DNA of 64,000 bases from Amycolatopsis rubida (lineage in GTDB: Bacteria; Actinomycetota; Actinomycetes; Mycobacteriales; Pseudonocardiaceae). How positions within the stretch are numbered: the stretch's first letter is position 1; every line of letters starts with the position of its first letter. The position numbers and the translations under genes are program-made. The notes below the pieces were generated by a model, which worked only from the letters and a program-made list of their open reading frames with translations, ran no database searches and was not told the DNA's origin. Location: positions 310,001 through 374,000 of the forward strand of contig NZ_FOWC01000008.1 in the NCBI RefSeq assembly GCF_900115345.1, given 5' to 3'. Below are positions 1 to 64,000 of this stretch, in pieces.

Positions 1-56
1 GCCCCGCCGGTCACCAGCGCGACCTTCCCTTCGAGTGCTCCTGATTCGAGCGGCAT
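1..56 (-). CDS. Short-chain dehydrogenase/reductase, 5' fragment
   Basis: Only the first 18 or so codons are inside the window; the gene continues beyond the left edge. Reading leftward from an ATG at 56 gives MPLESGALEGKVALVTGG, the beta1 strand and start of the glycine-rich NAD(P)-binding loop that open SDR-family oxidoreductases. A purine-rich GAGGGCAGG just upstream can serve as ribosome binding site. Substrate and pathway cannot be judged from so little sequence. Confidence 0.7.
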   Translation of the reverse strand, partial: MPLESGALEGKVALVTGG

Positions 57-241
57 CCTGCCCTCGCCCGGTCGTCGGTTGTCCTTGGCTCAGTCTCGCC
101 TTCGGCGGGTCGGCATTTCAATGCGACCATCGGCACGTATTAATACCCGGAACCGGCTCTGTGGTTATCCCTATTGGCGGTCACGACTACTTTACGTAAA
201 CGCTACGCTGTTGTTATCCGAGGAGGAGGGTTCAAGAGACT

Positions 242-673
242 GTGCGTGCATCGAATCTCGATGGGTGGGGCGAGATCGAAGGCGTGATCTCGAGTCTGCG
301 CAACGCTGTCGAATCACAGCAGGCGGCAATCGACAAGCTGCAGCATCTGCACTCCCTTTTTCCGGCTCCGGTGCCCGTCGCGAAAAGCGAATTTTCGGGA
401 AATCCGGCTGCCCCGCCGGAGGTGCGGGAGTCTGCTTCGTTCACGAAACGGCAGGCGGAGGTACTCGACCTGCTTGCCCGAGGGGCGAGCAATCGCCGGA
501 TCGGCCGGGCGCTCGGCATCAAGGAACAGACGGTGAAGGCCCATGTGCACGCGGTCTTCCTGAAGCTCGGTGCCACCCATCGGACCGAGGCGGTGAGTCT
601 TGCCTACCGCCTCGGCATACTGTCCACAGGGGACGGATCGGGATGGCAGGCGGCGAGGAGCGATATCGCGTAG
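242..673 (+). CDS. LuxR-type helix-turn-helix regulator
   Basis: A 143-residue protein with a GerE/LuxR DNA-binding domain at about residues 66-125, containing KRQAEVLDLLARGASNRRIG and KEQTVKAHVHAVFLKLGA, the usual scaffold and recognition helices. The N-terminal 60 residues have a short predicted helical stretch (ESQQAAIDKLQHLHSLF) and no receiver domain, so this is a stand-alone HTH protein rather than a response regulator. The GTG start follows GAGGAGGAGG at 219-228, a somewhat long spacing. Its 3' end overlaps the end of the convergent gene by about 70 bases. Target genes are unknown. Confidence 0.75.
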   Translation: MRASNLDGWGEIEGVISSLRNAVESQQAAIDKLQHLHSLFPAPVPVAKSEFSGNPAAPPEVRESASFTKRQAEVLDLLARGASNRRIGRALGIKEQTVKAHVHAVFLKLGATHRTEAVSLAYRLGILSTGDGSGWQAARSDIA

Positions 674-930
674 GCAATGACTCCGGTGGCCGGGAAGCCC
701 GGTTCGCCGTCCTGCTGCTCGTCGTACTCGACGGTCGCCATCCGGTCGATCTCGTCGCGCGACACCACGGTGCCCGGCGCGTACCCGGCGTGGAAGCCTT
801 GACGGTAGACCGGGGCGAGGACCCGGGCACCGGGGCGCGGCAGGACGGCGGGAGACTCGGGATTCGGGTTCGGCCGGCATTCGACGTAGACGGACAGGTC
901 GAGCAGGAACTGTGCGCGCCGCGCTGTCAC
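604..930 (-). CDS. Hypothetical protein coupled to TetR gene
   Basis: A 108-residue protein that I do not recognise. It starts at a GTG that forms a GTGA overlap with the stop of the upstream TetR gene, and the TetR gene is joined the same way to a glyoxalase gene, which argues that this frame is translated. The sequence has a plausible beta-rich composition (RPGARVLAPVYRQGFHAGY, VVSRDEIDRMATVEYDEQ) and no signal peptide or membrane segment. Its last 70 bases are antisense to the LuxR-type gene. No function is proposed. Confidence 0.5.
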   Translation of the reverse strand: MTARRAQFLLDLSVYVECRPNPNPESPAVLPRPGARVLAPVYRQGFHAGYAPGTVVSRDEIDRMATVEYDEQQDGEPGFPATGVIAYAISLLAACHPDPSPVDSMPRR

Positions 931-1541
931 GGCTTCTTCCTCTTGTCCGTCCGGCGCAGACCCCCGGCGACGACGCCGAGTATCTCGTCGGCCAAGATAT
1001 CGGGGTCCGAGCGGCGCCTCGGCGAACGCCATTCATAGGTCCAGTTGAGCGCACCGAGCAGGACTCGGACCGAAGGAGCTACGTCCGTCTCGCGATAGGC
1101 TCCCTCGGCGATCGCCTTGCGCATCGCGGCGCGGAACAACCCCTCGTACCGCCGCCGGAGCGAGATGATCTCTCGCTGGTGTTCGTCGCTCAAGGTCCGC
1201 CAATTGTGAAAGTACACGATCACGGCGCTCGCCCGGTCCGTCATCACGCGCATGTGGGCTCGGCACAGGGCGCGGAGCTGGTCTTCGCCGGTGTGCGCGG
1301 GCGCGACGGCGGCAAGGGCGGAATCGGTGAACTCCCGGGCGACGTCGAGCACGATCTCGCGCAGAATCTCGGCTTTGCTGCCGACGTGCGAGTAGAGGCT
1401 GGCGCTCTTGATCTCCATCGCGCCCGCGATCTGCCGGATCGTGGTTGCCTGGTAGCCGTTGCTGCTGAACAGTTCCGTCGCGATCTCGATGAGCTTGCTG
1501 TACCGGGGCCGGGCGCTGTCGAAGACGGCGGCGCCGGTCAC
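927..1541 (-). CDS. TetR family transcriptional regulator
   Basis: A 204-residue TetR-type repressor. The N-terminal HTH shows KLIEIATELFSSNGYQATTI followed by IKSASLYSHVGSKAEILREI, the standard tetracycline-repressor pattern; the rest is the helical ligand and dimer domain. I place the start at the GTG at 1541 (VTGAAVFDS), because it makes a 4-base GTGA overlap with the upstream glyoxalase stop; a longer frame runs back inside the glyoxalase gene and is unlikely. Such regulators usually control their own operon, so this one may sense the substrate of the coupled glyoxalase-family protein. Confidence 0.85.
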   Translation of the reverse strand: MTGAAVFDSARPRYSKLIEIATELFSSNGYQATTIRQIAGAMEIKSASLYSHVGSKAEILREIVLDVAREFTDSALAAVAPAHTGEDQLRALCRAHMRVMTDRASAVIVYFHNWRTLSDEHQREIISLRRRYEGLFRAAMRKAIAEGAYRETDVAPSVRVLLGALNWTYEWRSPRRRSDPDILADEILGVVAGGLRRTDKRKKP

Positions 1542-1942
1542 TGCGGAGCCAGCGTCTGAACGAGAAAGTAGCTGTTGTCTTCCGGGTCGCGGAATCCTGC
1601 CATGCGTATTCCCCATGCCTCTTCGGTGACGGGCTCGCTGTCGAACGCGACTCCCCGGTCCCGCAGTTCCCGGTAGGTCTGGTCGACGTTGTCCACGGTG
1701 AAGCTGACGTGGTCGAAGCCCGGCGGATTGCCGATCAGATCGCTGTGCCGCTCCGCGGCGGCCGCGGACGACTTGACCTCGAAGACGTACAGGTACTGCG
1801 AACCGGTGGTGACCTGGGCCGACGGTGGCTCGCCGGCCAAACTGAGCTCAACCGGCAGGCCCACCTTGTCGCGGAAGAACTCCGCTGCCCGCCGGACGTC
1901 CTTGACCGCGATCCCGATGTTGTCCAGTTGCTTGATCGGCAC
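1538..1942 (-). CDS. Glyoxalase/bleomycin-resistance (VOC) family protein
   Basis: A 134-residue single-domain vicinal-oxygen-chelate protein. It begins IKQLDNIGIAVKDVRRAAEF and has the second half-repeat PPGFDHVSFTVDNVDQTY and the C-terminal FRDPEDNSYFLVQ typical of the family. Likely metal ligands are the glutamate of YLYVFEV, the histidine of GFDHVSF and a glutamate near the C-terminus. Members isomerise, epimerise or bind small oxygenated compounds; the exact reaction is not clear here. The GTG at 1942 is chosen because AGGAGGA sits six bases upstream. It is first in a three-gene coupled operon with TetR and an unknown protein. Confidence 0.8.
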   Translation of the reverse strand: MPIKQLDNIGIAVKDVRRAAEFFRDKVGLPVELSLAGEPPSAQVTTGSQYLYVFEVKSSAAAAERHSDLIGNPPGFDHVSFTVDNVDQTYRELRDRGVAFDSEPVTEEAWGIRMAGFRDPEDNSYFLVQTLAPQ

Positions 1943-1994
1943 AAGCGTCCTCCTGTCTCCGAGGCTATCGACCGACAGCCCTATCATCCGCTAG

Positions 1995-2177
1995 CCTCCC
2001 GCGATCCGCAACGCGGAAAGACGCGGCCTTGAGCACCTCGCCGTCGCGGGTGCTCGCGAACAGCCGGAACCGGGCGGGGTCCGGGGTCGGGCCCACCGAG
2101 AACCGGACGGTCGAGGGCAGGGGCACCGGCCGTGCGAATCTGGCGATCGCCTCGGTCAAGTCCCCGTACCGCGCCAC
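1995..2177 (-). pseudogene. Possible MaoC-like dehydratase C-terminal remnant
   Basis: A short open stretch on the minus strand reads IARFARPVPLPSTVRFSVGP, which resembles the C-terminal strand of MaoC-type hot-dog dehydratases, where an RFARPVPLPST-like motif is common. There is no room for the rest of the gene: it abuts a cytochrome P450 remnant on the opposite strand. The match rests on one motif, so the assignment is tentative. Confidence 0.3.
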
Positions 2178-2181
2178 GCCG

Positions 2182-2365
2182 AGCTTCGGCCACGGACCGC
2201 ATCTTTGCCTGGGCGCCCAGATGGCGCGGCTGGAACTGCAGGTCGCACTGGCGACGCTGCGGGCTCGGTTTCCGGATCTGGAGCTCGCGGCCGAGGTGCC
2301 GTGGCTGACCGCACGACCGCAGCGGCTGGAGCTGACCTGGAAGACGGCGTTGCCCGCGTGGTGGC
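2182..2365 (+). pseudogene. Cytochrome P450 C-terminal remnant
   Basis: The frame reads SFGHGPHLCLGAQMARLELQ, the P450 haem-binding loop with its axial cysteine and the start of the L helix, then ALATLRARFPDLELAAE and a final strand ending ELTWKT. These are the last 60 or so residues of a P450. Nothing upstream encodes the other 340 residues, and the frame does not stop where a P450 would. It is the 3' end of a destroyed gene, joined directly to other remnants. Confidence 0.75.
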
Positions 2366-2694
2366 CGAGGGTTCGCCGGGAAGTCTCCCGGCGAACCCGC
2401 TCGCGCCGGGCCGAGGTCCATCCGCTGGCAGCGAGAGCTCCGGGAACTCACGGACCAGCAAGCCAGCTGAGCAGTATCAGGGCCGCGAGGACGAGCCACA
2501 CCGTGAACCACGCGGGCGCGGTTCGCTCCGGAACCAGCCGGAAAAGCAGGCGTCCGGCAGCGGTGCCTGCGGCGCGGGGGCCAAGATCGCGGCTTCGTCC
2601 CGAGGGGCCGGCTCATGCCCGCGAAGTTGTCCGGCGAAGAGAATTTATCGCAGCGCTCGCGAGAGGGCTGGTGGTGAATTGCAGGCGAGCCGCG
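2366..2694. other. Gap with no complete gene
   Basis: About 330 bases without a supportable gene. On the minus strand an open stretch (about 2462-2600) contains TVWLVLAALILLSWLAG, which could be the last membrane segment of a lost membrane protein, but no start or upstream domain is present. Confidence 0.4.
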
Positions 2695-3876
2695 TCACCA
2701 CCCGCTGCGGTAAAAACTCCGCGACACGTAACTGCTGGCCTCCGCCGCCCGCAGCGCGCACAGTTCCTGCTTCACCGCCCGCGCCTGCTTCACCAACGGA
2801 TCGTCCCCGGGCGCGAGCGCCAGCAAATCGATGACATGCAACGCTTCCTGCACTCGCCCGTCCCCGCGCAGCCGCTCGGCCTGGTCGAGCACCGCCTGCT
2901 TGTCCGTGATCGCCTCCGCGCGGGCCGCGGCCGCCACGTCCGGGCGGGACGGGTGCAGGGTCGTCGGATTTCCGTCCCACCAGCCGGTTTCCGAGCGGAC
3001 GATGTCGCGGACGATGTACTCCCGGTGGCCGTAGTGCTCGCGCATCCACGGCACGTCGAACAGTTCGGCCGGATACCGGAGATCGTGCACGATGTCGTCC
3101 ACCCGCCGGCCCTGGTTGAGCTGGTCCACGACCGCGCCGCGCAGCCACCGGAGCGCGGCCGCGGTCATGGTGAGCTGCCGGACCGGGTCCTCGCGCACGA
3201 CCGGGCCGAACTCCGGCACCAGGACGGCCGGGTTCAGCGCCGCGAGCCGGTCGAGCGTGTCGGCCCAGCGGACCGTGTCGCGCATGGTCCGCATGGGTGT
3301 CCCGATGTTGGGGATGCCGTTGATCACCGCGGCGCTGCCGTACAGAACCCGCTGGGACGGCAACCAGACCGCGGTCACGTCGTCCGTTTCGGACGGTGCC
3401 CACAGCAGCCGGACGTCCGGGGCCAGCGTCAGCGCTTCCCGGTAGGTCTGGTCGGGGAAGGTGATGGGCGGAGGGGCCGCCATATCGGCCATCGGGCGGC
3501 GGAATTGCCGGGTGTTGATGTGGTTTTGCAGCCCGGCGGTCTCCAGATACCGCTGATAGCGCCGGACGACGTTCTCCTGCGCCACGACGGCCGGGCGGCG
3601 CTCTCCGTGCGCGGCGGCGTAGTCGAAGAACCCGGGCACGCCGTAGTTGTAGCCGAGATGCCCGTGGCTGTAGACGATCCAGCGCACCGGTTCGCGCAGC
3701 TGGTCCAGCACCGGCGCGACGAGGTCCGGGGACGGTCCGGTGTCGACCACGACGAGGCCCGACGCGGTTTCCACCGCCAGGCTGTTGCCCTGCAGCCCGA
3801 TCGAGCGGACGCCGGGTGCGACCTCGGTGATCCGGCCGCTGCCGTAGAGCGGGTTCTTAGTGTCCTGAAAAGGCAT
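2695..3876 (-). CDS. Alkylsulfatase-like MBL-fold protein without metal ligands
   Basis: A 393-residue relative of the alkylsulfatase/SdsA1 branch of metallo-beta-lactamase-fold hydrolases, followed by the helical dimerisation region (WWDGNPTTLHPSRPDVAAAA). The zinc motif HxHxDH is degenerate: residues 71-76 read HGHLGY, so the Asp and third His are gone. The HEN, GDFF and GHG positions of the intact paralogue upstream are here QEN, GSAA and EFG. It is therefore likely catalytically dead or working without the usual dinuclear site. Its ATG overlaps the MFS stop by one base, and it is the last gene of a four-gene operon. It may be a regulatory or binding partner of the intact paralogue. Confidence 0.8.
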   Translation of the reverse strand: MPFQDTKNPLYGSGRITEVAPGVRSIGLQGNSLAVETASGLVVVDTGPSPDLVAPVLDQLREPVRWIVYSHGHLGYNYGVPGFFDYAAAHGERRPAVVAQENVVRRYQRYLETAGLQNHINTRQFRRPMADMAAPPPITFPDQTYREALTLAPDVRLLWAPSETDDVTAVWLPSQRVLYGSAAVINGIPNIGTPMRTMRDTVRWADTLDRLAALNPAVLVPEFGPVVREDPVRQLTMTAAALRWLRGAVVDQLNQGRRVDDIVHDLRYPAELFDVPWMREHYGHREYIVRDIVRSETGWWDGNPTTLHPSRPDVAAAARAEAITDKQAVLDQAERLRGDGRVQEALHVIDLLALAPGDDPLVKQARAVKQELCALRAAEASSYVSRSFYRSGW

Positions 3877-5198
3877 CAGCCGACCACCTCGGTGCGGAGC
3901 CCGAGCCGCCGCGCGGTGCGGTCGGGGTTGACGAAGAACACGGCAAGCAGACCGCCCGCGAGGGACAGCAGGCCGCTGATGGTGAAGGCCAGCGTGAAGC
4001 CGCTGACCGGCGACGAAGCGGCCTGGATCAGCCGTCCGGTGAGGTACGGAGCGAGCAGTCCGGCGGTGGTGACCAGGCCGACGGTGATCGACAGCACCGC
4101 GCCGCGCTGCCGGGTCGGGCTGATCTCGGCGTTCATCGTGACGCCGAGGGCGAACACCACCCCGCCCAGGCTGAACGCGACGGTCAGCAGCGCGATCTGG
4201 AACCAGCCCCCGGTGTGCGGGAACAGCAGCATCGCGAGACCCGAGACCAGCACCGCGATCCCGCCGAGCACGCCGCGGGCCACCCGGCTCGACACGCCGC
4301 GCCGCATCAGCCGGTCGCTCAGCATGCCCTGGGCGAGGTTGAACACGACCGACGCGATCCACGGCAGCGCGACCAGCGTCCCCGTGGTCACCGTGCTGTA
4401 GTGCAACGCCGTTTCGAGGTAATGCGGCACCCAGGCGACCAGCACGGCCAGCGCCCAGTACGCGGCGAATCCGGCGAGGAACCCGCCGAGCCAGGTGCCG
4501 TTCAGCAGGATCCGCCGGTAGGGCACGCGCGGTTCGTCCGCTTCGGACTTGACCGCGGTCGCGTGCACGGAAGCGGTTCCGGCGACCTTTCCCTCCCGCC
4601 CGAAGATCGCCCACAGCACCGACCACAGCAGGCCCACGACGAGCAGCGCGAAGAACGCCCATCGCCAGCCGTAGCCGACGATCAGCGCGGTCAGCAGCGG
4701 CGACGCCAGCGCCACGCCGATGCCGGAACCGGCGTTCAGCAGCGCGCTGGGCAGGCCGCGTTTCTCGTTGGGGAACCACTTGTACGCCGCGTGCATCGCC
4801 AGCGGGTTCGCCGGGCCCTCGGCCGCGCCGAGGACGATCCGGCTGACCAGCACCGCGCCGAACCCGACCGTGCCGAGCATCGGGGCCTGCGTCAGCGCCC
4901 AGACGACGCCCAGCACGAGCAGGATCCACTTCGTCGGCACACGGTTCGACACGAAGCCGACCACGATCGCGGAAATGCTGAACAGGAAGTAGAACCCGCT
5001 GCTGATCAGGCCGTACGCCTCGGGCGACAGGCCGAGATCGTGCATCAGCGGTTTCGCGGCGAGCCCGAGCACGGCCTTGTCCGCGAAGTTGATCAGCATG
5101 AACACCAGCAGCAGCCCGGTGACGACCCAGCCGCGGGCGCTGGTGCCGCCGGCGCGCCGTCCGGCGGCGGTTTCGGCGGGGAGAGCGGGAGCGTTCAT
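3876..5198 (-). CDS. MFS transporter, anion:cation symporter type
   Basis: A 440-residue integral membrane protein with about twelve predicted segments. After a cytosolic N-terminus it shows VVTGLLLVFMLINFADKAVL, the loop 2/3 region VSNRVPTKWILLVLGVVWAL and the family signature VSRIVLGAAEGPANPLAMHA, all typical of the ACS family of major facilitators that import organic anions. It lies between two alkylsulfatase-like genes (44 bases after the first, one-base overlap with the second), so it probably imports the sulfated or carboxylated substrate of that operon. Specificity cannot be read from the sequence. Confidence 0.85.
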   Translation of the reverse strand: MNAPALPAETAAGRRAGGTSARGWVVTGLLLVFMLINFADKAVLGLAAKPLMHDLGLSPEAYGLISSGFYFLFSISAIVVGFVSNRVPTKWILLVLGVVWALTQAPMLGTVGFGAVLVSRIVLGAAEGPANPLAMHAAYKWFPNEKRGLPSALLNAGSGIGVALASPLLTALIVGYGWRWAFFALLVVGLLWSVLWAIFGREGKVAGTASVHATAVKSEADEPRVPYRRILLNGTWLGGFLAGFAAYWALAVLVAWVPHYLETALHYSTVTTGTLVALPWIASVVFNLAQGMLSDRLMRRGVSSRVARGVLGGIAVLVSGLAMLLFPHTGGWFQIALLTVAFSLGGVVFALGVTMNAEISPTRQRGAVLSITVGLVTTAGLLAPYLTGRLIQAASSPVSGFTLAFTISGLLSLAGGLLAVFFVNPDRTARRLGLRTEVVG

Positions 5199-5242
5199 CG
5201 TGGGGTCCCCATTTCAACGTCGTTGTCGGACGGGGCGGCGGG

Positions 5243-6562
5243 TCAGAAGGCCCAGCGGGTGCGGCCCGCGGTGCGGGCGCGCAGCTGCTCTGCGCGGTCG
5301 GTTCCGTCGAGCACGGCTTGGGATTCGGCGGCGGCCCAGGCATAGACGCCCTTGGCCATCGTCGAGGTCGCGGCTTTTTCCAGTGCGGTGAACACTTCCG
5401 CGCGGGCGGTGTGCGCGGTCTCGTCGTCCGGGGCCGCGTCGACGGCGAGCTGGGCGAAGTGCCCGGCCAGCCGGTGCTCGCCGGCGGCGAGCAGTTCCCG
5501 CGCCCGCGCGGCCAGCCGGTCGGAGCCGCCGGACAGGTCGGCCAGTTCCCGCGACAGTTCGGCGCGGCGCGCGGGCTTGAGGTTGGCCGGGTTGCCGTCG
5601 TACCAGCCGCCGTAGAGCCGCCAGACGTTGCGGACGACGAATTCCGGCTCGTCGTAGGACGGTGTGAGATACGGCTTGGCCAGCAGTTCGGCGGGCGCGG
5701 TGACGCCGTGCACGACCTCGTCGAGGGTGGCTCCCGCGTTCATCGCGTCCACGGTCTGGTCGTGCAGGGTTTCGAGGAACTCGGCGGTGTCGGCCAGCGC
5801 GGTCCGGATCCGGTCGGCGCCGGCGATCGGCACGCCGTGCCCGGGCAGCAGCAGTTCCGCGCCCAGCCCGGCCATCCAGCGCAGCGCCCGCGCCCACTCG
5901 GCGGCATACCGCTGGACCTTCTGCGGGTTGCCCGGGTTGGGGGAGGACCAGATGAAAAAGTCGCCGCAGCACAGGATTTTCCGGTCGGGCAGCCACGCGA
6001 TCGTCGCGTCGTCGGTCTCGCCGCGGCCGTGCGTCAGCCGGACGTCGAGGTCGCCGATCCGCAGCGTCGTGGTGTCCCGGTAGGTCACGTCGGGATGCCG
6101 GTACCGGTCGGGCCAGCGGAATCCGGGCGACTGGAACTGCCGCTGGTTGATCACCGTGTTGTAGCCGCGGGTGCGCTCGTAGCGGTCGAACCGCGGCGGC
6201 GTGTTTTCGTGCGCCAGCACGGACGGGCGACGCCAGCCGCGCTCCTGCGCTTCGAGATCGAACGGGCCGACGCCGAAGACGTGGTCGATGTGGCCGTGCG
6301 AGTAGACGGCGGTGTGCAGCGGAGCGCCGGTGCGGGCGCGGGTCGCGCCGAAAAGGTCTTGCGCGGTGCGGCGTTCGCCGGTGTCGAAGCAGAACAGGCC
6401 GTCGGCGGTGGGGAAGAGGAAGACGTTGCCGAACGCCGGCCACATCCAGACGCCCTCGGCCAGCTCGTGCAGACCGTCCTTGCGCAGCGTGCCGGTGTGG
6501 TAGACGCGGGTGTCGGCCTCGCCCCGCCAGACCTTGTCGGCGTAGTCGAGCAGGTCAGTCAC
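5243..6562 (-). CDS. Alkylsulfatase-like metallo-beta-lactamase-fold hydrolase
   Basis: A 439-residue protein of the alkylsulfatase (BDS1/SdsA1-like) group. The zinc motif is intact: residues 89-94 read HGHIDH, with further conserved elements HENTPPRFDRY, GETDDATIAWLPDRKILCCG and LLPGHG. A helical dimerisation segment follows (GGWYDGNPANLKPARRAEL). At 439 residues it lacks the C-terminal sterol-carrier-like domain of full-length SdsA1. The GTG start at 6562 has CAGGAGGC upstream and overlaps the acyl-CoA synthetase stop by eight bases. It likely hydrolyses an alkyl sulfate or similar ester; the substrate is inferred from family only. Confidence 0.82.
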   Translation of the reverse strand: MTDLLDYADKVWRGEADTRVYHTGTLRKDGLHELAEGVWMWPAFGNVFLFPTADGLFCFDTGERRTAQDLFGATRARTGAPLHTAVYSHGHIDHVFGVGPFDLEAQERGWRRPSVLAHENTPPRFDRYERTRGYNTVINQRQFQSPGFRWPDRYRHPDVTYRDTTTLRIGDLDVRLTHGRGETDDATIAWLPDRKILCCGDFFIWSSPNPGNPQKVQRYAAEWARALRWMAGLGAELLLPGHGVPIAGADRIRTALADTAEFLETLHDQTVDAMNAGATLDEVVHGVTAPAELLAKPYLTPSYDEPEFVVRNVWRLYGGWYDGNPANLKPARRAELSRELADLSGGSDRLAARARELLAAGEHRLAGHFAQLAVDAAPDDETAHTARAEVFTALEKAATSTMAKGVYAWAAAESQAVLDGTDRAEQLRARTAGRTRWAF

Positions 6563-8573
6563 GGGATGCCTCCTGAACGTTCTCGGTGAACAGCGCGTCG
6601 ACGGCGACCAGGTCGTCGCCGGTGACGCAGAGCGGGTTGAGGTCGGCTTCGGCGAATTCCGGATGGTCGCCGAGGATGCGGGCGAGCCCGTCGATCGCGG
6701 CGGCGACGGCGGGGACCGGGGCGGCGAGGACGTCGCCAGCCCAGGCGGCGAGTTCAGCTCGCTGCGCTGGGGTGGCCGGGAGCAGCAGCGCGCGGCGGGG
6801 TGCGGTGGGGTCTTCGGCACGGTCACCACCCGCGCCGAGGACGATTGCGGTGCCGTACAACGGATCCCGCGTCGCGCCTAGGGCGAGTTCGGCGGTGTGC
6901 GGCAGCAGAGGTTGCACGACGAGGGTCCGGTCCGGATCGGCGGAGACCTCGTCCAGCCGCGCTTGGAGCGTGGCCAGCACTGCGGGCAGTTCGGCCGCCG
7001 TGACGCCGACGCGCACGAGCCCGGCGCGGGCCCGGTGCGGCACGTCGGCGGCATCGCCTTTGACCACGTACGGCTCCGGCCAGCCGTTTTCCGCGACGGC
7101 GGCAGCGAGATCGATTCCGGCGACGGTGTCCACGTGCGGGATGCCAGCGTCCTCCAGCAGCGGAACGGCTCGCAGTTCAGTCCACACTGGACGGTCATCG
7201 GGCGCGGCGTGGTCCGCGGGCTCGGGGACCCGGTCCGGGACCAGCACCCGGAGCCGTCGCACGAGAGCGCCGATGCTGGGCAGCACGGTGTCCGGCCGCC
7301 CGACGTCCGCCAGCTCGCCGGGCGGCGCACAGGCCCAGACGAACCACGTCGGCGTCCGCATCGCGGCGGCAGCCGCGGCCAGCCGGTGGTAGGCCTCGCG
7401 GAACCGGTCGCCGAACGTCAGATAGAGCACGACGCCGTCCAGCTCCGGGTCTTCGTCGAGCACGCCGAGCAGATCGCCGACCCGGTCGAGCCAGCGGTCG
7501 ATGTTGCCGCCGAGGTCGACGGGGTTCTCCTCAGCCGCCTCGGCACCGCCGGCCTCGGCGAGTTTCGCGCGGGTCGCACCGGACAGCGGCGGAATTCGCA
7601 CCCCCAGCGCGGTCAGGTTGTCGGCGAGGATGCCGCCCGCGCCACCGGACATCGTGAGCACGGCGAGCCGCGGTGCCGGGGGAAGGGTCGTTCCTTTGCG
7701 GGCGCAGAGCACCGCGTCCACCAGCTGGTCGTCGTCGGTGACGAGGTGGATCCCTTCCTGGCGGCACAGCGAGGCGAGCAGGAAGTGATCACCGGCGACG
7801 GCCGCGGTGTGCGACAGCGCGGCCTGGCGACCGGCGGCGCTGCTGCCCACTGCGAGCGCGACCACGGTCTTGCCCGCCGCCCGTGCCTGCCGGCCGAGCG
7901 CGCGAAGACCGTCCGCGTGGCGCACGCCTTCGAGGTAGAGCACGAGCACCTCGACGCCGGGCTGATCGAGCAGGTCGCTGCCGATTTCATGGCTGGACAG
8001 GCAGGCTTCGTTCCCGACGCTCGCGTAGTAGGAGTAGCCGATCCCGGCCTGTTCGAGCAGGTCAGCGAGCACGAACCCCATCGCGCCGCTCTGCGTGACG
8101 ATCGCGATCGGCCCCGGCGGCACGCGCTCGCGGTCGAGGAAAACCGTCGTCGAGAGCTGCACGCCCGCCGGGTGGCTCACCACGCCCAGGCAGTTCGGGC
8201 CCAGCACCGGCAGGTCTCCGGCGGCCTCGCGCAGTTCGTCCTCCAGCGCGGTGTCTCCGCCCTCGGCGAAGCCCGACGCGAAGACGATGACCGCGCCGGA
8301 ACCGAGTTCGCGGGCTTCTCTGACCAGCGCGGGAACCGTTTCCGCCGGGGTCGCGAGGACCACGAGGTCGGGGCCGTAGCCGATCTCGGCGAGCGAGCCG
8401 ACCGTGCGGACGCCGGGCAGGCCGAGCGGGCCGCGGGAGACCGCGAAGACCTCGCCGCCGAAGCCGCCGCGCAGCAGCCGGTCCAGCGCGATCCGTCCCC
8501 AGGACAGCGCGGTGGTCGCGGAAACGCCGACCACGGCGACCGATTTCGGGCGGAACAGCGGCTCGCAGCGCAT
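6555..8573 (-). CDS. ADP-forming acyl-CoA synthetase (fused alpha-beta type)
   Basis: A 672-residue fused acyl-CoA synthetase of the succinyl-CoA synthetase superfamily (acyl acid + CoA + ATP to acyl-CoA + ADP + Pi). Order: CoA-binding Rossmann domain (LFRPKSVAVVGVSATTALSW, residues about 5-110), ligase domains with PVLGPNCLGV and the phospho-histidine segment ALSHTAAVAGD, then a C-terminal ATP-grasp domain ending AEADLNPLCV. The ATG at 8573 is preceded by AGGAGGTC at good spacing; an ATG thirty bases upstream has no such site. First gene of the operon with two alkylsulfatase-like proteins and an MFS carrier, suggesting uptake, hydrolysis and CoA activation of an organic acid. Confidence 0.85.
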   Translation of the reverse strand: MRCEPLFRPKSVAVVGVSATTALSWGRIALDRLLRGGFGGEVFAVSRGPLGLPGVRTVGSLAEIGYGPDLVVLATPAETVPALVREARELGSGAVIVFASGFAEGGDTALEDELREAAGDLPVLGPNCLGVVSHPAGVQLSTTVFLDRERVPPGPIAIVTQSGAMGFVLADLLEQAGIGYSYYASVGNEACLSSHEIGSDLLDQPGVEVLVLYLEGVRHADGLRALGRQARAAGKTVVALAVGSSAAGRQAALSHTAAVAGDHFLLASLCRQEGIHLVTDDDQLVDAVLCARKGTTLPPAPRLAVLTMSGGAGGILADNLTALGVRIPPLSGATRAKLAEAGGAEAAEENPVDLGGNIDRWLDRVGDLLGVLDEDPELDGVVLYLTFGDRFREAYHRLAAAAAAMRTPTWFVWACAPPGELADVGRPDTVLPSIGALVRRLRVLVPDRVPEPADHAAPDDRPVWTELRAVPLLEDAGIPHVDTVAGIDLAAAVAENGWPEPYVVKGDAADVPHRARAGLVRVGVTAAELPAVLATLQARLDEVSADPDRTLVVQPLLPHTAELALGATRDPLYGTAIVLGAGGDRAEDPTAPRRALLLPATPAQRAELAAWAGDVLAAPVPAVAAAIDGLARILGDHPEFAEADLNPLCVTGDDLVAVDALFTENVQEASRD

Positions 8574-8677
8574 CGGTGCGGGACCTCCTGTGATCGCGGT
8601 CATGGACACAACCCCAACTGTCGCCGCTGGCCTGCCCAGCTGGTAGCGCACATTGCCCAGGTTTTCGGCTACCGTGC

Positions 8678-8691
8678 TGTGACATGTCACA
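8678..8691. promoter_or_regulatory. Perfect 14-bp palindrome over the PucR-type start codon
   Basis: TGTGACATGTCACA is a perfect inverted repeat that contains the ATG start (8684-8686) of the regulator gene. It sits in the divergent region shared with the acyl-CoA synthetase operon. The position suggests an operator, perhaps for autoregulation, but no binding data can be seen. Confidence 0.5.
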
Positions 8692-9853
8692 ACTGTCGTG
8701 GCGCAGCTTCGAGCACCGGCTGCCGAAGGCGGTCGAACGGACGATCCGCCGGTATGTGGCGACCTCGCCGCACTACCGCGGCGAGGTGCCCGCACACCTG
8801 CACCTGCACATGGCGCACACCATCCGCGAGTTCGGCCGGCTGTTCGCGCGCGCCGCGCGGGAGGGGAGCGAGCCGGGCGAGGACGGGCTGGAGCTGTTCC
8901 GCCAGCGCGGCCGGGAGCGGGGCGCGGAGGGGCTGCCGGTCAGCGAGTTCGTGCATGCCTACCTCTTGGCGGCCGAGGAGATGTGGGCCGAGGTCGACGA
9001 CGTGTCCGCCGGGTCTCCGCCGGACGGCACGGCGGCGGTGCTGCTGAAATGCCTGCACCGGGTGATGAACGCGGCCGTGCAGGCGCACCAGAAGGAATTC
9101 CAGACCGCGGACCACGAACAACGCGAGGCGGCACGGGCCCTGGTGCGGCGGCTGGCCGCGGGGGAGTCGATCCCGGAGCCGGCGGACGTCCGGCTCGCCC
9201 CGGCGTACGGCGTGCTGGCGCTGCGGTTCGCCGCGGACCCGGCGGATTCGGTCGGCGACGCGGTCGGGCGCCATCTGGCCGGGCAGCGGAAGGCGCGGCT
9301 GCTCTTGCAGCACCTGCGTCGCGAACTGTCCGGTGACGTGCTGGCCGCGTTGGATCCCGACGGCGGTCTGTTGCTGATTCCGGCTGCTTCGGACAATGAC
9401 GAAGCGGCGCTGGCCGAGGCCCGGCTGGCGGTGCCGCGGGCGCACCAGACGACGGGCGTCGAGATCACCGGCGCGTTCGCCCACGCGGCCGAGCTGCCGC
9501 ACATCCCGGCGGCGGTGGCGGAAGCGGAGCGGTTGCTGCGGGTGAATTCGGTCCCCGGCACGGTCGCCGTGCTCGCGGACCACCTCTTCGAATACCAGCT
9601 GAACCACGACAGCGCGGCAACCCCTCAGCTGCGCGCGCTGGCGGCGCGGCTCAGCGGCGAGCCTGATCTGGCGGCGACGCTCCGGACTTATTTCGAGACC
9701 GACTTCAACCGCCGGGAGACCGCGCGGAAGCTGCACGTCCATCCGAACACAGTGGACAATCGCCTGTCGCGGATCGCCAATCTCACCGGTGCGGATCCGC
9801 GGACCGCCCAGGGACTTTTGCTGCTCGGCGCTTCGCTCGGGCTGGCGGGGTGA
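8684..9853 (+). CDS. PucR/CdaR-type transcriptional regulator
   Basis: A 389-residue activator-type regulator. The C-terminus carries the PucR helix-turn-helix: TYFETDFNRRETARKLHVHP then NTVDNRLSRIANLTG. The preceding middle region (about 160-300) has the degenerate GGDEF-like CdaR fold, and the N-terminal 140 residues are helical and histidine-rich (AHLHLHMAHTIREFGRLFAR), probably the sensory part. It diverges from the alkylsulfatase/acyl-CoA synthetase operon, which it most likely controls. Its stop codon is directly adjacent to the stop of the convergent gene in a shared TGATCA. Confidence 0.85.
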   Translation: MSQLSWRSFEHRLPKAVERTIRRYVATSPHYRGEVPAHLHLHMAHTIREFGRLFARAAREGSEPGEDGLELFRQRGRERGAEGLPVSEFVHAYLLAAEEMWAEVDDVSAGSPPDGTAAVLLKCLHRVMNAAVQAHQKEFQTADHEQREAARALVRRLAAGESIPEPADVRLAPAYGVLALRFAADPADSVGDAVGRHLAGQRKARLLLQHLRRELSGDVLAALDPDGGLLLIPAASDNDEAALAEARLAVPRAHQTTGVEITGAFAHAAELPHIPAAVAEAERLLRVNSVPGTVAVLADHLFEYQLNHDSAATPQLRALAARLSGEPDLAATLRTYFETDFNRRETARKLHVHPNTVDNRLSRIANLTGADPRTAQGLLLLGASLGLAG

Positions 9854-10849
9854 TCATCCGGCGAGGGAAGCGCTGCCGTGGGGTCCGGTCACCGTGACGC
9901 GGATGGTGCGTGCGGAGGGCAGTGGCACGACGGTGACCTGCCAGGTCTGCGGCGTTCCGACGTCGAGGGTCTGCAAGGCTTTCCGGACCAGACGAGGGAT
10001 CTCGTGGACGGGCAGGGTGCGGAGGTCGAATCGCGGGACCTGGACACCGGCCGGGGCGAAGACGACCGTCAGCCGGTGTTCCCGGACGACCGCGGTGAGC
10101 GTCTGCGAGACATCCGTGCTCCGGGCCAGCCCGGCGACGACGCGGCTCAGTTCGCCCTCGTCCAGGAGCGACTGTCGCGGGCCGACATCGACGGTCGCGG
10201 AGCCCGAGGAGGTTACCGCGGCAGGCGGCTCCGGCTGAGCGGCACTGGGTTCCGGCGCGAACAGCTCGGCCCGGAAAAGCCCGAGGACGGCGCCCGCGCC
10301 GAGGAGCAGCCCGACGAGTGTGAAGACACCGGCGGCGCAGCCCTCCGGCGGCGAATGGACCAAAGTGGATTCGGCCGCGGGCGGGATGACCGCGTTCGCC
10401 GCCCGGCGCTGCCATTCCGGCGGCGGGCTGGACACGATGCGCACCTTCCACGGCCGGCCCGGCGGGTAGCTCACCACCAGGACGTCGCCCTTGCGGTAGT
10501 CCGGAAGATCCACCAGATTGACCGTGTGCGTCGCCTCCACGCGATGGGACGGCGCACCGTCCGGCGCGACTGTGAGGATGAAGCTGACGGGAAGATCGCC
10601 CGTTTCGGTGCCTCCGGCGCGCAGGCTGTCGATCCGCGCGAGCGCCGTTGTCGGCGGGACCGCCTTCTCCCGGGCACGGCGCGGCAGGCGGCCGAGGTAC
10701 AGGAGGATGCCGTAGCCGAGCGGAATTCCCAGCCCGGCCACGAACAACGGAACGCTCTCGACGATGGTCCCGACGACCAGCGAACACAGCGTCGCTCCGA
10801 TCACCAAGCCGGTGAGGAACCCGGACGCGATCGTGCGGAGGGCCGCCAT
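9854..10849 (-). CDS. Membrane protein with DUF3592-like segment
   Basis: A 331-residue protein, last gene of the CHAT operon. Two N-terminal membrane segments (LVIGATLCSLVVGTIV and FVAGLGIPLGYGILLYL), a soluble beta-rich region (residues about 75-160, with THTVNLVDLPDYRKGDVLVV), a third segment (GVFTLVGLLLGAGAVLGLF) and a C-terminal domain of about 120 residues. The soluble region parallels the C-terminal part of the next gene upstream, where a similar value-bound strand pattern (VRVRYDPRDPKAVLVEPG) is found. No enzymatic motif is seen. Start ATG has GAAGGGA upstream. Likely an envelope component or sensor of the CHAT system; function unknown. Confidence 0.65.
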   Translation of the reverse strand: MAALRTIASGFLTGLVIGATLCSLVVGTIVESVPLFVAGLGIPLGYGILLYLGRLPRRAREKAVPPTTALARIDSLRAGGTETGDLPVSFILTVAPDGAPSHRVEATHTVNLVDLPDYRKGDVLVVSYPPGRPWKVRIVSSPPPEWQRRAANAVIPPAAESTLVHSPPEGCAAGVFTLVGLLLGAGAVLGLFRAELFAPEPSAAQPEPPAAVTSSGSATVDVGPRQSLLDEGELSRVVAGLARSTDVSQTLTAVVREHRLTVVFAPAGVQVPRFDLRTLPVHEIPRLVRKALQTLDVGTPQTWQVTVVPLPSARTIRVTVTGPHGSASLAG

Positions 10850-10872
10850 GGCAGTAGTCCCTTCTCGGGCGG

Positions 10873-11685
10873 TCAGCGGGAACCCGGTTCCACCAGAACG
10901 GCTTTCGGATCCCGCGGGTCGTAGCGGACCCGCACTGCCGAGCCTGCGGAAGGGGCTTGGAAGAGCGGTGTGATCATCGTGGTCACGGCCTCGCGTTCGC
11001 CGGTCTCGGTGGGAAACCGCACGTGGACGGTGAACCGCGGATTCCCCATGACCCAGACGTTGGTGAAATCCACGCGGGTGAGAACGCCCGTCGCCTGGCG
11101 GCCGCAGTGCAGCAGTCCCTGTTCGCGGTCGTCCGCCTCGGCCGCGCGGAGAAAAGCCCGCAGCAGCACCACGATCAGGACCAGCGCGACGAGCCCGGAC
11201 ACCGCGGGGACCAGAAGCGGCTCGTAGTAGACCACCCAGTCCACATCGGACCACGGCTCGGCCTCGCCGTCGAGGAAGGGCAGCCGTTCGCCCACGGATT
11301 CCGGCGGCGTCCACGACGGAGCCGCCACGCCGCTGCCCAGCGTCACGCCGAGTGCCGCCGCCAGCGAGCTGGCCCGGAAGCTGACCCCCATGCGGCGCAA
11401 CGACATTCCGCCGCCCCACAGCATCGCGAAACCGAGCGACGACGCGACCGTGACCGCCAGGCTGAAGAACAACACGAGCGAAGCCGCCGGTCCCGCGTCG
11501 GCCCCCCACGCGCCGACGCGGTTCAGCGACATCAGCCGGAAGCCGTCCAGCAGTCCGAGCGCGCCGGACCAGCCGGCGACCGCCCAGGCGAGCGTCGCGG
11601 GAATCCCGAGAAGCCACAGCCGCCTGCTCGACGCCCGGGTCTGTTCAGGGTCGTCCGGAAGGCCGAACGCGAAGGAACTGAACAC
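10873..11685 (-). CDS. Membrane protein of the CHAT operon
   Basis: A 270-residue protein with about four membrane segments, including LWLLGIPATLAWAVAGW, SLVLFFSLAVTVASSLGFAM and ALVLIVVLLRAFL, then a soluble C-terminal domain. The C-terminus (TGVLTRVDFTNVWVMGNPRF ... VRVRYDPRDPKAVLVEPGSR) resembles DUF3592-type domains. A segment between membrane spans (SWTPPESVGERLPFLDGE) is probably exposed outside. It is separated by 10 and 24 bases from its neighbours, so co-transcription with the CHAT gene is likely. No catalytic residues are apparent. Confidence 0.65.
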   Translation of the reverse strand: MFSSFAFGLPDDPEQTRASSRRLWLLGIPATLAWAVAGWSGALGLLDGFRLMSLNRVGAWGADAGPAASLVLFFSLAVTVASSLGFAMLWGGGMSLRRMGVSFRASSLAAALGVTLGSGVAAPSWTPPESVGERLPFLDGEAEPWSDVDWVVYYEPLLVPAVSGLVALVLIVVLLRAFLRAAEADDREQGLLHCGRQATGVLTRVDFTNVWVMGNPRFTVHVRFPTETGEREAVTTMITPLFQAPSAGSAVRVRYDPRDPKAVLVEPGSR

Positions 11686-11694
11686 CGCGGCCGC

Positions 11695-12222
11695 CTACGC
11701 GATCGGGCCGAACACGGCGACCTTCGCCGGATCGGCGGGGTCGAGCCGGGCCTCGTGGCGGGTGCCGGGCGCGTACTGCTGGATCGTCGCCCGCGGCGTG
11801 ATCAGCGGGGTGACTGCCCGGTACATCATGCCGTCGGCGCGGGTGACGTCCAGGGTGGCGGTGTACCGGGCCTGCCCGGCGACCGTCCGGCCGGTGGGCT
11901 CCAGCGCGCGGATCACCAGCGTGGCCTTCTCCCCGGTGTCGTAGAGCCGGCGCAGTTCGGTGCCGTAGGCCTGAAGTTCCTGCTGCTGGCGCAGCTGCTC
12001 CTGCGTCGGCAGCGCCAGGAAGGCCGCCGTCTCCGGGTCGGCCGCGACGGTGCGGTAGGCCTGCGCGGCCAGTTGCGGCGTCGGCAGCTGCGGGGTGATG
12101 TCGTGCCCCTGCGCGGCGGCCGCCTGCCGGAACTGCTCGGCGTGCTGCTGGAAATCCTGCGCGCCGCGGGCCATGCCCTGCTGGGTCGCTTCGGTGATCT
12201 TGTCGCGGATCTTCTTGAACAT
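11695..12222 (-). CDS. Hypothetical protein with DUF3592-like C-terminus
   Basis: A 175-residue soluble protein. The N-terminal 60 residues are strongly helical and glutamine-rich (MFKKIRDKITEATQQGMARG), and residues about 85-175 form a beta domain ending in RLDPADPAKVAVFGPIA, the same closing pattern as in the two membrane proteins downstream. It thus looks like a soluble version of the domain those proteins carry. A start ATG at 12222 lies 55 bases after the CHAT gene stop and has AAAGGCACCC upstream. Role unknown; probably part of the same system. Confidence 0.65.
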   Translation of the reverse strand: MFKKIRDKITEATQQGMARGAQDFQQHAEQFRQAAAAQGHDITPQLPTPQLAAQAYRTVAADPETAAFLALPTQEQLRQQQELQAYGTELRRLYDTGEKATLVIRALEPTGRTVAGQARYTATLDVTRADGMMYRAVTPLITPRATIQQYAPGTRHEARLDPADPAKVAVFGPIA

Positions 12223-12276
12223 CGGGTGCCTTTCGCTGTGCCGGTGTGCTGGACACAGCTTCGGGCGGGCGGGCTG

Positions 12277-15270
12277 CTACCGAACCCAGGTTTTGCCGTC
12301 GTCGGTGGCGTCGAGGCAGGTCAGAGCCGCCCAGAAGACCGGCGAGCGGGCTGGCTCGGACTGTTCGCGCCAGCGGGCGAGCCGGGTCCGCTGCCAGGCG
12401 CACAGGTCGGCTACCGGATCCGGCCCGGCGAGCGCGGTGTCGACGGCGATGACCAGCTCGGCCATCGGATCCGCGCCGGGCGCCGCGGCCGACGTCGGCA
12501 GCGCCCAGACCGTCGCGGCGACCAGCCCGGCCCCGGACGCGACCGCGGCGAGCAGGACGCCGAACGGTTCGGGCAGGCCGAAGTCGCTCGCGCTGGCGCA
12601 GCCGATCAGCGCGACCCGCGCGGGCATGTCCACTTCGGACAGTGCGAGGTCGGCAGCGGTGAACGGCCGGTGCGCCCCGATCGGCGCGGCGGTGCCCGGC
12701 AGGTCGGCCGGGCACGACAGGTGCAGGGCGGTCTGCGCGCCGTGGACGTCCTGGATGCGGCTGACGTGCCCGGCGAACACCAGCCGCGAACACGGTTCGG
12801 CCAGCAGACCGGCGAGCAGCCGCCGGTCGGTGTCGGTGCGGCGGACCAGGTCGAGGCCGCGCGCGGCGGCGGGCCGGGCGGGCCCTGCGGCGAGCTGGGC
12901 GTCGAGGTGGCGGATCAACGGGGAAGCCGCGTTTTGCTTGCCGAGCACGGACCCCAGTTCGCCGAACGCGCTGTGACCGGGGATCCGCGGGTCGAGCAGG
13001 TAGACGGGCGGTCCGGCGGGGGCCGGTTCGCGGCGAGGGATTCCGGCGGGGGCGAGCAGCGAGACGTCGGCGAGGTCGAGGATCCGGGTGTCGCTGTCGA
13101 AGCAGGTGTCGACCGCGTCGGCGTCGAGCACGTGGTCCGGACGGCGATCAGGCAGGGCGAGCAGGCCCCACGGAACCGCGGCGAGCGCCGGGGACGGCTG
13201 GATTCGCAGCAGCGGACGCGTGGCGCGCCGGAGTTGCGCGACGAGATCGGCGGGCAGGAGGTTGAGCGCGAGGACGCGGGCAAGGCGTTGCTCCGCGGCG
13301 AAACTGCCGAAAGCGTCGAGTGAACGACGAACCGCTTCGGCGACCGGCTCGCCTTCCCGCGGTGTCGGGGAAGCTTCGGCGAGGAAGCCGCGCGCGGTGT
13401 CGACGAGATCGGCGTCGATCGGGTGCGTGTGGACGGTGTCGAGGTCGCTGGTGGTGCGCCAGCTGAGGTAGGTGTGCCCGGCGTCGGCGTAGCGGAGGAT
13501 GAAAGTTTCGCGACCGGGTGCGGCAGCGGGCCAGGTCTCGACAGTCCCAGGCGCCACCGTGCACCCGTATCGCTCGGCGGCCAGCCGGGACCAGGCGTCC
13601 AGCTCCATCGGCGAGGACGGCGACCAGCGCAGGCCGGGCGGCGGGGCGAGCCGGAGCGGGAGCGACGAGGTGACCGAACCCAATGCGGCCAGCGGAAGCT
13701 GACCGTCCTCGACCGGCGGTGCCAGCGCGGGGAGCGCGCCGGTCAGGTTCAGGGAACGGTCCTCCGGGTACGCCCCGACCGCGCACGCGCGCTCGATCAG
13801 CTCCGCCGTCAGCCGCGTTTCGCCGAGCCGGGTCAGCAGGACCATCAGCAGTGCCGTCGCCGGACCCGCGACGCTGTTCGCCCACGCAGTGCGCGCCGGG
13901 GCCGACGCGAACGCGAACCGGTACTCCTGCGCGGCGAGGGCCGCCGGCAACAGCAGGTCCAGCACCGCTCGCGGGTCTTCGCCGCGTTCGCAGCCGATCG
14001 CGGCCGAGAGGTAATCGGCTCGCAGGCACTCCAGCCATTCGCCCGACTCGCGGGCCGCCGCCCGGAGCTGGGCCACGTGCTCGTCCGCCGACCTCCAGTC
14101 GCCCTCGGCCGCCGCACAGCGAGCCAGCGCCGAGGCGAGCCGGCGCGTGCCCGGGGTGTCGCCGTTCGCGGCCCACAGCTTTCCCGCGTGCTCGAACTGG
14201 TCTCGCGCCCGCGCCGCATCGCCTGCGAGCAGGAGCAAGGTGCCCAGCGCGTAGCTCGCCTCGGCGACGTCGCCGGTCACTCCGGCTGCCGCGAGTTCGT
14301 CTCTGGCCTTGACGATCGTCGCCATCGCGCCGGGGAAATCTCCGTCGAGCGCGCGGGTTTCGGCCAGGCTGATGGCGAATTTCGCCGCCGTCGGACCTTC
14401 GTGCCGGGCATTGAGCCGCAGGAGATCCGCCGTCGCGTCCGCTTCCTCGCCGCCCGCCTGGCGGATGCGGGCGCGTTCGGCCCGCGCCATTGCCCGCAGC
14501 GACGCCACCTGGTCGCGGACCTCGTCGACCTCCGCGACGCGGTCCAGGCCGGTCAGGATCTCGTCGATCGCGTCCCGCGCGCCCGCCGGATCCCCGGCGG
14601 CCACCTGCACGCGCACTTCGAGGATGCGCAACTCCAGCTCGTCGGCGCCGTGCGGGTCGAGCTGTGCACGCGGGAACTGGCCGGGTTCGGCGGCCTTCCG
14701 GAACGCCGCGCGACGTCGCTGATCCGCGAGCAGCTCGCGCGCTCGGCCAAGGTCACCATCCTCTGTGGACAGGGAAATGAGGACGCGCTCCGCCACCTCG
14801 CGGGAGCCTTCGAGCATCCGCAGTTCGGCATACTGTCCGAAGTGGACGACAGCGGCGGTGCTCACGGCGAAGACGCTGAGCACTGCTTCCGCGCACTGGC
14901 GCGCGTTGCGGAGATCGCCCGCCGAGTAGCAGACGGTGGCCAGATCGCTGACCGCGGCGACTTCGAGGCTGACGCGGTCGAGCTGCCGGGCGAGCTGCCG
15001 CATCCGCGCGTACGCCTGGTGCGCACCGGCGACATCCCGCGTCGCGGCGAGCCGCTTGGCCTCGGCCTGGACGGCGAAGGCCTCGGCGAGCAGAGAGTTG
15101 TACTCAGCTTCGGTCAGCGCGCACGCGGGCGACTCCAGGCAAGCCGCCGGGTCGAGGCCGAAATGCTCGGCGACGCAACGGCAGTTGTAGCCGTGCGAAA
15201 CCGCGCCGGCGAGTTCCGGGGGCGGTGGCCGGTCCGGCGGCGCGAGCGGTGGCGGAAACCCGGCGAGCAC
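12277..15270 (-). CDS. CHAT-domain protease-like protein with helical repeats
   Basis: A 997-residue protein. The C-terminal third is a CHAT domain (caspase HetF associated with TPRs), a caspase-like cysteine protease fold. The candidate dyad is His835 in LVFAGHVS and Cys891 in ALIGCASASD, and the end reads SPVFWAALTC, another CHAT hallmark. The N-terminal 600 residues are alpha-helical tetratricopeptide-like repeats (AHQAYARMRQLARQL, ARDQFEHAGKLWAANGD) suited to sensing or partner binding. The GTG at 15270 has GAGGAG upstream; longer readings are chance open frame. CHAT proteases often act in defence or programmed cell death with neighbouring effectors. Here the neighbours are two unknown proteins upstream and membrane proteins downstream. 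Confidence 0.8.
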   Translation of the reverse strand: MLAGFPPPLAPPDRPPPPELAGAVSHGYNCRCVAEHFGLDPAACLESPACALTEAEYNSLLAEAFAVQAEAKRLAATRDVAGAHQAYARMRQLARQLDRVSLEVAAVSDLATVCYSAGDLRNARQCAEAVLSVFAVSTAAVVHFGQYAELRMLEGSREVAERVLISLSTEDGDLGRARELLADQRRRAAFRKAAEPGQFPRAQLDPHGADELELRILEVRVQVAAGDPAGARDAIDEILTGLDRVAEVDEVRDQVASLRAMARAERARIRQAGGEEADATADLLRLNARHEGPTAAKFAISLAETRALDGDFPGAMATIVKARDELAAAGVTGDVAEASYALGTLLLLAGDAARARDQFEHAGKLWAANGDTPGTRRLASALARCAAAEGDWRSADEHVAQLRAAARESGEWLECLRADYLSAAIGCERGEDPRAVLDLLLPAALAAQEYRFAFASAPARTAWANSVAGPATALLMVLLTRLGETRLTAELIERACAVGAYPEDRSLNLTGALPALAPPVEDGQLPLAALGSVTSSLPLRLAPPPGLRWSPSSPMELDAWSRLAAERYGCTVAPGTVETWPAAAPGRETFILRYADAGHTYLSWRTTSDLDTVHTHPIDADLVDTARGFLAEASPTPREGEPVAEAVRRSLDAFGSFAAEQRLARVLALNLLPADLVAQLRRATRPLLRIQPSPALAAVPWGLLALPDRRPDHVLDADAVDTCFDSDTRILDLADVSLLAPAGIPRREPAPAGPPVYLLDPRIPGHSAFGELGSVLGKQNAASPLIRHLDAQLAAGPARPAAARGLDLVRRTDTDRRLLAGLLAEPCSRLVFAGHVSRIQDVHGAQTALHLSCPADLPGTAAPIGAHRPFTAADLALSEVDMPARVALIGCASASDFGLPEPFGVLLAAVASGAGLVAATVWALPTSAAAPGADPMAELVIAVDTALAGPDPVADLCAWQRTRLARWREQSEPARSPVFWAALTCLDATDDGKTWVR

Positions 15271-15271
15271 G

Positions 15272-16330
15272 TCAGAACTCCTCGTCGGCGTCTCTGCTCG
15301 CGGCCCGCTCGGCCAAGGTCTGGACCTGAGGGGGCAGGGCCTCGCGAGCGCGCACCAGGGAAACCACCTCGGCCCGGTCTTGCGGCGTGGTGCCTTCGAC
15401 GTCCTGGCCCGCTGCTCCGACGACGAGATCGAAGCGGAGAGCGGGCGTCGCGGCGAGCCTGGCTCCAGCCTCGTCCAGGTCGGCCGTCCCGGCGAATCCG
15501 GCGCTGCCGAGGTCGAGGGCGGCTTCGGCGAACGGTTCGCCGTCGTGCGTCGCGACAGCGGTGAGGGACGCGTCGTCGAGCGCTCCCGCCACTTCGACCT
15601 CAAGCCGGGCGGCAGCCGGGGTCGCGACGATCCGCCAGGTCACCGTGTCCTCCGCGGCGTCCAGTATGCCCGGCGGCACCCGAGCCCAGTCGACGCTCGC
15701 GCGTCCCTCGGCCAGCACGCCCTCGCCGGACGCGCCGGGACCGGAGCCCGCGGCCAAGGCGTAGGCACGCCGACCAGGCGCGACGGACTCCAACCGCGCG
15801 GCGAGACCGGCCGCCGCTTCGGCTCGCACGAGGTCGTCCTGGCTGTCGAACCAGGCCGAAAGCCGCGCACACCGGAGCCGGACTTCGCCGGGCACCGGAC
15901 GCGCGGCCGCGAACAGGCCGGAGTTGCTCGCCTGGTCGAACAGTTCGGCCGGACTGGCCTCGAACCCGTCGAGCAGCCCCTCGGCGACGTCTTCGACCGC
16001 TGTTGTCGCCACGGCCGCTTCGAGGTCCAGCAGCGCCGGATCGAGCGACGGGATTCCGAGCGTCGGGCTCGCGGGCCACCAGCGGCGGGCCCACAGCAGG
16101 AGCGCGAGAGCGGCCAAGTCCGGCTGGGCCGGGACCTCGGCGTGCCCGGCGCGGAGCGCGGTCAGGCTGGCTTCGGGGCCGACGAGCCTGGTCAGCCACG
16201 GTTCGGCGGCGTCAGCGTCGAGGAGTTCGATCCGCATCGACTGCGCCTCGCCGCCGAGGAGATCGGCCAGGGCGAAACGGAGGACGCCGCCGTCGGCCGC
16301 GATCACCGGAGTGTGCACCGGATGCTTCAC
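15272..16330 (-). CDS. Hypothetical protein of the CHAT operon
   Basis: A 352-residue acidic protein that I do not recognise. The N-terminus (HTPVIAADGGVLRFALADLL) is beta-rich, the middle is helical with tryptophan-rich WARRWWPASPTLG, and residues about 230-310 look like a beta-sandwich (TWRIVATPAAARLEVEVAGA). No signal peptide or membrane segment. Its ATG overlaps the upstream gene by four bases (ATGA) and its stop is one base before the CHAT start, so the three products are probably made together. It may be a partner or substrate of the CHAT protease. Confidence 0.6.
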   Translation of the reverse strand: MKHPVHTPVIAADGGVLRFALADLLGGEAQSMRIELLDADAAEPWLTRLVGPEASLTALRAGHAEVPAQPDLAALALLLWARRWWPASPTLGIPSLDPALLDLEAAVATTAVEDVAEGLLDGFEASPAELFDQASNSGLFAAARPVPGEVRLRCARLSAWFDSQDDLVRAEAAAGLAARLESVAPGRRAYALAAGSGPGASGEGVLAEGRASVDWARVPPGILDAAEDTVTWRIVATPAAARLEVEVAGALDDASLTAVATHDGEPFAEAALDLGSAGFAGTADLDEAGARLAATPALRFDLVVGAAGQDVEGTTPQDRAEVVSLVRAREALPPQVQTLAERAASRDADEEF

Positions 16331-17652
16331 GAGACCGCCTCCAGCCGGGGCAGGCCGGCCACGAGCGCGCGGCGCACTTTCGTCCGCAGGTCCAGCGAGG
16401 TCGACCGGACGACGCCGGTGAGCAGGTCCCGGATGTCGGCCGCGGCGGCCGGAGTCTGGCCACTGACGTCGAAACCGTGCAGCCGGACCCAGAGCCGGGC
16501 GAGGAATCGCTTCGCGAACTCGCGCAGCTCTCGCAGGATATCGGCGTCCGCTCGCGCGGTCAGCGGTGTCGAACCGGCCAGCGCTCGGCGCGCATACAGC
16601 ACGTATCCCTCCCGCGCGACCTGAGCGTTGAGCCGCTGTGCGAACGCGGGAATTCCGCCGGGCGCGCTGCCGTCAAGGGGCCTAAGCGCGGGGGAGAGGA
16701 CCACACCGAGCACGAAACACGTTGCCAGCACCGGCGTTTCGAGCCCGAATCCGGCGGCCGTCCGGCTGAGTTCGTCATCGACCAGATCGGCGATGGAAGC
16801 CGGTTCGGCGGCGGAGAGGCGGCGCAAGCTCGCGCGTACCCGCCGTTCGATGCTGCGTTCGAGAAGCTCGCCGCCTGCCTCGTCGCGCTGGTTCAGCGGG
16901 GGTACGGCGGTGCGGTCGCCGCGTTGCAGGCCGAGATCAGGGGCGGGCAGACCGGAAACCTCGTGCACGGCCCGGGCGAGGGCGGCGGCACCGCCGGGGC
17001 GGCGCAGCGCGAGGCCGAACGCATGTCCGGCGGGGGAGCCGGCGAGTGCCTGCCAGTCCTCGTCGGCGAAGCCGTTCGCGACCGCGTCGAGCAGGGGAAC
17101 GAAGTCCGGTGCCACCGGGTTGTCCGGCGTCGTGTGCCAGCGGCGGCGCAACTCCGCGGTCAAGTCGGCCGTGGCGCGGGGATCCGCCAAGTACGCGCTC
17201 AACTGATCGACCGCGGCCGCGCTGTCTTCGCCGTGCCACTCGCGCAACGCCGCCGCGGCCTGTTCCGGCGCGGAGGCGTCGGGCCTGCCGAAACTCGTCG
17301 CGAGTTCGTAGGCGAGGGGGAAACACACGTCCTGAACATTGCCCGCCGTAATGCGCAGGGCGCGGCGCTGCCGCTTCAAGTGCGTGAACCACGCCGCCGT
17401 GGCACCCAGCCGCGCCGCGTCGGCCAGCAGCAACTCCGTCACTTCCGCCGCCGCTTCGGGAGCCAGCAGCGGACGGCCCAGCCGAGGCCGCGCCGCGGTG
17501 CGGAGCACCAGCGGATCGATGATCTTCTTCACCGTGCGGGTCAGCGGTCCGCCGTCGCCCGCGGAGAGGACCTCGACGCCCGGGATCCGCCGCCAAGCCT
17601 GTGCGAGAACAGCCGATCGCAACCGGGACTGCTGCTGGCCTGCCGTCTTCAC
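16327..17652 (-). CDS. Hypothetical protein, first gene of the CHAT operon
   Basis: A 441-residue, mostly helical protein without a recognised domain. It is rich in alanine and arginine (VLRTAARPRLGRPLLAPEAA, FAKRFLARLWVRLHGFDVSG) and has no clear membrane span or catalytic motif. The GTG start at 17652 is preceded by a weak purine stretch. Genes of this kind beside CHAT proteins suggest an effector or regulator of the protease, but this is inference from position only. The 310 bases upstream of it should hold the operon promoter. Confidence 0.6.
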   Translation of the reverse strand: MKTAGQQQSRLRSAVLAQAWRRIPGVEVLSAGDGGPLTRTVKKIIDPLVLRTAARPRLGRPLLAPEAAAEVTELLLADAARLGATAAWFTHLKRQRRALRITAGNVQDVCFPLAYELATSFGRPDASAPEQAAAALREWHGEDSAAAVDQLSAYLADPRATADLTAELRRRWHTTPDNPVAPDFVPLLDAVANGFADEDWQALAGSPAGHAFGLALRRPGGAAALARAVHEVSGLPAPDLGLQRGDRTAVPPLNQRDEAGGELLERSIERRVRASLRRLSAAEPASIADLVDDELSRTAAGFGLETPVLATCFVLGVVLSPALRPLDGSAPGGIPAFAQRLNAQVAREGYVLYARRALAGSTPLTARADADILRELREFAKRFLARLWVRLHGFDVSGQTPAAAADIRDLLTGVVRSTSLDLRTKVRRALVAGLPRLEAVS

Positions 17653-17962
17653 GCCCCGACTTTATCCTGCCGCCGGCTGACGCTGCCCCGCCGCCGGGAT
17701 TGACCAGACGGCGGTTTCTTTCGGCAGTGGCGGCCACCGGCGCGGACCGATCTGCGCGGCGACCGGCGAACCGCGTCTTTCGATTTCCCGCGGCACCGGG
17801 GCGAGATCGGGACAAGGCGGCCGGCCGGCCCGGGAGCCGGTGACCAGGTCGGCCTGCGGCGGGAAACCGGCCACGGATCCACCCGGGAGCACCGGCCTGG
17901 ACATCGAGCGCATCTGGTGTCCGTCGCGGCCTCGTGATCAGCCCGAGCGGCGCGTCCGGCGG
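17653..17962. other. Intergenic gap between two minus-strand operons
   Basis: About 310 bases without a supportable gene. It should contain the promoter of the CHAT operon and the 3' untranslated region of the preceding operon. No strong hairpin or repeat was seen. Confidence 0.5.
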
Positions 17963-20050
17963 TTACCGGCCGCGGAAATTGTCCAGGACGTTGGCGATCA
18001 GCCGGGAGACGGGGTTGCGGTACCGGTTGTGGGACAGGCTGCCCAGGAACGCGATCGAACCGGCCGAGAACACCGCGCCGCCGGAAGTGTGTTCCACGAG
18101 GACCAGATCGGAGCGGACGGCGGGGTTGCCCGGGCCGCTGAGCCCGGGCCGGATCTCCATCACGTCCTCCACTGCCTGGTGGTAGTTCTCGTCGTGCGGC
18201 TGGGAGGTCGCCAGCACCACCGTGTGCGGCGGGCTGCCCAGCGCCGGGTCGCAGCGGTCGAGTTCGTCGCCGCTCGCGCCGTTCATCACCAGGCCGAAAT
18301 CGCCGAGCACGTCCTCGGCGATGCCGTCGAACACCCATGCCCAGCGCGGATCCCGGGAGGCCGGGGTGCGCAGGTAGCCGCGGCCGCGCTCGCTCCAGCC
18401 GTGCGCCGCCATGCCGACTCCGGTCAGCGCGTTGGGGGAGCGGCCGCGGTGCCGCCACAGGCCGCCGGGCTCGCCGGTGCCCGCGTGGTGCCCTTCGCCC
18501 GGCGCGGTTTCCCAGCTGCGGACCCCGCTGGAGCGGCGCACCTCGATGATCTCCGGCCGCGCCGGACGGGACGAAGTCACCCAGTAGAACCCGTTGCCGC
18601 CCAAGTACATCAAGCACCGGCCGGCCCGGACGTGCCCGTGCAGCGCGTCGAGCGTCGCCGAGCTGTGGTACTCGGGGTGCGACCCGGTGAGCACCACCTG
18701 GTAGCCCTCGATCGCGGCCGCGCCCTCGGCGTGCAGGTCGTGGTCGGTGAGAACGTCGAATTCGACGCCGGCGTGTTCGAGCCAGTCGGCGAGATAGAGG
18801 TCGGCTCCGAAGTGTCGCGGCGCGTCGTAATGCCAGTGCCGGTAGTCCGGACGCAGCGTGAGGATGGGCCGCAGCGCTGTCGAATGACAGATGCCGGAGC
18901 CGTCGAGGTGGCGGTCGTAGAGGCTTTTGCCGAAGCCGGGATGCTCGCGCAGCGCGACGTCCAGCGGGTGGGTCATGACCGCTGGGTCGCCCGTCTGTTC
19001 GTTGGCGTAGGCGAGGTAGGTGAACGTCGGCAGCAGAAAGGCGACGTCCGCCGGTTTGCCCGTGGCGCGGACCGCGAAGGGGATGTGGTCGGTGTGCCCG
19101 CCGGAGCGCAGCCGGACCGCGTAGATCCCGCTGCGGAGGTCTGAGGGCAGGCGCAGGAGCGCACCGGCCGCCCAGCCCGCGTCGGCCAGGTCGTCACCAT
19201 GGAAGTGCACGGCGCCGTACTGCTCCGGCGCCGTCCGCCAGTCGAGCGTCTGCCCGGTCCAGCCAGGTCCGGTCATCGCTCGGGCGGGTGCGTTCACCAG
19301 CCGCCCGTGTTTTTCCCGGCCGGACACATCGATCGCCCGGTCGCCGGTCATCTCCCGCTCGAAGGCCCAGCTCGCCAGGGTCAGCCCGGTGCCGTCCCGG
19401 ACCTCGGGACGTTCGAGTTTCCCGTGATAACAGCCGATCGGGCGGGGCAGCGCCGCCACCGCGGCGGCGACCGCGCCGGACGCGCCGGCGAGGCTCAGCC
19501 CGGGCCCGACCGCGCGACCCGGTTCCTCGTCCCCGGGCACCGGGTCGAGCGGGACGGCCGTGAGCTCGGCGCTGTCCTGGTTCGCGGTGGCGGTGAGCCG
19601 GTACCAGCGGCGCTTGAGCAGCGGCCGGCCGAGCCGGGCCGCTGTCGCGCCGTCGCCCGTGCGCAGGTGCGGATGACCGGTTTCGTCCAGGGCGAGGGAA
19701 AGCACTGCGGAACCGTCCGCTGTGGTCAGGCTGAGCAGACCCTGCGGGGTGCCCGCGGCGGGCAGGGCAGGCCAGGCGAGCACCGAAAGCCGGACGGCGG
19801 CGGTCCCGGCCGGCACGACCTCTTCGGCGCGCAGGAACGATCCCGGGTGGATCGGTTGCTCGCCGCCGGCCGCGGTGACCGGCGGGACAGCGCGGATCTC
19901 TTCGCTGCGGAAGCCCGGGCCCGCCGGGGAGGCGTCGCCGTGGATCAGCCGGACGAGGTCCGCGGTGACCGGGCCGGCCGAGGTGAACCGGCACGCGACC
20001 TCGTCGCCGGGCTTGAACGAGAACCGGTCGAGATACCCGAAGACGCTCAT
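17963..20050 (-). CDS. N,N-dimethylformamidase large-subunit-like protein
   Basis: A 695-residue protein with the domain layout of the N,N-dimethylformamidase beta subunit: an N-terminal beta region (FGYLDRFSFKPGDEVACRFT), a lectin/concanavalin-like region with WAFEREMTGDRAIDVSG, and the C-terminal amidotransferase-like domain with LLPTFTYLAYANEQTGD, HYDAPRHFGADLYLADWLEH, VVLTGSHPEYHS and YLGGNGFYWVTS. In true dimethylformamidase this subunit hydrolyses an amide bond; no small-subunit gene is seen nearby. Its ATG overlaps the MFS stop by four bases. Within a putative amino-sugar operon it may cleave or form an amide on the product. The family includes many uncharacterised members. Confidence 0.75.
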   Translation of the reverse strand: MSVFGYLDRFSFKPGDEVACRFTSAGPVTADLVRLIHGDASPAGPGFRSEEIRAVPPVTAAGGEQPIHPGSFLRAEEVVPAGTAAVRLSVLAWPALPAAGTPQGLLSLTTADGSAVLSLALDETGHPHLRTGDGATAARLGRPLLKRRWYRLTATANQDSAELTAVPLDPVPGDEEPGRAVGPGLSLAGASGAVAAAVAALPRPIGCYHGKLERPEVRDGTGLTLASWAFEREMTGDRAIDVSGREKHGRLVNAPARAMTGPGWTGQTLDWRTAPEQYGAVHFHGDDLADAGWAAGALLRLPSDLRSGIYAVRLRSGGHTDHIPFAVRATGKPADVAFLLPTFTYLAYANEQTGDPAVMTHPLDVALREHPGFGKSLYDRHLDGSGICHSTALRPILTLRPDYRHWHYDAPRHFGADLYLADWLEHAGVEFDVLTDHDLHAEGAAAIEGYQVVLTGSHPEYHSSATLDALHGHVRAGRCLMYLGGNGFYWVTSSRPARPEIIEVRRSSGVRSWETAPGEGHHAGTGEPGGLWRHRGRSPNALTGVGMAAHGWSERGRGYLRTPASRDPRWAWVFDGIAEDVLGDFGLVMNGASGDELDRCDPALGSPPHTVVLATSQPHDENYHQAVEDVMEIRPGLSGPGNPAVRSDLVLVEHTSGGAVFSAGSIAFLGSLSHNRYRNPVSRLIANVLDNFRGR

Positions 20051-21171
20051 GCCGGCACCGGGCGCGGGGCCCATCGCGAGGCCGCCAGCGCGAGAACGCC
20101 GAGGCAGGCGATGGCGAGCGGGACCGTCGCCGGTCGCGACGCCCCGGCGAGCCAGCCGATCGCCAGCGGGTGGGTCACGCTGCCCGCCATCTCCGCCACC
20201 AGCAGCATCGCGTTCGCCTGCCGGACGGTCGTGACCAGCGTCGCCAGCCACGCGATCACGGTCGGGAAGACCGCCGCGAGCGCGAACCCGGCCACGGCAT
20301 AGGCATACGGGGCCGCGGCGGCCACAGCCGCGACGGCGGTCGCGGCTGTGGCGGCGAGCAGGCACCAGCCCACGATCCGCCGCGGTCCGCGCGCGAACAG
20401 CGGGACGACGAACCGGCCGGCGGTGATCCCCAGCCAGTACAGCGAAACCCACTGCGCGGCGGCCGCGGGGGTCAGCCCGGTCCAGGTCAGGTGCGTCGCG
20501 GCCCAGGCCCCGATGCCGGTCTCCAGCCCGGCGTAGCAGAACGCGAGCGCCAGGAACGGGGCCAGCACCGCGAACGCCGGTTTCCCTTCGCGGGCACCAG
20601 GTTCGCCGGCCGGGCCGTCGGCGCACCGGTACGCCGGGAAGGACAGCAGAGCGAGCGCGCCGACGCCGAGGAACACTGCGGGCACGTCCGGGCCTGGGAT
20701 GAGCCCGACCACGAAGGGGCCTGCGACGGCGCCGATCCCGAACGTCGCGTTGACCAGGTTGAGCATAAGGACCGCGCGGTGCCCGGATCCGCGTGCGAAC
20801 GCGGTGTTCACGTGCAGCACCGCGCCGCCGTAGCCGCAGCCCGCCACCGTGATCGAGATCAGCAGGACCGGCCACGAGGGAGCGAACCCGGCGCCCGCGC
20901 AGCCCGCGGCGAACAAGCCGATCACGACAGCGAGTTCGCGGCGGGGTGCGACAGACCGTTTGCGCACGCCGCAGCCGACGATCGCCAGCAGTGCGCCGGC
21001 GTTGTAGACACTGACGAGCAGCCCGCCCGAATCGCCGGTGCGGGCGAACCGCTCGGTGACGGCGGGCAGCGCGGCGCCGAGACCCGCTGTCGCCGCGCCG
21101 AGGGCCAGAAACAGCGGGAACGCGGCCGCGCTGCCCAGCCGGACGCCCGGCAGCTCCCGAACTCCGGTCAC
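20047..21171 (-). CDS. MFS transporter
   Basis: A 374-residue integral membrane protein with about twelve short hydrophobic segments, such as AFPLFLALGAATAGLGAALP and LMLNLVNATFGIGAVAGPFV, like small MFS carriers of the FucP/YfmO-type. The N-terminal segment pair and the central cytosolic loop (CADGPAGEPGAREGKPAF) fit the two-times-six layout. A GTG at 21171 gives a GTGA overlap with the upstream HAD stop; a GTG two codons earlier is also possible. In context it most likely exports or imports the amino-sugar-like compound of this operon. Confidence 0.75.
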   Translation of the reverse strand: MTGVRELPGVRLGSAAAFPLFLALGAATAGLGAALPAVTERFARTGDSGGLLVSVYNAGALLAIVGCGVRKRSVAPRRELAVVIGLFAAGCAGAGFAPSWPVLLISITVAGCGYGGAVLHVNTAFARGSGHRAVLMLNLVNATFGIGAVAGPFVVGLIPGPDVPAVFLGVGALALLSFPAYRCADGPAGEPGAREGKPAFAVLAPFLALAFCYAGLETGIGAWAATHLTWTGLTPAAAAQWVSLYWLGITAGRFVVPLFARGPRRIVGWCLLAATAATAVAAVAAAAPYAYAVAGFALAAVFPTVIAWLATLVTTVRQANAMLLVAEMAGSVTHPLAIGWLAGASRPATVPLAIACLGVLALAASRWAPRPVPA

Positions 21172-21815
21172 TGCCACGAAACCACGCCGACCGAGGCGAG
21201 ATCGGGCACGGTGTGTTCGGTGTCCAGTTCGGCCGTGCCGAGGGTGCCCGCCACTCCGACGACACGGATTCCGCCCGCCCGTGCCGCCGCGATCCCGGCC
21301 GGCGCGTCCTCGAACACGACGCAGTCCCGCGGCCGGGCTCCGAGCCGGGCGGCGGCGGCGAGATACCCCTCGGGATCCGGCTTGCTCTTGGCGACGTCAT
21401 CGGCGGTGACGAGCACGCCGGGCACGGGCAGTTCCGCGACGCGGAGCCGGGCCCGCGCGACCCCGTCGTTGCCCGAGGTCACCACCGCCCACGCGGCAGG
21501 CGGCAGCGCTTCGAGCGCCGCGCGGGCGCCCGGCCGGGCGGTGATGCCGTCGACGTCGTCGACTTCCCGTGCCTCCATGAGCCGCGCCTCCCGCTCCGCG
21601 TCGAGGGCCGGTGCGACGAGCCGGACCAGGTCGAGATTGCCGCGCCCGTGCGACAGTTCCACGACCTGGTCCGGTTCGAGGCCCCTCCCGGCCGCCCATT
21701 CCCGAAGCTGCCGGACGATTGTCGGCATCGAGTCCACGAGCACACCGTCGAGATCGAACAGCACGGCGCGACAGGACAGGACGACGCGGTCCGGCAGGGT
21801 CAGGCTGATGGGCAT
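21168..21815 (-). CDS. HAD-family sugar phosphatase
   Basis: A 215-residue haloacid-dehalogenase-type phosphatase. Motif I is LFDLDGVLVDSMP (nucleophile and acid Asp pair), motif II the WAVVTSGND threonine/serine, motif III the lysine of VAKSKPDPEGYL, and motif IV VVFEDAPAGIAAA. The cap lies at about residues 25-85. This pattern is close to beta-phosphoglucomutase and 2-deoxyglucose/glycerol phosphatase relatives. ATG at 21815 follows TCAGGAGC. Between an aminotransferase and a transporter, it probably removes phosphate from the amino-sugar intermediate before transport. Confidence 0.82.
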   Translation of the reverse strand: MPISLTLPDRVVLSCRAVLFDLDGVLVDSMPTIVRQLREWAAGRGLEPDQVVELSHGRGNLDLVRLVAPALDAEREARLMEAREVDDVDGITARPGARAALEALPPAAWAVVTSGNDGVARARLRVAELPVPGVLVTADDVAKSKPDPEGYLAAAARLGARPRDCVVFEDAPAGIAAARAGGIRVVGVAGTLGTAELDTEHTVPDLASVGVVSWQ

Positions 21816-21843
21816 GGTCGCTCCTGATTGTGCGGGAAAGCGG

Positions 21844-22965
21844 TCAGCGGGCGAAGAACTCCCGCACACCGTCGCAGACGAGGCTGACCTGGTCGGCGGT
21901 CATCGACGGGAACAGCGGCAGGCACAGCGTGGTGCCGGCGAGGTCCTCGGCCACCGGGAAGTCCCCTCGCCGGTGCCCGAGGAACGCGAACGCCTCCTGC
22001 AGGTGGATCGGGTGCGGATAGCGGACGACGGCGTCTACGCCCGCTTCCCGCAGATGCGCGAGCAGTTCGTCCCTTCGCTCGGTGCGCAGCTGGAACAGGT
22101 GGTAGACATGCTCGCCGGCGCCCGCACCGTCCTGAAAGGACACCGGCAGCCCGGCGAGCCGCTCGCGGTACTCGGCCGCGACCGCCACCCGCCGCGCGGT
22201 CCACTCGTCCAGCTGCGGGAGCTTGTGCCCGAGCACGAGTGCCTGCAGCGTGTCCAGCCGCGAGTTGAACCCGACCACGCGGTGCTCGTTCTGCTTGTCC
22301 TGCCCGAAGTGGCGCAGCCGCCGCAGCACCGCGGCGAGGCGGTCGGCGTCGGCTCCGCCGAGCGAGATCGCCCCGGCGTCGCCCGCCGCCGCGAGATTCT
22401 TCGACGGCGCGAAGCTCCAGCATCCCGCGTCGCTCGTCGTTCCCACTCGCACTCCGCCGGAATACGCGCCGATCGCCTGTGCGCAGTCCTCCAGCACGAG
22501 CAGGTCGTGCCGCTTCGCCAGTGCGTGCGCGGCCGCCATGTCGACGGACTGCCCGAACAGGTGGACCACGAGGACGGCCCGGGTGCGGTCCGTGATCGCC
22601 GCTTCGGCCTGTTCGAGGTCGATGAGGTAGTCGCCGGGACCGCAGTCGGCGAGCACCGGCGTCGCGCCGACGCGCACCACCGCTTGTGCGCTCGCGTGGA
22701 AAGTGTTGGCCACGGTGATCACCTCGTCTCCGGGGCCGATTCCGAGGGCGTGCAGCGCGAGGATCAGCGCGTCGGTCCCGGAGTTGACGCCGACCGCGTG
22801 CCGCGCGCCGAGGTAGCTCGCGAACGCGTGCTCGAAGCGGTCGACCGCCGCGCCGAGCACGTAGTCGCCGCGCAGCAGTGTTTCGCGGATCGACGGCAGC
22901 AGTTCGTCGTCCAGCCCGGGGAGCTGGCCGGGATAGTCGTAGCGGCCGACCCGGTATTCGGCCAC
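21844..22965 (-). CDS. DegT/DnrJ/EryC1/StrS-family sugar aminotransferase
   Basis: A 373-residue PLP enzyme of the sugar aminotransferase family, which converts keto-sugars to amino-sugars. Visible motifs are LGARHAVGVNSGTDALILAL (phosphate-binding loop), VLEDCAQAIGA (Asp contacting the pyridine nitrogen) and CWSFAPSKNLAAAGDAGAIS with the Schiff-base lysine. The C-terminal ending AEDLAGTTLCLPLFPSMTAD is typical. A GTG start at 22965 lies one base after the cupin stop. It is the most informative gene of the operon and indicates amino-sugar or aminocyclitol chemistry. Confidence 0.88.
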   Translation of the reverse strand: MAEYRVGRYDYPGQLPGLDDELLPSIRETLLRGDYVLGAAVDRFEHAFASYLGARHAVGVNSGTDALILALHALGIGPGDEVITVANTFHASAQAVVRVGATPVLADCGPGDYLIDLEQAEAAITDRTRAVLVVHLFGQSVDMAAAHALAKRHDLLVLEDCAQAIGAYSGGVRVGTTSDAGCWSFAPSKNLAAAGDAGAISLGGADADRLAAVLRRLRHFGQDKQNEHRVVGFNSRLDTLQALVLGHKLPQLDEWTARRVAVAAEYRERLAGLPVSFQDGAGAGEHVYHLFQLRTERRDELLAHLREAGVDAVVRYPHPIHLQEAFAFLGHRRGDFPVAEDLAGTTLCLPLFPSMTADQVSLVCDGVREFFAR

Positions 22966-22966
22966 G

Positions 22967-23452
22967 TCAGTCCCGCCCCTCGTGCTCGGCCGCGACGCGT
23001 CCGTCGCCGCGCCCGAAATCGTCGGACAGCCGGATGACGTCGTCGAGTTCCGGGGTTGAAACCTCGACCAGGGTGAGGTCGGTGGCCGCCTCGATCCGGT
23101 GCACGGCGAGCGGCCGCACGTGCACGATGTCGCCGGGGGCCAACGCGCGGGCGGCGAGGTCTTCGCCCGCGCGGTCGGCGTAGCGGAGGACGCCTTCGCC
23201 GCGCACGATGAGGTTCGCCTCCTCCTTCTGCTCGTGGTATTGCAAGCTGGTGCGTTCGCCGGCTTTGAGGTGGATGACTTTGAAGCCGAACGGCGCGTCC
23301 TCCGAGACCAGCCACCGCTCCTCGCCCCAGCCCTTGCGCACGACCTTCGCTTCGTTCAGCGAGGTGATCGTGAGGCCGCCGGTGGCCAGGCCCGGGCCGC
23401 TCGCGCCGGCCGCCGGGAAGATCTCGTGCAGGTAATCGCTGGAGACAGTCAT
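22967..23452 (-). CDS. Cupin, mannose-6-phosphate isomerase-like
   Basis: A 161-residue single cupin resembling the C-terminal isomerase domain of type II phosphomannose isomerase. Motif 1 is seen in GERTSLQYHEQKEEANLIVR and motif 2 in PGDIVHVRPLAVHRIEA, supplying the metal ligands His, Gln/Glu and His. The sequence KGWGEERWLV is the typical lead-in. The ATG at 23452 overlaps the upstream stop by four bases. It may isomerise or epimerise a sugar or sugar phosphate before transamination. Confidence 0.78.
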   Translation of the reverse strand: MTVSSDYLHEIFPAAGASGPGLATGGLTITSLNEAKVVRKGWGEERWLVSEDAPFGFKVIHLKAGERTSLQYHEQKEEANLIVRGEGVLRYADRAGEDLAARALAPGDIVHVRPLAVHRIEAATDLTLVEVSTPELDDVIRLSDDFGRGDGRVAAEHEGRD

Positions 23453-24606
23453 GCCGTGCGGACGCTTTCTGCGAGGACGGGCGCGACGCTCGCGCCGGTG
23501 TGGACGAGGTAGTGCAGCTGGGCCGCGTAGACCGCCGCGCGCAGCCGGGCATCGAGGTCGATCCCGGGGGCCTGGGCGGCGATCCGGTCTTTGAGTTCGC
23601 GGAACTCGCCGGTGGCGAACACGTAGTGCCCGGCGATGACCGCGCGCTCGTGGTCGGAGGTCGTGGTGCCGGGTTTCAGCCACTTCCGCCACGCGCCCGA
23701 AGCGTGGGCGATCCGCAGGAATTCGTCGCGTTCGGCGGCGAGGCCCAGTTCGTCCAGCAACTCAAGCAGCGCCCGGGTCTCCACGACGCCGAACTCCGGC
23801 GCGACGTTCACCGCCGCCACCCCGCGCTGCATGAGCCGCCGCAGCGACTCCGCGGGGAGGTAGTCGGCGTTGTGCGCCTTGAGCGAGCTGCCGACGTCCG
23901 CGCACACGCGGGCCAGTTGCGCGACCGCGAACCCCACCGCGGACGGAGCGGTGAGCAGCGCGCCGGTGTTCTCGGTCTCCAGCACCTTCGTCCCGGTCTG
24001 GGCGACGACGAACTCGGGAGCGGGCAGCCGGTCGGCGGCGAGCCGGGAGCACACTTCGGTGACCTGGTCGCGGAACTCGGCCGGGTCGTTCGTGTCGACG
24101 CCCTGGCCCTCGAAGCCGATCTCGAACCGCACCTCGCGGCCGAGTTCCCGGGCTGTCTCGTGGCACTCGCCGTACAGCTTCACCAGCCGGGCGATCGCCC
24201 GTTCGAGCGCGGCGGAGCCGTCGAGATCGAGGCAGGTGTCGATGTGCAGCAGATCGAATCCGGCTTCGATGTCCGCGCGGAAGGAGGCGAGGCTGGCGGC
24301 CATCGCCTGCTCCTCGGAGTAGTTGCCGGCCCGCTCGGCCGGGTGCTGCCAGGGCCCGCCGTGGTCGCGGCAGAGCAGCAGCAGGCCGTCCTTGTCCTGG
24401 TCGCGGACGTAGCCGGCGAACTCGTCGGTGGTCCAGCGCTCGACGTACCCGCCGCCGAGCGCGGCGGATTCGACCTGACGGCGGCTGGGGATGAGCATGA
24501 TCCGGGTGTCGTGGTCCCGCGCGAGCTCGACGGTGGCGTCCACGGCGTTCTTCGACATCGGCCCGACACCGAGCGTCGGCATCCGGGGTGGTCCGTTTCT
24601 GGTCAT
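23449..24606 (-). CDS. GatZ/KbaZ-like class II aldolase-family protein
   Basis: A 385-residue TIM-barrel protein related to the D-tagatose-1,6-bisphosphate aldolase subunit GatZ/KbaZ. Visible family elements include DKDGLLLLCRDHGGPWQHP, FDLLHIDTCLDLDG, RFEIGFEGQGVDTND and LKAHNADYLPAESLRRL. In enterobacteria GatZ supports the catalytic GatY, but no GatY-like gene is present, so here it may act alone on a sugar phosphate. The ATG at 24606 follows GAGGAGAAGG. It is the first gene of the operon and diverges from a ROK regulator. Confidence 0.78.
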   Translation of the reverse strand: MTRNGPPRMPTLGVGPMSKNAVDATVELARDHDTRIMLIPSRRQVESAALGGGYVERWTTDEFAGYVRDQDKDGLLLLCRDHGGPWQHPAERAGNYSEEQAMAASLASFRADIEAGFDLLHIDTCLDLDGSAALERAIARLVKLYGECHETARELGREVRFEIGFEGQGVDTNDPAEFRDQVTEVCSRLAADRLPAPEFVVAQTGTKVLETENTGALLTAPSAVGFAVAQLARVCADVGSSLKAHNADYLPAESLRRLMQRGVAAVNVAPEFGVVETRALLELLDELGLAAERDEFLRIAHASGAWRKWLKPGTTTSDHERAVIAGHYVFATGEFRELKDRIAAQAPGIDLDARLRAAVYAAQLHYLVHTGASVAPVLAESVRTA

Positions 24607-24754
24607 CTGGCCTTCTCCTCTGCTCCGAACCAGCTGATGGCCTGAAGTGTTCGCTGGTCGCGAGCGCACCGGCGGGCTTGCGACGAGAGGGTTGGGAGAC
24701 GTCCGAGACGCTCCTCCCGGGCGAACGGCTGGCCGGATCGGTCACGACCAGTTA

Positions 24755-24771
24755 TGTTCGCCCGATGAACA
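24755..24771. promoter_or_regulatory. Inverted repeat at the ROK gene start
   Basis: TGTTC, seven bases, then GAACA form a perfect 5-bp inverted repeat that spans the ATG (24765-24767) of the ROK gene in the divergent region. It is a candidate operator for the ROK protein; short repeats like this also occur by chance. Confidence 0.3.
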
Positions 24772-25973
24772 AAGTAGTGGTTCAGACCACGTCGGCATAC
24801 CCCCAACCGAGCGAGGGCGCCGCGGCGAGGCTGCTGGACCTTGTCCACCGGACCGGCGGCCTGACCAGGGCCGAGGCGACCGCCCGGCTGGATCTGCCGC
24901 GCAGCACCGCAGGCGAGGCGGTCGCGGAACTCGTCGAACTGGGGCTGATCGAGCTGGGCCCGGCCGCGCGTCAGGCCGCCGGCGGCGGAGCCGTGCGCGG
25001 GCGGCCGTCCCCGCTCTTGCGCCCGGACCCGGCGGGCCCGGTCGTCGTCGTGGGCAGACTGGATTCCAGCGAGGCCGAACTGTCGGTCGCCGGACTGGGC
25101 GGCACGGCCGGGCCCCGGCGGCGGATCCCGCTGCCGTCGCCGGGAAGCGACCCGCGACGGGCGCTCTCGGCGCTGGCCGCCCGGATGCGCCAGGCGGTCG
25201 AGGAGAGCGGCCGTCCGTGCGCGGGCGCGGCGGTCGGGCTGGCCGGCATGGTCAGGGCGACCGACGGGCTGGTTCATTCGGCCCTGCACCTGAACTGGAC
25301 CGCGGTCCCGGCCGCGGAGATCCTCGCCGCCGAGCTGCCGGAGATCCCGCGGGTCGACGTCGGCAAGGACGCCTCCTTCGCCGCGCTCGCCGAACACCGC
25401 CGGGGAGCTGGCCGCGGTGCGCGCACCCTGCTGATGCTGGCCTGCGAGCACATCGGCATCGGCGGAGCCGTGCTGCAGCAGGGGGTTTCGTTCACCGGGG
25501 CCGGAAACGCGGTCGAGGCGGGGCATGTCGTGGTCGACCCGGCCGGCCCGCGGTGTCCGTGCGGCATGCGCGGCTGCCTGGAAGTCTCGGCGGACGGCCG
25601 CGCCCTGCTGGGCCGGACGCCCGCCGACCCGGGCGACCCGGCCGAGGTCAAGGAGCTGTTCCGCCGGGCGGCGGCGGGCGAGCCGGGGGCGGCCGAGCGG
25701 ATCGGTGCGGCGGCCCGGTGCCTCGGCCGGGCACTCGCGAGCCTGGCGAACCTGTTCGACCCGGACCGGATGGTGCTGAGCGGGGTGCTGGGGGAGTACC
25801 TCCGGGTCGCCCCGGGCCGGATTCACGAGGAACTGGCGGCCTCGGTCGTGGCGCGCGCACAAGCTCCGGCCGTGGTGGCGGGAACCGTCGCCGGCCCGGT
25901 CCTCAGCGGGGCGGTCGAGCATGCGTTCGGCCCGTTGCTCGCCTGCCCGCGCTTGCTGGCGGAACCGGCCTAG
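24765..25973 (+). CDS. ROK-family transcriptional regulator
   Basis: A 402-residue NagC/XylR-type repressor. A winged HTH occupies residues about 20-75 (LLDLVHRTGGLTRAEATARL), then the ROK sugar-kinase-like fold with GAAVGLAGMV, HIGIGGAVLQQG and the zinc-binding signature CPCGMRGCLEVS. Repressors of this group respond to sugars or sugar derivatives, which fits the divergent operon of aldolase, cupin, sugar aminotransferase and phosphatase genes. The ATG start is at 24765; open frame upstream of it is not needed for the HTH. Confidence 0.85.
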   Translation: MNKVVVQTTSAYPQPSEGAAARLLDLVHRTGGLTRAEATARLDLPRSTAGEAVAELVELGLIELGPAARQAAGGGAVRGRPSPLLRPDPAGPVVVVGRLDSSEAELSVAGLGGTAGPRRRIPLPSPGSDPRRALSALAARMRQAVEESGRPCAGAAVGLAGMVRATDGLVHSALHLNWTAVPAAEILAAELPEIPRVDVGKDASFAALAEHRRGAGRGARTLLMLACEHIGIGGAVLQQGVSFTGAGNAVEAGHVVVDPAGPRCPCGMRGCLEVSADGRALLGRTPADPGDPAEVKELFRRAAAGEPGAAERIGAAARCLGRALASLANLFDPDRMVLSGVLGEYLRVAPGRIHEELAASVVARAQAPAVVAGTVAGPVLSGAVEHAFGPLLACPRLLAEPA

Positions 25974-26384
25974 GCGGCACTGACGGTTCGGAGAAGACTG
26001 AGCTGTCCTCGCGTGTGCCGTGAAGCGGGAGTCCGCACTCGACGGTGCGCCGTGGCGACGATCGAGCTGGCGAGCACGCTTGCAGAGCGAAGCGCAGGCC
26101 AGGCCGTCGTGCCCAAGAGATCCTGCATCTCGCATCGTCGCGACGGCCCCGATGCGTCGTGGCCGGGCGTGCCGGCCAGGACCCTTCGCAGCGGCGGCAC
26201 CGGAGACGTCGGCTGCCCTGCCGGCCCGGCCATCTCGCACATCACCGGCGAAGATCTGCCCGCGAGACACCGCGGCCAACTGGCCCGGTCAGCGGAGCGG
26301 CGGCCGCCGGGGCAACTGTCAGCCGCCTCGCGCGTCTCCTGAACAGTGATCAACAATAGCTGGCAACCTGACTTAGGAGGCATC
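25974..26384. other. Gap between ROK gene and lipoprotein gene
   Basis: About 410 bases with no supportable gene. It should contain the lipoprotein promoter; the AGGAGG ribosome site lies at 26375-26380. Short open frames here lack starts with ribosome sites and show no recognisable motifs. Confidence 0.4.
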
Positions 26385-26984
26385 ATGGCTACCGGCCGCG
26401 TCATCGGCGTTGCTGGCATCAGCGCACTCGCACTCGTGCTGGCGGGCTGTGCTGGGGGAGGGAACCAGGCGGGAGCCGGGAGCGCCAGCAGTGCGGCCGG
26501 CGGGGCGGCGAAGTCGGCACCGCACGACCCGTCTCCCGCCTCGGCGGAGACCTCCGGGCCCTCCCGCAGCGCGGCGGCCCCGGCGGAGCAGCCCGCGGAC
26601 GCGTCCTTGCCCGCGGCGGAGAAGCTCGTGCGCAGCAAGGGCTACACCCCCAATTCCGACACCTCCTGGCCGCGGCCGAAGGACCTCAACGTCATCGTGG
26701 CGCTCAAGTCCGACGCGCAGACTTCGTCCAGCCAGATGGCCTTCTTCTTCCACGACGGCCGGTTCCTGGGCACCGACACCGCCACGCCCAGCGCCAACAT
26801 GAGCAAGAAAGCACAGGACAGCACCACGATCACCCTCTCCTACCAGCTGTACCAGGCGAATGACCCCAACGCGGAGAACACCGGCGGAGCGGCGGACGTG
26901 CGCTACCACTGGACCGGGTCCAAGCTGGAGCCGCTGGACCCGATTCCGACCGACGACCCCAGCGCCGACCACAGCCGCCGGTAG
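26385..26984 (+). CDS. LppP/LprE-like lipoprotein
   Basis: A 199-residue secreted lipoprotein. A signal peptide with a lipobox (ISALALVLAGCAGGG) places the acylated cysteine at residue 22. A serine/alanine/proline-rich linker runs to about residue 70, and the C-terminal 130 residues form a compact domain (NVIVALKSDAQTSSSQMAFF, DGRFLGTDTATPS, VRYHWTG) resembling the mycobacterial LppP/LprE family. ATG at 26385 follows TAGGAGG. The product would be anchored on the outer face of the cell membrane. Role unknown. Confidence 0.82.
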   Translation: MATGRVIGVAGISALALVLAGCAGGGNQAGAGSASSAAGGAAKSAPHDPSPASAETSGPSRSAAAPAEQPADASLPAAEKLVRSKGYTPNSDTSWPRPKDLNVIVALKSDAQTSSSQMAFFFHDGRFLGTDTATPSANMSKKAQDSTTITLSYQLYQANDPNAENTGGAADVRYHWTGSKLEPLDPIPTDDPSADHSRR

Positions 26985-27303
26985 CCCTTCTTCGTCGCCG
27001 GGCCTGATGCCCTGCCGTCGGACACGTATCCAGCTCGTCCGGCGTCCCTCGCGCATGCGGGAGCGGGTTTCGTCGGCCTGACTGGGCAATTCCGGTGCGA
27101 CGGGGCTTCGTGCGGGCATGGCCGGGCGTGCTCGCGGCTGTTCCCATGCGCTGGATCTGTCGCTTGTGGACACCGAGGCCGATGTCCGGCGGCAGCGGCG
27201 TCTCGGCGCGGACCGTGAACCACGCCGGTGCCTCGCTCGCACGGCCGACTCGGGTTCGCACCCGCAGGAGGCGGTCCGGAGCGGTACCGGGCACGATCGG
27301 TGC
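26985..27303. other. Gap with no recognisable gene
   Basis: About 320 bases downstream of the lipoprotein gene. Frames are open on both strands as expected at this GC content, but none shows a domain or a convincing start. Confidence 0.4.
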
Positions 27304-27979
27304 ATGAGCGCTATCCCGTGGACCGGCAGGCGGGGCCCGCTCGTGGCCGAGATCGCGGTGCTGATCGTCCTTGGTGCCCGTCGACGCCGTGCTGTTCGCG
27401 CGTTCCGGTCCGGCGACCGGGTGGCTAGCGACGGTCGCCGCCGAGTTCGCGCCCGGTCTCGGTCCGGTCGTGGCCGTGCTGCGGCGACGGTTCCCCGGGC
27501 ACGTCGCGGCGGTCGCGACAGCGGTGTCGGGGTTATCGCTGGTCAGCACCGCGCTTGTCGCCGCGCTCGGGCAATGGCTGCCGCCCCAGCCGAGCGGAGC
27601 GGAGGCGCTCGCGATCGCGCTGGTTGTCGGCTCGGCGTGCCACCGTTTGCGGCCGCGACCCGCCTTCGCGCAGGCAGTGCTGGGCGGAGTCGCGACGGTG
27701 CTCGGCTCGCCCACAGCGTTGTTCGCCGCGGCCGCCGCCGTCGCGTGGGGTGCGGCGCTGGCCGTCGGGCTGCTGCTGCGTGACGCCGACGCCCGCGCCG
27801 GTGCCGCGGCCGCCGAGGTGCGCACCGCCGAACGGTTGCGGCTCACGCGTGAGCTGCACGACCTGGTCGAGCACCAGATCACCGGGATCGTCGTGCGGGC
27901 GCAGGCCGCGCACCGCGTCGCCCAGCGCCAGGGCGGCGATCGGGCGAGGCTGATTGCCGTCGAATCAGGTCATGGATAG
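27304..27979 (+). pseudogene. Truncated, frameshifted sensor histidine kinase
   Basis: The reading begins MSAIPWTGRRGPLVAEIAVL and must shift frame near 27370 to continue into DAVLFARSGPATGWLATVAA and several hydrophobic segments. It then reaches TAERLRLTRELHDLVEHQIT, the phospho-acceptor (HisKA_3) helix of NarL-type sensor kinases. The frame ends soon after, so the ATPase domain is missing. Both the frameshift and the truncation mark it as a dead kinase. No response-regulator gene lies next to it. Confidence 0.65.
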
Positions 27980-28509
27980 GTGAAGCTGTCCCAGCTGGAT
28001 CGAATTTCATCGATTTCGCGAAGCTGCTTGGAAGAATGAACCGGCGGATTCTTGGTTCGAGCCCGCGCGGCGGGCCAAGCCCAAGTCGGCGACCTGGACT
28101 TCGCCTTGCCTGCAAGCGGGGGCGATTTAGTAGTGAATCGCGGTCAGGGGCTGACTGGTGCCTCATGGGTGCGACGATCGAGCTAAAGCCGCGATGAATC
28201 CAACTTCATTGCCGCCGGGAATTTTCTTTCCCGCGCTGATAGGCATGGCGAAGCGCGTCCGGCGGGTCGCGCGTGTTGTGGCGCTGCCCCCGTATCGGGG
28301 TGGCCGGATGTCACTGACCTGCGGTTATCGCAAGTCCGCAGGAGCAACACCGGCCGGCGTCCTCGAAAGCATGGCTTTGCTCAAGTTCTGCTCCGGAAAA
28401 CTGGCATGAACGCGCGGTCCGAGTTTGCGCAGGCGGCCGTCTCGCCGAGCAGGGCCGCGGCGCCCAGCGCGCCCAGGTTTATCGACGGTCTCCGAGGACT
28501 TCGCGGGCT
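27980..28509. other. Gap with no recognisable gene
   Basis: About 530 bases of somewhat lower-GC sequence between the kinase remnant and the Rrf2 gene. I see no domain, repeat or RNA structure in it. Confidence 0.4.
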
Positions 28510-28986
28510 TCACGAGACGGCCTCGGCGAGCAGGGACTGGTTGCGTTCGCGGATGCCGGGCGGAAGACGGTCCAGGAGGTTGGCGACGGTCACCGACCGC
28601 AGAGACGCGCGCCAGGCCTGGTCGGCCTCGTTCATCACCGCGTAGATGGCGCACGGTTCGCGACACTGGCGCGTGGTCAGGGCGCCGGCGCCGCGCTGCC
28701 GGATTTCCTGGCAGACGAAGGGCGCGGCCGATCCTTCGATGGCCTCGACGACGTCCAGCACTGTGATCGCGGCGACCGGCCGGGCCAGCCGGTAGCCGCC
28801 TTTGGGGCCGGTGACCGCGTGCAGGAGCCCCGCTCGGGCCATGGCCTGCAGATGCTTGGCCAGGACGGTTTCGGGCAGGCCGTAGTGTCCTGCCAGGGTG
28901 TCGCGGCGGACGCTGGCGGACGCGGGCGCCAGGCCCAGCAGCGTGACGCAGTGCAGGCCCCACTCCACTCCTTGCGAAAGCTTCAT
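28510..28986 (-). CDS. Rrf2-family transcriptional regulator
   Basis: A 158-residue Rrf2-type repressor. The winged helix reads SQGVEWGLHCVTLLGLAPAS, the recognition helix region LPETVLAKHLQAMARAGLL, and the wing TGPKGGYRLARPVAAITVLD. Three cysteines (FVCQEIRQRG, then QCREPCAIY) lie where IscR/NsrR relatives bind an iron-sulfur cluster, so redox or NO sensing is possible. The ATG at 28986 lacks a clear ribosome site and may be leaderless. It diverges from a hydrolase/MFS/aldo-keto reductase operon that it probably controls. Confidence 0.85.
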   Translation of the reverse strand: MKLSQGVEWGLHCVTLLGLAPASASVRRDTLAGHYGLPETVLAKHLQAMARAGLLHAVTGPKGGYRLARPVAAITVLDVVEAIEGSAAPFVCQEIRQRGAGALTTRQCREPCAIYAVMNEADQAWRASLRSVTVANLLDRLPPGIRERNQSLLAEAVS

Positions 28987-29015
28987 GACCCGAGTATAGC
29001 TATTCCGGTCATTAA
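28987..29015. promoter_or_regulatory. 29-bp divergent promoter region
   Basis: Only 29 bases separate the ATG codons of the Rrf2 gene and the divergent hydrolase gene. The minus strand holds TATACT (complement of 28993-28998) about seven bases before the Rrf2 ATG, a -10 placement expected for a leaderless transcript. The region is AT-rich compared with its surroundings and is the obvious place for an Rrf2 operator. Confidence 0.4.
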
Positions 29016-29729
29016 ATGTCTGTAATAACTGGGGTGAAGGTGCGCGGATTGCACGTCCGCCGGTGGGGTGCCGGCGGCCAGGTGGCGGTGTTGGTGCACG
29101 GCATGAGTGCCGACTCGGGCAGTTGGTCGCGCCTGGGGCCGGAGCTGGCCGGGCGCGGTTACGAGGTGCTGGCGGTCGACCTGCCCGGTCACGGCCGGAG
29201 CCCGCGATGGCCCGGTTACACGTTCGAGGAGATGGCCGACGCGCTGGTGGCCGCGGTGCCGCCGGGCCCGGAGCTGATCGTCGGCCACTCCCTTGGCGGG
29301 CGGTTGGTCTCGATGGCCGTGGACCGGATCCGTCCCGCCAAGGTGATCTACGAGGACCCGGCCTGGTCCGCGGGGACCGAAGAGGTCGCCAGGGCTTTCG
29401 AGGCTCGCCGGAACGCGACGGCCGAACAGCTGCGGGCGGCCTCTCCCCGCTGGCCGGAGGCAGCCCGCCAGGCCACACTCGCCGCGCTGGAGCGATGGGA
29501 CCCGGCGACGGCCGGCCTGGTCCGCTGTCAGCACGCACACTGGCCCGCCGTCGCGTCCGGGACGAGCGCGCTGGTCGTGCTGGCCGACCCGAGCCCGGTA
29601 GTCCCGCCGCAGGCCGCCGCTCGGCTGGCCGGCGACGGGTTCGTCGTCCGCACCGTGCCCGGGGCCGGGCACGTGATCCACCATGACGATTTCGACGGGT
29701 TCGTCTCGGCTGCCGGGCGATGCTGGTGA
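29016..29729 (+). CDS. Alpha/beta hydrolase
   Basis: A 237-residue alpha/beta-hydrolase. The oxyanion strand VAVLVHGMSADSGSW, the turn VDLPGHGRSP, the nucleophile elbow LIVGHSLGGRLVS (Ser in GHSLG), the acid region VVLADPSP and the catalytic histidine in VPGAGHVIHHDD are all in place. No signal peptide. The ATG at 29016 has no good ribosome site and could be leaderless; a GTG at 29034 is an alternative. Substrate unknown; first gene of an operon with an MFS exporter and an aldo-keto reductase. Confidence 0.82.
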   Translation: MSVITGVKVRGLHVRRWGAGGQVAVLVHGMSADSGSWSRLGPELAGRGYEVLAVDLPGHGRSPRWPGYTFEEMADALVAAVPPGPELIVGHSLGGRLVSMAVDRIRPAKVIYEDPAWSAGTEEVARAFEARRNATAEQLRAASPRWPEAARQATLAALERWDPATAGLVRCQHAHWPAVASGTSALVVLADPSPVVPPQAAARLAGDGFVVRTVPGAGHVIHHDDFDGFVSAAGRCW

Positions 29730-31129
29730 CCGCGACGACGACCCTGGGCCCGGCGGTCCGGCTGCGTGGGCCGACGCTGGTGGTGCTGTTGTCGGCGTGG
29801 TTTCTGGCCCAGTTCGACTTGTTCGTCGTCAACGTCGCCGTGCCCTCGCTCGCGCACGGTCTGCACGCTGACGCCGGCGCGCTGGAGCTGATTGTCGGCG
29901 GCTACGCCTTCACCTACGCGGCAGGGATGATCACCGGCGGCCGATGGGGCGACCGGTTCGGTCATCGGCCGGTGTTCGTCGCCGGCGTGGCGGGATTCGC
30001 GCTGACCTCGCTGCGGTGCGGGCTGGCGGCCAGCCCGGACCAGCTCATCGCCGCCCGGCTGGCCCAGGGCCTGGCCGGTGCCGTGATGGTGCCGCAGGTG
30101 CTCGCCGTCATCACCGTCAGCTGTCGCGGCGGCGCGCGGACTCGTGCGCTCGGCTGGTACGGCGTCGCGGGCGGCCTCGGCTCGATCGCCGGGCAGGTCC
30201 TTGGCGGCTTGCTGCTGCACGCCGATCTTCTCGGCCTCGGCTGGCGGGTGATCTTCCTGGTGAACGTCCCGGTCGGCGTGGCGGTCGTCCTGCTGGCGCA
30301 CCGGCTGCTGCCCCGCACCGGCCCCGGCGGACCCGGCCGCCAAGACCCGGTCGGCGCCATCGGCCTGGCCGCGACACTCGCGCTGGTGATGGCGCCGCTG
30401 ACTCTTGGCCACAGCCAGGGCTGGCCGCCCTGGACCTGGGCTTGCCTCGGGTTGAGCATCCCCGCCGGGTGGGGGACGGCGGCGTGGCTGCGTCGCCTGC
30501 ACGCCCGCGGCGGCACACCGGTGATCGAACCGGCGTTGCTGCGCCGCTCGTCCTACCGGGCCGGGCTGGGGACCGTCACGGCATTCATGGCCTACTTCGC
30601 GTCGTTTCTGTTCACCCTCACCCTGTTTCTGCAGGAGGGTCTGCGGTTGGACGCGGTCACCGCCGGGTTGGTGTTCGCTCCCATGGGCGCGCTGTTCTCC
30701 GTGAGTTCCGTCCTCAGTTCTCGTTTGGTCGCCCGGCACGGAGCCCGCGCCGTCGCTGTCGGCGCCGTCCTGACCGGACTCGGGCTGGCCAGCTTCGTCC
30801 TGTGCTTGCACACCACCGGTATCGCGACGGCACTGGGCTGGGTCATCGCCTCGCTCGCCCTCGTCGGGATCGGCAACGGCCTGACACTTCCGCGACTCAT
30901 CGGCCTGGGTCTGGTCGATGTCGAGCACGAAAACGCCGGGATCGGCGCGGCCGTGCTCACCACCGCCCAGCAGTTCGCGGCCGCAGCGGGGGTCGCGGCG
31001 CTCGGCAGCGTCTTCTTCGCCGTCGTCCCGCACGACGGCACGGTCCGCGCCATGCAGTGGATCGCATTGGCAGACCTGGGCCTCATCGCACTGGTGTTCC
31101 TGCTTCTTGTCCGCACTTCGCGGCGCTAA
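29720..31129 (+). CDS. MFS drug transporter, DHA2 (14-segment) family
   Basis: A 469-residue membrane protein with about fourteen hydrophobic segments. The first is LVVLLSAWFLAQFDLFVVNV, followed by the A-motif GGRWGDRFGHRPVF and motif C-like GWYGVAGGLGSIAGQVLGG, as in QacA/EmrB-type proton-driven exporters. It overlaps the hydrolase gene by ten bases. With an Rrf2 regulator, a hydrolase and a reductase, it probably belongs to a stress or detoxification operon. Confidence 0.85.
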   Translation: MLVTATTTLGPAVRLRGPTLVVLLSAWFLAQFDLFVVNVAVPSLAHGLHADAGALELIVGGYAFTYAAGMITGGRWGDRFGHRPVFVAGVAGFALTSLRCGLAASPDQLIAARLAQGLAGAVMVPQVLAVITVSCRGGARTRALGWYGVAGGLGSIAGQVLGGLLLHADLLGLGWRVIFLVNVPVGVAVVLLAHRLLPRTGPGGPGRQDPVGAIGLAATLALVMAPLTLGHSQGWPPWTWACLGLSIPAGWGTAAWLRRLHARGGTPVIEPALLRRSSYRAGLGTVTAFMAYFASFLFTLTLFLQEGLRLDAVTAGLVFAPMGALFSVSSVLSSRLVARHGARAVAVGAVLTGLGLASFVLCLHTTGIATALGWVIASLALVGIGNGLTLPRLIGLGLVDVEHENAGIGAAVLTTAQQFAAAAGVAALGSVFFAVVPHDGTVRAMQWIALADLGLIALVFLLLVRTSRR

Positions 31130-31151
31130 CCGCACTCAACCTGGAGATCAC

Positions 31152-32138
31152 ATGTCCATGCGCACCACCAACTTGGGAACCACGGGTCCGGTCGTCTCGC
31201 GACTGGGGCTCGGCTGTATGAGCATGGCCGGCAGCTACGGATCCGCCGACCCGGAGGAGGCACGGGCCACCCTCGCGGCCGCTCTCGACGGCGGCATCAC
31301 TCTCTTCGACACCGGCGACTTCTACGGCGACGGCGCCAACGAGGAACTACTCGGCTCGGCCCTCGCCTCCCGTCGCGACAAGGCTGTCCTGGCCACCAAA
31401 ACCGGCGTGCGCCGAACCGCCGACGGGCTGGTGGCCGACGGCCGCCCCGACTACCTGCGCCAGGCCTGCGACGCCTCGCTGCGCCGGCTGCGAACCGACC
31501 ACATCGACCTGTACTACCTCGCCAGAATCGACCCCCAGGTACCGATCGAGGATTCGGTCGGTGCGCTCGCCGGACTGGTCGAGGCGGGCAAGGTGCGCCG
31601 TATCGGGTTGTCGGAAGTCTCGGCAGCCACTCTGCGCCGTGCCCACGCGGTGCACCCGATCACCGTGCTGCAAACGGAATACTCGCTGTGGGAACGCCAC
31701 GTCGAAGACGATGTCCTGCCCGCCCTCCGCGAACTGTCGATCAGCCTGGTCGCCTACAGCCCGCTCGGCCGGGGCCTGCTCACCGGCGCGGTTCGCGCCG
31801 GCACGCGCTTCGCGTCCGGAGATTTCCGTGCCACCGCCCCGCGCTATACCGGAGCCAACCTGACCGCGAATCTCGGCACCGTCGAGGCCGTCAGCGCGAT
31901 CGCCGCCGACCTCGGCGCCACGCCCGCTCAGCTCGCCCTCGCCTGGCTTCTCGCCCGAGGAACCGACATCGTTCCCATCCCCGGCAGTTCCCGCCGTACC
32001 CACCTGCATGACAACCTCGCCGCCATCGACCTCCGCCTGACCCCCGACGACCTGGCCCGCATCGACGCCGCCCTTCCCCCAGCGGGTGCCCGCGGCGACC
32101 GCTACGGCACGCACAGCATGACAATGATCGACCAGTGA
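31152..32138 (+). CDS. Aldo-keto reductase with substituted catalytic histidine
   Basis: A 328-residue TIM-barrel aldo-keto reductase of the AKR13/YdhF-like group, NADPH-dependent. Asp53, Tyr58 (FDTGDFYGDGANEELLG) and Lys83 (LATKTG) of the tetrad are present, but the fourth residue, normally His in a YYLHR-type motif, is Ala124 in DLYYLARIDP. The cofactor-binding end VPIPGSSRRTHLHDNLAA is typical. The change should slow proton relay and may alter specificity. The ATG at 31152 follows CTGGAGATC and lies 22 bases after the MFS stop. Confidence 0.85.
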   Translation: MSMRTTNLGTTGPVVSRLGLGCMSMAGSYGSADPEEARATLAAALDGGITLFDTGDFYGDGANEELLGSALASRRDKAVLATKTGVRRTADGLVADGRPDYLRQACDASLRRLRTDHIDLYYLARIDPQVPIEDSVGALAGLVEAGKVRRIGLSEVSAATLRRAHAVHPITVLQTEYSLWERHVEDDVLPALRELSISLVAYSPLGRGLLTGAVRAGTRFASGDFRATAPRYTGANLTANLGTVEAVSAIAADLGATPAQLALAWLLARGTDIVPIPGSSRRTHLHDNLAAIDLRLTPDDLARIDAALPPAGARGDRYGTHSMTMIDQ

Positions 32139-32469
32139 AATGCTGCCCGACAGGCCGCGCGGCGCCGCATGACGAACATCGCGACGTCCTGTGTCGTGCG
32201 CCGCCGTCAAACCCCGGTCCTGCGCAGGAGGTGCCGGCGGTTCTGCTCGGCGTCACCGAGGGCGCAGCGTCGTTGCGCGGCCGTCGCCGGGAGCGGGTGG
32301 GCACCACGGTCTCGGCAAGCCAGTTGCGGCAGCGCCTGGTGGTGGCGGCCGGTCCCGGTGCTCTGGCGCACGATCGAGTGCGGGCAGGTTAGCAACCAGG
32401 TCGGATTTGGTTTCACTGTTCGGGAGTGCGCCAGTGCGTCGGCGTGGGCGACCCAGCCCCGCCGTGGAG
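32139..32469. other. Gap with no recognisable gene
   Basis: About 330 bases after the aldo-keto reductase stop. Nothing supportable is seen; it may include further decayed sequence of the MarR-like remnant that follows. Confidence 0.35.
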
Positions 32470-32642
32470 GGCGGCGTGCGCATCCGCCTTTCGACCGACT
32501 CCACGACGGTGCCGGCTGCCCGAAGCTGCTCTCGGCCTGCCAGGGTGAGGTGGCTGGGCAAGGCTCTGCCGTGCGATGTGCTCGCCGGGCGGGCGACCAG
32601 TCCACGCAGCACCAGGTTCATGGACTGACGCGAGACGAACAC
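32470..32642 (-). pseudogene. MarR-family regulator remnant
   Basis: The minus-strand frame reads FVSRQSMNLVLRGLVARPAS, THGRALP-like and LTLAGREQLRAAGTVVESVE, which match the recognition helix, wing and following helix of MarR regulators. A short deletion is apparent within the wing (the usual second half of RGLV.RP is compressed). The frame is lost downstream, and no intact N-terminal part follows upstream. It is a decayed gene. Confidence 0.55.
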
Positions 32643-34302
32643 GGCGCGCGCAAGCTCCGCGTTGGCGCAACAGTTTGCACGAAGGAAGCCAGCTCGCCGA
32701 GACGGCGCGATGCCGAGGCTTGGCTACTCGCAATGCCGAGCGCGCCACCGCCTATCGATCGCGCACGCGGAGATCAGGAGAATCCGCTGGAACCGGGTGC
32801 GCACCAGGGGTCAGCGCAGGTCCAGCTGGGCGAGCGGTGATTTCGCCCCACGCTCCTCGATGACTGTGACGGACGGCTCGACCAATGGCAAGTCCGGAGA
32901 CGGCGCGCGGCCCGTACGGTGGCCGCGCTGCGTGTGCTTCATCGTCAAGGTGGGACCGCTGAGACCAGTAGCTGGGAAGCCTTGCTCACCGCGCGAGTTC
33001 TCCCGCGGTGGTCTGTCCAGCGGTTGGAGGTGTGTCGGTCCGCACCGTCTTGAGAGCCGTGCGACGGCGTGAACGCTCCGGCGGGCGGGTCCGCGTCCTT
33101 TTCGCGAGACTGGCTTTCTTCCGCGCCCGGACGTCCTCCCGGCGTGAAGAGTCCCGCCACTTCGTGAACCATGCCCTGTCACGTCAGCGGGCCTTGACCT
33201 GCCGTGGACGACACTTGCCGCAGCGCGCACTTCACCGCAGCCGATCTTGGCTCGCTGGCGCTGCGGCAGCACGAGGCAGAACAGCGACCATTCCGCACCC
33301 CGGACCGCTGGTGAGGCAACCACATGACCACGGTGCTGCCTGTCGCGGACAGTGAAAGATCCCCTAGGCGGCCAGTTCCCGCCCCGCTTGTGCCGCTGAC
33401 GATGATCGGTTACGTGCGGTCCTCGGCTGGGATCTTCCGCGCCGTCTCGCATCGGGGTCTGTCCATTGAGGACATTATCGGCCAGTCCCGGCACCGCCGA
33501 AGCGGCGGCAGAACTCTCCGGCATCATGCGGCGGCTCGGTTTTCCGTTCACTCCTGGGCAGGAAGTGCCGTCGCTGCCCGGAGTCGCGTACTTCTCGGAT
33601 AACCGCAGCGCGCGCCTTCCTGTTTGCCCGGAGAACATGAGTGCCTGCCGAGCCTGCTGATCAGAGGATTCGCCGCGCACCGGGAAATCGGTGCCGAACT
33701 CCGGGCCGACGCGGCAAGTCTGCATTACCGGCCACTGCTGCGAAACGGACTGACCGCATCGCCGTGTCCGGGCCGCGCCGAACGTATGCGTCATCGCGGC
33801 TCCGGCACGCTGTGCGCCCGCGCAGGTCCAGGACCTGCGCCCGGTCGCCGGACGTCGCGGCTCCGGCGCGGGCCGGATTCCAAGGAGCCGCAGTCGGCGA
33901 AAATGCCGATAGGGCGACGCGGGCCGGGGTGCGTGTAATCCAGTCCGTTTCGTCCGGCATTCCGGGCGGCACGGAGGCGGTTGGACGGGTGCTCTTGTGC
34001 GGACGCTGGCCGCCGGGTACCAGCGTCGCGGAACCGGGGCGCGCCGGGTGGAGTCCGCCGTGAATCGCGGTCTGGGGACCTGCGGATGCGAGTGCTGACG
34101 ATGGTCGATCGGGCTTTCGGCGGGCAGGGGAGTGCGCCGGTTCCGGAGCCGCGCGACAGTACGGGCCGAGCCGGGTCGTCGGCGTGCCGTGGGCAACGGC
34201 TCGGGACAGCGTCAAGGTCCGGGCGGGCCGGAAGTCCTGGCCAGACGAAGGACGGTGGTGTGGTCCGGCGGCGTCTCTCAGACTGTCGGGGCGAGGTGAA
34301 CC
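32643..34302. other. Long stretch without a supportable gene
   Basis: About 1.66 kb with long open frames on both strands but no recognisable domain, consistent starts or coding-type bias. A short plus-strand frame at about 33466-33660 (AELSGIMRRLGFPFTPGQEV) looks protein-like but matches nothing I know and has no ribosome site. The region probably consists of decayed genes. Confidence 0.45.
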
Positions 34303-35223
34303 ATGACAACGAAGGACGAACTCGCCGAAGCGCTGCAAGCCGGGCCGTTCTGCCGCGCCCTGTCCGCGGCCGCGCGCAGCCGCGGACTGAGTCTTCGCCA
34401 GTTGCAGTACCGGCTCGGTGCCAAGGGCGTCTCGCTCAGCGTCATGACGCTGAGCTACTGGCAGAGCGGGCGGAGCCTGCCGGAAAAGCCTGAATCGCTC
34501 CGGGCGGTAGGGCTGCTGGAGGACATACTCGCGCTGCGCCCGGGATGCCTGCTTCGGTTGCTCGGTCCTGGCCGGCCGCGGGGCCGTGGCGTCCGTTCGA
34601 CGAAACCGGCCGACCGTCTTCACCGCGCATGGGGCTTCCCTGCCTTCCTGCCGTCGCTGCTCGCCCGGCTTCCCGGCGGCGTGGAAGATCCTGTTCGCAA
34701 AGTCGATCTGAGCGAGTCGTTGCACGTGACAGCGGACCGGTGCGTCCAGCGAATCGAGGTCCGGGAACTGGTCGAAGCGAGGCGCGACGGGACGCGCACG
34801 ATGATTGTCGCGGCCCGGAGCCGGCCGGGCGCCCCGCTCCCGCTGATCTCGCGTGGCGATCAGTGCCGGCCGGGCACCGTCCTCACCCTCCTGGAAGAGG
34901 GCTTTTCCCTGACCGAACTGGTGCTGGCCAAGACGCTCGGGCGCGGTGAACGGCTCGCCATTTCCTATGTGCAGGAATACCCCCGGCCTGCCTTCGCCGA
35001 CCGCCATCACCGCCGGATCGCCGAATCAGTCGCCCGTTACCGAGCCCGCTTCGTTTTCGCGTCCGGCGCGGAACCGCTCGCGTGCCGGACGTGGCGCTCC
35101 CGCACTCCCGAGGGAGCGACGACCGGCTGGATCGACGTGCGGCCCGACCTCCGGCGCACCGTCCGCCTGGCGCGGCGCAACGCGACTCCTGGAGTCCACG
35201 GCCTGCACTGGACCTGGGAATAG
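34303..35223 (+). CDS. Helix-turn-helix protein of unknown role
   Basis: A 306-residue protein. Residues about 15-60 form an XRE-like helix-turn-helix (LSLRQLQYRLGAKGVSLSVM then YWQSGRSLPEKPES), as found in many actinobacterial HTH proteins. The remaining 230 residues are a mixed alpha/beta domain (ELVEARRDGTRTMIVAARSR, SYVQEYPRPAFADRHHRRIA) that I do not recognise. The ATG follows GAGGTGAACC. It stands alone between a decayed region and a secreted phosphatase gene; targets are unknown. Confidence 0.7.
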   Translation: MTTKDELAEALQAGPFCRALSAAARSRGLSLRQLQYRLGAKGVSLSVMTLSYWQSGRSLPEKPESLRAVGLLEDILALRPGCLLRLLGPGRPRGRGVRSTKPADRLHRAWGFPAFLPSLLARLPGGVEDPVRKVDLSESLHVTADRCVQRIEVRELVEARRDGTRTMIVAARSRPGAPLPLISRGDQCRPGTVLTLLEEGFSLTELVLAKTLGRGERLAISYVQEYPRPAFADRHHRRIAESVARYRARFVFASGAEPLACRTWRSRTPEGATTGWIDVRPDLRRTVRLARRNATPGVHGLHWTWE

Positions 35224-35337
35224 CTTATCTCTGTTTACGGAAGCTCTCCCGGAGGGGTTTCCCGGCCGATTGCGACCGGTTAGATTCCAGTCGCATTGTT
35301 CTCGCAGCGCGAATCCGATCCAGAGGAAGGCAGGCGG

Positions 35338-35901
35338 ATGAGGAAAAGCAGTGCAGGAAGAGTCCTGGCCGCGGGCGTGATCGCCGGCGCCATGACCTGT
35401 CTCGCCGCATCGCCCGCGGTGTCCGCGAGCCGGGTCCCCAGCTACCAGACCTGGCTGACCGACGTGCACACGGCGATGCAGGGCGGCGCAGCGTACCTCG
35501 ACGGCAGGATCGCGCAGGGCGGCGAGAAGCTGGCTGTGGTCACGGATATCGACAACACGGCCCTCGAAACCTATTACCGCCCTGGCGAACCGACCGCCGA
35601 CGTGCTCTCTTTCATCAAGCACGCAAAAGAAAAAGGTGTCGCCGTGCTGGTGGCGAGCTACCGCAGCAGCGCCTCGGACGCCAAAGAAGCACTGGTCGAC
35701 GCCGGCTACCCGGTGGACCGGGTCTGCGTCCGGAAAAGCTCGGAGAAGCACGCCACCGATACCAAGCAGCGCTGCCGCAAGGACTACGCCGCAGCCGGAT
35801 ACACCATCATCGCCAACGTCGGGAACCGCCCCGGCGATTTTACCGGAGGCAATTACGAGAAGGGCTTCAAGCTCCCCGACTACAACGAGCAGCTCTCATA
35901 G
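35338..35901 (+). CDS. Secreted HAD-type acid phosphatase (class B-like)
   Basis: A 187-residue exported phosphatase. The signal peptide spans about residues 1-30 (VLAAGVIAGAMTCLAASPAV, cleavage likely after VSA). The catalytic motif is VVTDIDNTALETYY, the DxDxT of HAD IIIB acid phosphatases. Motif II is VLVASYRSS, and the C-terminal region is IIANVGNRPGDFTGG, which lacks the usual second acidic pair but matches the plant/bacterial acid phosphatase pattern. It would act outside the cell on phosphate esters. ATG at 35338 follows GAAGGCAGGCGG. Confidence 0.85.
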   Translation: MRKSSAGRVLAAGVIAGAMTCLAASPAVSASRVPSYQTWLTDVHTAMQGGAAYLDGRIAQGGEKLAVVTDIDNTALETYYRPGEPTADVLSFIKHAKEKGVAVLVASYRSSASDAKEALVDAGYPVDRVCVRKSSEKHATDTKQRCRKDYAAAGYTIIANVGNRPGDFTGGNYEKGFKLPDYNEQLS

Positions 35902-37123
35902 CGCTCGTCTGACTGGCGGCGGCGAAACCGCGCGGAGGAGTATAAATCGTGCAAAGATCACTCTTTTTCCGGGAAAAATGCTCGTCGGCTCCCGGTCCGT
36001 GGCGTGAGCGCGAGACAATGCTTCCGGAATCTTGCGGGCTGGTTTCGCGACGGTGGCCTCCTGAGCTGAGAAGGCCGGGTTCCAGCGCCTCTGGTCTTCG
36101 TCCTCCCGCGACTCGTGGTTTCTTCGCCCGGACAGGCGCCGTCCAGCGAAGGAATCGTTGAATAGGCCCAGCAATGACGAGCGCTGCTGGCTTGCTCGGA
36201 ATGCTTCGGCGAAGCACGATGCTTTGTCCGGATCTGTCAAAAGTCCACCTGATTGAGGTAAACCGTACCTCATTCCTTTTCTGGCCGGCCTGGACGGCTC
36301 GACGCATCGCGGTCCGGGCTCAAGCGATCGTCACCTGCGGTCATGGCGGGACGGTCGCAGCTGGGTGCCCAGTGCGCCGCGGTCGAGGTTCAGGTCGGCC
36401 GCGGAATGCCCGCAGTGGTCGCAAAAGCTCCGTCAGCCGGTGTTCGATCGGCCGCAAGGCGAGTCCGGGCCGTTCCTGCTGCTCGCCGGTCAGCCCCGCC
36501 TGCCTAGGCGCGGCGCCTGATGTTCCATCAGCTTTCATCAGATCGCGCTCCGCCGGTTCCGCATACGGCCCGATATGTGTGGGCAGCGCGGCGGCCGCGT
36601 CGCGAATCGCAGTCGCCAGGAGGTGCTCGGCTTCGGGTGCCCTTCTCAATCCCTCGTCCGGCAGGTCGGGCAGTGTCGTGGCGCTCGAAGCACGCATTGG
36701 CGAACCGCGGGCAAGTGTCCATGCTGGCCACGACGATCCGCGCGTCCACGGTGAGCGGTGTCGTCGAGGTTTCCGGTCCGCGCTGCGGATGGCTGTTCGA
36801 GCCCGGTCGCTCCCCACCGGGCAAGCCGGAATGCGGCCCGACTGCGCGGCACCGCGCCGCCAGCTGAGCGACAAGGAGTACGTGTTGCCAGGCAACAGAA
36901 GGCCGCAGTCACCGGCGAACATTCGAAAACCCGGCACCGCAGTGCGGTAAGCGTGGAGCGCGAGTCGCCGAGCGTGGGAATCAACCGGCGAAGCTCCCAT
37001 TCGCCAGGGATTCCAGCGGCTCAGTCGCCGCCAATCCCGACCGGAACACCCGAGCGGCCTGGTGATTAGGCCACGAGGCGTAGTCGCCGGGCGGCGGCCC
37101 TCGGTTGGGCCGAGGATGGACGG
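35902..37123. other. Decayed or non-coding stretch
   Basis: About 1.2 kb without an intact gene. On the minus strand, fragments such as DTCPRFANACFERHDTARPA and, in another frame, LLATAIRDAAAALPTHIGPY (about 36340-36760) look protein-like but need at least one frameshift to be joined. I do not recognise the family. The rest shows no domains. Confidence 0.4.
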
Positions 37124-37657
37124 ATGACGACGCGAGGAGGATCTCGCCGGGCTGGAATGATCGGGCTGCTGACCGGAGCATGGTTCGCGGCCTGCATGAC
37201 GGTGCTGTCGGCGACGGTGTCGTTGCCGCAAGCCCCTTTCTGGGGCGCGACGCTGATCGGCATCGGAGCGGGCGCGGCGTTCGGCGCGCTGGCGGGACCG
37301 GCGTTCGCCCGGGCGGAGCGCGGGATGTGGCGGGCCGCCGGAGAGGAGCTGAACTGGCAGCAGTTCCGCGGCGCCGCGCGCGCCAGCCGCTCCGGGCGAG
37401 GGCCGGACGACCCCCGGCTGCGCGAAGCGGCCATTCGGCTGGGGGTCTACCGGCTGGCGCAGCACCGCCGCCAGCGCAAGAGCGCGCTGATCTCCTGCTG
37501 GTCGGCTGCCGGGTTCAGCGTGCTCGCTGCGGTCCTCGGCAATGGGCTCGCGGTGCTCAGCGCGGTCTGGTTCACCGGGCTCGCCATCATGTTCCTGCAT
37601 GAGCGCACCAGGCTGGGCAAGGCCCTGCTGCGCCTGCGAGCGGCACCGAACGAGTGA
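37124..37657 (+). CDS. Hypothetical membrane protein
   Basis: A 177-residue protein with four likely membrane segments in two pairs: IGLLTGAWFAACMTVLSATV and FWGATLIGIGAGAAFGALAG near the N-terminus, and ALISCWSAAGFSVLAAVLGN and AVLSAVWFTGLAIMFL near the C-terminus. Between them is an arginine-rich cytosolic region (FARAERGMWRAAGEELNWQQ). No known domain. It is followed closely by a second small membrane protein and is probably co-expressed with it. Confidence 0.65.
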   Translation: MTTRGGSRRAGMIGLLTGAWFAACMTVLSATVSLPQAPFWGATLIGIGAGAAFGALAGPAFARAERGMWRAAGEELNWQQFRGAARASRSGRGPDDPRLREAAIRLGVYRLAQHRRQRKSALISCWSAAGFSVLAAVLGNGLAVLSAVWFTGLAIMFLHERTRLGKALLRLRAAPNE

Positions 37658-37668
37658 AGGAGGACAAC

Positions 37669-37857
37669 GTGAGATCCCGGACGTACTGGCTGTTCGCGCC
37701 CCCAGCACTCTTCTTGGTGCTGCTGCTCGGATTCACCGTCTTTTTCGGCGAGCCTTGGGACCAGGCCACACTCGGCAGTCTCACCGCAGCGATCGCGGTG
37801 CTCGTGATCTCCTTCGCGGCCGAGACGCTCACGCGTCGATCCCGCCGGAAGGGCTGA
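37669..37857 (+). CDS. Small two-segment membrane protein
   Basis: A 62-residue protein with two membrane helices (YWLFAPPALFLVLLLGFTVF and LGSLTAAIAVLVISFAAETL) and a basic C-terminus (RRSRRKG), so both ends are likely cytosolic. The GTG at 37669 is chosen because GGAGG lies six bases upstream; an earlier GTG overlapping the previous stop is possible. Small pairs like this often form a complex, but no function is evident. Confidence 0.6.
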   Translation: MRSRTYWLFAPPALFLVLLLGFTVFFGEPWDQATLGSLTAAIAVLVISFAAETLTRRSRRKG

Positions 37858-38394
37858 CCGAACAGCTCCGGATTGCGGGGCCGCCGATCAGTCCCGGGTC
37901 GCTGGGACAGCCGAATCTCCAGCCCGCCCCGCGGGTTCAGGACACGACCCGACGTCCGCCAGCCGGTTCGCTTGCCCGTTCGCGCGGCCGCACAGCCGCG
38001 GGATTCGGCCGGTTGGCACGAAGACCGGCTGAATCTCAAGGAAGGTGGGATGGCCGCTGCGGCACATTCGCCAATCAGTCCAGGCTCGAGTCCGCACAAT
38101 TCGATGGACCCGGCAGGCCGTTGTCGCCGTCGGCCGTGACTTGTTTGCCCGGCAGCACCTTTCCGACGCCACGTCCGAGGTGCTCTGGCGACGAAGACCA
38201 AGCTCTCGGCGACTCCGCAGCAGCAGCCCCGTCCGAAGACCGAGGCCGCAGCCTGCGCGCCGGTCGCGATCCGCAACCCGATCTCCATGGTCCGCCGACT
38301 GCCCACAGCCCGGTGCATCAGGAGAGAAGCCGCTACCCCAGCCTAACCGCCGCAATGCCACAGTGGATCTTCGTCGGCGTTGTAGGGTCCAGCA
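37858..38394. other. Gap with no recognisable gene
   Basis: About 540 bases between the small membrane protein and the NYN remnant. No domain, repeat or RNA structure was seen. Confidence 0.4.
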
Positions 38395-38885
38395 ATTTCA
38401 ACGGCCGTGCGGACATCCAGAACGTTCCTGACGGGAAGCAGACGAAGATGCGATCCGCACACCAGGAGGCCAGGCGCCCTTGCCCGGCACTGCTCGTCTC
38501 TGGCGGACCGATGGCCGAAGCCCATGTCGGGTCTCGTATCGCCGAATCCGTAGCGGGTGGGGCCGGATTCGCGCAGGCGTGCGGCGAGGAGGGTGAAGTC
38601 GCTGGAAACGATGCAGAAAGCCGTCGAAGCGGCCCGAGCAGAACGGGTCCATCGCGTCGATGACCGTCGCGGCGTCGGTGGCGTTTTTCCCGGTGGTGTA
38701 AGCGAACTGCTGGATCGACTGGGCGAGCAGGTGATCCTTCCAGCCTTTGAAGTTGGTGCCCGTAGGCGCGTTTGACATCTGCGGTGCCGTACTTGGCGAC
38801 TTCGGCGAGCAGCCCTGCGACGTTCGAGGGGCGTGCGTTGTCCGCGTCGATCAGCACCGCGAGCCTGACCGCGTTCTCGCCGCGC
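38395..38885 (-). pseudogene. NYN-domain (LabA-like) protein remnant
   Basis: Pieces in three frames together spell a NYN/PIN-like ribonuclease-fold protein. They are AVLIDADNARPSNVAGLLAE and VAKYGTADVKRAYG in one frame, GWKDHLLAQSIQQFAYTTGK and NATDAATVIDAMDPF in the next, then DGFCIVSSDFTLLAARLRES and YGFGDTRPDMGFG. At least two frameshifts separate them. Intact members bind RNA through the acidic residues of these motifs. The gene is dead here. Confidence 0.7.
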
Positions 38886-39189
38886 CGCCGGGCCGAGCGG
38901 CCCTCCTCGCCCTGGTCCCATGGCCACGCCTTGACCTGGCAGCAGCAAGAGGAAGGGCGCTCATCATGGCCTCGTCGTGCCGGCGGCAAGGGGACTTTCG
39001 GGCTGGGGCGGACCTGCTTCTTCGCGTATGGTGCGCCGTCCGTGTGGCCCTCGATCGTCCTCAATGCCAGCGGTGGGGCGCGCCGAGGACGGCAGTGTGA
39101 TTTGTTCGGGGAATCGGGCATCGGCTGAGGGGCCGTGGGCATGATGGCCGAACCGGGGGAGCGGAAGGACCGGTCTGCGGCGGTCGGGT

Positions 39190-40702
39190 TCGCCATTACT
39201 CCTGCGTTGCGATTGAGGAGCGTGACGAGGTGGTCGCTGCTCGGTTCCGGTGCCTCAGCCACGATGCGGTCCCGTTCGTCGTGCCCGTCCTGCGGAGTGA
39301 ACTGCTTGACCAGCTCCCGGCGCATGATCTTCCCGGTCGACGTCGCGGGAAGCAGGTCGACCGGGAAGCGAACCAGGCGCGGGCGTTTGCCGGCGGCGAG
39401 GCGTTCACTGGCATAGGCGGGCAACTCCTCCTCCGTCGCCCCGGACCTCGTCGCCGACCGGGCCCGCCGCCGTCGCGACGGCCGGGTGCGCGGCCAGCAC
39501 CCGCTCGATCTCGGCCGGGCAGACATGGTAACCGCCGGTGACGAGCATGTCCTTGCGCCGATCGACCACGAACACGTGCCCGGTTCCGTCCGTCGTGGCG
39601 ATGTCGCCGGTGTGCGACCAGCCGTCCGGCTCGATCGCCTCCGCCGTCGCCTCGGCGTTGCCGTGGTAGCCGAGCATCACCCGGTGGACCGCGCACCATC
39701 AGCTCGCCCGGCTTCCCCGCGGGCGCGTCGTGTCCCACGTCGGCGATGCGGACGTTCAGCCCGGGGAGGGCCACGCCGATGGAGCCTGGCACCGGTTGCG
39801 CGTGGAGGGTGTGGGGGTGCCCCGCAGCTCGATCAGCGGGGCACCGGAGCGCGTTTGCCGGCGCTCGGTGGTGGACAGCGGGATCGTCTGACCGCCGACG
39901 GTGCAGCGGGTCAGCGAGGACAGGTCGGCCTCGTCCAGTTCGGGGCGGACAGGCAGCATCGGGTACATCGCCGGGATGCCTTCGGCCATCGTCGCGTGGT
40001 GCTCGGTGAGGAGCCGGAGGGCCTCGGCCGCGGCGAAGCGTTCCATCAGCACGACCGTGCCGCCGGCCAGGGAGGTCCCGTTGAGGGCGACGTCGCCCTA
40101 GACTAGGGGAGCGGGCAGCGCGGTGACCACGATGTCCCGTTCGTCGCGGCCGTGCATCGTCGAGGTCAGCGCGCGGCTGAGCAGAACCGCCTGATGGTTC
40201 TGGACCGCGCCTTCGGGTGGCCAGTCGTGCCCGAGGTGTAGCCGATCGTGCAGGGCGCGGTCGGATCGGCGGTGAAGGCGGTCGGTTCGCCCTCGGCCGC
40301 GAGAAGCTCGTCGAATCCGAGCGCGCCGTCCGCGCCTCGGCCGAAGGCGACTACGGCCCGCGGGGCCGGTAGATCGCGGCTCAGCTCGGCGACCCGCGGT
40401 GCTGGTGAACACGGCGGCTGCTCCGCAGACCCGCAGCTCGAACGCCAGTTCTGCCATGGTGAGCATGACGTTCGCCGGGCCGACGACTGCGCCGGCCGGG
40501 AGAGCTCCGCGGTAGGCGGCGATCCATTCCCGCCGGTTCTGGGAGTGCAGCGATACCGGCTGCCCGGGACGGACGCCGCGTGCGAGAAGGCCGGCGAGAG
40601 CGTCGAGTTCCGCGAAGCTCAGCGTCTTCGCCGGGTGATCAACGCGGCCTTGCCGCCGAATCGCGCGGCCGCGGCTCGCGGGATGTCACCTGGACCGTTC
40701 AC
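39190..40702 (-). pseudogene. AMP-forming acyl-CoA synthetase, multiply frameshifted
   Basis: A former class I adenylate-forming enzyme. Reading from a GTG at 40702 (preceded by GAGGAGG), fragments in several frames give the TIGYTSG/PKGAVQNHQAVL P-loop region, VVLMERFAAAEALRLLTEHH, VMLGYHGNAEATAEAIEPDG, WSHTGDIATTDGTGHVFVVD with RRKDMLVTGGYHVCPAEIER, and the C-terminal PATSTGKIMRRELVKQF lysine motif. Frame changes occur at no fewer than four places, and part of the P-loop is disrupted. It lies back to back with the dikinase operon and may once have been part of the same pathway. Confidence 0.8.
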
Positions 40703-40933
40703 GGGACCTCCTCGTCTCGGAGACGACCGGAGACCTGACCCGCGCGTCCGGCGGCACACCCGAACGGGTGGGCCGCTACAGCGTGCGCCCGCCTACCGTG
40801 AGCGGCGGATCGGTTCGTCTTGTCCCAGCCGGACATCCGCGCCGGAGACTTTTGTCCGCCTGCTCCATCGGCCGGCCGGGCACTGAGCGGCACTGTGACG
40901 AGGGCGACACACCATCAGTTCAAGGAGGAACGA

Positions 40934-41350
40934 ATGGGCGAGGTTCTGGCAGAGGGCTACAACGTCTTCGATACGACGAAATCGCCGAGCGGGACGGTGA
41001 AATACCTGTCGTCGCCTGCCGAAGTGATCTCCCTGATCCAGTCCGGCAAGCTCAAGGACCACATCCTGCTCGTCCGCGGCGGCACGACGACCTTCCTCGC
41101 CCCCGCGCTGAGCATGGGTGCGATCGGCGTGATCACGATGTCGGGTGCGCCGGAGTCGCACCTGGGCATCCTCTCCCGGGAATTCCAGACGCCGTGCGTG
41201 ATGACCGCGCACCTCACCGCCAGCGAGTCGCGGTACGTCGTCGGCAACACCGACGAGGCGCACTTCGAGGAGATCGCGAAGGAGCTCGACGGCCGCAAGG
41301 TCCGGCTGGACTGCAGCGACCACGAGACCGGCCGGATCATCGCCGACTGA
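40934..41350 (+). CDS. Stand-alone PEP-utiliser swivelling phosphohistidine domain
   Basis: A 138-residue protein consisting only of the mobile phosphohistidine domain of PEP synthase/pyruvate phosphate dikinase. The core reads VRGGTTTFLAPALSMGAIGV, then the active-site loop SGAPESHLGILSREFQTPCV with candidate phosphohistidine His76, and RKVRLDCSDHETGRII at the end. In large dikinases this domain shuttles phosphate between ATP-grasp and acceptor domains; here it is a separate protein, as in multi-subunit phenylphosphate synthase-like systems. ATG follows AAGGAGGAACGA. First gene of an operon with two unknown proteins and a dikinase that has its own His domain. Confidence 0.8.
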   Translation: MGEVLAEGYNVFDTTKSPSGTVKYLSSPAEVISLIQSGKLKDHILLVRGGTTTFLAPALSMGAIGVITMSGAPESHLGILSREFQTPCVMTAHLTASESRYVVGNTDEAHFEEIAKELDGRKVRLDCSDHETGRIIAD

Positions 41351-41392
41351 TCGCCATCGAAACCACTTCGCTTTCCTCGAAGGAGTCCATGC

Positions 41393-42823
41393 ATGACGAC
41401 CACTGAAGGCAGCAAGGCGACGTACAAGAAGCGCTACGAAGACGCCGACGACGGCCTCCGATTCCAGGAGCTGACCTACACCGGCAACTTCGTCGGCATG
41501 GAACCGGTCACCGACGGCATCCTCGGCGACAAGATGATGCGCGCCCGTGCCAAGAGCGGCGTGCTGGAGCGGGTGTCCAAAGAGGACGTCCTGCGCGCCG
41601 AGTTCACGATCGACGAGCTGAACGACCTCAACAACTACCTGGCCTGGAACATCTGGGACGTCCTGGTCATGCGCGCCACCGAAGGCGTCTCGGGGATGAT
41701 TCCGCGTCAGGAGTACGAAATCCTGGCGTTCATGCACGAGTTCTACCGCTGGCCGGAACTCCTGCGGATGACCACCGACGAGGTCGGCGCGCAGGGGGTC
41801 ATGGACATCGGAGCCACCGCCCGCCGCGAGATCGGCACGAAGGTCAACGCGGTGCACGACTGGGCCATCGGCGCGGTCGGTTTCGGAATGGGCCGCTGCG
41901 GCCTGCTCGCGCTGGAGGCGATCAAGCCCGACGAGTACATCGGCGAGTCCAACGAGATCCTCAAGTTCATGCAGCGCGTGCTGTGGGGCAAGCGGCAGGA
42001 CGGCTACATCCTCAACTCGCAGGACCGCTACCGCTGCCGCATCCACGAAGCGGATTTCCTGGAGCAGATCACCTCGCAGAGCGAGCCGCTGGAAGCGGGC
42101 AGCCCGGCCCACTCGGCGTTCACGCAGTTCAACGCCGCGGCCGAACTGCTGTCCTTCCTGGACCACTACGACTGCCGGCTCGGGCTCGGCGACACCGGGC
42201 CCTACGAGCTGCCGGACGGCCGGTTGCTGATCCTGCGGGACCTGTTCGTCAACGAAGAGGTCTTCCACTGGAGCGACGTGTGCGAGGACGAGAAGCTCCC
42301 GCACTGCTACACCCTCGCCCTCACCATCGACCCGGAGAAGATGGGGCTCAACGAGATCCGGGTCAACGACATCTCGACGACGTTCACCCGGCCGAAGAAC
42401 TACATCGAAGCCATCGTCGGGGGCGCGGTGTTCGCCCGCGAGAAGTGGAACACCCCGATGGGCGAGGTCTACCCGATCAAGATCGCCGACCTCGGCGACC
42501 ACCTGACCCGGGTGCAGAACGCGACCCTGAAGCTGTACGCGAAGACGTCGAAGATGTGCCGTCGCGACCTGATCTGGAACGGTCAGTACGTCTACTACGT
42601 CGACATGATCCTCCCGCACCTGCGGCTGGCAGGCACCTACGAAAAGGCCTGCCGCGACTACGACCTGTGGGAGGTCGACCAGCGCGTCGCGAACTACTAC
42701 TACGACATCACCAAGCGCGGCTTCGCCCAGGAGACGGTGCCCAGCAAGATCTTCTCCGGCGCCGGCTACCTGCCGTTCCCGGACGGCGCGGACGTGCGCC
42801 GATCGAAGTACCGCTGGCTCTGA
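41393..42823 (+). CDS. Unknown protein of the dikinase operon
   Basis: A 476-residue soluble protein that I do not recognise. It is rich in aromatic and acidic residues, with stretches such as AEFTIDELNDLNNYLAWNIW, EILAFMHEFYRWPELLRMTT, AVHDWAIGAVGFGMGRCGLL, RPKNYIEAIVGGAVFAREKW and YVDMILPHLRLAGTYEKACR. No signal peptide, nucleotide-binding loop or metal motif stands out. ATG at 41393 follows AAGGAGTCC. Its position between a phosphohistidine domain and a dikinase makes it a candidate for the acceptor-substrate-binding or catalytic subunit. A 28-base palindrome lies directly after its stop. Confidence 0.7.
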   Translation: MTTTEGSKATYKKRYEDADDGLRFQELTYTGNFVGMEPVTDGILGDKMMRARAKSGVLERVSKEDVLRAEFTIDELNDLNNYLAWNIWDVLVMRATEGVSGMIPRQEYEILAFMHEFYRWPELLRMTTDEVGAQGVMDIGATARREIGTKVNAVHDWAIGAVGFGMGRCGLLALEAIKPDEYIGESNEILKFMQRVLWGKRQDGYILNSQDRYRCRIHEADFLEQITSQSEPLEAGSPAHSAFTQFNAAAELLSFLDHYDCRLGLGDTGPYELPDGRLLILRDLFVNEEVFHWSDVCEDEKLPHCYTLALTIDPEKMGLNEIRVNDISTTFTRPKNYIEAIVGGAVFAREKWNTPMGEVYPIKIADLGDHLTRVQNATLKLYAKTSKMCRRDLIWNGQYVYYVDMILPHLRLAGTYEKACRDYDLWEVDQRVANYYYDITKRGFAQETVPSKIFSGAGYLPFPDGADVRRSKYRWL

Positions 42824-42841
42824 TCCCTTCCGTATCCGAGT

Positions 42842-42869
42842 GGACGGGGCCGGCGCGCCGGCCCCGTCC
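42842..42869. repeat. 28-base perfect palindrome between operon genes
   Basis: GGACGGGGCC, GGCGCGCC, GGCCCCGTCC is one continuous perfect palindrome in the 66-base gap between the 476-residue and the 206-residue genes. As RNA it would form a very stable GC hairpin. No T-run follows, so it may be an attenuator or an mRNA-stabilising/processing structure rather than a simple terminator. Confidence 0.7.
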
Positions 42870-42888
42870 CCCTGGGCAAAGGACGCAC

Positions 42889-43509
42889 ATGACTGTGGCC
42901 GCTCTCGAAAAAACCGATTACGACGTTCTCAACACCATCACGCTGAAGAAGATGGCCACCCCCGCCGCCGTCGTGCGGGCAAGCGGCCGCGACACCGCCG
43001 AAGTCGAGACCGCGTTCGAGCGCCTCGCCGCGCAAGGTCTCGTGGCCGTGGCCTCGGGAGCGGCTCTGCCCACCGACGAGGCCGAGCCCGCGCTCCTCGA
43101 CGCTGCGGCACGGATCTACGCTTCCGTCCGGACCGACCCGCTCGTCGGCTCGCTGGTCGAGAAATTCGAGACGGTGAACCGGCACTTCCTCAAGACGATG
43201 TCCTCGTGGCAGCTGATCGACGCCGGCGGCAAGAAGATCGCCAACACCCACACCGATTCGGCCTACGACGACAAGGTCGTCTTCCGGCTCGGCCGGCTGA
43301 TCCAGCAACTGGTTCCGCTGCTCGACGCGCTCGCCGAGCACGACCGCCGGTTCGCGATGTACCAGCGCCGGTTCACCGCCGCCACTCACGCGGTCGACCG
43401 CGGCGAACACGAGCTCGTGTCCTCGCCCACCGCCGACTCGATCCACAACATCTGGTTCGAGTTCCACGAGGACCTGCTGCGCACGCTGGGCCGGGAACGC
43501 GCCGAATGA
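42889..43509 (+). CDS. Unknown wHTH-like protein of the dikinase operon
   Basis: A 206-residue protein without a recognised family. The N-terminal 60 residues look like a winged helix (VLNTITLKKMATPAAVVRAS, EVETAFERLAAQGLVAVASG); the remainder is helical (LVEKFETVNRHFLKTMSSWQ, RLGRLIQQLVPLLDALAEHD). ATG at 42889 follows AAAGGACGC. Its end overlaps the dikinase start by four bases (ATGA), so the two are likely made in equal amounts and may form a complex. It could be a subunit of the dikinase rather than a DNA-binding regulator. Confidence 0.65.
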   Translation: MTVAALEKTDYDVLNTITLKKMATPAAVVRASGRDTAEVETAFERLAAQGLVAVASGAALPTDEAEPALLDAAARIYASVRTDPLVGSLVEKFETVNRHFLKTMSSWQLIDAGGKKIANTHTDSAYDDKVVFRLGRLIQQLVPLLDALAEHDRRFAMYQRRFTAATHAVDRGEHELVSSPTADSIHNIWFEFHEDLLRTLGRERAE

Positions 43510-46007
43510 GCGGAAAGGCGGACCCGGTGCAGAACCCGCAGTTCACTCTCCGGTTCGACGAAGCCGACCCGGAGGCGGTCGACCGCCTCGGCGGCAAGGG
43601 CGCCGGCTTGGCGCGCATGGCCCAGCAGGGGTTGCGCGTCCCGCCGGGGTTCATCGTCGCCACGGACGCCTGCCGGAACTACCTTGAGGAAGACAGCATG
43701 CCGGCCGGCCTGCTGGACGAGGTCTACGCGCGGCTGGCCGAGCTCGAGGCCGCGACCGGCAAGACATTCGGCGCCGGCCCGACGCCGCTGCTGCTCTCGG
43801 TGCGCTCCGGGGCTCCGGTGTCGATGCCGGGGATGATGGACACCATCCTCAACCTCGGCGTGTGCCGCGACGCTGCGATCGCCCTGGCCGCGGCGACGGG
43901 CGATGTCCGGTTCGTGGCGGATCTGGTCGCGCGGTTCCACTCCATGTACGGGGAGATCGTCCTCGGCGCGTTCGGCGACGACACGTCGCTGGACGATCTC
44001 GTCGCGATCGAGGCGGCTGACGACCCTGGCGCGGTTTTCGACCGGGTGTGGGCGGCCTGCTCCGAGCGTCTGCTGGACGAAACCGGCGAGCGGGTCCCCG
44101 AAGATCCGCGGGAGCAGCTGGCCGGCGCGGTGCGGGCGGTGTTCGGTTCGTGGAACAACAGCCGGGCTCGCACCTACCGCGAGTTCCACCGGATCCCGCA
44201 CGACATCGGCACGGCCGTCGTGGTCCAGTCGATGGTGTTCGGCACCATCAGCCAGGACTCGGGGTCGGGCGTGGTCTTCACCCGGGACCCGGCCACCGGC
44301 GAACCGGGTTTGTTCGGCGAGTACCTCGCCCACAGCCAGGGCGAGGACGTCGTCGCCGGAACGCGCACGCCTGATCCGGTCCGGGACGCGCTGCCGGCAC
44401 CGGTGTTCGAAGAGCTGGAGCGAACCTGCTCGGCACTGGAAGGACAGCTCGGCGACGTCCTCGACATCGAATTCACCGTAGAACGGTCGACGCTGTACTT
44501 CCTGCAGGTCCGCAGCGCCAAGCGCACGGCCGAGGCCGCGGTGCGGATCGCCGCCGACTTTCTCGCCGACGGCTCCGTCTCGCCCGCGAAGGTCCTTTCG
44601 CGCGTCACCTCCGAGCACGTCCGGCAGGTGCAGCGGCCGGGCTTCGACACCGACGAGGTGGAACGGGCTCGGGCCGGCGGGAGGCTGCTGACGACCGGCA
44701 CCGGTGCGTGCCCGGGCCAGATCAGCGGGAACCTCGTGCTCGATCCCGATCGAGCGAAGGCTGAGGCCGCGGCGGGCCGTGACGTCGTCCTCGCCCGCGC
44801 GGTGACCAGCCCGGCAGACCTGCACGGCATGATCGCCGCCCAGGGCATCGTGACCGCTACCGGCGGATCCACCAGTCACGCCGCCGTGGTCGCGCGGGCG
44901 TTGGGCAAGGTGTGCGTCGTGGGCGCCTCGGCGATGAAGATCGACTCGGCCGCCCGGACGGCCACCGTCGACGGACAGGTCCTGGCCGAGGGAGAGCCCG
45001 TTTCCCTCGACGGAGCCACCGGCGAGGTCTTCACCGGCGAGTTCACGCGCGGAACGCCCGCGGCGGCCAGTGGTGCCCTCGGCGCTCTGCTGGACGCCGC
45101 GAGCCGCCAGCTGACCGACGTCGCGGTCTTCGGCAAGGTAACGCTGCCCGGCGATGTCGAGACCGCGCTGTCGGCCGGCGCCCACGGACTGGTGACCGCC
45201 CTCGACGACGTCCTCGCCGCGACGGGCCACCTGGACGCGCTCGTCGAGGCGCTGATGCGGGACGGAGCAGCCGATGCCGACCGGTTCGGCTCGGTCGCCG
45301 ACATCGTCGCCGCGGAGTTCACGCCGCTGCTGCGCGAGGCCGGCCGCGTCGAAGTCGGCGTACGCGCCATCGACCTGGTCTCCGACGAGTCCCGCGAGCT
45401 GATGCGGCAAACGGCCCTGACCAGCCGATACCCGGCCCTCGCGGTGCCACTGGGCATTCCGGCGCTGGTCGAGGCCCAGCTCGCCGGGCTTCGGCGGGCC
45501 ATCCGCGACTCCGGGACGCCCGCGAAGGTCCACCTCGCGATCCGGCACGTCTCGGACCCGGCTGAAGTCGTCGCCCTGCACGAGATGAGTCCGCCGGACG
45601 AGAGCGGATTGCGCGTGGGGGCGTACCTCACCAGCCCGCGGGCGCTGGCGAACTTCGCCGGCATCGCCGCGGTGGGCGATCGGATCTGGCTGGAGCTGCG
45701 GGTGCTGCAGGCGGCGATGTTCGGCATCCCGGCCCGGCAGCTGCTCACGGCGGAGCCGCTGGACAGCTATGTCAAGCGCGGCATGCTGAGCACGGATCCG
45801 CGATCCGGGATCGACCCGTCGCTCGACACGGCGTTGACACCGCTCGCCGATCGCGGCAGCGGACTCGTGGGGGTCCGGCTGTCCGGAACGGTGTCGGAAT
45901 CGCTGGTCGCCGGGCTTTACGGCAAAGGTTTCCGGCGGTTCGCCGTGGACGCCGGCGAGACCCGGCCGGCGCTGCTGGCCCTGGCCAAGGCCGCGGCAGC
46001 CGGGTGA
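43506..46007 (+). CDS. Pyruvate phosphate dikinase-like enzyme, divergent acceptor domain
   Basis: An 833-residue dikinase. The ATP-grasp part is well conserved: RLGGKGAGLARMAQQGLRVP (residues about 28-46) and SVRSGAPVSMPGMMDTILNL (98-117). The swivelling domain has TATGGSTSHAAVVARALGKV with His458 as phosphate carrier. The C-terminal 330 residues keep a TIM-barrel-like pattern but lack the RTEHMF and CGEHGG signatures of true pyruvate/PEP barrels (the corresponding strand reads SAGAHGLVTALDDVLA). It therefore probably transfers phosphate from ATP to another acceptor. Its neighbours, a second stand-alone His domain and two unknown proteins, support a multi-component phosphotransferase. A hairpin terminator follows. 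Confidence 0.8.
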   Translation: MSGKADPVQNPQFTLRFDEADPEAVDRLGGKGAGLARMAQQGLRVPPGFIVATDACRNYLEEDSMPAGLLDEVYARLAELEAATGKTFGAGPTPLLLSVRSGAPVSMPGMMDTILNLGVCRDAAIALAAATGDVRFVADLVARFHSMYGEIVLGAFGDDTSLDDLVAIEAADDPGAVFDRVWAACSERLLDETGERVPEDPREQLAGAVRAVFGSWNNSRARTYREFHRIPHDIGTAVVVQSMVFGTISQDSGSGVVFTRDPATGEPGLFGEYLAHSQGEDVVAGTRTPDPVRDALPAPVFEELERTCSALEGQLGDVLDIEFTVERSTLYFLQVRSAKRTAEAAVRIAADFLADGSVSPAKVLSRVTSEHVRQVQRPGFDTDEVERARAGGRLLTTGTGACPGQISGNLVLDPDRAKAEAAAGRDVVLARAVTSPADLHGMIAAQGIVTATGGSTSHAAVVARALGKVCVVGASAMKIDSAARTATVDGQVLAEGEPVSLDGATGEVFTGEFTRGTPAAASGALGALLDAASRQLTDVAVFGKVTLPGDVETALSAGAHGLVTALDDVLAATGHLDALVEALMRDGAADADRFGSVADIVAAEFTPLLREAGRVEVGVRAIDLVSDESRELMRQTALTSRYPALAVPLGIPALVEAQLAGLRRAIRDSGTPAKVHLAIRHVSDPAEVVALHEMSPPDESGLRVGAYLTSPRALANFAGIAAVGDRIWLELRVLQAAMFGIPARQLLTAEPLDSYVKRGMLSTDPRSGIDPSLDTALTPLADRGSGLVGVRLSGTVSESLVAGLYGKGFRRFAVDAGETRPALLALAKAAAAG

Positions 46008-46025
46008 GGGCGGACCGAACCCCGG

Positions 46026-46060
46026 GGCCGATCACCCCAGCGCTGTGCGGGTGATCGGCC
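46026..46060. terminator. Hairpin terminator between convergent operons
   Basis: GGCCGATCACCC and GGGTGATCGGCC form a perfect 12-bp stem with an 11-base loop, 18 bases after the dikinase stop. It is placed to end the dikinase transcript and, read the other way, the convergent phosphatase operon. No U-run is present, as is usual in this GC range. Confidence 0.6.
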
Positions 46061-46425
46061 CGGCCGCGGTGAGGTTCTGGGCGTACTGCCGCCGAGGATT
46101 CCGCCTGTCTCTTGCGCCGGTAGGGTGAAGCGCGTCGGGGAAACAGCCATCGCGGCCGCGGAGGAGCCGGTGCATCGCCGCTCGAAGACGGACCCTGCGA
46201 AGTCGCCAGCCCGCCGGCATCGATTGAGGTGTCGTGTTCGGCCGAGTGCGGATTGACCGCGCGGAGTGGCGGGTGATCCGGCCTGGCCGCCCTCGAAGCG
46301 GCGGTCGGGCCGGCCCGGGTCGAGGGCGCGGGACGGCCTGAGCGGTGACGACGAAGCCGGGAGTCTCGCTCGGCCGGAGCACTTCTGGCCGGCTGGACGG
46401 GGCGCTGAACCCGCCCGGGGCGCGA
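46061..46425. other. Gap between convergent operons
   Basis: About 365 bases between the hairpin and the 3' end of the tyrosine-phosphatase-like gene. No supportable gene, repeat or RNA feature was seen. Confidence 0.4.
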
Positions 46426-47166
46426 TCAGGGTGCGGCGGTCTGCAGCAGGCCGGCCTTGAGGCGATCGATCACTGCGTCCGGGACGCCGCGGGTGCGTGC
46501 CCACCCCTTGGCGCCGTTGAACTGCTTGTCGAGGTGGTCGAGGAACGCCTGGATGGTGTTCTCGTCGGTCTGGTAGAGCTGGGGCGGCACCGCGGCCATG
46601 TGGTCGCGGTAGTAGGGCCATCGCCGGAACCGCTCGACGATGCGCGGCATGTTCTGCTGCGTCGTGAGGTAGTCGCGGACGATCTCCTCGCGCTGAACGC
46701 CGAGCAGCGACAGCACGAGGGCCGTGACGACACCGGTCCGGTCTTTGCCTGCCGCGCAGTGGAACACCGCGGGCCGGCCCGCCAGCGCGGCGAGGAACCG
46801 CACCACGTTCGTCAGCATCGCGCCGGAGGCCGTCAACGTCTGCAGGTAGAACTGAAGCGTCTGCTCCGCGGGGTCCAGGTCGGTCACCGGCGCGTCGCGC
46901 AGCGGGGCGTTGAGGTAGCAGACCGCCGCGCGGGCGAGGAGCCCGCGGCCCTGTTCGACGGCTTCGGCTCCGCCGCGCAAATCGACGATCAGCTCGACGC
47001 CGAGCACGTCGACCAGGTTGGCGGCGTCCTGCTCGGTCAGCGCCTGAAGGGTGTCGCTGCGAAACAGCGCACCGGCGCGGACTTTGTGTCCATCGCCGGT
47101 GCGCAGTCCGCCGAGATCGCGGAAGTTGTACGCGCCGGTCAAGCCGGGGGAGAGATCGAACGGCAT
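46426..47166 (-). CDS. Tyrosine-protein-phosphatase-like hydrolase
   Basis: A 246-residue protein of the bacterial tyrosine/dual-specificity phosphatase family (Y_phosphatase3 type). The catalytic P-loop is VFHCAAGKDRTGVV with nucleophile Cys137 and the phosphate-binding Arg143. The N-terminal NFRDLGGLRTGDGHKVRAGA and GVELIVDLRG are typical of MptpB-like members. These enzymes also act on phosphoinositides and other small phosphate esters. ATG at 47166 starts one base after the HAD gene stop. With the HAD phosphatase upstream, it could act on the product of the dikinase system. Confidence 0.85.
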   Translation of the reverse strand: MPFDLSPGLTGAYNFRDLGGLRTGDGHKVRAGALFRSDTLQALTEQDAANLVDVLGVELIVDLRGGAEAVEQGRGLLARAAVCYLNAPLRDAPVTDLDPAEQTLQFYLQTLTASGAMLTNVVRFLAALAGRPAVFHCAAGKDRTGVVTALVLSLLGVQREEIVRDYLTTQQNMPRIVERFRRWPYYRDHMAAVPPQLYQTDENTIQAFLDHLDKQFNGAKGWARTRGVPDAVIDRLKAGLLQTAAP

Positions 47167-47167
47167 G

Positions 47168-48103
47168 TCAAGCCCCTTCGCAGACTCGAACGATCGCAGC
47201 CAGAAGCTCGTCCGGCACCGCCGAGCTGATCGGGGCTGGAGCGGCGAGGGAAGCGACCGCCGTGCGACGACGCTGCCGGCGCGCCGGCACCGACGGCTGC
47301 GTCTGGTCCTTGCCGTCACAGCCGCACCCGCAACCTCCTGGCCGAGCTGGTGCTGCGGTTGTCGCGGGCAGCGCGCACGCGCCGACCGGCCCCGCCGCGG
47401 CGGCATCGCCGAGAAGGTGGGCGGAAAGCTCCTGTGGCCACAGCGCGACGAACTCGGCGCCCGCGGCGGTCAGTTCCTCGACACCGTGCATGCCCCAGGC
47501 GACTCCGACCGCGCGGATGCCCGCGGCCAGCGCGTCGCGTACGTCGCCCGCCGTATCGGTCACCAGCACAGTGGCGGCGGGGTCCGGGGGGAGCACCTTT
47601 CCGGTCTCGTCGTAGTCGGCCGAACACCGCCGGCCGAACCCGCTGCCCGCGTCGGCGAGGAAGGACGTGATCGCTGTGCGTTTGTCCGGGGCGACGTCGC
47701 CGCCGAAGACGTGAGCGAAGCAGTACGCCAGGCCGTTGTCGGTCAGCACGCGCCGGAGCACCTGCATGGCGTTCGACGACATCACCGCCAGCGTGCAGTG
47801 CCCGGCCAAGGTGCGCACGACGTCGGACACGCCCGGAACCAGCGGCGGAGCATAGTCCTCGCGCAGCAGGGCCAGGAACGCGTCGGTGACTGCCGCGGCG
47901 TGTGCCTGATTGCGGCAGATCCGGCGGATCGACTCGAACACATTGCCCTGGAACAGTTCGTAGTACCGCTGCGGACTGTCGACGCCGAGGTCGAACCGGT
48001 CGTTGATCCGGGAGAAGATCTCCCAGGACGCGGTTCTCGTCTGGACCAGCGTGCCGTCGAGGTCGAAGAGCACCGCCCGTACCGGGCGTGTCGGGGCTGC
48101 CAT
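47168..48103 (-). CDS. HAD phosphatase with Cys motif and candidate encapsulation tail
   Basis: A 311-residue HAD hydrolase. Motif I is AVLFDLDGTLVQTRT, motif II LAVMSSNA, motif III the lysine of GGDVAPDKRTAI and motif IV VLVTDTAGDVRDALAAG, as in phosphoglycolate-phosphatase-like enzymes. After the usual end at about residue 235 there is an unusual extension: a CGCGCD cluster (Cys258, 260, 262), a basic linker, and a final amphipathic stretch SAVPDELLAAIVRVCEGA. A linker plus short C-terminal helix is the layout of encapsulation peptides that target cargo into microcompartments, and shell genes lie just beyond the next gene. Targeting is inferred, not shown. Confidence 0.8.
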   Translation of the reverse strand: MAAPTRPVRAVLFDLDGTLVQTRTASWEIFSRINDRFDLGVDSPQRYYELFQGNVFESIRRICRNQAHAAAVTDAFLALLREDYAPPLVPGVSDVVRTLAGHCTLAVMSSNAMQVLRRVLTDNGLAYCFAHVFGGDVAPDKRTAITSFLADAGSGFGRRCSADYDETGKVLPPDPAATVLVTDTAGDVRDALAAGIRAVGVAWGMHGVEELTAAGAEFVALWPQELSAHLLGDAAAAGPVGACALPATTAAPARPGGCGCGCDGKDQTQPSVPARRQRRRTAVASLAAPAPISSAVPDELLAAIVRVCEGA

Positions 48104-48105
48104 GA

Positions 48106-49092
48106 TCAGGCCTTGTTGTAGGCGGCGCCGAGTTCGCCGAGGCCGATGAAGTCCATGATCTCGCCGTACCCGGTCGCTCCGTCGCAGGTCCAGCGGTGCA
48201 GGCTGTTGTGCCCGACGGTGCCCGGCCACGCCTGCCACGGGAACGTCGTCAGCGCTGAGCCGCGCAGTTCGAAGGTCTCGTCCCGGGAGTCGGTGACGCG
48301 CAGCTCGACGCGTTCGGGATAGAACCCGGAGCGCCACGTCGTCCCCTCGCCGGCCTTGAGGCCGTGGACCTCGCCGTGGTCGAGCACGTAGCCGTGGGTC
48401 AGCTGCAGCGGTCCGGGTGCGTCCGGGCCGGTGCCGGTGGTGAAGTCGAACAGCGCGTGCACGGCGAACTCGGGGGAGAAGTGCGCGTGCAGCCAGCTCA
48501 GCCGGGAGGTCTGCCGCTCGGCGCGGACGCCCCAGCTGTGGTCCATCGTGGACACGCAGTCGATGGGCAGCCGGTCGCCGCGCAGCGAGATCTCCCCTTC
48601 GACGCGGCCGGTGAGGTCGAAGTGCCCGGCGTAGGCGTGGCCCCAGGTGAGGTCCATGTCGCGGCCGGCGGCGAGCGGGTCCTGGCCGGGGTCGTTGATG
48701 TCGTAGGGCTCCATCAGCGCGGAGAACCGGAAGCGCAGGTCGAGCTGGGCGGCCGGGTCGGTGTAGGCGACGTCCCAGATCTGGTTGGGCTCGACGCAGT
48801 CGACGGTCAGGCCGTTGGCCAGCTCGTAGTGCAGCAGGTTGCCCGGTTTGGGCAGGGCCAGGTGCTCCCATGCGTCCCAGTAGTCGGCGGACCACGGCGT
48901 CGTCACGCGCTTGCTGTTGACCGACACTGTCGAACCGGCGACGCCGAGGGGCTCGCGGAAGAGGCCGTAGACGCCGATGTTCACCGGCGTCGCGGTGTCC
49001 TGGCCGGCGTAGAGGCCGAAGTAGTTGGTTTCGGCCCACAACGGGTCTTCGCTGGTCGGCGGGTGGAACTGTGCGTCTTCGGGACGGATCAC
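48106..49092 (-). CDS. DUF7065/DUF7064-type (CrtC-like lipocalin fold) protein
   Basis: A 328-residue soluble protein. The start FHPPTSEDPLWAETNYFGLY and the later VSTMDHSWGVRAERQTSRLS resemble the DUF7065/DUF7064 pair common in mycobacteria and relatives, a two-barrel fold related to hydroxyneurosporene synthase (CrtC)/AttH proteins. Some fold relatives add water across double bonds of terpenoids, others bind hydrophobic ligands; the role here is unknown. GTG at 49092 has CAGGAGGG upstream. It is first in an operon with two phosphatase genes and diverges from the microcompartment operon with a 222-base promoter region between. Confidence 0.7.
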   Translation of the reverse strand: MIRPEDAQFHPPTSEDPLWAETNYFGLYAGQDTATPVNIGVYGLFREPLGVAGSTVSVNSKRVTTPWSADYWDAWEHLALPKPGNLLHYELANGLTVDCVEPNQIWDVAYTDPAAQLDLRFRFSALMEPYDINDPGQDPLAAGRDMDLTWGHAYAGHFDLTGRVEGEISLRGDRLPIDCVSTMDHSWGVRAERQTSRLSWLHAHFSPEFAVHALFDFTTGTGPDAPGPLQLTHGYVLDHGEVHGLKAGEGTTWRSGFYPERVELRVTDSRDETFELRGSALTTFPWQAWPGTVGHNSLHRWTCDGATGYGEIMDFIGLGELGAAYNKA

Positions 49093-49314
49093 CGGTGAAC
49101 CCTCCTGGCCCTGGTGGTGCGGACAGTCGTGCCGAGCATCAAGAGCACCATCCCGTGCGGAACGCTCCCGGGCCAGGGAATGCGGAGACAGCGGGCCCCG
49201 GTGATGTTGTCCCGCGGGGATAGGGCCGCGACCACACTCTCGCTCTTACTGTCCTGGCTCACAGGCGGAGCGTTCACGTCGCGCCGCGATCCGCGCCAAC
49301 GGAGGTGACCGGGC

Positions 49315-49608
49315 ATGCAGCTCGCGACAGTGCTTGGTCAGGTCGTGGCGACCGTGAAGGAACCGAAGCTCGGCCTCTTCACGCTGCTGCTGGTGCAGGA
49401 CGCTGTGGATGCCGATGTCACACAACCGGGCGGCGCGGTGTACGTGGCGGTCGACCAATCGGGTGCGGGAACCGGCGAGGTCGTGCTCGTCGCGCGTGGG
49501 GGCGCGGCCAGAGCCGCCGTCGGTCCCGACGTGCCCACGGACCGGGCAGTGGTGGCGATCGTCGACTCGGTCGTCCGCGCGGGAGAAGTCACGTACCAGA
49601 AGGCGTGA
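49315..49608 (+). CDS. BMC pentamer shell protein (EutN/CcmL family)
   Basis: A 97-residue BMC-P protein that would close the vertices of the polyhedral shell. The start [19 protein letters not shown] and the end [19 protein letters not shown] match the EutN/CcmL beta-barrel, with [20 protein letters not shown] as the central turn. ATG at 49315 follows GGAGGTGACC. It is the first gene of the shell operon and should be made in low copy relative to hexamers. Confidence 0.9.
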
Positions 49609-49640
49609 CCGGAGCGAACACGGAAATCCAGGAGGAACGG

Positions 49641-49967
49641 ATGGCTACAACGACGGCCGCCGGCGGCGGCGCGCCCGCGCTGCGCGGGGCGCTCGGCTTG
49701 ATCGAAACCAAGGGCTTGGTCGGGGCGATCGAAGCCGCCGACGCGATGGTCAAGGCGGCCAACGTGCAGATTCTCGGCCACCGCGAAATCGGCGGCGGCC
49801 TGGTCACCGTGATGGTGCGCGGGGACGTCGGTGCGGTGAAGGCCGCCACCGACGCCGGCGCGGTCGCCGCGGGCAAGGCAGGCGAGGTCGTCTCGGTGCA
49901 CGTGATCCCGCGTCCGCACGACGAGACCGAAGGGATCCTCGCGATCCTGACCCGCCCCAAGAGCTGA
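49641..49967 (+). CDS. BMC hexamer shell protein
   Basis: A 108-residue BMC-H protein (PduA/EutM-type) that tiles the shell facets. After a 14-residue flexible start it reads [20 protein letters not shown], with [20 protein letters not shown] and [14 protein letters not shown], the canonical BMC fold. It is strongly similar to the second hexamer gene at the far end of the locus. ATG at 49641 follows GGAGGAACGG. Confidence 0.93.
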
Positions 49968-49980
49968 GAGGGGTCCGCCC

Positions 49981-51369
49981 ATGACCGCCTCACTGGACGC
50001 CGACCTGGCCGGTCTGGCCGATGTCCGGGCCAAGGCCCGGGCCGCGCGACGCGCGTTCGACCAGCTTGAGGGCACCGACCAGGAGACCCTCGACCGTTAC
50101 GTGCGGGCGATGGCGCTGGCCGGTACCGCAGCGGCCGAGGAACTGGCCAGGCTGGCTGTGGACGAGACCGGCTACGGGGTCTACGAGCACAAGATCTACA
50201 AGAACCGGTACAACACCGGATTCGTCGCCAAGTGGATGCTCGAGCGCCGCGCGGTCGGCGTGCTCTGGGTCGACGAGCCGTCGCGGGTGACCGCGGTCGG
50301 CGTGCCGATGGGGGTGATCGCCGGCATCATCCCGGTCACCAATCCCACCTCCACGGCGCTGTTCAAGAGCTTGGCCGCGGTCAAGTCCGGCAACGCGATC
50401 GTGCAAGCCCCGCACCCCCGCGCGGCCAAGTGCACGCTGCGTGCGGCCGAGATCATGGCCGAGGCCGCGGTCGCGGCCGGTGCTCCGGACGGGCTCGTCT
50501 CGTGTCTGGAGAACCCCACTCTCCCGGCCACCGCCGAGCTCATGAGCCGGCCGGAGATCGCTCTCGTGATGGCCACCGGCGGGCCTGGCATGGTCCGCGC
50601 GGCCTACTCCAGCGGAAAGCCGACCATCGCCGTCGGAGCGGGCAACGTGCCGGCCTATGTCGGAGCGAGCGCGGCCGACGTCGGCGAGGCCGCCGAAATG
50701 ATCATCACGTCGAAGTCGTTCGACAACGGCACCGCGTGCGTGGCCGAGCAGTCGGTGGTGGTCGTCGAGGCCGTGGCGCCGGAGTTTTCCCGGGAGTTCC
50801 AGTCCCGGGGAGCGGTGTTCCTGGACGCCGGGCAGCAAGACGCGCTCGCTCGCGTCCTGTTCGACGAGCGCGGCGGGCTGCGGCCCGCCGCGGTCGGGCA
50901 GACCGCCGCCCGGCTCGCCGAGCTGGCCGGCTTCGGTGTGCCGGCCGGGACCCGGGTGCTGGCCGCACAGCTCGACAAGGTCGGCGAGGACGTTCTGCTC
51001 TCCCGCGAGATCCTGGGGCCGGTGCTGTCGGTCTACCGGGTCCGGGACGCCGCGGAGGGACGGCGGCGCTGCCGGGAGATCCTCGCGCTCGGCGGCGAAG
51101 GCCACACGTGCGCCGTCCACGCGCAAGATCCGGCCGAGATCGCGCCGTTCGGGACGCTGCCCGCGGGCCGGATCGTGATCAACACCCCGGCGTTGTTCGG
51201 CGGGATGGGCTACTCCACCGACGTCGACCCGTCCTTCCAGCTGGGCACCGGCACATGGAGCGGTTCGATCTGCTCGGACAACGTCACCCCGCTGCACCTG
51301 ATCAACATCAAGCGGATCGCCCACGAGGTGCGCCCCTGGCGGACCGTGTACGACCCGGTGGAGCTGTGA
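49981..51369 (+). CDS. CoA-acylating aldehyde dehydrogenase of the microcompartment
   Basis: A 462-residue aldehyde dehydrogenase of the EutE/PduP/SauS class, oxidising an aldehyde with NAD+ and CoA to acyl-CoA. Key elements: GVIAGIIPVTNPTSTALFKS (cofactor-site loop), VMATGGPGMVRAAYSSGKPT, the nucleophile cysteine in NGTACVAEQSVVVV, and the C-terminal SICSDNVTPLHLINIKRIAH typical of microcompartment enzymes. No terminal encapsulation helix is evident. RBS GAGAGGGGTC upstream; its stop overlaps the next start (TGATG). It is the central catabolic enzyme inside the predicted shell; the aldehyde is not known. Confidence 0.88.
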   Translation: MTASLDADLAGLADVRAKARAARRAFDQLEGTDQETLDRYVRAMALAGTAAAEELARLAVDETGYGVYEHKIYKNRYNTGFVAKWMLERRAVGVLWVDEPSRVTAVGVPMGVIAGIIPVTNPTSTALFKSLAAVKSGNAIVQAPHPRAAKCTLRAAEIMAEAAVAAGAPDGLVSCLENPTLPATAELMSRPEIALVMATGGPGMVRAAYSSGKPTIAVGAGNVPAYVGASAADVGEAAEMIITSKSFDNGTACVAEQSVVVVEAVAPEFSREFQSRGAVFLDAGQQDALARVLFDERGGLRPAAVGQTAARLAELAGFGVPAGTRVLAAQLDKVGEDVLLSREILGPVLSVYRVRDAAEGRRRCREILALGGEGHTCAVHAQDPAEIAPFGTLPAGRIVINTPALFGGMGYSTDVDPSFQLGTGTWSGSICSDNVTPLHLINIKRIAHEVRPWRTVYDPVEL

Positions 51370-52196
51370 TGCCGGCGGTCGCCAACACCTCGGGCTCTGT
51401 GGTCGAGCTGCTGCGGGCGGGCGCGCGGTGTGCTGCCCGGCCGCCCGCGGAGGTCTCGGCGGACACCCTGCGGGTCGGTGTCGACCTCGGCACGGCGAGT
51501 TGCGTGCTCGTCGTGCTCGACGGCGACGACCAGCCGGTCTGGGTGGACAGCTACCCCTCCGGCGCGCTGCGCGACGGTGTCGTGGTCGATTTCGCCCGTG
51601 CCGCGGAGACGGTCCGGCGGTTGAAGGGCCGTGCCGAGGGAGTCCTCGGCACGGCGCTGACCTCGACCGCGACCGCGTACCCGCCGTGCATCCCCGAGAA
51701 GGACGCGAAGGCCTGCACCTACGTCTGCGAGGCCGCCGGATTCGAGGACGCGGTACTGGTGGACGAGGTCACGGCCGCCCAGCGGACCCTTGAGGTGTCC
51801 GACGGGGTGGTCGTCGACGTCGGCGGCGGATCGACCGGGACCGGGGTGTTCCGCGGCGGCGAGCTGGTCGCGCTCGACGACCGGGCCGGCGGCGGTCACC
51901 ACCTCGACCTGATGCTCGCCGGCGCCCTGGCGGTCAGCGTCGAGGACGCCGAAGCGTACAAGCGGGAAAACCCGGAAAAGGCGCTGCCGATCCTCGTGCC
52001 CGGCCTGCAGCGGATCGCCGAATCGGTGCGGGCGATGACCGCAGGCGCCGAGGAACTCCCGCTGTACCTGGCGGGTGGCGCCCTGATGATCGCCGGCGCG
52101 GGAGACGTGCTGGCCAAGTACCTGGAAAGGCCGGTCATGACCTATCCGCACGCCCTGCTCATCACCCCGCTCGGGATCGCGAGGTCGGCGGCATGA
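51369..52196 (+). CDS. EutJ-like actin-fold ATPase
   Basis: A 275-residue protein of the EutJ family, an actin/Hsp70-fold chaperone-like protein found in microcompartment operons. The phosphate-1 loop is VGVDLGTASCVLVVLDGDDQ, phosphate-2 VVVDVGGGSTGTGVFRGGEL, and the adenosine region LYLAGGALMIAGAGDVLAKY. The N-terminal 30 residues precede the fold. It probably assists assembly or reactivation of the encapsulated enzymes. It overlaps the previous stop by one base and the next start by four. Confidence 0.85.
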   Translation: MPAVANTSGSVVELLRAGARCAARPPAEVSADTLRVGVDLGTASCVLVVLDGDDQPVWVDSYPSGALRDGVVVDFARAAETVRRLKGRAEGVLGTALTSTATAYPPCIPEKDAKACTYVCEAAGFEDAVLVDEVTAAQRTLEVSDGVVVDVGGGSTGTGVFRGGELVALDDRAGGGHHLDLMLAGALAVSVEDAEAYKRENPEKALPILVPGLQRIAESVRAMTAGAEELPLYLAGGALMIAGAGDVLAKYLERPVMTYPHALLITPLGIARSAA

Positions 52197-52822
52197 GCGG
52201 GCCCACACTGCGCACGTACGCGTTCGTCGACCGGATGCAGCCGCAATGCGCGGCACACATCGCCGCCACCAGCCCCGGCGACGTCCCCCTGGCCGGAATG
52301 GCCGAGCTCTATATCGAGATGGCGCCGGGCAACGAGGTGTTCCGCGCCGCGGACATCGCGCTCAAAGCCGCCGGGGTGCGCCCGGCGCTGCAGATCATCG
52401 AGCGCGAGTTCGGGCTGCTGGAGATCCACTCGGAGCAGCAGGCCGAGGTTCTCGCGTCCGGCCAGGCGATCCTGGACGAGCTGGGCATGACCGAGTCCGA
52501 CCGGATCAAGCCGGCGATCGCCTCCACGCAGTTCATCACCAACGTGCACCCCTACCAGGCTCAGCTGCTCAACAAGTGGCGCAAGGGCAGCATGCTGCTG
52601 CCCGGGCAGAGCCTGTTCGTCATGGAGGTCGCGCCGGCCGCCTACATCTCGGTCGCCGCCAACGAGGCGGAGAAGGCCGCGGCGATCACCGTCATCGAAC
52701 TGCGCGCCGTCGGCCGGTTCGGCCGGATGTTCCTGTCCGGCAGCGAAAGCGAGGTGCAGACGGCCCGGGACGCGGCGGTCGCCGCGCTTGAGGACATGCA
52801 CGGCAGGGAGGACAAGCGATGA
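52193..52822 (+). CDS. BMC trimer shell protein (tandem BMC domains)
   Basis: A 209-residue BMC-T protein with two BMC domains forming pseudohexameric trimers. It reads RTYAFVDRMQPQCAAHIAAT, MAELYIEMAPGNEVFRAADI (domain 1) and QSLFVMEVAPAAYISVAANE with GRMFLSGSESEVQTARDAAV (domain 2). The layout is PduB/EtuB-like rather than EutL-like. Trimers of this type can have gated central pores for larger substrates or cofactors. Coupled by ATGA to both neighbours. Confidence 0.9.
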   Translation: MSGPTLRTYAFVDRMQPQCAAHIAATSPGDVPLAGMAELYIEMAPGNEVFRAADIALKAAGVRPALQIIEREFGLLEIHSEQQAEVLASGQAILDELGMTESDRIKPAIASTQFITNVHPYQAQLLNKWRKGSMLLPGQSLFVMEVAPAAYISVAANEAEKAAAITVIELRAVGRFGRMFLSGSESEVQTARDAAVAALEDMHGREDKR

Positions 52823-54063
52823 AGGTCTGGGGAGCGGGCGACGTCGACGCCGCGAGCGCGGGCACCCTGCGGGTGGGGCAGCAGGACCTCGTGACCCCGC
52901 TCGCGCGGGAACGGGCTCGCGAGCTCGGGATCGACATCGTCCTGGCCGCGCCGAATCCACCGGCGCCGCCGGTGTCACCCCCACCGGCGGCTCCACCGTC
53001 CCGGAACGCACCGCCCGCCGCCCGCCCTCCCTCGGGCAGGGGATCGGTGCCGGCGATGCGGCCGCCGTCCGGCGCGCTGTTCCGTCGCGGCGCCCCGCTG
53101 CCGCAGGGCCTGGCCGCCGGCGGGGGAGGCACCGGCCGGGTGATCGTGGTCGGCGCCGGGCACGTCGGGATGATCACCGCGCTGCGGCTCGCCGGCGCGG
53201 ACCTGTTCGACGAGATCGTGCTCGTGGACATCGACGAGGGCCGTGCGGCCGGCGTCGCGCTCGACCTGGCCCACACCGCCGCGCTCGGCTGCTTCGCCAC
53301 GCGGGTGCGCGGGACGGGCGCCGTCGAGGACGCCGGTCCGGCCGATTACGTCGTGATCACCGCCGGTCGCCCGCGCCAGCCCGGCATGAGCCGCTCCGAC
53401 CTGGTCAGCACGAACGCCGCCATCGTCGGCGATCTCGCCCAGCGAGTCGCGCGAACTTCGCCGGACGCGGTCATCGTCGTGGTCACCAACCCCCTCGACG
53501 AGATGACCCAGCACGCCTGGCGGTCTTCCGGCTTCCCGGCCGAACGCGTCGTCGGCATGGCCGGCGTCCTCGACACCGCTCGCTTCCAGGCGCTGTCCGC
53601 CCTCGCGGGCGCGGGCCGCGCGGACGGCATCGACGCCGTCGCGCTCGGGAGCCACGGCGAAGAGATGGTCATCCCGCTCTCGCAGGCACGCAGCGGTGCC
53701 CGGCCGCTGACCGAGCTGGTCGACCGCGCCGCCCTGGACGCGGTTGTCGACCGCTCGCGCGGCTCCGGAGCCGAAGTCGTCGGCCTGCTCAAGACCGGCA
53801 GCGCGTTCATGGCGCCGGGCATGTCGGCCGCCCGGATGGTGCTGGCGATGGCCCGCGACACCGGCGAGGTGATGCCCGCCGCCGTGCTGGCCGACGGCAC
53901 TTACGGCATTCGCGATGTCTACGTCGGCCTGCCGGTCAGGCTCGGCCGCGGCGGAGTGCGGGAGATCGTCGAACTCGACCTGACGCCGGACGAGCTGAGC
54001 GCGCTGCGCGACGCCGCCACGCGGATCAAGGACCGGCTCCGCCAGCTCGCCGCGGTGTCCTGA
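52819..54063 (+). CDS. Malate/lactate dehydrogenase fused to BMC-type N-terminal domain
   Basis: A 414-residue fusion. Residues 1-40 (ITAGDV-like GAGDVDAASAGTLRVGQQDL then VTPLARERARELGIDIVLA) match a mini-domain seen at the N-terminus of many microcompartment proteins. Residues 42-105 are a proline-rich linker with an internal ALFRRGAPLPQG. From about 108 on is an LDH/MDH-type NAD enzyme: VIVVGAGHVGMITALRLAGA, the substrate loop RPRQPGMSRSDLVSTNA, VVVTNPLDEMTQHAW and the catalytic histidine in ALGSHGEEMV. The PGMSR loop favours malate/oxaloacetate. Inside a shell it could turn NADH back to NAD+ for the aldehyde dehydrogenase. This arrangement is unusual. Confidence 0.85.
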   Translation: MKVWGAGDVDAASAGTLRVGQQDLVTPLARERARELGIDIVLAAPNPPAPPVSPPPAAPPSRNAPPAARPPSGRGSVPAMRPPSGALFRRGAPLPQGLAAGGGGTGRVIVVGAGHVGMITALRLAGADLFDEIVLVDIDEGRAAGVALDLAHTAALGCFATRVRGTGAVEDAGPADYVVITAGRPRQPGMSRSDLVSTNAAIVGDLAQRVARTSPDAVIVVVTNPLDEMTQHAWRSSGFPAERVVGMAGVLDTARFQALSALAGAGRADGIDAVALGSHGEEMVIPLSQARSGARPLTELVDRAALDAVVDRSRGSGAEVVGLLKTGSAFMAPGMSAARMVLAMARDTGEVMPAAVLADGTYGIRDVYVGLPVRLGRGGVREIVELDLTPDELSALRDAATRIKDRLRQLAAVS

Positions 54064-55094
54064 TGCGGGCCGTCGTCTACGCCGGGCTCGGCCGGGTCGA
54101 GGTCACCGACGTGCCCGATCCGGTCCTGAAGGACCCGGCCGACGCGATCGTGCAGGTCGAGCGTGCCGCGGTATGCGGCACCGACCTGCACCTGATCGCC
54201 GACGGCGAGCATCTTCCGGCTGGGTTCGTGCTCGGCCACGAGTTCACCGGCCGCGTCGTGGACGCCGGCGCGGGCGTGTCCGCACACCGTGTCGGCGACC
54301 GGGTGGCCGGCGGCGACTTCACCGCGTGCGGAACGTGCTGGTGGTGTCGTCGCGGCGACCATTGGGAGTGCCCGCGACGGCAGTTCTTCGGCACCGGGAC
54401 CTCGTTCGGGCCGGAGCTGGCCGGAGCACAAGCCCAGCTGGTCCGCGTCCCCTTCGCTGACGCTGCGCTGCGTCCGGTTCCCGAAGAGATCAGTGCCGAC
54501 GCCGCGGTCTTCCTCGGCGACACCCTCGCCACCGCGCACGCGGCGGTCCAGCGCGCCGGGCTGCGCCCGGGAGACACCACCGTGGTCGTCGGGGGCGGCC
54601 CGGTCGGGCAGCTGACCAGCCTCGCCGCGCAGGCATGCGGTGCCGGAACCGTGGTTCTCGTCGAACCCGTCGAAGCGCGACGCGCGGCCGCGGCCGCCGA
54701 GGGGGCGCTCACCGCGGCCCCGGAGAATGCCCGTGAACTGGTGGAACGGGTGACCGCGGGCCGGGGTGCCGACGTAGTCGTCGACGCCATCGGCGGCGCT
54801 CCCGGTCTCGACACCGCGTTCGGGCTCGTCCGCCGCCGGGGCACCATCGTCTCCGTCGGGCTGCCCGCGAAGAGCTGGCCCTTGCCGGCCGGCCAGGCGT
54901 TCGCCGACGAGCTGACCTTGCGGTTCGTCATCGGTGACTTCCTGCGAGACGGCGACGACATCCTCGCCCTCGTCCGGGCCGGCGCCATCGATCCCGCGGT
55001 GGTCGCCTCGGCGACGGTTCTCCTCGCCGACGCGCCCGACGCGTACCGGCAAATGGCCGAACGACGTACGCTCAAGGCATTGATCAGGCTGTAA
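54063..55094 (+). CDS. Zinc-dependent alcohol dehydrogenase (MDR family)
   Basis: A 343-residue medium-chain dehydrogenase. Catalytic zinc ligands appear in RAAVCGTDLHLI and FVLGHEFTG; the structural zinc site is the four-Cys lobe CGTCWWCRRGDHWECP. The Rossmann fold shows VVVGGGPVGQLTSLAAQACG. It resembles threonine/sorbitol dehydrogenase-type enzymes that oxidise secondary alcohols. Its ATG overlaps the previous stop (TGATG). It may oxidise the substrate alcohol to the aldehyde or ketone handled in the microcompartment, or reduce the aldehyde as an NAD+ regenerator. No targeting peptide is seen. Confidence 0.85.
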   Translation: MRAVVYAGLGRVEVTDVPDPVLKDPADAIVQVERAAVCGTDLHLIADGEHLPAGFVLGHEFTGRVVDAGAGVSAHRVGDRVAGGDFTACGTCWWCRRGDHWECPRRQFFGTGTSFGPELAGAQAQLVRVPFADAALRPVPEEISADAAVFLGDTLATAHAAVQRAGLRPGDTTVVVGGGPVGQLTSLAAQACGAGTVVLVEPVEARRAAAAAEGALTAAPENARELVERVTAGRGADVVVDAIGGAPGLDTAFGLVRRRGTIVSVGLPAKSWPLPAGQAFADELTLRFVIGDFLRDGDDILALVRAGAIDPAVVASATVLLADAPDAYRQMAERRTLKALIRL

Positions 55095-55112
55095 AGCTTG
55101 GAGGTAACGGCA

Positions 55113-57254
55113 ATGACGCCGTCACGTGCGGAGAAACGGATCGCCGTTGCCGACGCGACCGGCGCTCTCCGCGCTCTGCTGACCAAGCCCGCGACGACCA
55201 GTTCGCTCGCCGCCCCCGCCCTTGCCAAAGCAGCATCGGCCGCCCTCGGCGCGGACGTGGCGGTCATGACGGGCGACTGCCTGCTCGCCGGTCCCGCACC
55301 CGCCGGTCCGGGCGGGCAGCGGGTCGACTGCGCGAACGCCACCCTGCGCTGGTGCTCCCCGCAGCAGCCGTCGAGTGCGGTGACCACGCTGCTGCGCCAG
55401 GGTTGCGCCTGGCTGGCCGCCGCCCTGGCCATCGACGCGGTCCGGGAGCAAGCCCAGCAAGCCGGGGAGGAGATGAACGCCCTTCGCGACGTCGTCGGGC
55501 AGCTCCTCACGGTGCGCGACCTCGACCAGGTGCTGCTGTCGATCGCCGATCGCACCCTGCACCTGCTCGAATCCGACATCTGCGGGGTCATGCTCGTCGA
55601 CGGCGACGAAGTCGCGATGAAGTCCTGCGTCGGCAACCGGGCCGTCGAGACGGCCCGGTTGCGCATGTCCCGCGGCCAAGGAGTCGCCGGCCTGGTTTTC
55701 CTCACCGGCGAACCGTCGAAGGTCGACGACTACCTGGCCGACGAGACGATCAGCCACGACTTCATGTCTTTGGCCGAGAAGGAGGAGACGCTCTCCGCCC
55801 TCGCTGTCCCGCTGCGTTTGCAGGGCGAGTTCATCGGCGTCCTCGAGGTGTGGCGCCGCCGCCCGTCGGTCTTCACCGACCGGGACGTGCAGCGCATGGT
55901 CACCCTCGCCGACTTCGTGACGATCACGATCGACAACGCCCGGCTGAACGACCGGCAGGCGAACGCCGTCGAACAGCTCAAGGAGACCCGGGACGCCCTT
56001 GAACGGCAGGTCTCGGTGCTGAAGCGCTCGTCCAGCCTGCAGCAGAAGCTGCTCGCGACCGTGCTCTCCGGCGTCGGTCTCCCGGCCATCGCCCGCACGG
56101 TCGCGACCGAGCTCGACTGCCGGATCGGCATCTACGGACCCGAAGGCAACCTTGTCGCCGCCTGCGGCGGCCGCAGCCTGACCAGCAAGCTGCCGGCGAC
56201 CGCGGCCACCAGGACGACCCCGGGCCGCCACCGGGTAACGCTCACCGACGGCAGCACGGCCACGGCCTGGTTGCAGCCGATCTACGCCGACGGCGACCAG
56301 GTCGGTTCGGCCGCCATCATCCCGGCCGAGCATTCGGCCGAAATGATGGACGTCATCGTCGGCCAGGTCGCGATGGCGTGCTCTCTCACGCTGCTGCGCG
56401 AGCACGCCGCCAGCCGTGCCCGCGCCGAGGAACTCGAACAGCTGCTGTGGGACCTGCTCCAGGGGTCGGTCGAACACCGCATCGCCGCGCGAACTCGCGC
56501 CAAGCAGCTCAACGTCGCATTGCGCGGGCAGCTCCGCGTCCTCTACGGACGCATCGACAATCTGGAGGAAATCGCGGCCGAGAGCGGCTGGGACACCTCG
56601 CAAACGGACCGCGTCCGCCGTGAAGTGCTGCGGAGATTCCGCGCGGTCGACACCCATCACGTGGTCGCCCTGTCGGCATTGCGGGGAAACCTGATCACCG
56701 GCATCGCCGTGAACGTCGACCGGACCGCGGTCAAAGACCTGGTCGGCGAGCTCGCCACTGCCCTCCGAGGGGACTGGCCGGAGCTGCGCGCGACCTGGGG
56801 AGCGAGCCGGGCGCACGAAGACGTGGTCGATCTCCCGAGCGCTTTGAACGAGGCGAAGACCGCGCTGGCCGCGGCACGCCGCCTCGGTGGCGAGAACGCG
56901 TTTCTCTACGAAGAACTCGGTATCGTCCGGCTCCTGCTCGGCTCCGGCGACGACCCCGACCTGCAGACGTTCGTCGACGAACTCACGGGCCCGCTCGTCG
57001 CCTACGACCGCGAGAACAACGGCGCACTCGTACGCACGCTGCGGGCCTTCTTCGACGCGAACTGCTCTCAGCGAGTCGCCGCCGAGCGCCTGTTCGTCCA
57101 CTACAAGACGCTGCGCTATCGCCTGGAGCAGATCAAGCAGCTCACCGGGCTCGACCTCGCCCGCCACGAGGACCGCGTGCGCGCCGACTTCGCGCTGCGC
57201 CTGCTGCAGGTCACCCGCCCGCTGGAGGACCCCGAAGACGCCGCCGCGGGCTAG
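55113..57254 (+). CDS. GAF-domain PucR-type regulator of the microcompartment locus
   Basis: A 713-residue regulator. An N-terminal unassigned region (1-115) is followed by a GAF domain (about 125-280: [60 protein letters not shown]), a short coiled coil, a CdaR-like middle region and a C-terminal PucR HTH ([36 protein letters not shown]). ATG follows GGAGGTAAC, 18 bases after the alcohol dehydrogenase, so it is the last gene of the shell operon. It likely senses the pathway substrate through GAF and activates the operon. Its TAG stop shares bases with the convergent stop. Confidence 0.85.
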
Positions 57255-57556
57255 GAGCCGAGCCCGGTCACGGCCTGGCCGATGACACCCTCGGTCTCGC
57301 CGTGCGGGCGCGGGATGACGTGCGAGGCGTACAGTTCGCCCACCGCTCCGGCGGCCGCGCTCCCAGCGTCGACAGCGGCCTTGACGGCACCCACGTCACC
57401 ACGCACGAGCACGGCGACCTGCCCGTTGCGGAGTGTGCGGTAGCCCTCGAGTTCGACGTTGGCGCTCTTGACCATCGCGTCGGCCGCTTCGATCGCGCCG
57501 ACCAGCCCCTTGGTCTCGATCAAACCCAGCGCGCCGGACCGCACGGTCTCTGCCAT
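57251..57556 (-). CDS. Second BMC hexamer shell protein
   Basis: A 101-residue BMC-H protein. [40 protein letters not shown] and [14 protein letters not shown] match the first hexamer gene closely, with most differences in the middle strand ([17 protein letters not shown]) and C-terminus. It is transcribed separately and convergent to the regulator gene; the two TAG stops overlap in a CTAG. Having its own promoter would let the facet composition vary independently. The ATG at 57556 follows ATGAGGAGTCG. Confidence 0.93.
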
Positions 57557-58522
57557 TTCGACTCCTCATCGCGTCGATGTTCCTGCCTTCACGGTAGAGA
57601 CGCGGGCAGCGAGCCGCGTTGTCCCGGCCGGATAACTGACTCCCGCCGAATTGTCGGCACGAACGCATGCGGTAGTGGTGCTCGTCAGCGCGTTGCGGAG
57701 CCCCGCCTGGCGAGACTGCCCCGTCGGACGTATGTGAGGGGGTCCCTGAGGGACTCAGACTCCCTCAGGGACCCCCTCACATACCTCAGCGGGAGCGGAG
57801 CGAGCCACGCGACCCGGCGGTGCCGAAGAATTGCTGTGGGCGATCGATCGCGCTCCAGGCGTGCACTACCCGGTCCTGATCCCCAACCCGCGCGGCTTGG
57901 AGCGTTGAGGCTTCGCTCCTCGCAGTGCGGTTCGGCCACGCGGCCCCGAGCGGGTCCCGGACGTTGCCGGAAGCGGATGTAAACGGCCGTCCGGTCTGGT
58001 GGTTACGTGCCGAAACGTGCCGGTGATCTGAGCGGTGCCCGGCGGAAATGCGGTGTTTCTAGCGTCCTGCGTCGTGAACGCACGTCTGTATGCACACGCG
58101 GAGGTGCCCTGGGCTGACGGCGGAGTGGCGAGGCGAGAACCGATGCGCCCGCTGCTGCGCGAGGAACTGATGGACGGCCGGTTCTCGCCGCGGGAAGCGC
58201 TCGCGCGGCTGTCGGTGGAACGCCGGGACAGCGGATTTCGCGACCGTGCCGGAACTGTGCGTGCGGGTCGTTCCGGAGCCGCACGGCATCGAGCGGGCGA
58301 TGGGAACCCGGATGTCCGGCAGGATCCGGAGATCCGATCCGCCGAGGTGGCGCACGGGCATCGGATGCGGCCGGTGGCACCAGATCCGGATCGTGCTGGA
58401 CGAGGAGTTTCACGTCGCGCCAGCGCGGCCGCAGGGTGCGCAGGCACGTCGATGGCCGCTGGCGACGACCTCGCCCGCCGACGTCTTCTGAACCCGTCCT
58501 GTCGTTCGAGGAGCGCATGATC
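57557..58522. other. Gap between shell gene and NCS1 permease gene
   Basis: About 965 bases without an intact gene. It contains a long hairpin repeat (57730-57784). From about 58240 to 58490 a plus-strand frame (RVVPEPHGIERAMGTRMSGR, IRIVLDEEFHVAP) looks protein-like but has no domain I know and no start, so it may be a remnant. The permease promoter should lie near the right end. Confidence 0.45.
57730..57784. repeat. 24-bp perfect inverted repeat with 7-base loop
   Basis: GTATGTGAGGGGGTCCCTGA GGGA, loop CTCAGAC, then the exact reverse complement. The 24-bp stem is perfect. It is not at the end of a gene: the nearest gene start is 174 bases to the left and the nearest gene start on the right is 740 bases away. 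It looks like a REP-type or MITE-like palindromic element rather than a simple terminator. Confidence 0.75.
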
Positions 58523-60160
58523 ATGACTGTCGACGATGTCGCGGTAGGCAAGGAAAAACGGACTGGCCTCGGGGCGTCCAAGGAGACGCTGGAGGACTAC
58601 ACGCTGCGGTTCGCCCCTCGCACGTACCGGCGGTGGACTCCGGCGGTCGTCGGTGCTTCGGCACTGGGCGGGATCGCTTACCTGGCGGACTTTTCGATCG
58701 GCGCCGGCATCGGCCTGGCGCACGGCACCGCGAACGCGCTGCTGGCGATCGGGGTCGCCGCGGCGGTCATTTTCGTCACCGGGATCCCGCTGGCCTATTA
58801 CGGCGCCCGCTACAACATCGACCTCGACCTGATCACCCGCGGGTCCGGATTCGGTTACTGCGGATCGGTGCTCACCAGCGTGATTTTCGCCAGTTTCACG
58901 TTCATCTTCTTCGCCACCGAAGGGTCCATCATGGCCCAGGGCCTGCGGTTCGCGGTGGGTCTTCCGCTGTGGCTGGGCTATCTGGTGTCCACTGTGGTCA
59001 TCATCCCGCTGGTGGTCTACGGGATGAAGGCGCTGGCGAAGCTGCAGAGCTGGACCAATCCGCTCTGGCTGCTGCTGATGGTCGCGCCGCTGGTGTTCCT
59101 GATCGTCAAGGATCCCGGTTCGGTGCGGCGGTGGCTGTCGTTCGAGGGAACCGGCGGTTCCGGGGTGAACACGGCCGCGGTGCTGCTGGGCGCGGGCGTG
59201 TGCCTGTCGCTGATGGGCCAGATCGGCGAGCAGATCGACTACCTGCGGTTCATGCCGCCGCGCACCGCGGAGAACAAGCGGGCCTGGTGGGCTTCGGTGC
59301 TTCTGGCCGGGCCGGGCTGGGTCGTGTTCGGCGCGGTCAAGCAGGCGATCGGCGTGTTCATGGCGGTCTACGTCCTGGACGTAGCCGGCGCGGCGGCGGC
59401 GGTGGAGCCGATCGAGCAGTTCACCGGGGTGTTCAAGCAGCTGATGCCGCCGTGGCTGGTGGTGCCGCTGGCGCTGGTGCTGGTCGTGCTGAGCCAGGTG
59501 AAGATCAACGTCACCAACGCCTACTCCGGTTCGCTGGCCTGGACGAACTCCTTCACCCGGGTCGCCAGGCGATACCCGGGACGGCTGGTGTTCGTGTGCG
59601 TGAACCTGGCGTTCTCGCTGGTGCTGATGGAAGCGGACATGTTCAGCTTCCTCAACAGCGTCCTCAGCTTCTACGCCAACTGCGCGATGGCGTGGGTGGT
59701 CACCGTGGCCGCCGACATCGCGGTCAACAAATTCCTGCTGAAGCTCTCGCCGAAGCAGCCGGAGTTCCGGCGCGGCATGCTTTTCGCGGTCAATCCGGTC
59801 GGGGTGGTGTCGTTCCTGGCTTCGTCGATCCTGTCGATCGCCGTCTACTTCGGACTGTTCGGCGCGGCGTGGCGGCCGTACTCGCCGCTGGTGGCCGTCG
59901 TCGTCGCGGCGGTGCTGACGCCGCTCATGGCGATCGTGACCCGGGGACGGTTCTACTTGCGCCGCACCGACGACGGCATCGCCGCGCCGATGCTGGACGC
60001 CGAGGGCAACCCGAGCGGATCGCGCTACGACTGCGTGGTGTGCGGCGAATCCTACGAGCGGCCGGACATGGCCGCGAGCGCCGCAGGCGGCACGATCTGC
60101 TCCCTGTGCCTGAGCACCGACCGCGACGGCGTCCACGTCCTGCCCGCGCAGAACCGATGA
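58523..60160 (+). CDS. NCS1-family permease with C-terminal zinc-ribbon-like tail
   Basis: A 545-residue membrane protein with about twelve segments of the nucleobase:cation symporter-1 family (cytosine, allantoin, hydantoin and related permeases). Typical stretches are VGASALGGIAYLADFSIGAG, RYNIDLDLITRGSGFGYCGS and VKINVTNAYSGSLAWTNSFT. After the last membrane segment (to about 475) the C-terminus adds a cytosolic four-cysteine module, CVVCGESY then ICSLCLS, spaced like a rubredoxin/zinc ribbon; this is unusual for the family. The ATG at 58523 fits the GAGGAG site best. Its stop overlaps the next start (ATGA). It may import the nitrogenous substrate of the microcompartment locus. Confidence 0.82.
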   Translation: MTVDDVAVGKEKRTGLGASKETLEDYTLRFAPRTYRRWTPAVVGASALGGIAYLADFSIGAGIGLAHGTANALLAIGVAAAVIFVTGIPLAYYGARYNIDLDLITRGSGFGYCGSVLTSVIFASFTFIFFATEGSIMAQGLRFAVGLPLWLGYLVSTVVIIPLVVYGMKALAKLQSWTNPLWLLLMVAPLVFLIVKDPGSVRRWLSFEGTGGSGVNTAAVLLGAGVCLSLMGQIGEQIDYLRFMPPRTAENKRAWWASVLLAGPGWVVFGAVKQAIGVFMAVYVLDVAGAAAAVEPIEQFTGVFKQLMPPWLVVPLALVLVVLSQVKINVTNAYSGSLAWTNSFTRVARRYPGRLVFVCVNLAFSLVLMEADMFSFLNSVLSFYANCAMAWVVTVAADIAVNKFLLKLSPKQPEFRRGMLFAVNPVGVVSFLASSILSIAVYFGLFGAAWRPYSPLVAVVVAAVLTPLMAIVTRGRFYLRRTDDGIAAPMLDAEGNPSGSRYDCVVCGESYERPDMAASAAGGTICSLCLSTDRDGVHVLPAQNR

Positions 60161-60414
60161 AGGGAACGGAACCCGTATTCGACACCGCTCTGGTCACCAG
60201 CCGGGGCGGGATCGCCCGCTGTTCCTTCGCCGCAGTCTTCGAAGCGGAGGAGATGGAGGCGCTGCTCAACGCGCCGCGGGCTTCGCGGAGAAAAGCTCGC
60301 GGCACGACGGTGATCGGGATCATCCGTCGCGAGGTCCTCGACCACACCGACCTTGCCCAACTCAGGCGTTGCAACCACTGCCAGCGCCCGCGCGAGAACG
60401 GGCGGGTCTTCTGA
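60157..60414 (+). CDS. Small CxxC protein coupled to the permease
   Basis: An 85-residue protein that I do not recognise. It has a compact N-terminal part (VTSRGGIARCSFAAVFEAEE) and ends RRCNHCQRPRENGRVF with one CxxC pair. Its ATG lies within the permease stop (ATGA), so both are translated together. The CxxC motif, next to a permease with its own four-cysteine tail, suggests a metal-linked interaction between the two. Function unknown. Confidence 0.65.
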   Translation: MKGTEPVFDTALVTSRGGIARCSFAAVFEAEEMEALLNAPRASRRKARGTTVIGIIRREVLDHTDLAQLRRCNHCQRPRENGRVF

Positions 60415-60537
60415 CGTGCATCCGGCGCGGTGGTCGTTCGCGCGCGGACCGGACGACAGCTGCGTTGTCCTGGCTCCCCGGTCCCTCCGGACGGGAAGCC
60501 TTCTCCGAACCCGGAGGGAAGACACCGTGCGGCGGTG

Positions 60538-61461
60538 TCAGCCCGGTCCCTCGCTCGCGGCGGCCAGCAACGGCACCACTACATCGCTGATCGGCGTCGG
60601 GACGCGGTGCGCCCTGCCTCGCCGGGAGACGACGCCGTTGCGGACGTCCCATTCGAGCGGCCGGTCCGCTTCCCGGTCGGCGAGGATGGAGGTGCCCAGG
60701 TCGGCCGGGTAGCCGTGGAAGCTTTCGAGGATCTCTCGCGGTACTTCGTCGCTCAGCACGGCGCCTTCGGCGCGGGCCACCGCGAGACATTCCCGCAGAT
60801 ATGCCAGCGACAGCCGGGAGATGTCGGCGCGGCCGAACATTCCGGCCCGGCGTCCGCTGAGGACCATCAGCCCCGCGACCGCGTTCTGCAGCAGTTTGCG
60901 CCACGCCACGGAAAGGAAGTCCGCGGCCAGTTCGATGGAGCACTGAGTGCCGCTCAGCGCTTCGCGAACGGTGCGGGACGCCGGTGCGTCCGGCAGGGTC
61001 AGGCGGGCCTCGCCGCGCAGCCGCACCGTGCCGTCGGGCTGGGCCTCGGCAGGGAACCACACGACAGCGGGCAGGACGGGACAACCAGGCACGAAGGGCG
61101 CCACGGCCGCTTCCTGTTCGACGCCGTTCTGCAGAACGCAGACGACCGTGTCGGGGCGGCACAGCGCCGCCAGCCAGGGGGCCGAGGCGCGGACTTGAGT
61201 CGATTTGACCGCCAGGAAGACAAGATCGACGGTGCCGGCGGCCTGGGCCGGGTCGGTGTGCACCGGGCCCGGCACGAGAACGCGGCCACGGTCGTCCCGC
61301 AGTTCGAGGGACGCCCGTGGCGTGCGGCCGCAGAGCTTCGGCGTGCGGCCCGCCTGATGCAGCGCGGCCGCGACGGTGGTGCCGATCGCGCCCGGGCCTA
61401 CGATCGCGACTGCTGGGTGTCCGGAGGTATCCGTCGCTTCTGGACGGCCGGTCTGGGCCAT
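60538..61461 (-). CDS. Ketopantoate reductase (ApbA/PanE) family protein
   Basis: A 307-residue NADPH-dependent oxidoreductase of the 2-dehydropantoate 2-reductase family. The Rossmann start is VAIVGPGAIGTTVAAALHQA; VDLVFLAVKSTQVRAS, CVLQNGVEQEAAVAPFVPG and the helical domain WRKLLQNAVAGLMVLSG (with the conserved lysine) are typical. The end PLEWDVRNGVVSRRGRAHRV PTPI pattern matches the substrate-binding region. Many paralogues reduce other 2-keto acids, and there is no pantothenate context, so the true substrate is open. ATG at 61461. Confidence 0.85.
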   Translation of the reverse strand: MAQTGRPEATDTSGHPAVAIVGPGAIGTTVAAALHQAGRTPKLCGRTPRASLELRDDRGRVLVPGPVHTDPAQAAGTVDLVFLAVKSTQVRASAPWLAALCRPDTVVCVLQNGVEQEAAVAPFVPGCPVLPAVVWFPAEAQPDGTVRLRGEARLTLPDAPASRTVREALSGTQCSIELAADFLSVAWRKLLQNAVAGLMVLSGRRAGMFGRADISRLSLAYLRECLAVARAEGAVLSDEVPREILESFHGYPADLGTSILADREADRPLEWDVRNGVVSRRGRAHRVPTPISDVVVPLLAAASEGPG

Positions 61462-61930
61462 GGCGGCCAGGCTACCCCGTCCGCGCGAACCTGGGATGCC
61501 GCGCGGGCCAAGGAAGAAGGAAACCGGGCACCGTCGGAGACCGCGGATTTCCTGTTTCACCGGCGATGGACCGGCGGCCGACGGTCCTGCGGCTCCGCGC
61601 TGATGCGCGGGCCTGGCAGGACACGAGCGGCCGAACTCGTCAGGGCCCAGCACGTTCTTCACTGCTTCGGTCCGGCGCTACGCCGGGTTCGACGAGATCC
61701 TCATGCCGGACTGCCGCTGCCCAAAGCAAGGTCCGCCGGTCTCGGGAGGTGTCACTGGAACAGGCACAGCGCTCCGCCACGGCCGGATTTCGCATCGCGC
61801 CGTATGTTCTCGGCAACGGTCACAGTCTGTGCTGCCGTGAGCAGCGGTTTGCTTCCGCGGTCCGGAACGCGACGCGGGCTCGGTTCGTCGCGCGTGCGAT
61901 GCCCGGCGCGGCGGTCGACCGCGGCGACGC
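61462..61930. other. Gap with no recognisable gene
   Basis: About 470 bases between the reductase start and the IclR remnant. A plus-strand fragment at about 61670-61720 (YAGFDEILMPDCRCPK) looks protein-like but is not recognised. It probably includes decayed sequence. Confidence 0.35.
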
Positions 61931-61934
61931 CTAG

Positions 61935-62432
61935 GGCGGCTCGCACCCGTCCGACCAGTCGAGGGATCGGGGCGGCCACGGAGACCGCCGCCGATGGTCA
62001 TTCCTCGTCGGAGTACGCGGCACCCCTTCGGCGTACTTCCTGGAGGACCGCGGCGAGCCTGCCGGGCTGGTGAGCAGGTCACGGCCCGAGAACGCCAGGA
62101 TCGCCCTGCCGGCACCGGTGGCGTGCGGGGGAAGGCGACCGCCGAGGCGGGTCATGGTGGGGACGGCTTTCGTGCCGGAGATTTTTTCGGTGCGCAGTGC
62201 TTCGGTGCCGTCCAGGGCGGTCAGCTGGATGTTTCCTGGGAGGTCGTGCAGGCAGGGGAGTCGCATTGGCGCGAGGCCAGGGCAGCGGCCGTCGTCGAGC
62301 CGTTCCAGCCCGACCCAGGCCCGGAGTTCGGCAATCAGGCGGCGGGCGGTCCGCTGCGCGTGGCCACCTCGGCGAGCGAGAGCGCCGGATGGGCGACGTC
62401 GAAGCAGGCTGGGAATTCTGCCGCTGAGCCCC
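61935..62432 (-). pseudogene. IclR-family regulator, frameshifted remnant
   Basis: The N-terminal HTH appears as DVAHPALSLAEVATRSGPP in one frame and continues in another as RTARRLIAELRAWVGLERLD. The ligand-binding domain follows: LHDLPGNIQLTALDGTEALR, TEKISGTKAVPTMTRLGGRL and PPHATGAGRAILAF. At least one frameshift in the HTH and a loss of the C-terminal third make it non-functional. Confidence 0.75.
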
Positions 62433-62502
62433 AACCGGCGCTGGCCCCGTGCCGCGTTCAGGACCGCCGGGACGGAACAACCGGGCTCGACGGAGGAAGA
62501 TC

Positions 62503-62969
62503 ATGGAAGACCGGCTCGCGCTGCGGGAACCGACCGAGAACTGGGCGCTGTGGCGGGACGCCGGCGACTGGGTCTGGCACCCGGTCGAGGGCTGGATGAC
62601 CGCGACGTGGTTCCAGGGCCCGGCGAAAGCAAGGCCGGCTTCGAGCGCGGGGCCGGCATTCTGCACTTCCTCGGCGGGCGCGCCGCCGACGTCCGCGGCG
62701 AGCGAGCCGTCGCCCAGACGAAGATGACGATCGACCAGCGGGCCATTGTGGACGGTGTCGAGGTCGACGTGGTCTGCACCGGGCGGTTCTACGACTTCTG
62801 CGCCCGGCGCGAAGGGGACTGGAAGATCGCGCGCCGTCAGCCGATCTGCGAGCAGGACCGGCTCGACCCCGAGCTGCTCGGCCGCTTCCCGGCTGGTTAC
62901 CGTCACCTCGGCTGCCTGGAGGGTGCCGGGTGGCTGGCCGGTTCGGCCACCGCCGGCGGGCTACGCTGA
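62503..62969 (+). pseudogene. SnoaL-like (NTF2-fold) protein, frameshifted
   Basis: An ATG with GGAGGAAG upstream starts MEDRLALREPTENWALWRDA, the opening of a SnoaL_4-type NTF2 fold. Parts are missing within the next 20 codons, and the frame shifts near 62630 to GAGILHFLGGRAADVRGERA, AVAQTKMTIDQRAIVDGVEV and CTGRFYDFCARREGDWKIAR. The end has lost the usual tail. It is a decayed gene, probably once controlled by the neighbouring IclR gene. Confidence 0.7.
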
Positions 62970-62989
62970 AGGGGTTCCGTCGGCGACGT

Positions 62990-63330
62990 CCTGGCTGGCC
63001 GGACGACCCCGCCACGCAGTAGCGCGTCGGCCGCCTGGCTGCTGCGCCACCGGCGGTTCGTGCGCGCCCCGTACCGTGCCCGGCTCGGTTTCCTTCTCGG
63101 ACACGTCGGCCGCGAGACCGGAGCCCGGGGCTATGCAGTGCTGGAGGTCATCGGGCATCCGGACCGGGACATCTACGTCGCGCAGTGGTACCGCAGCCTC
63201 GTCGCCGAGCCGTGGGTGCGGGTGGACAGCGGCGCTTCAGGGTTATGTGCGCAAGCATCCGGGCGCGTGGCGCGAGTTCAAGACGGTTCTCGAAAACGCT
63301 CCCGGCACGGCGAGCAGCGGCCATCGGCGC
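62990..63330 (+). pseudogene. F420-dependent nitroreductase-like remnant
   Basis: The frame reads SAAWLLRHRRFVRAPYRARL, GHVGRETGARGYAVLEVIGH and AQWYRSLVAEPWVRVDSG. These are pieces of a deazaflavin (F420)-dependent nitroreductase with small internal deletions. The ending GYVRKHPGAWREFKTVLENA is in another frame. The gaps remove part of the cofactor pocket, so the product would be inactive. Confidence 0.7.
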
Positions 63331-63625
63331 CGAGCCGCCGATGGCCGAGCTGCGCTTGGACGGTGCGGGATCGCGAAAGCGGCGCGGGGATCGCGGGCTC
63401 GGCCGCCGCGCAATGTCCGGCCCCGGCGCGGCTGGGAAGTCGTGGCCTCGAACGCGCCTCGGCTCCGCGCCCGCCGGGGTATCCGCTCGGCTTCCCAGAG
63501 CCTGGCCGCGACGCCGCGGAAGCGGTGGGCATTCTCCCTCGGCTGCGGAAACCCGGGGTTCCGGTAGCCTGACGAGTGCTGTTCACGAAGTGAACAGCCA
63601 GACCACCTTTACCGGCGGAGGCTTC

Positions 63626-64000
63626 GTGACCAAACCGACGCGGTCCCGCGAGACCCGCGCCGACCAGGCGGACATCCAGGCGGTGAGCCGGGTCAGCCAG
63701 ATCCTGTCGCTGTTCGACCCGGCCACGCCCGAGGTCACCGCGGTCGAGGTCGCCGAACGGCTCGGGCTGAACCGCACCACGGCTTACCGCTACTGCACTT
63801 CCCTGGTCGCGGCGGGGCTTCTGGAGCGCAGTGCCGAGGGCGGCTACGCGCCCGGCGGCCTGCTGTTGCAGCTCGGAGCGTTCGCGATCGGCCACCGGCG
63901 CGTGGTGAACCTCGCGCCCCGGCACATGCAGGCGCTCTCGCGGGCGACACAGACCAGCGCGGTGCTGAGCCTCTGGGGGCTGACCGGGCCGGTGGTGTCG
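63626..64000 (+). CDS. IclR-family regulator, 5' part
   Basis: The first 125 residues of an intact IclR-type regulator that runs off the right edge. The HTH is clear: AVSRVSQILSLFDPATPEVT, AVEVAERLGLNRTTAYRYCT and SLVAAGLLERSAEGGYAPG. It is followed by the start of the effector domain (LAPRHMQALSRATQTSAVLS). The GTG start follows GGCGGAG. It is unrelated in sequence detail to the decayed IclR gene upstream; its target lies outside the window or among the decayed genes. Confidence 0.82.
   Translation, partial: MTKPTRSRETRADQADIQAVSRVSQILSLFDPATPEVTAVEVAERLGLNRTTAYRYCTSLVAAGLLERSAEGGYAPGGLLLQLGAFAIGHRRVVNLAPRHMQALSRATQTSAVLSLWGLTGPVVS

Follow-up and report, generated by a model that had tools for sequence, protein, structure and literature searches.

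What do the four genes beside a bacterial microcompartment (BMC) locus of Amycolatopsis rubida do, and on which substrate do they act? The window, i.e., the whole 64,000-nucleotide stretch of DNA analyzed, carries four co-directional + strand genes spanning 40934-46007 (P1, P2, P3, and P4), which are listed here with their neighbors.

39405..40700, - strand: decayed acyl-CoA ligase (tblastn 211 bits at 39495-40664; only fragments called; intact relative in locus L005)
40934..41350, + strand: P1, stand-alone swivelling phospho-His domain, His76 (138 aa; PF00391 32 bits, E 7.6e-8, cut-off 23)
41393..42823, + strand: P2, proposed acceptor-binding subunit (476 aa; AF2 model pTM 0.83; fused with P1 and P3 in R. 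opacus B4)
42889..43509, + strand: P3, probable winged-helix-like partner subunit of the dikinase (206 aa; weak HVO_A0114/TrmB/MarR matches)
43506..46007, + strand: P4, PPDK-like dikinase (833 aa; PPDK_N 150 bits, PEP-utilizers 69 bits, TIGR01828 553 bits)
46426..47166, - strand: Y_phosphatase3-type phosphatase (PF13350 194 bits; in 14/56 loci)
47168..48103, - strand: HAD phosphatase with a long C-terminal linker and an encapsulation-peptide-like terminal helix (PF13419; start ~48103, placed by eye)
48106..49092, - strand: DUF7064 protein, predicted tertiary-phosphate lyase or isomerase
49315..49608, + strand: BMC-P (EutN/CcmL) shell protein (PF03319)
49605..49967, + strand: BMC-H shell protein, start uncertain (PF00936 match at G000:C13:359689-359916)
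49981..51369, + strand: aldehyde dehydrogenase, CoA-acylating EutE type (TIGR02518 472 bits, cut-off 620)
51369..52196, + strand: EutJ-like (MreB-like) protein (TIGR02529 and PF06723, both over cut-off)
52193..52822, + strand: BMC-T, CcmP-like shell protein (PF00936; NF053796 258 bits, cut-off 340)
52819..54063, + strand: lactate/malate-dehydrogenase-family enzyme with N-terminal extension (PF00056/PF02866; 414 aa frame from the ORF list)
54063..55094, + strand: zinc alcohol dehydrogenase (PF08240/PF00107)
55113..57254, + strand: GAF-PucR regulator (PF13556, PF01590)
57251..57556, - strand: second BMC-H shell protein (PF00936 102 bits at G000:C13:367305-367532)

The published BMC type MIC1 comprises an aldehyde dehydrogenase, a zinc alcohol dehydrogenase, a lactate/malate-dehydrogenase-family enzyme, an MreB-like protein, and a hydrolase/phosphatase, and the passages on MIC1 cited here name neither a signature enzyme nor a PTAC (Axen 2014, PMC4207490). 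By Pfam and NCBIfam matches, the shell locus of the window has this full set; a further dehydrogenase, described for MIC1 beyond the aldehyde dehydrogenase and two alcohol dehydrogenases (PMC4207490), was not identified among the BMC-locus proteins scanned. Alike in its enzymes, the window locus differs from MIC1 as described there by the dikinase operon, which we propose as the signature enzyme. We consider it probable that P1-P4 form a small-molecule dikinase that starts the MIC1 pathway and does not act on pyruvate.

The arrangement of P1-P4 as an operon is plausible, because an AGGAGG site lies upstream of P1 and the P3 and P4 reading frames share 4 bases. A preliminary description had placed a lone domain with His76 and a dikinase with its own His458 in this gene run, and both are confirmed. 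It had also assigned the two remaining proteins to no known family, which stands for P2 (no Pfam or NCBIfam match at E<=1) but has to be amended for P3: its only Pfam matches are sub-threshold winged-helix ones, and it is probably an enzyme subunit, since P1, P2, and P3 are fused into a single polypeptide in Rhodococcus opacus B4 (hhalign probability 99.4 for the P3 part). This fusion suggests that P1, P2, and P3 belong to a single enzyme. In P1, His76 is unchanged across 21/21 aligned rows. P2 is conserved beyond chance, since 26 other rows are 69-95% identical to the window copy, 190 of its 476 positions are invariant in this alignment, and the full P1-P4 set is present in 50 of the 56 loci retrieved with P2. 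When compared with the PDB, the P2 model found no fold match; we propose P2 as the candidate acceptor-binding subunit.

The initial comparison with phenylphosphate synthase-like systems may, by analogy, hold for the working mode; for P2, sequence comparison revealed no similarity to that family's acceptor domain. HpeHI, CreHI, and PpsAB phosphorylate phenols and thereby begin catabolic pathways; they carry ATP-grasp and swivelling His on separate proteins, with a nucleotide motif nearer to PEP synthase than to PPDK and the swivel domain on the acceptor protein (passages cited from PMC12167813), whereas P4 resembles PPDK, carries a His domain itself, and is accompanied by separate P1, P2, and P3. 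Rifampin phosphotransferase combines ATP-grasp, swivelling His, and acceptor domain in one chain (same passages of PMC12167813). The same three functions are proposed for P1-P4, but P2 has no sequence match to NF041857 or to RPH PDB chains, and the rifampin phosphotransferase acceptor domain is absent among the matches listed in the P2 fold search.

A clue to the acceptor comes from the DUF7064 protein, present in 43/56 loci, whose predicted fold is that of 25-phosphosteroid lyase and AttH-like proteins (16% identity to the lyase). The AttH-like fold is also common to pericyclases and hydratases. The lyase, which the predicted fold matches, acts on a phosphorylated tertiary alcohol; the Sterolibacterium 25-hydroxysteroid kinase and lyase phosphorylate a tertiary alcohol and then process the phosphate, and we propose by analogy that the same logic may apply here, although the Sterolibacterium enzyme is an ATP/ADP kinase for steroids and the window encodes a PPDK-like multi-subunit system. 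Regarding gene context, a BMC-less relative has methylcrotonyl-CoA-carboxylase-like genes in the same gene run as the operon, and in PM1 parts of the system adjoin an oxygenase pair. On the basis of the DUF7064 fold model and the gene context of relatives, the chances that the acceptor is a tertiary alcohol appear about even, and such an alcohol would be likelier than the phenol or organic acid considered earlier. The narrower proposal of 2-methyl-3-buten-2-ol (MBO) or another C5 compound is tentative.

The best-surviving alternative, which we nevertheless find rather unlikely, is a dikinase of the same kind whose acceptor is a hydroxyketone, phenol, or primary alcohol, phosphorylated as a trap until a phosphatase removes the handle. 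The phenol-phosphorylating enzymes above are precedents, in-cell trapping has been suggested for HpeHI substrates, and dephosphorylation comes after phosphorylation in the Hpe pathway (passages cited from PMC12167813). The logic of that pathway recurs in a Rhodococcus pyridinivorans P23 cluster with a PycB-type carboxyltransferase, biotin carboxylase, acyl-CoA ligase, thiolase, and tyrosine-type phosphatase, and biotin carboxylase is also found in loci L065, L070, L071, and L075. However, it is hard to see what the lyase-like DUF7064 protein would do with a phenol or primary phosphate, and no carboxylase or ring-cleavage enzyme was matched in Pfam/NCBIfam scans of the window BMC-locus proteins.

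P3 and P4 might instead belong to a regulatory phosphorelay, in which a VadK-like histidine kinase phosphorylates P1 and controls the pathway or shell enzymes. In Mycobacterium tuberculosis, the truncated PPDK VadK (Rv1127c) is reported to act as a regulatory kinase that phosphorylates itself and controls the methylcitrate cycle, and its operonic partner Rv1126c aids solubility; the passages cited mention no P1 or P2 (PMC13400623). VadK is described there as a PPDK-like ATP-grasp and His protein without the pyruvate domain, whereas the P4 of the window keeps this C-terminal domain in degenerate form. The VadK-Rv1126c pair resembles the P3-like genes adjoining P4-like genes in the order, and we infer that Rv1126c may be a P3 homolog. 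P3 matches occur in 26/150 genomes of the order. A P4-like gene adjoins P3 at 14 of 20 such loci, with P2 also present in 4 of those 14. On the other hand, conservation is highest in P1 and P2 (mean most-common-residue frequencies of 0.78 and 0.82, vs 0.56 for P3 and 0.60 for P4), as expected of a substrate site; BMC-less genomes keep the operon beside catabolic enzymes; and phosphatases of several families adjoin the operon or its relatives. Such a relay thus seems quite improbable.

Still less credible is the view of P4 as an ordinary pyruvate, phosphate dikinase making PEP, with P1-P3 as accessories. P4 does align full-length with PPDK structure profiles, but its TIGR01828 score is below the curated family cut-off (553.3 vs 843.45 bits). 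His458, which corresponds to His455 of Clostridium PPDK in the alignment, is unchanged in 22/22 orthologs; among the positions that we take to be the ATP-grasp, catalytic His, and pyruvate/Mg-site residues, all six of the ATP site and the catalytic His are conserved in 22/22 rows, whereas R617 (22/22) is the sole one of six pyruvate-site positions kept, the others being largely lost (R561 2/22, E745 0/22, N768 0/22, D769 1/22, C831 0/22). This loss, as read from the alignment, argues against plain pyruvate/PEP interconversion. Relatives include short P4 forms, and the pyruvate domain is missing in 8/9 non-BMC relatives with a clear P4.

The link to the organelle was addressed by a genome survey. 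In a sample of 200 genomes from the family, shell genes lie near P2 in every genome that has an orthologous copy (9/9), and a shell gene is present in 47 of the 56 loci. The operon and this BMC type thus co-occur, and the proposal of the preliminary description is not overturned on this count; an obligate tie is not borne out, because three draft genomes have the operon but gave no BMC match, and the BMC is therefore optional for the operon. The idea that the two are chance neighbors on a common mobile stretch, in keeping with a distribution suggestive of horizontal transfer and with window P2 being 72-77% identical to alphaproteobacterial copies (L030, L044, L045), is very hard to reconcile with an association that holds across phyla, in differing gene orders and throughout the family sample, and with a HAD phosphatase C-terminal tail that tracks BMC presence, being much shorter in the three BMC-less genomes.

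For the dikinase reading that we favor, we infer the following reactions, subunit roles, order of phosphotransfer, and substrate. P4, lacking a working pyruvate site, would take a phosphoryl group from ATP onto His458, with AMP released as in PPDK; His76 of P1 would pass it on to P2 or move it within P2, the proposed seat of the acceptor, and P3 would be a structural partner. The acceptor would be a small tertiary, probably allylic, alcohol that is difficult to oxidize, with MBO as the best single guess. The DUF7064 protein would ionize the tertiary phosphate, leading to elimination or an allylic shift, and the HAD phosphatase, entering the shell via its C-terminal tail, would release a primary alcohol, which the alcohol dehydrogenase and the acylating aldehyde dehydrogenase of the BMC would convert to an acyl-CoA (3-methylcrotonyl-CoA if MBO). 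The decayed acyl-CoA ligase probably belongs to the same pathway. Overall, we slightly favor the view that P1-P4 make up a small-molecule dikinase of four subunits, which would phosphorylate a tertiary alcohol, perhaps MBO, and feed the organelle. The most specific version remains speculative, namely that MIC1 consumes tertiary isoprenoid alcohols, with the dikinase phosphorylating MBO, a DUF7064 isomerase shifting the phosphate onto the primary carbon, and the shell-targeted phosphatase yielding prenol, whose reactive aldehyde would be confined in the BMC on its way to 3-methylcrotonyl-CoA.

For MIC1, so far without a signature enzyme, the operon is a specific candidate and comes with a substrate that can be put to the test. 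It would also add a new subunit layout to the small-molecule dikinases, with an acceptor candidate, P2, that matched no solved fold in the present comparison, and would link a structurally related phosphate lyase (DUF7064) to such a dikinase. If the proposal is true, aerobic bacteria would have a means of opening up tertiary alcohols, among them plant volatiles and fuel-oxygenate intermediates; if the MBO reading is also true, ATP-driven allylic rearrangement would be a new BMC chemistry and would fill the so far uncharacterized step from MBO to prenol.

The operon of four proposed dikinase genes, which encode a swivelling-His protein (P1), a proposed acceptor subunit (P2), a winged-helix-like protein (P3) and a PPDK-like protein (P4), is genuine; it is also conserved and goes with a microcompartment (BMC) of known type.

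40934-46007, + strand: P1-P4 operon, encoding P1 (138 aa), P2 (476 aa), P3 (206 aa) and P4 (833 aa)

P1 and P2 lie 42 bases apart and P2 and P3 65 bases apart, and P3 overlaps P4 by 4 bases. P1 consists of a PF00391 mobile domain, in which His76 lies inside the motif ESHLGILSREF, invariant in 21/21 rows. P3 gave winged-helix matches only, all sub-threshold. P2 matched no Pfam or NCBIfam family at E ≤ 1, and neither its sequence nor its AlphaFold model (pTM 0.83, mean pLDDT 75) had a convincing match in the PDB. In Actinomycetospora cinnamomea (locus L058, 8152-10873), the P2 gene lies in two frames, approximately 1.3 kb apart.

With a profile, P4 can be aligned to PPDK structures over its length. 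Aligned jointly with Clostridium PPDK, 22/22 P4 orthologues keep the catalytic His and all six examined positions of what we take to be the ATP site. Among six positions presumably forming the pyruvate site, R617 alone is kept (22/22); the counts for R561, E745, N768, D769, and C831 are 2, 0, 0, 1, and 0 of the 22, and this loss of five positions in most orthologues argues against P4 being an ordinary PPDK. Invariant positions number 86 in residues 1–360, 30 in the His domain, and 7 in the C-terminal 314 residues. The host genome has no match above the PPDK cut-off, its best match being P4, itself below that cut-off.

Fusions were found in several relatives. Plasmid pROB02 of Rhodococcus opacus B4 encodes a single 793-aa protein made of P1, P2, and P3 in that order (41% identity for the P1 part, 37% for the P2 part, hhalign probability 99.4 for the P3 part), and P1 and P2 are fused in other relatives too. 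P1, P2, and P3 therefore appear to belong to a single enzyme. A short P4 (487–592 aa), devoid of the C-terminal domain, occurs in eight of the nine non-BMC clusters with a clear P4, a count that leaves out Methylibium petroleiphilum PM1; the ninth, L079, has a full-length P4, and L072 gave a weak P4 match only. Of 150 genomes sampled in the order, 26 have a P3 match; at 14 of the 20 loci retrieved, a P4-like gene lies no more than about 1.5 kb away, and four of these 14 also carry P2. The fusions, the short P4 forms, and the adjacency of P3- and P4-like genes suggest an ATP-side module of P3/P4 and an acceptor-side module of P1/P2. P3/P4-like pairs lacking P2 in the retrieved stretches (L092-L102) are common in the order; they could be equivalents of VadK and its partner.

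With P2 as query, 56 loci were retrieved from genome contigs; by tblastn, P1 was present in 55, P3 in 51, P4 in 51, and all four genes in 50. At least one shell gene accompanies 47 of them. The other nine comprise four stretches of at most 11.4 kb (L007, L018, L026, and L055), two loci in genomes that nonetheless have BMC genes (L046 and L052), and the draft genomes of Methylocella silvestris TVC (L037), Xanthobacter oligotrophicus (L044), and Endobacter medicaginis (L045), in which no PF00936 match was found at E ≤ 0.001. Because these loci were chosen by close P2 similarity, a sample of 200 genomes of the family is a fairer test. Some P2-family match was found in 14 of them and some BMC match in 15. 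Orthologous P2 (>570 bits, a limit set after the scores were seen) is present in nine, as two gene pieces in genome G473. In every one of the nine, the contig with P2 also gives three shell-gene matches (nearest 4.7–8.3 kb away, farthest 11.4–16.5 kb). BMC-H above 90 bits occurs in ten genomes, of which only G331 is without P2, and its locus is different. In the five genomes whose P2 is only distant, no such BMC is present; G332 has a BMC pair with lower scores, which lies on a different contig. For the association, Fisher p = 8.5e-15, kinship ignored. The G331 locus (L077), possibly another BMC type, has a related set of shell, aldehyde dehydrogenase, and MDH genes, joined by glutamine-synthetase-like, octopine-dehydrogenase-like, and histidine-catabolism genes.

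Downstream of P1-P4 lie two phosphatases, a DUF7064 protein, BMC-P, two BMC-H, and a CcmP-like BMC-T, along with a EutE-type aldehyde dehydrogenase, EutJ, a lactate/malate-dehydrogenase-family enzyme, a zinc alcohol dehydrogenase, and a GAF-PucR regulator. In BMC genomes, the HAD phosphatase extends 100–185 residues beyond its last core motif in the 36 measurable of 41 genes, usually as a Pro/Arg/Ala-rich linker and a short terminal helix (e.g., ELLDAVRRVCR); among the five not measurable, L050 and L051 end without such a helix. The tail is of 37, 44, and 67 residues in the three BMC-less genomes. This difference fits an encapsulation peptide, and shell targeting is probable, graded no higher because the terminal stretch is amphipathic (p ≤ 0.05) in only 11/41. 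No tail of this kind was seen by eye in P1-P4.

Neighboring genes offer clues to the substrate. In Endobacter (L118, 451-18539), one co-directional run, followed by PucR, includes DUF7064, HAD, P1, P2, P3, and P4 as well as alcohol dehydrogenase, acyl-CoA ligase, aldehyde dehydrogenase, carboxyltransferase, BioB, biotin carboxylase, a MaoC-type hydratase, a CitE-type lyase, and 3-oxoacid CoA-transferase A and B (BioB and CoA-transferase above their cut-offs, hydratase and lyase below theirs). Against Pseudomonas methylcrotonyl-CoA carboxylase, the carboxyltransferase scores 762 bits (640–762 over five entries so named); it scores 447 against geranyl-CoA carboxylase, 772, 763, and 761 against three otherwise-labelled entries, and at most 259 against the remaining propionyl-CoA carboxylases. 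We take this gene order to resemble the leucine route from 3-methylcrotonyl-CoA on. In Xanthobacter, an HMG-CoA lyase above cut-off lies near the operon; the Endobacter carboxylase-type clue and this one each come from one of the 56 loci. Both in BMC-bearing Rhodococcus (L028, L064) and in the BMC-less genomes, the operon is flanked by an aldehyde dehydrogenase 60–81% identical to that of Endobacter, together with relatives of the ligase and the alcohol dehydrogenase.

Other neighbors were also recorded. A decayed acyl-CoA ligase gene adjoins P1 in the window (39405-40700, − strand), and Amycolatopsis acididurans has an intact relative in the same place (L005, 7786-9330). A Phenol_MetA_deg-type protein, fitting a hydrophobic or volatile substrate, is encoded near the operon in Methylocella (L037, 561-1499; Pfam), with relatives in Xanthobacter (L044, 17131-18060) and PM1 (L116, 1000-1458) by tblastn. 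Upstream of P1 in Pseudonocardia (L012, L023, and L054), genes named by eye as MetE-, MetK-, and MetF-like and PfkB kinase resemble a methionine/SAM cycle.

On the PM1 plasmid, decayed P1/P2 remnants (L117, 11089-11762) sit inside a MIC1-type BMC locus, and a second set, DUF7064-P2-P1-P3-PucR, lies elsewhere. A second P4 adjoins a tyrosine-type phosphatase and a Rieske oxygenase/reductase pair, which by position is presumably MdpJK. PM1 may isomerise 2-methyl-3-buten-2-ol to prenol, by enzymes uncharacterised at the time of the article cited (PMC4791888). Taken together, the Endobacter, Xanthobacter, Rhodococcus, and PM1 clues suggest that the acceptor is a C5 tertiary allylic alcohol, each link being thin.

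Distant clusters combine relatives of P1-P4 with a biotin carboxylase (Rhodococcus pyridinivorans P23, L063; L065, L070, L071, and L075); the L063 carboxyltransferase, the only one checked, is PycB-type. These clusters seem nearer to the hydroxyacetophenone (Hpe) pathway (PMC12167813). A 377–378-aa protein in two of them matches DUF7065 weakly, below cut-off (E 0.0044 in L071, 0.00028 in L063); its L070 counterpart has no DUF7065 match, and no full DUF7064 match outside PM1 was found in the 17 stretches scanned. Because these clusters look Hpe-like, several acceptors are probably served across the P1-P4 family, and the reading of a tertiary alcohol can hold for no more than its DUF7064-bearing branch. 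P1-P4 itself would be a four-subunit small-molecule dikinase, comparable in its way of working, with no family membership implied, to the multi-component phenolic dikinases HpeHI and PpsAB.
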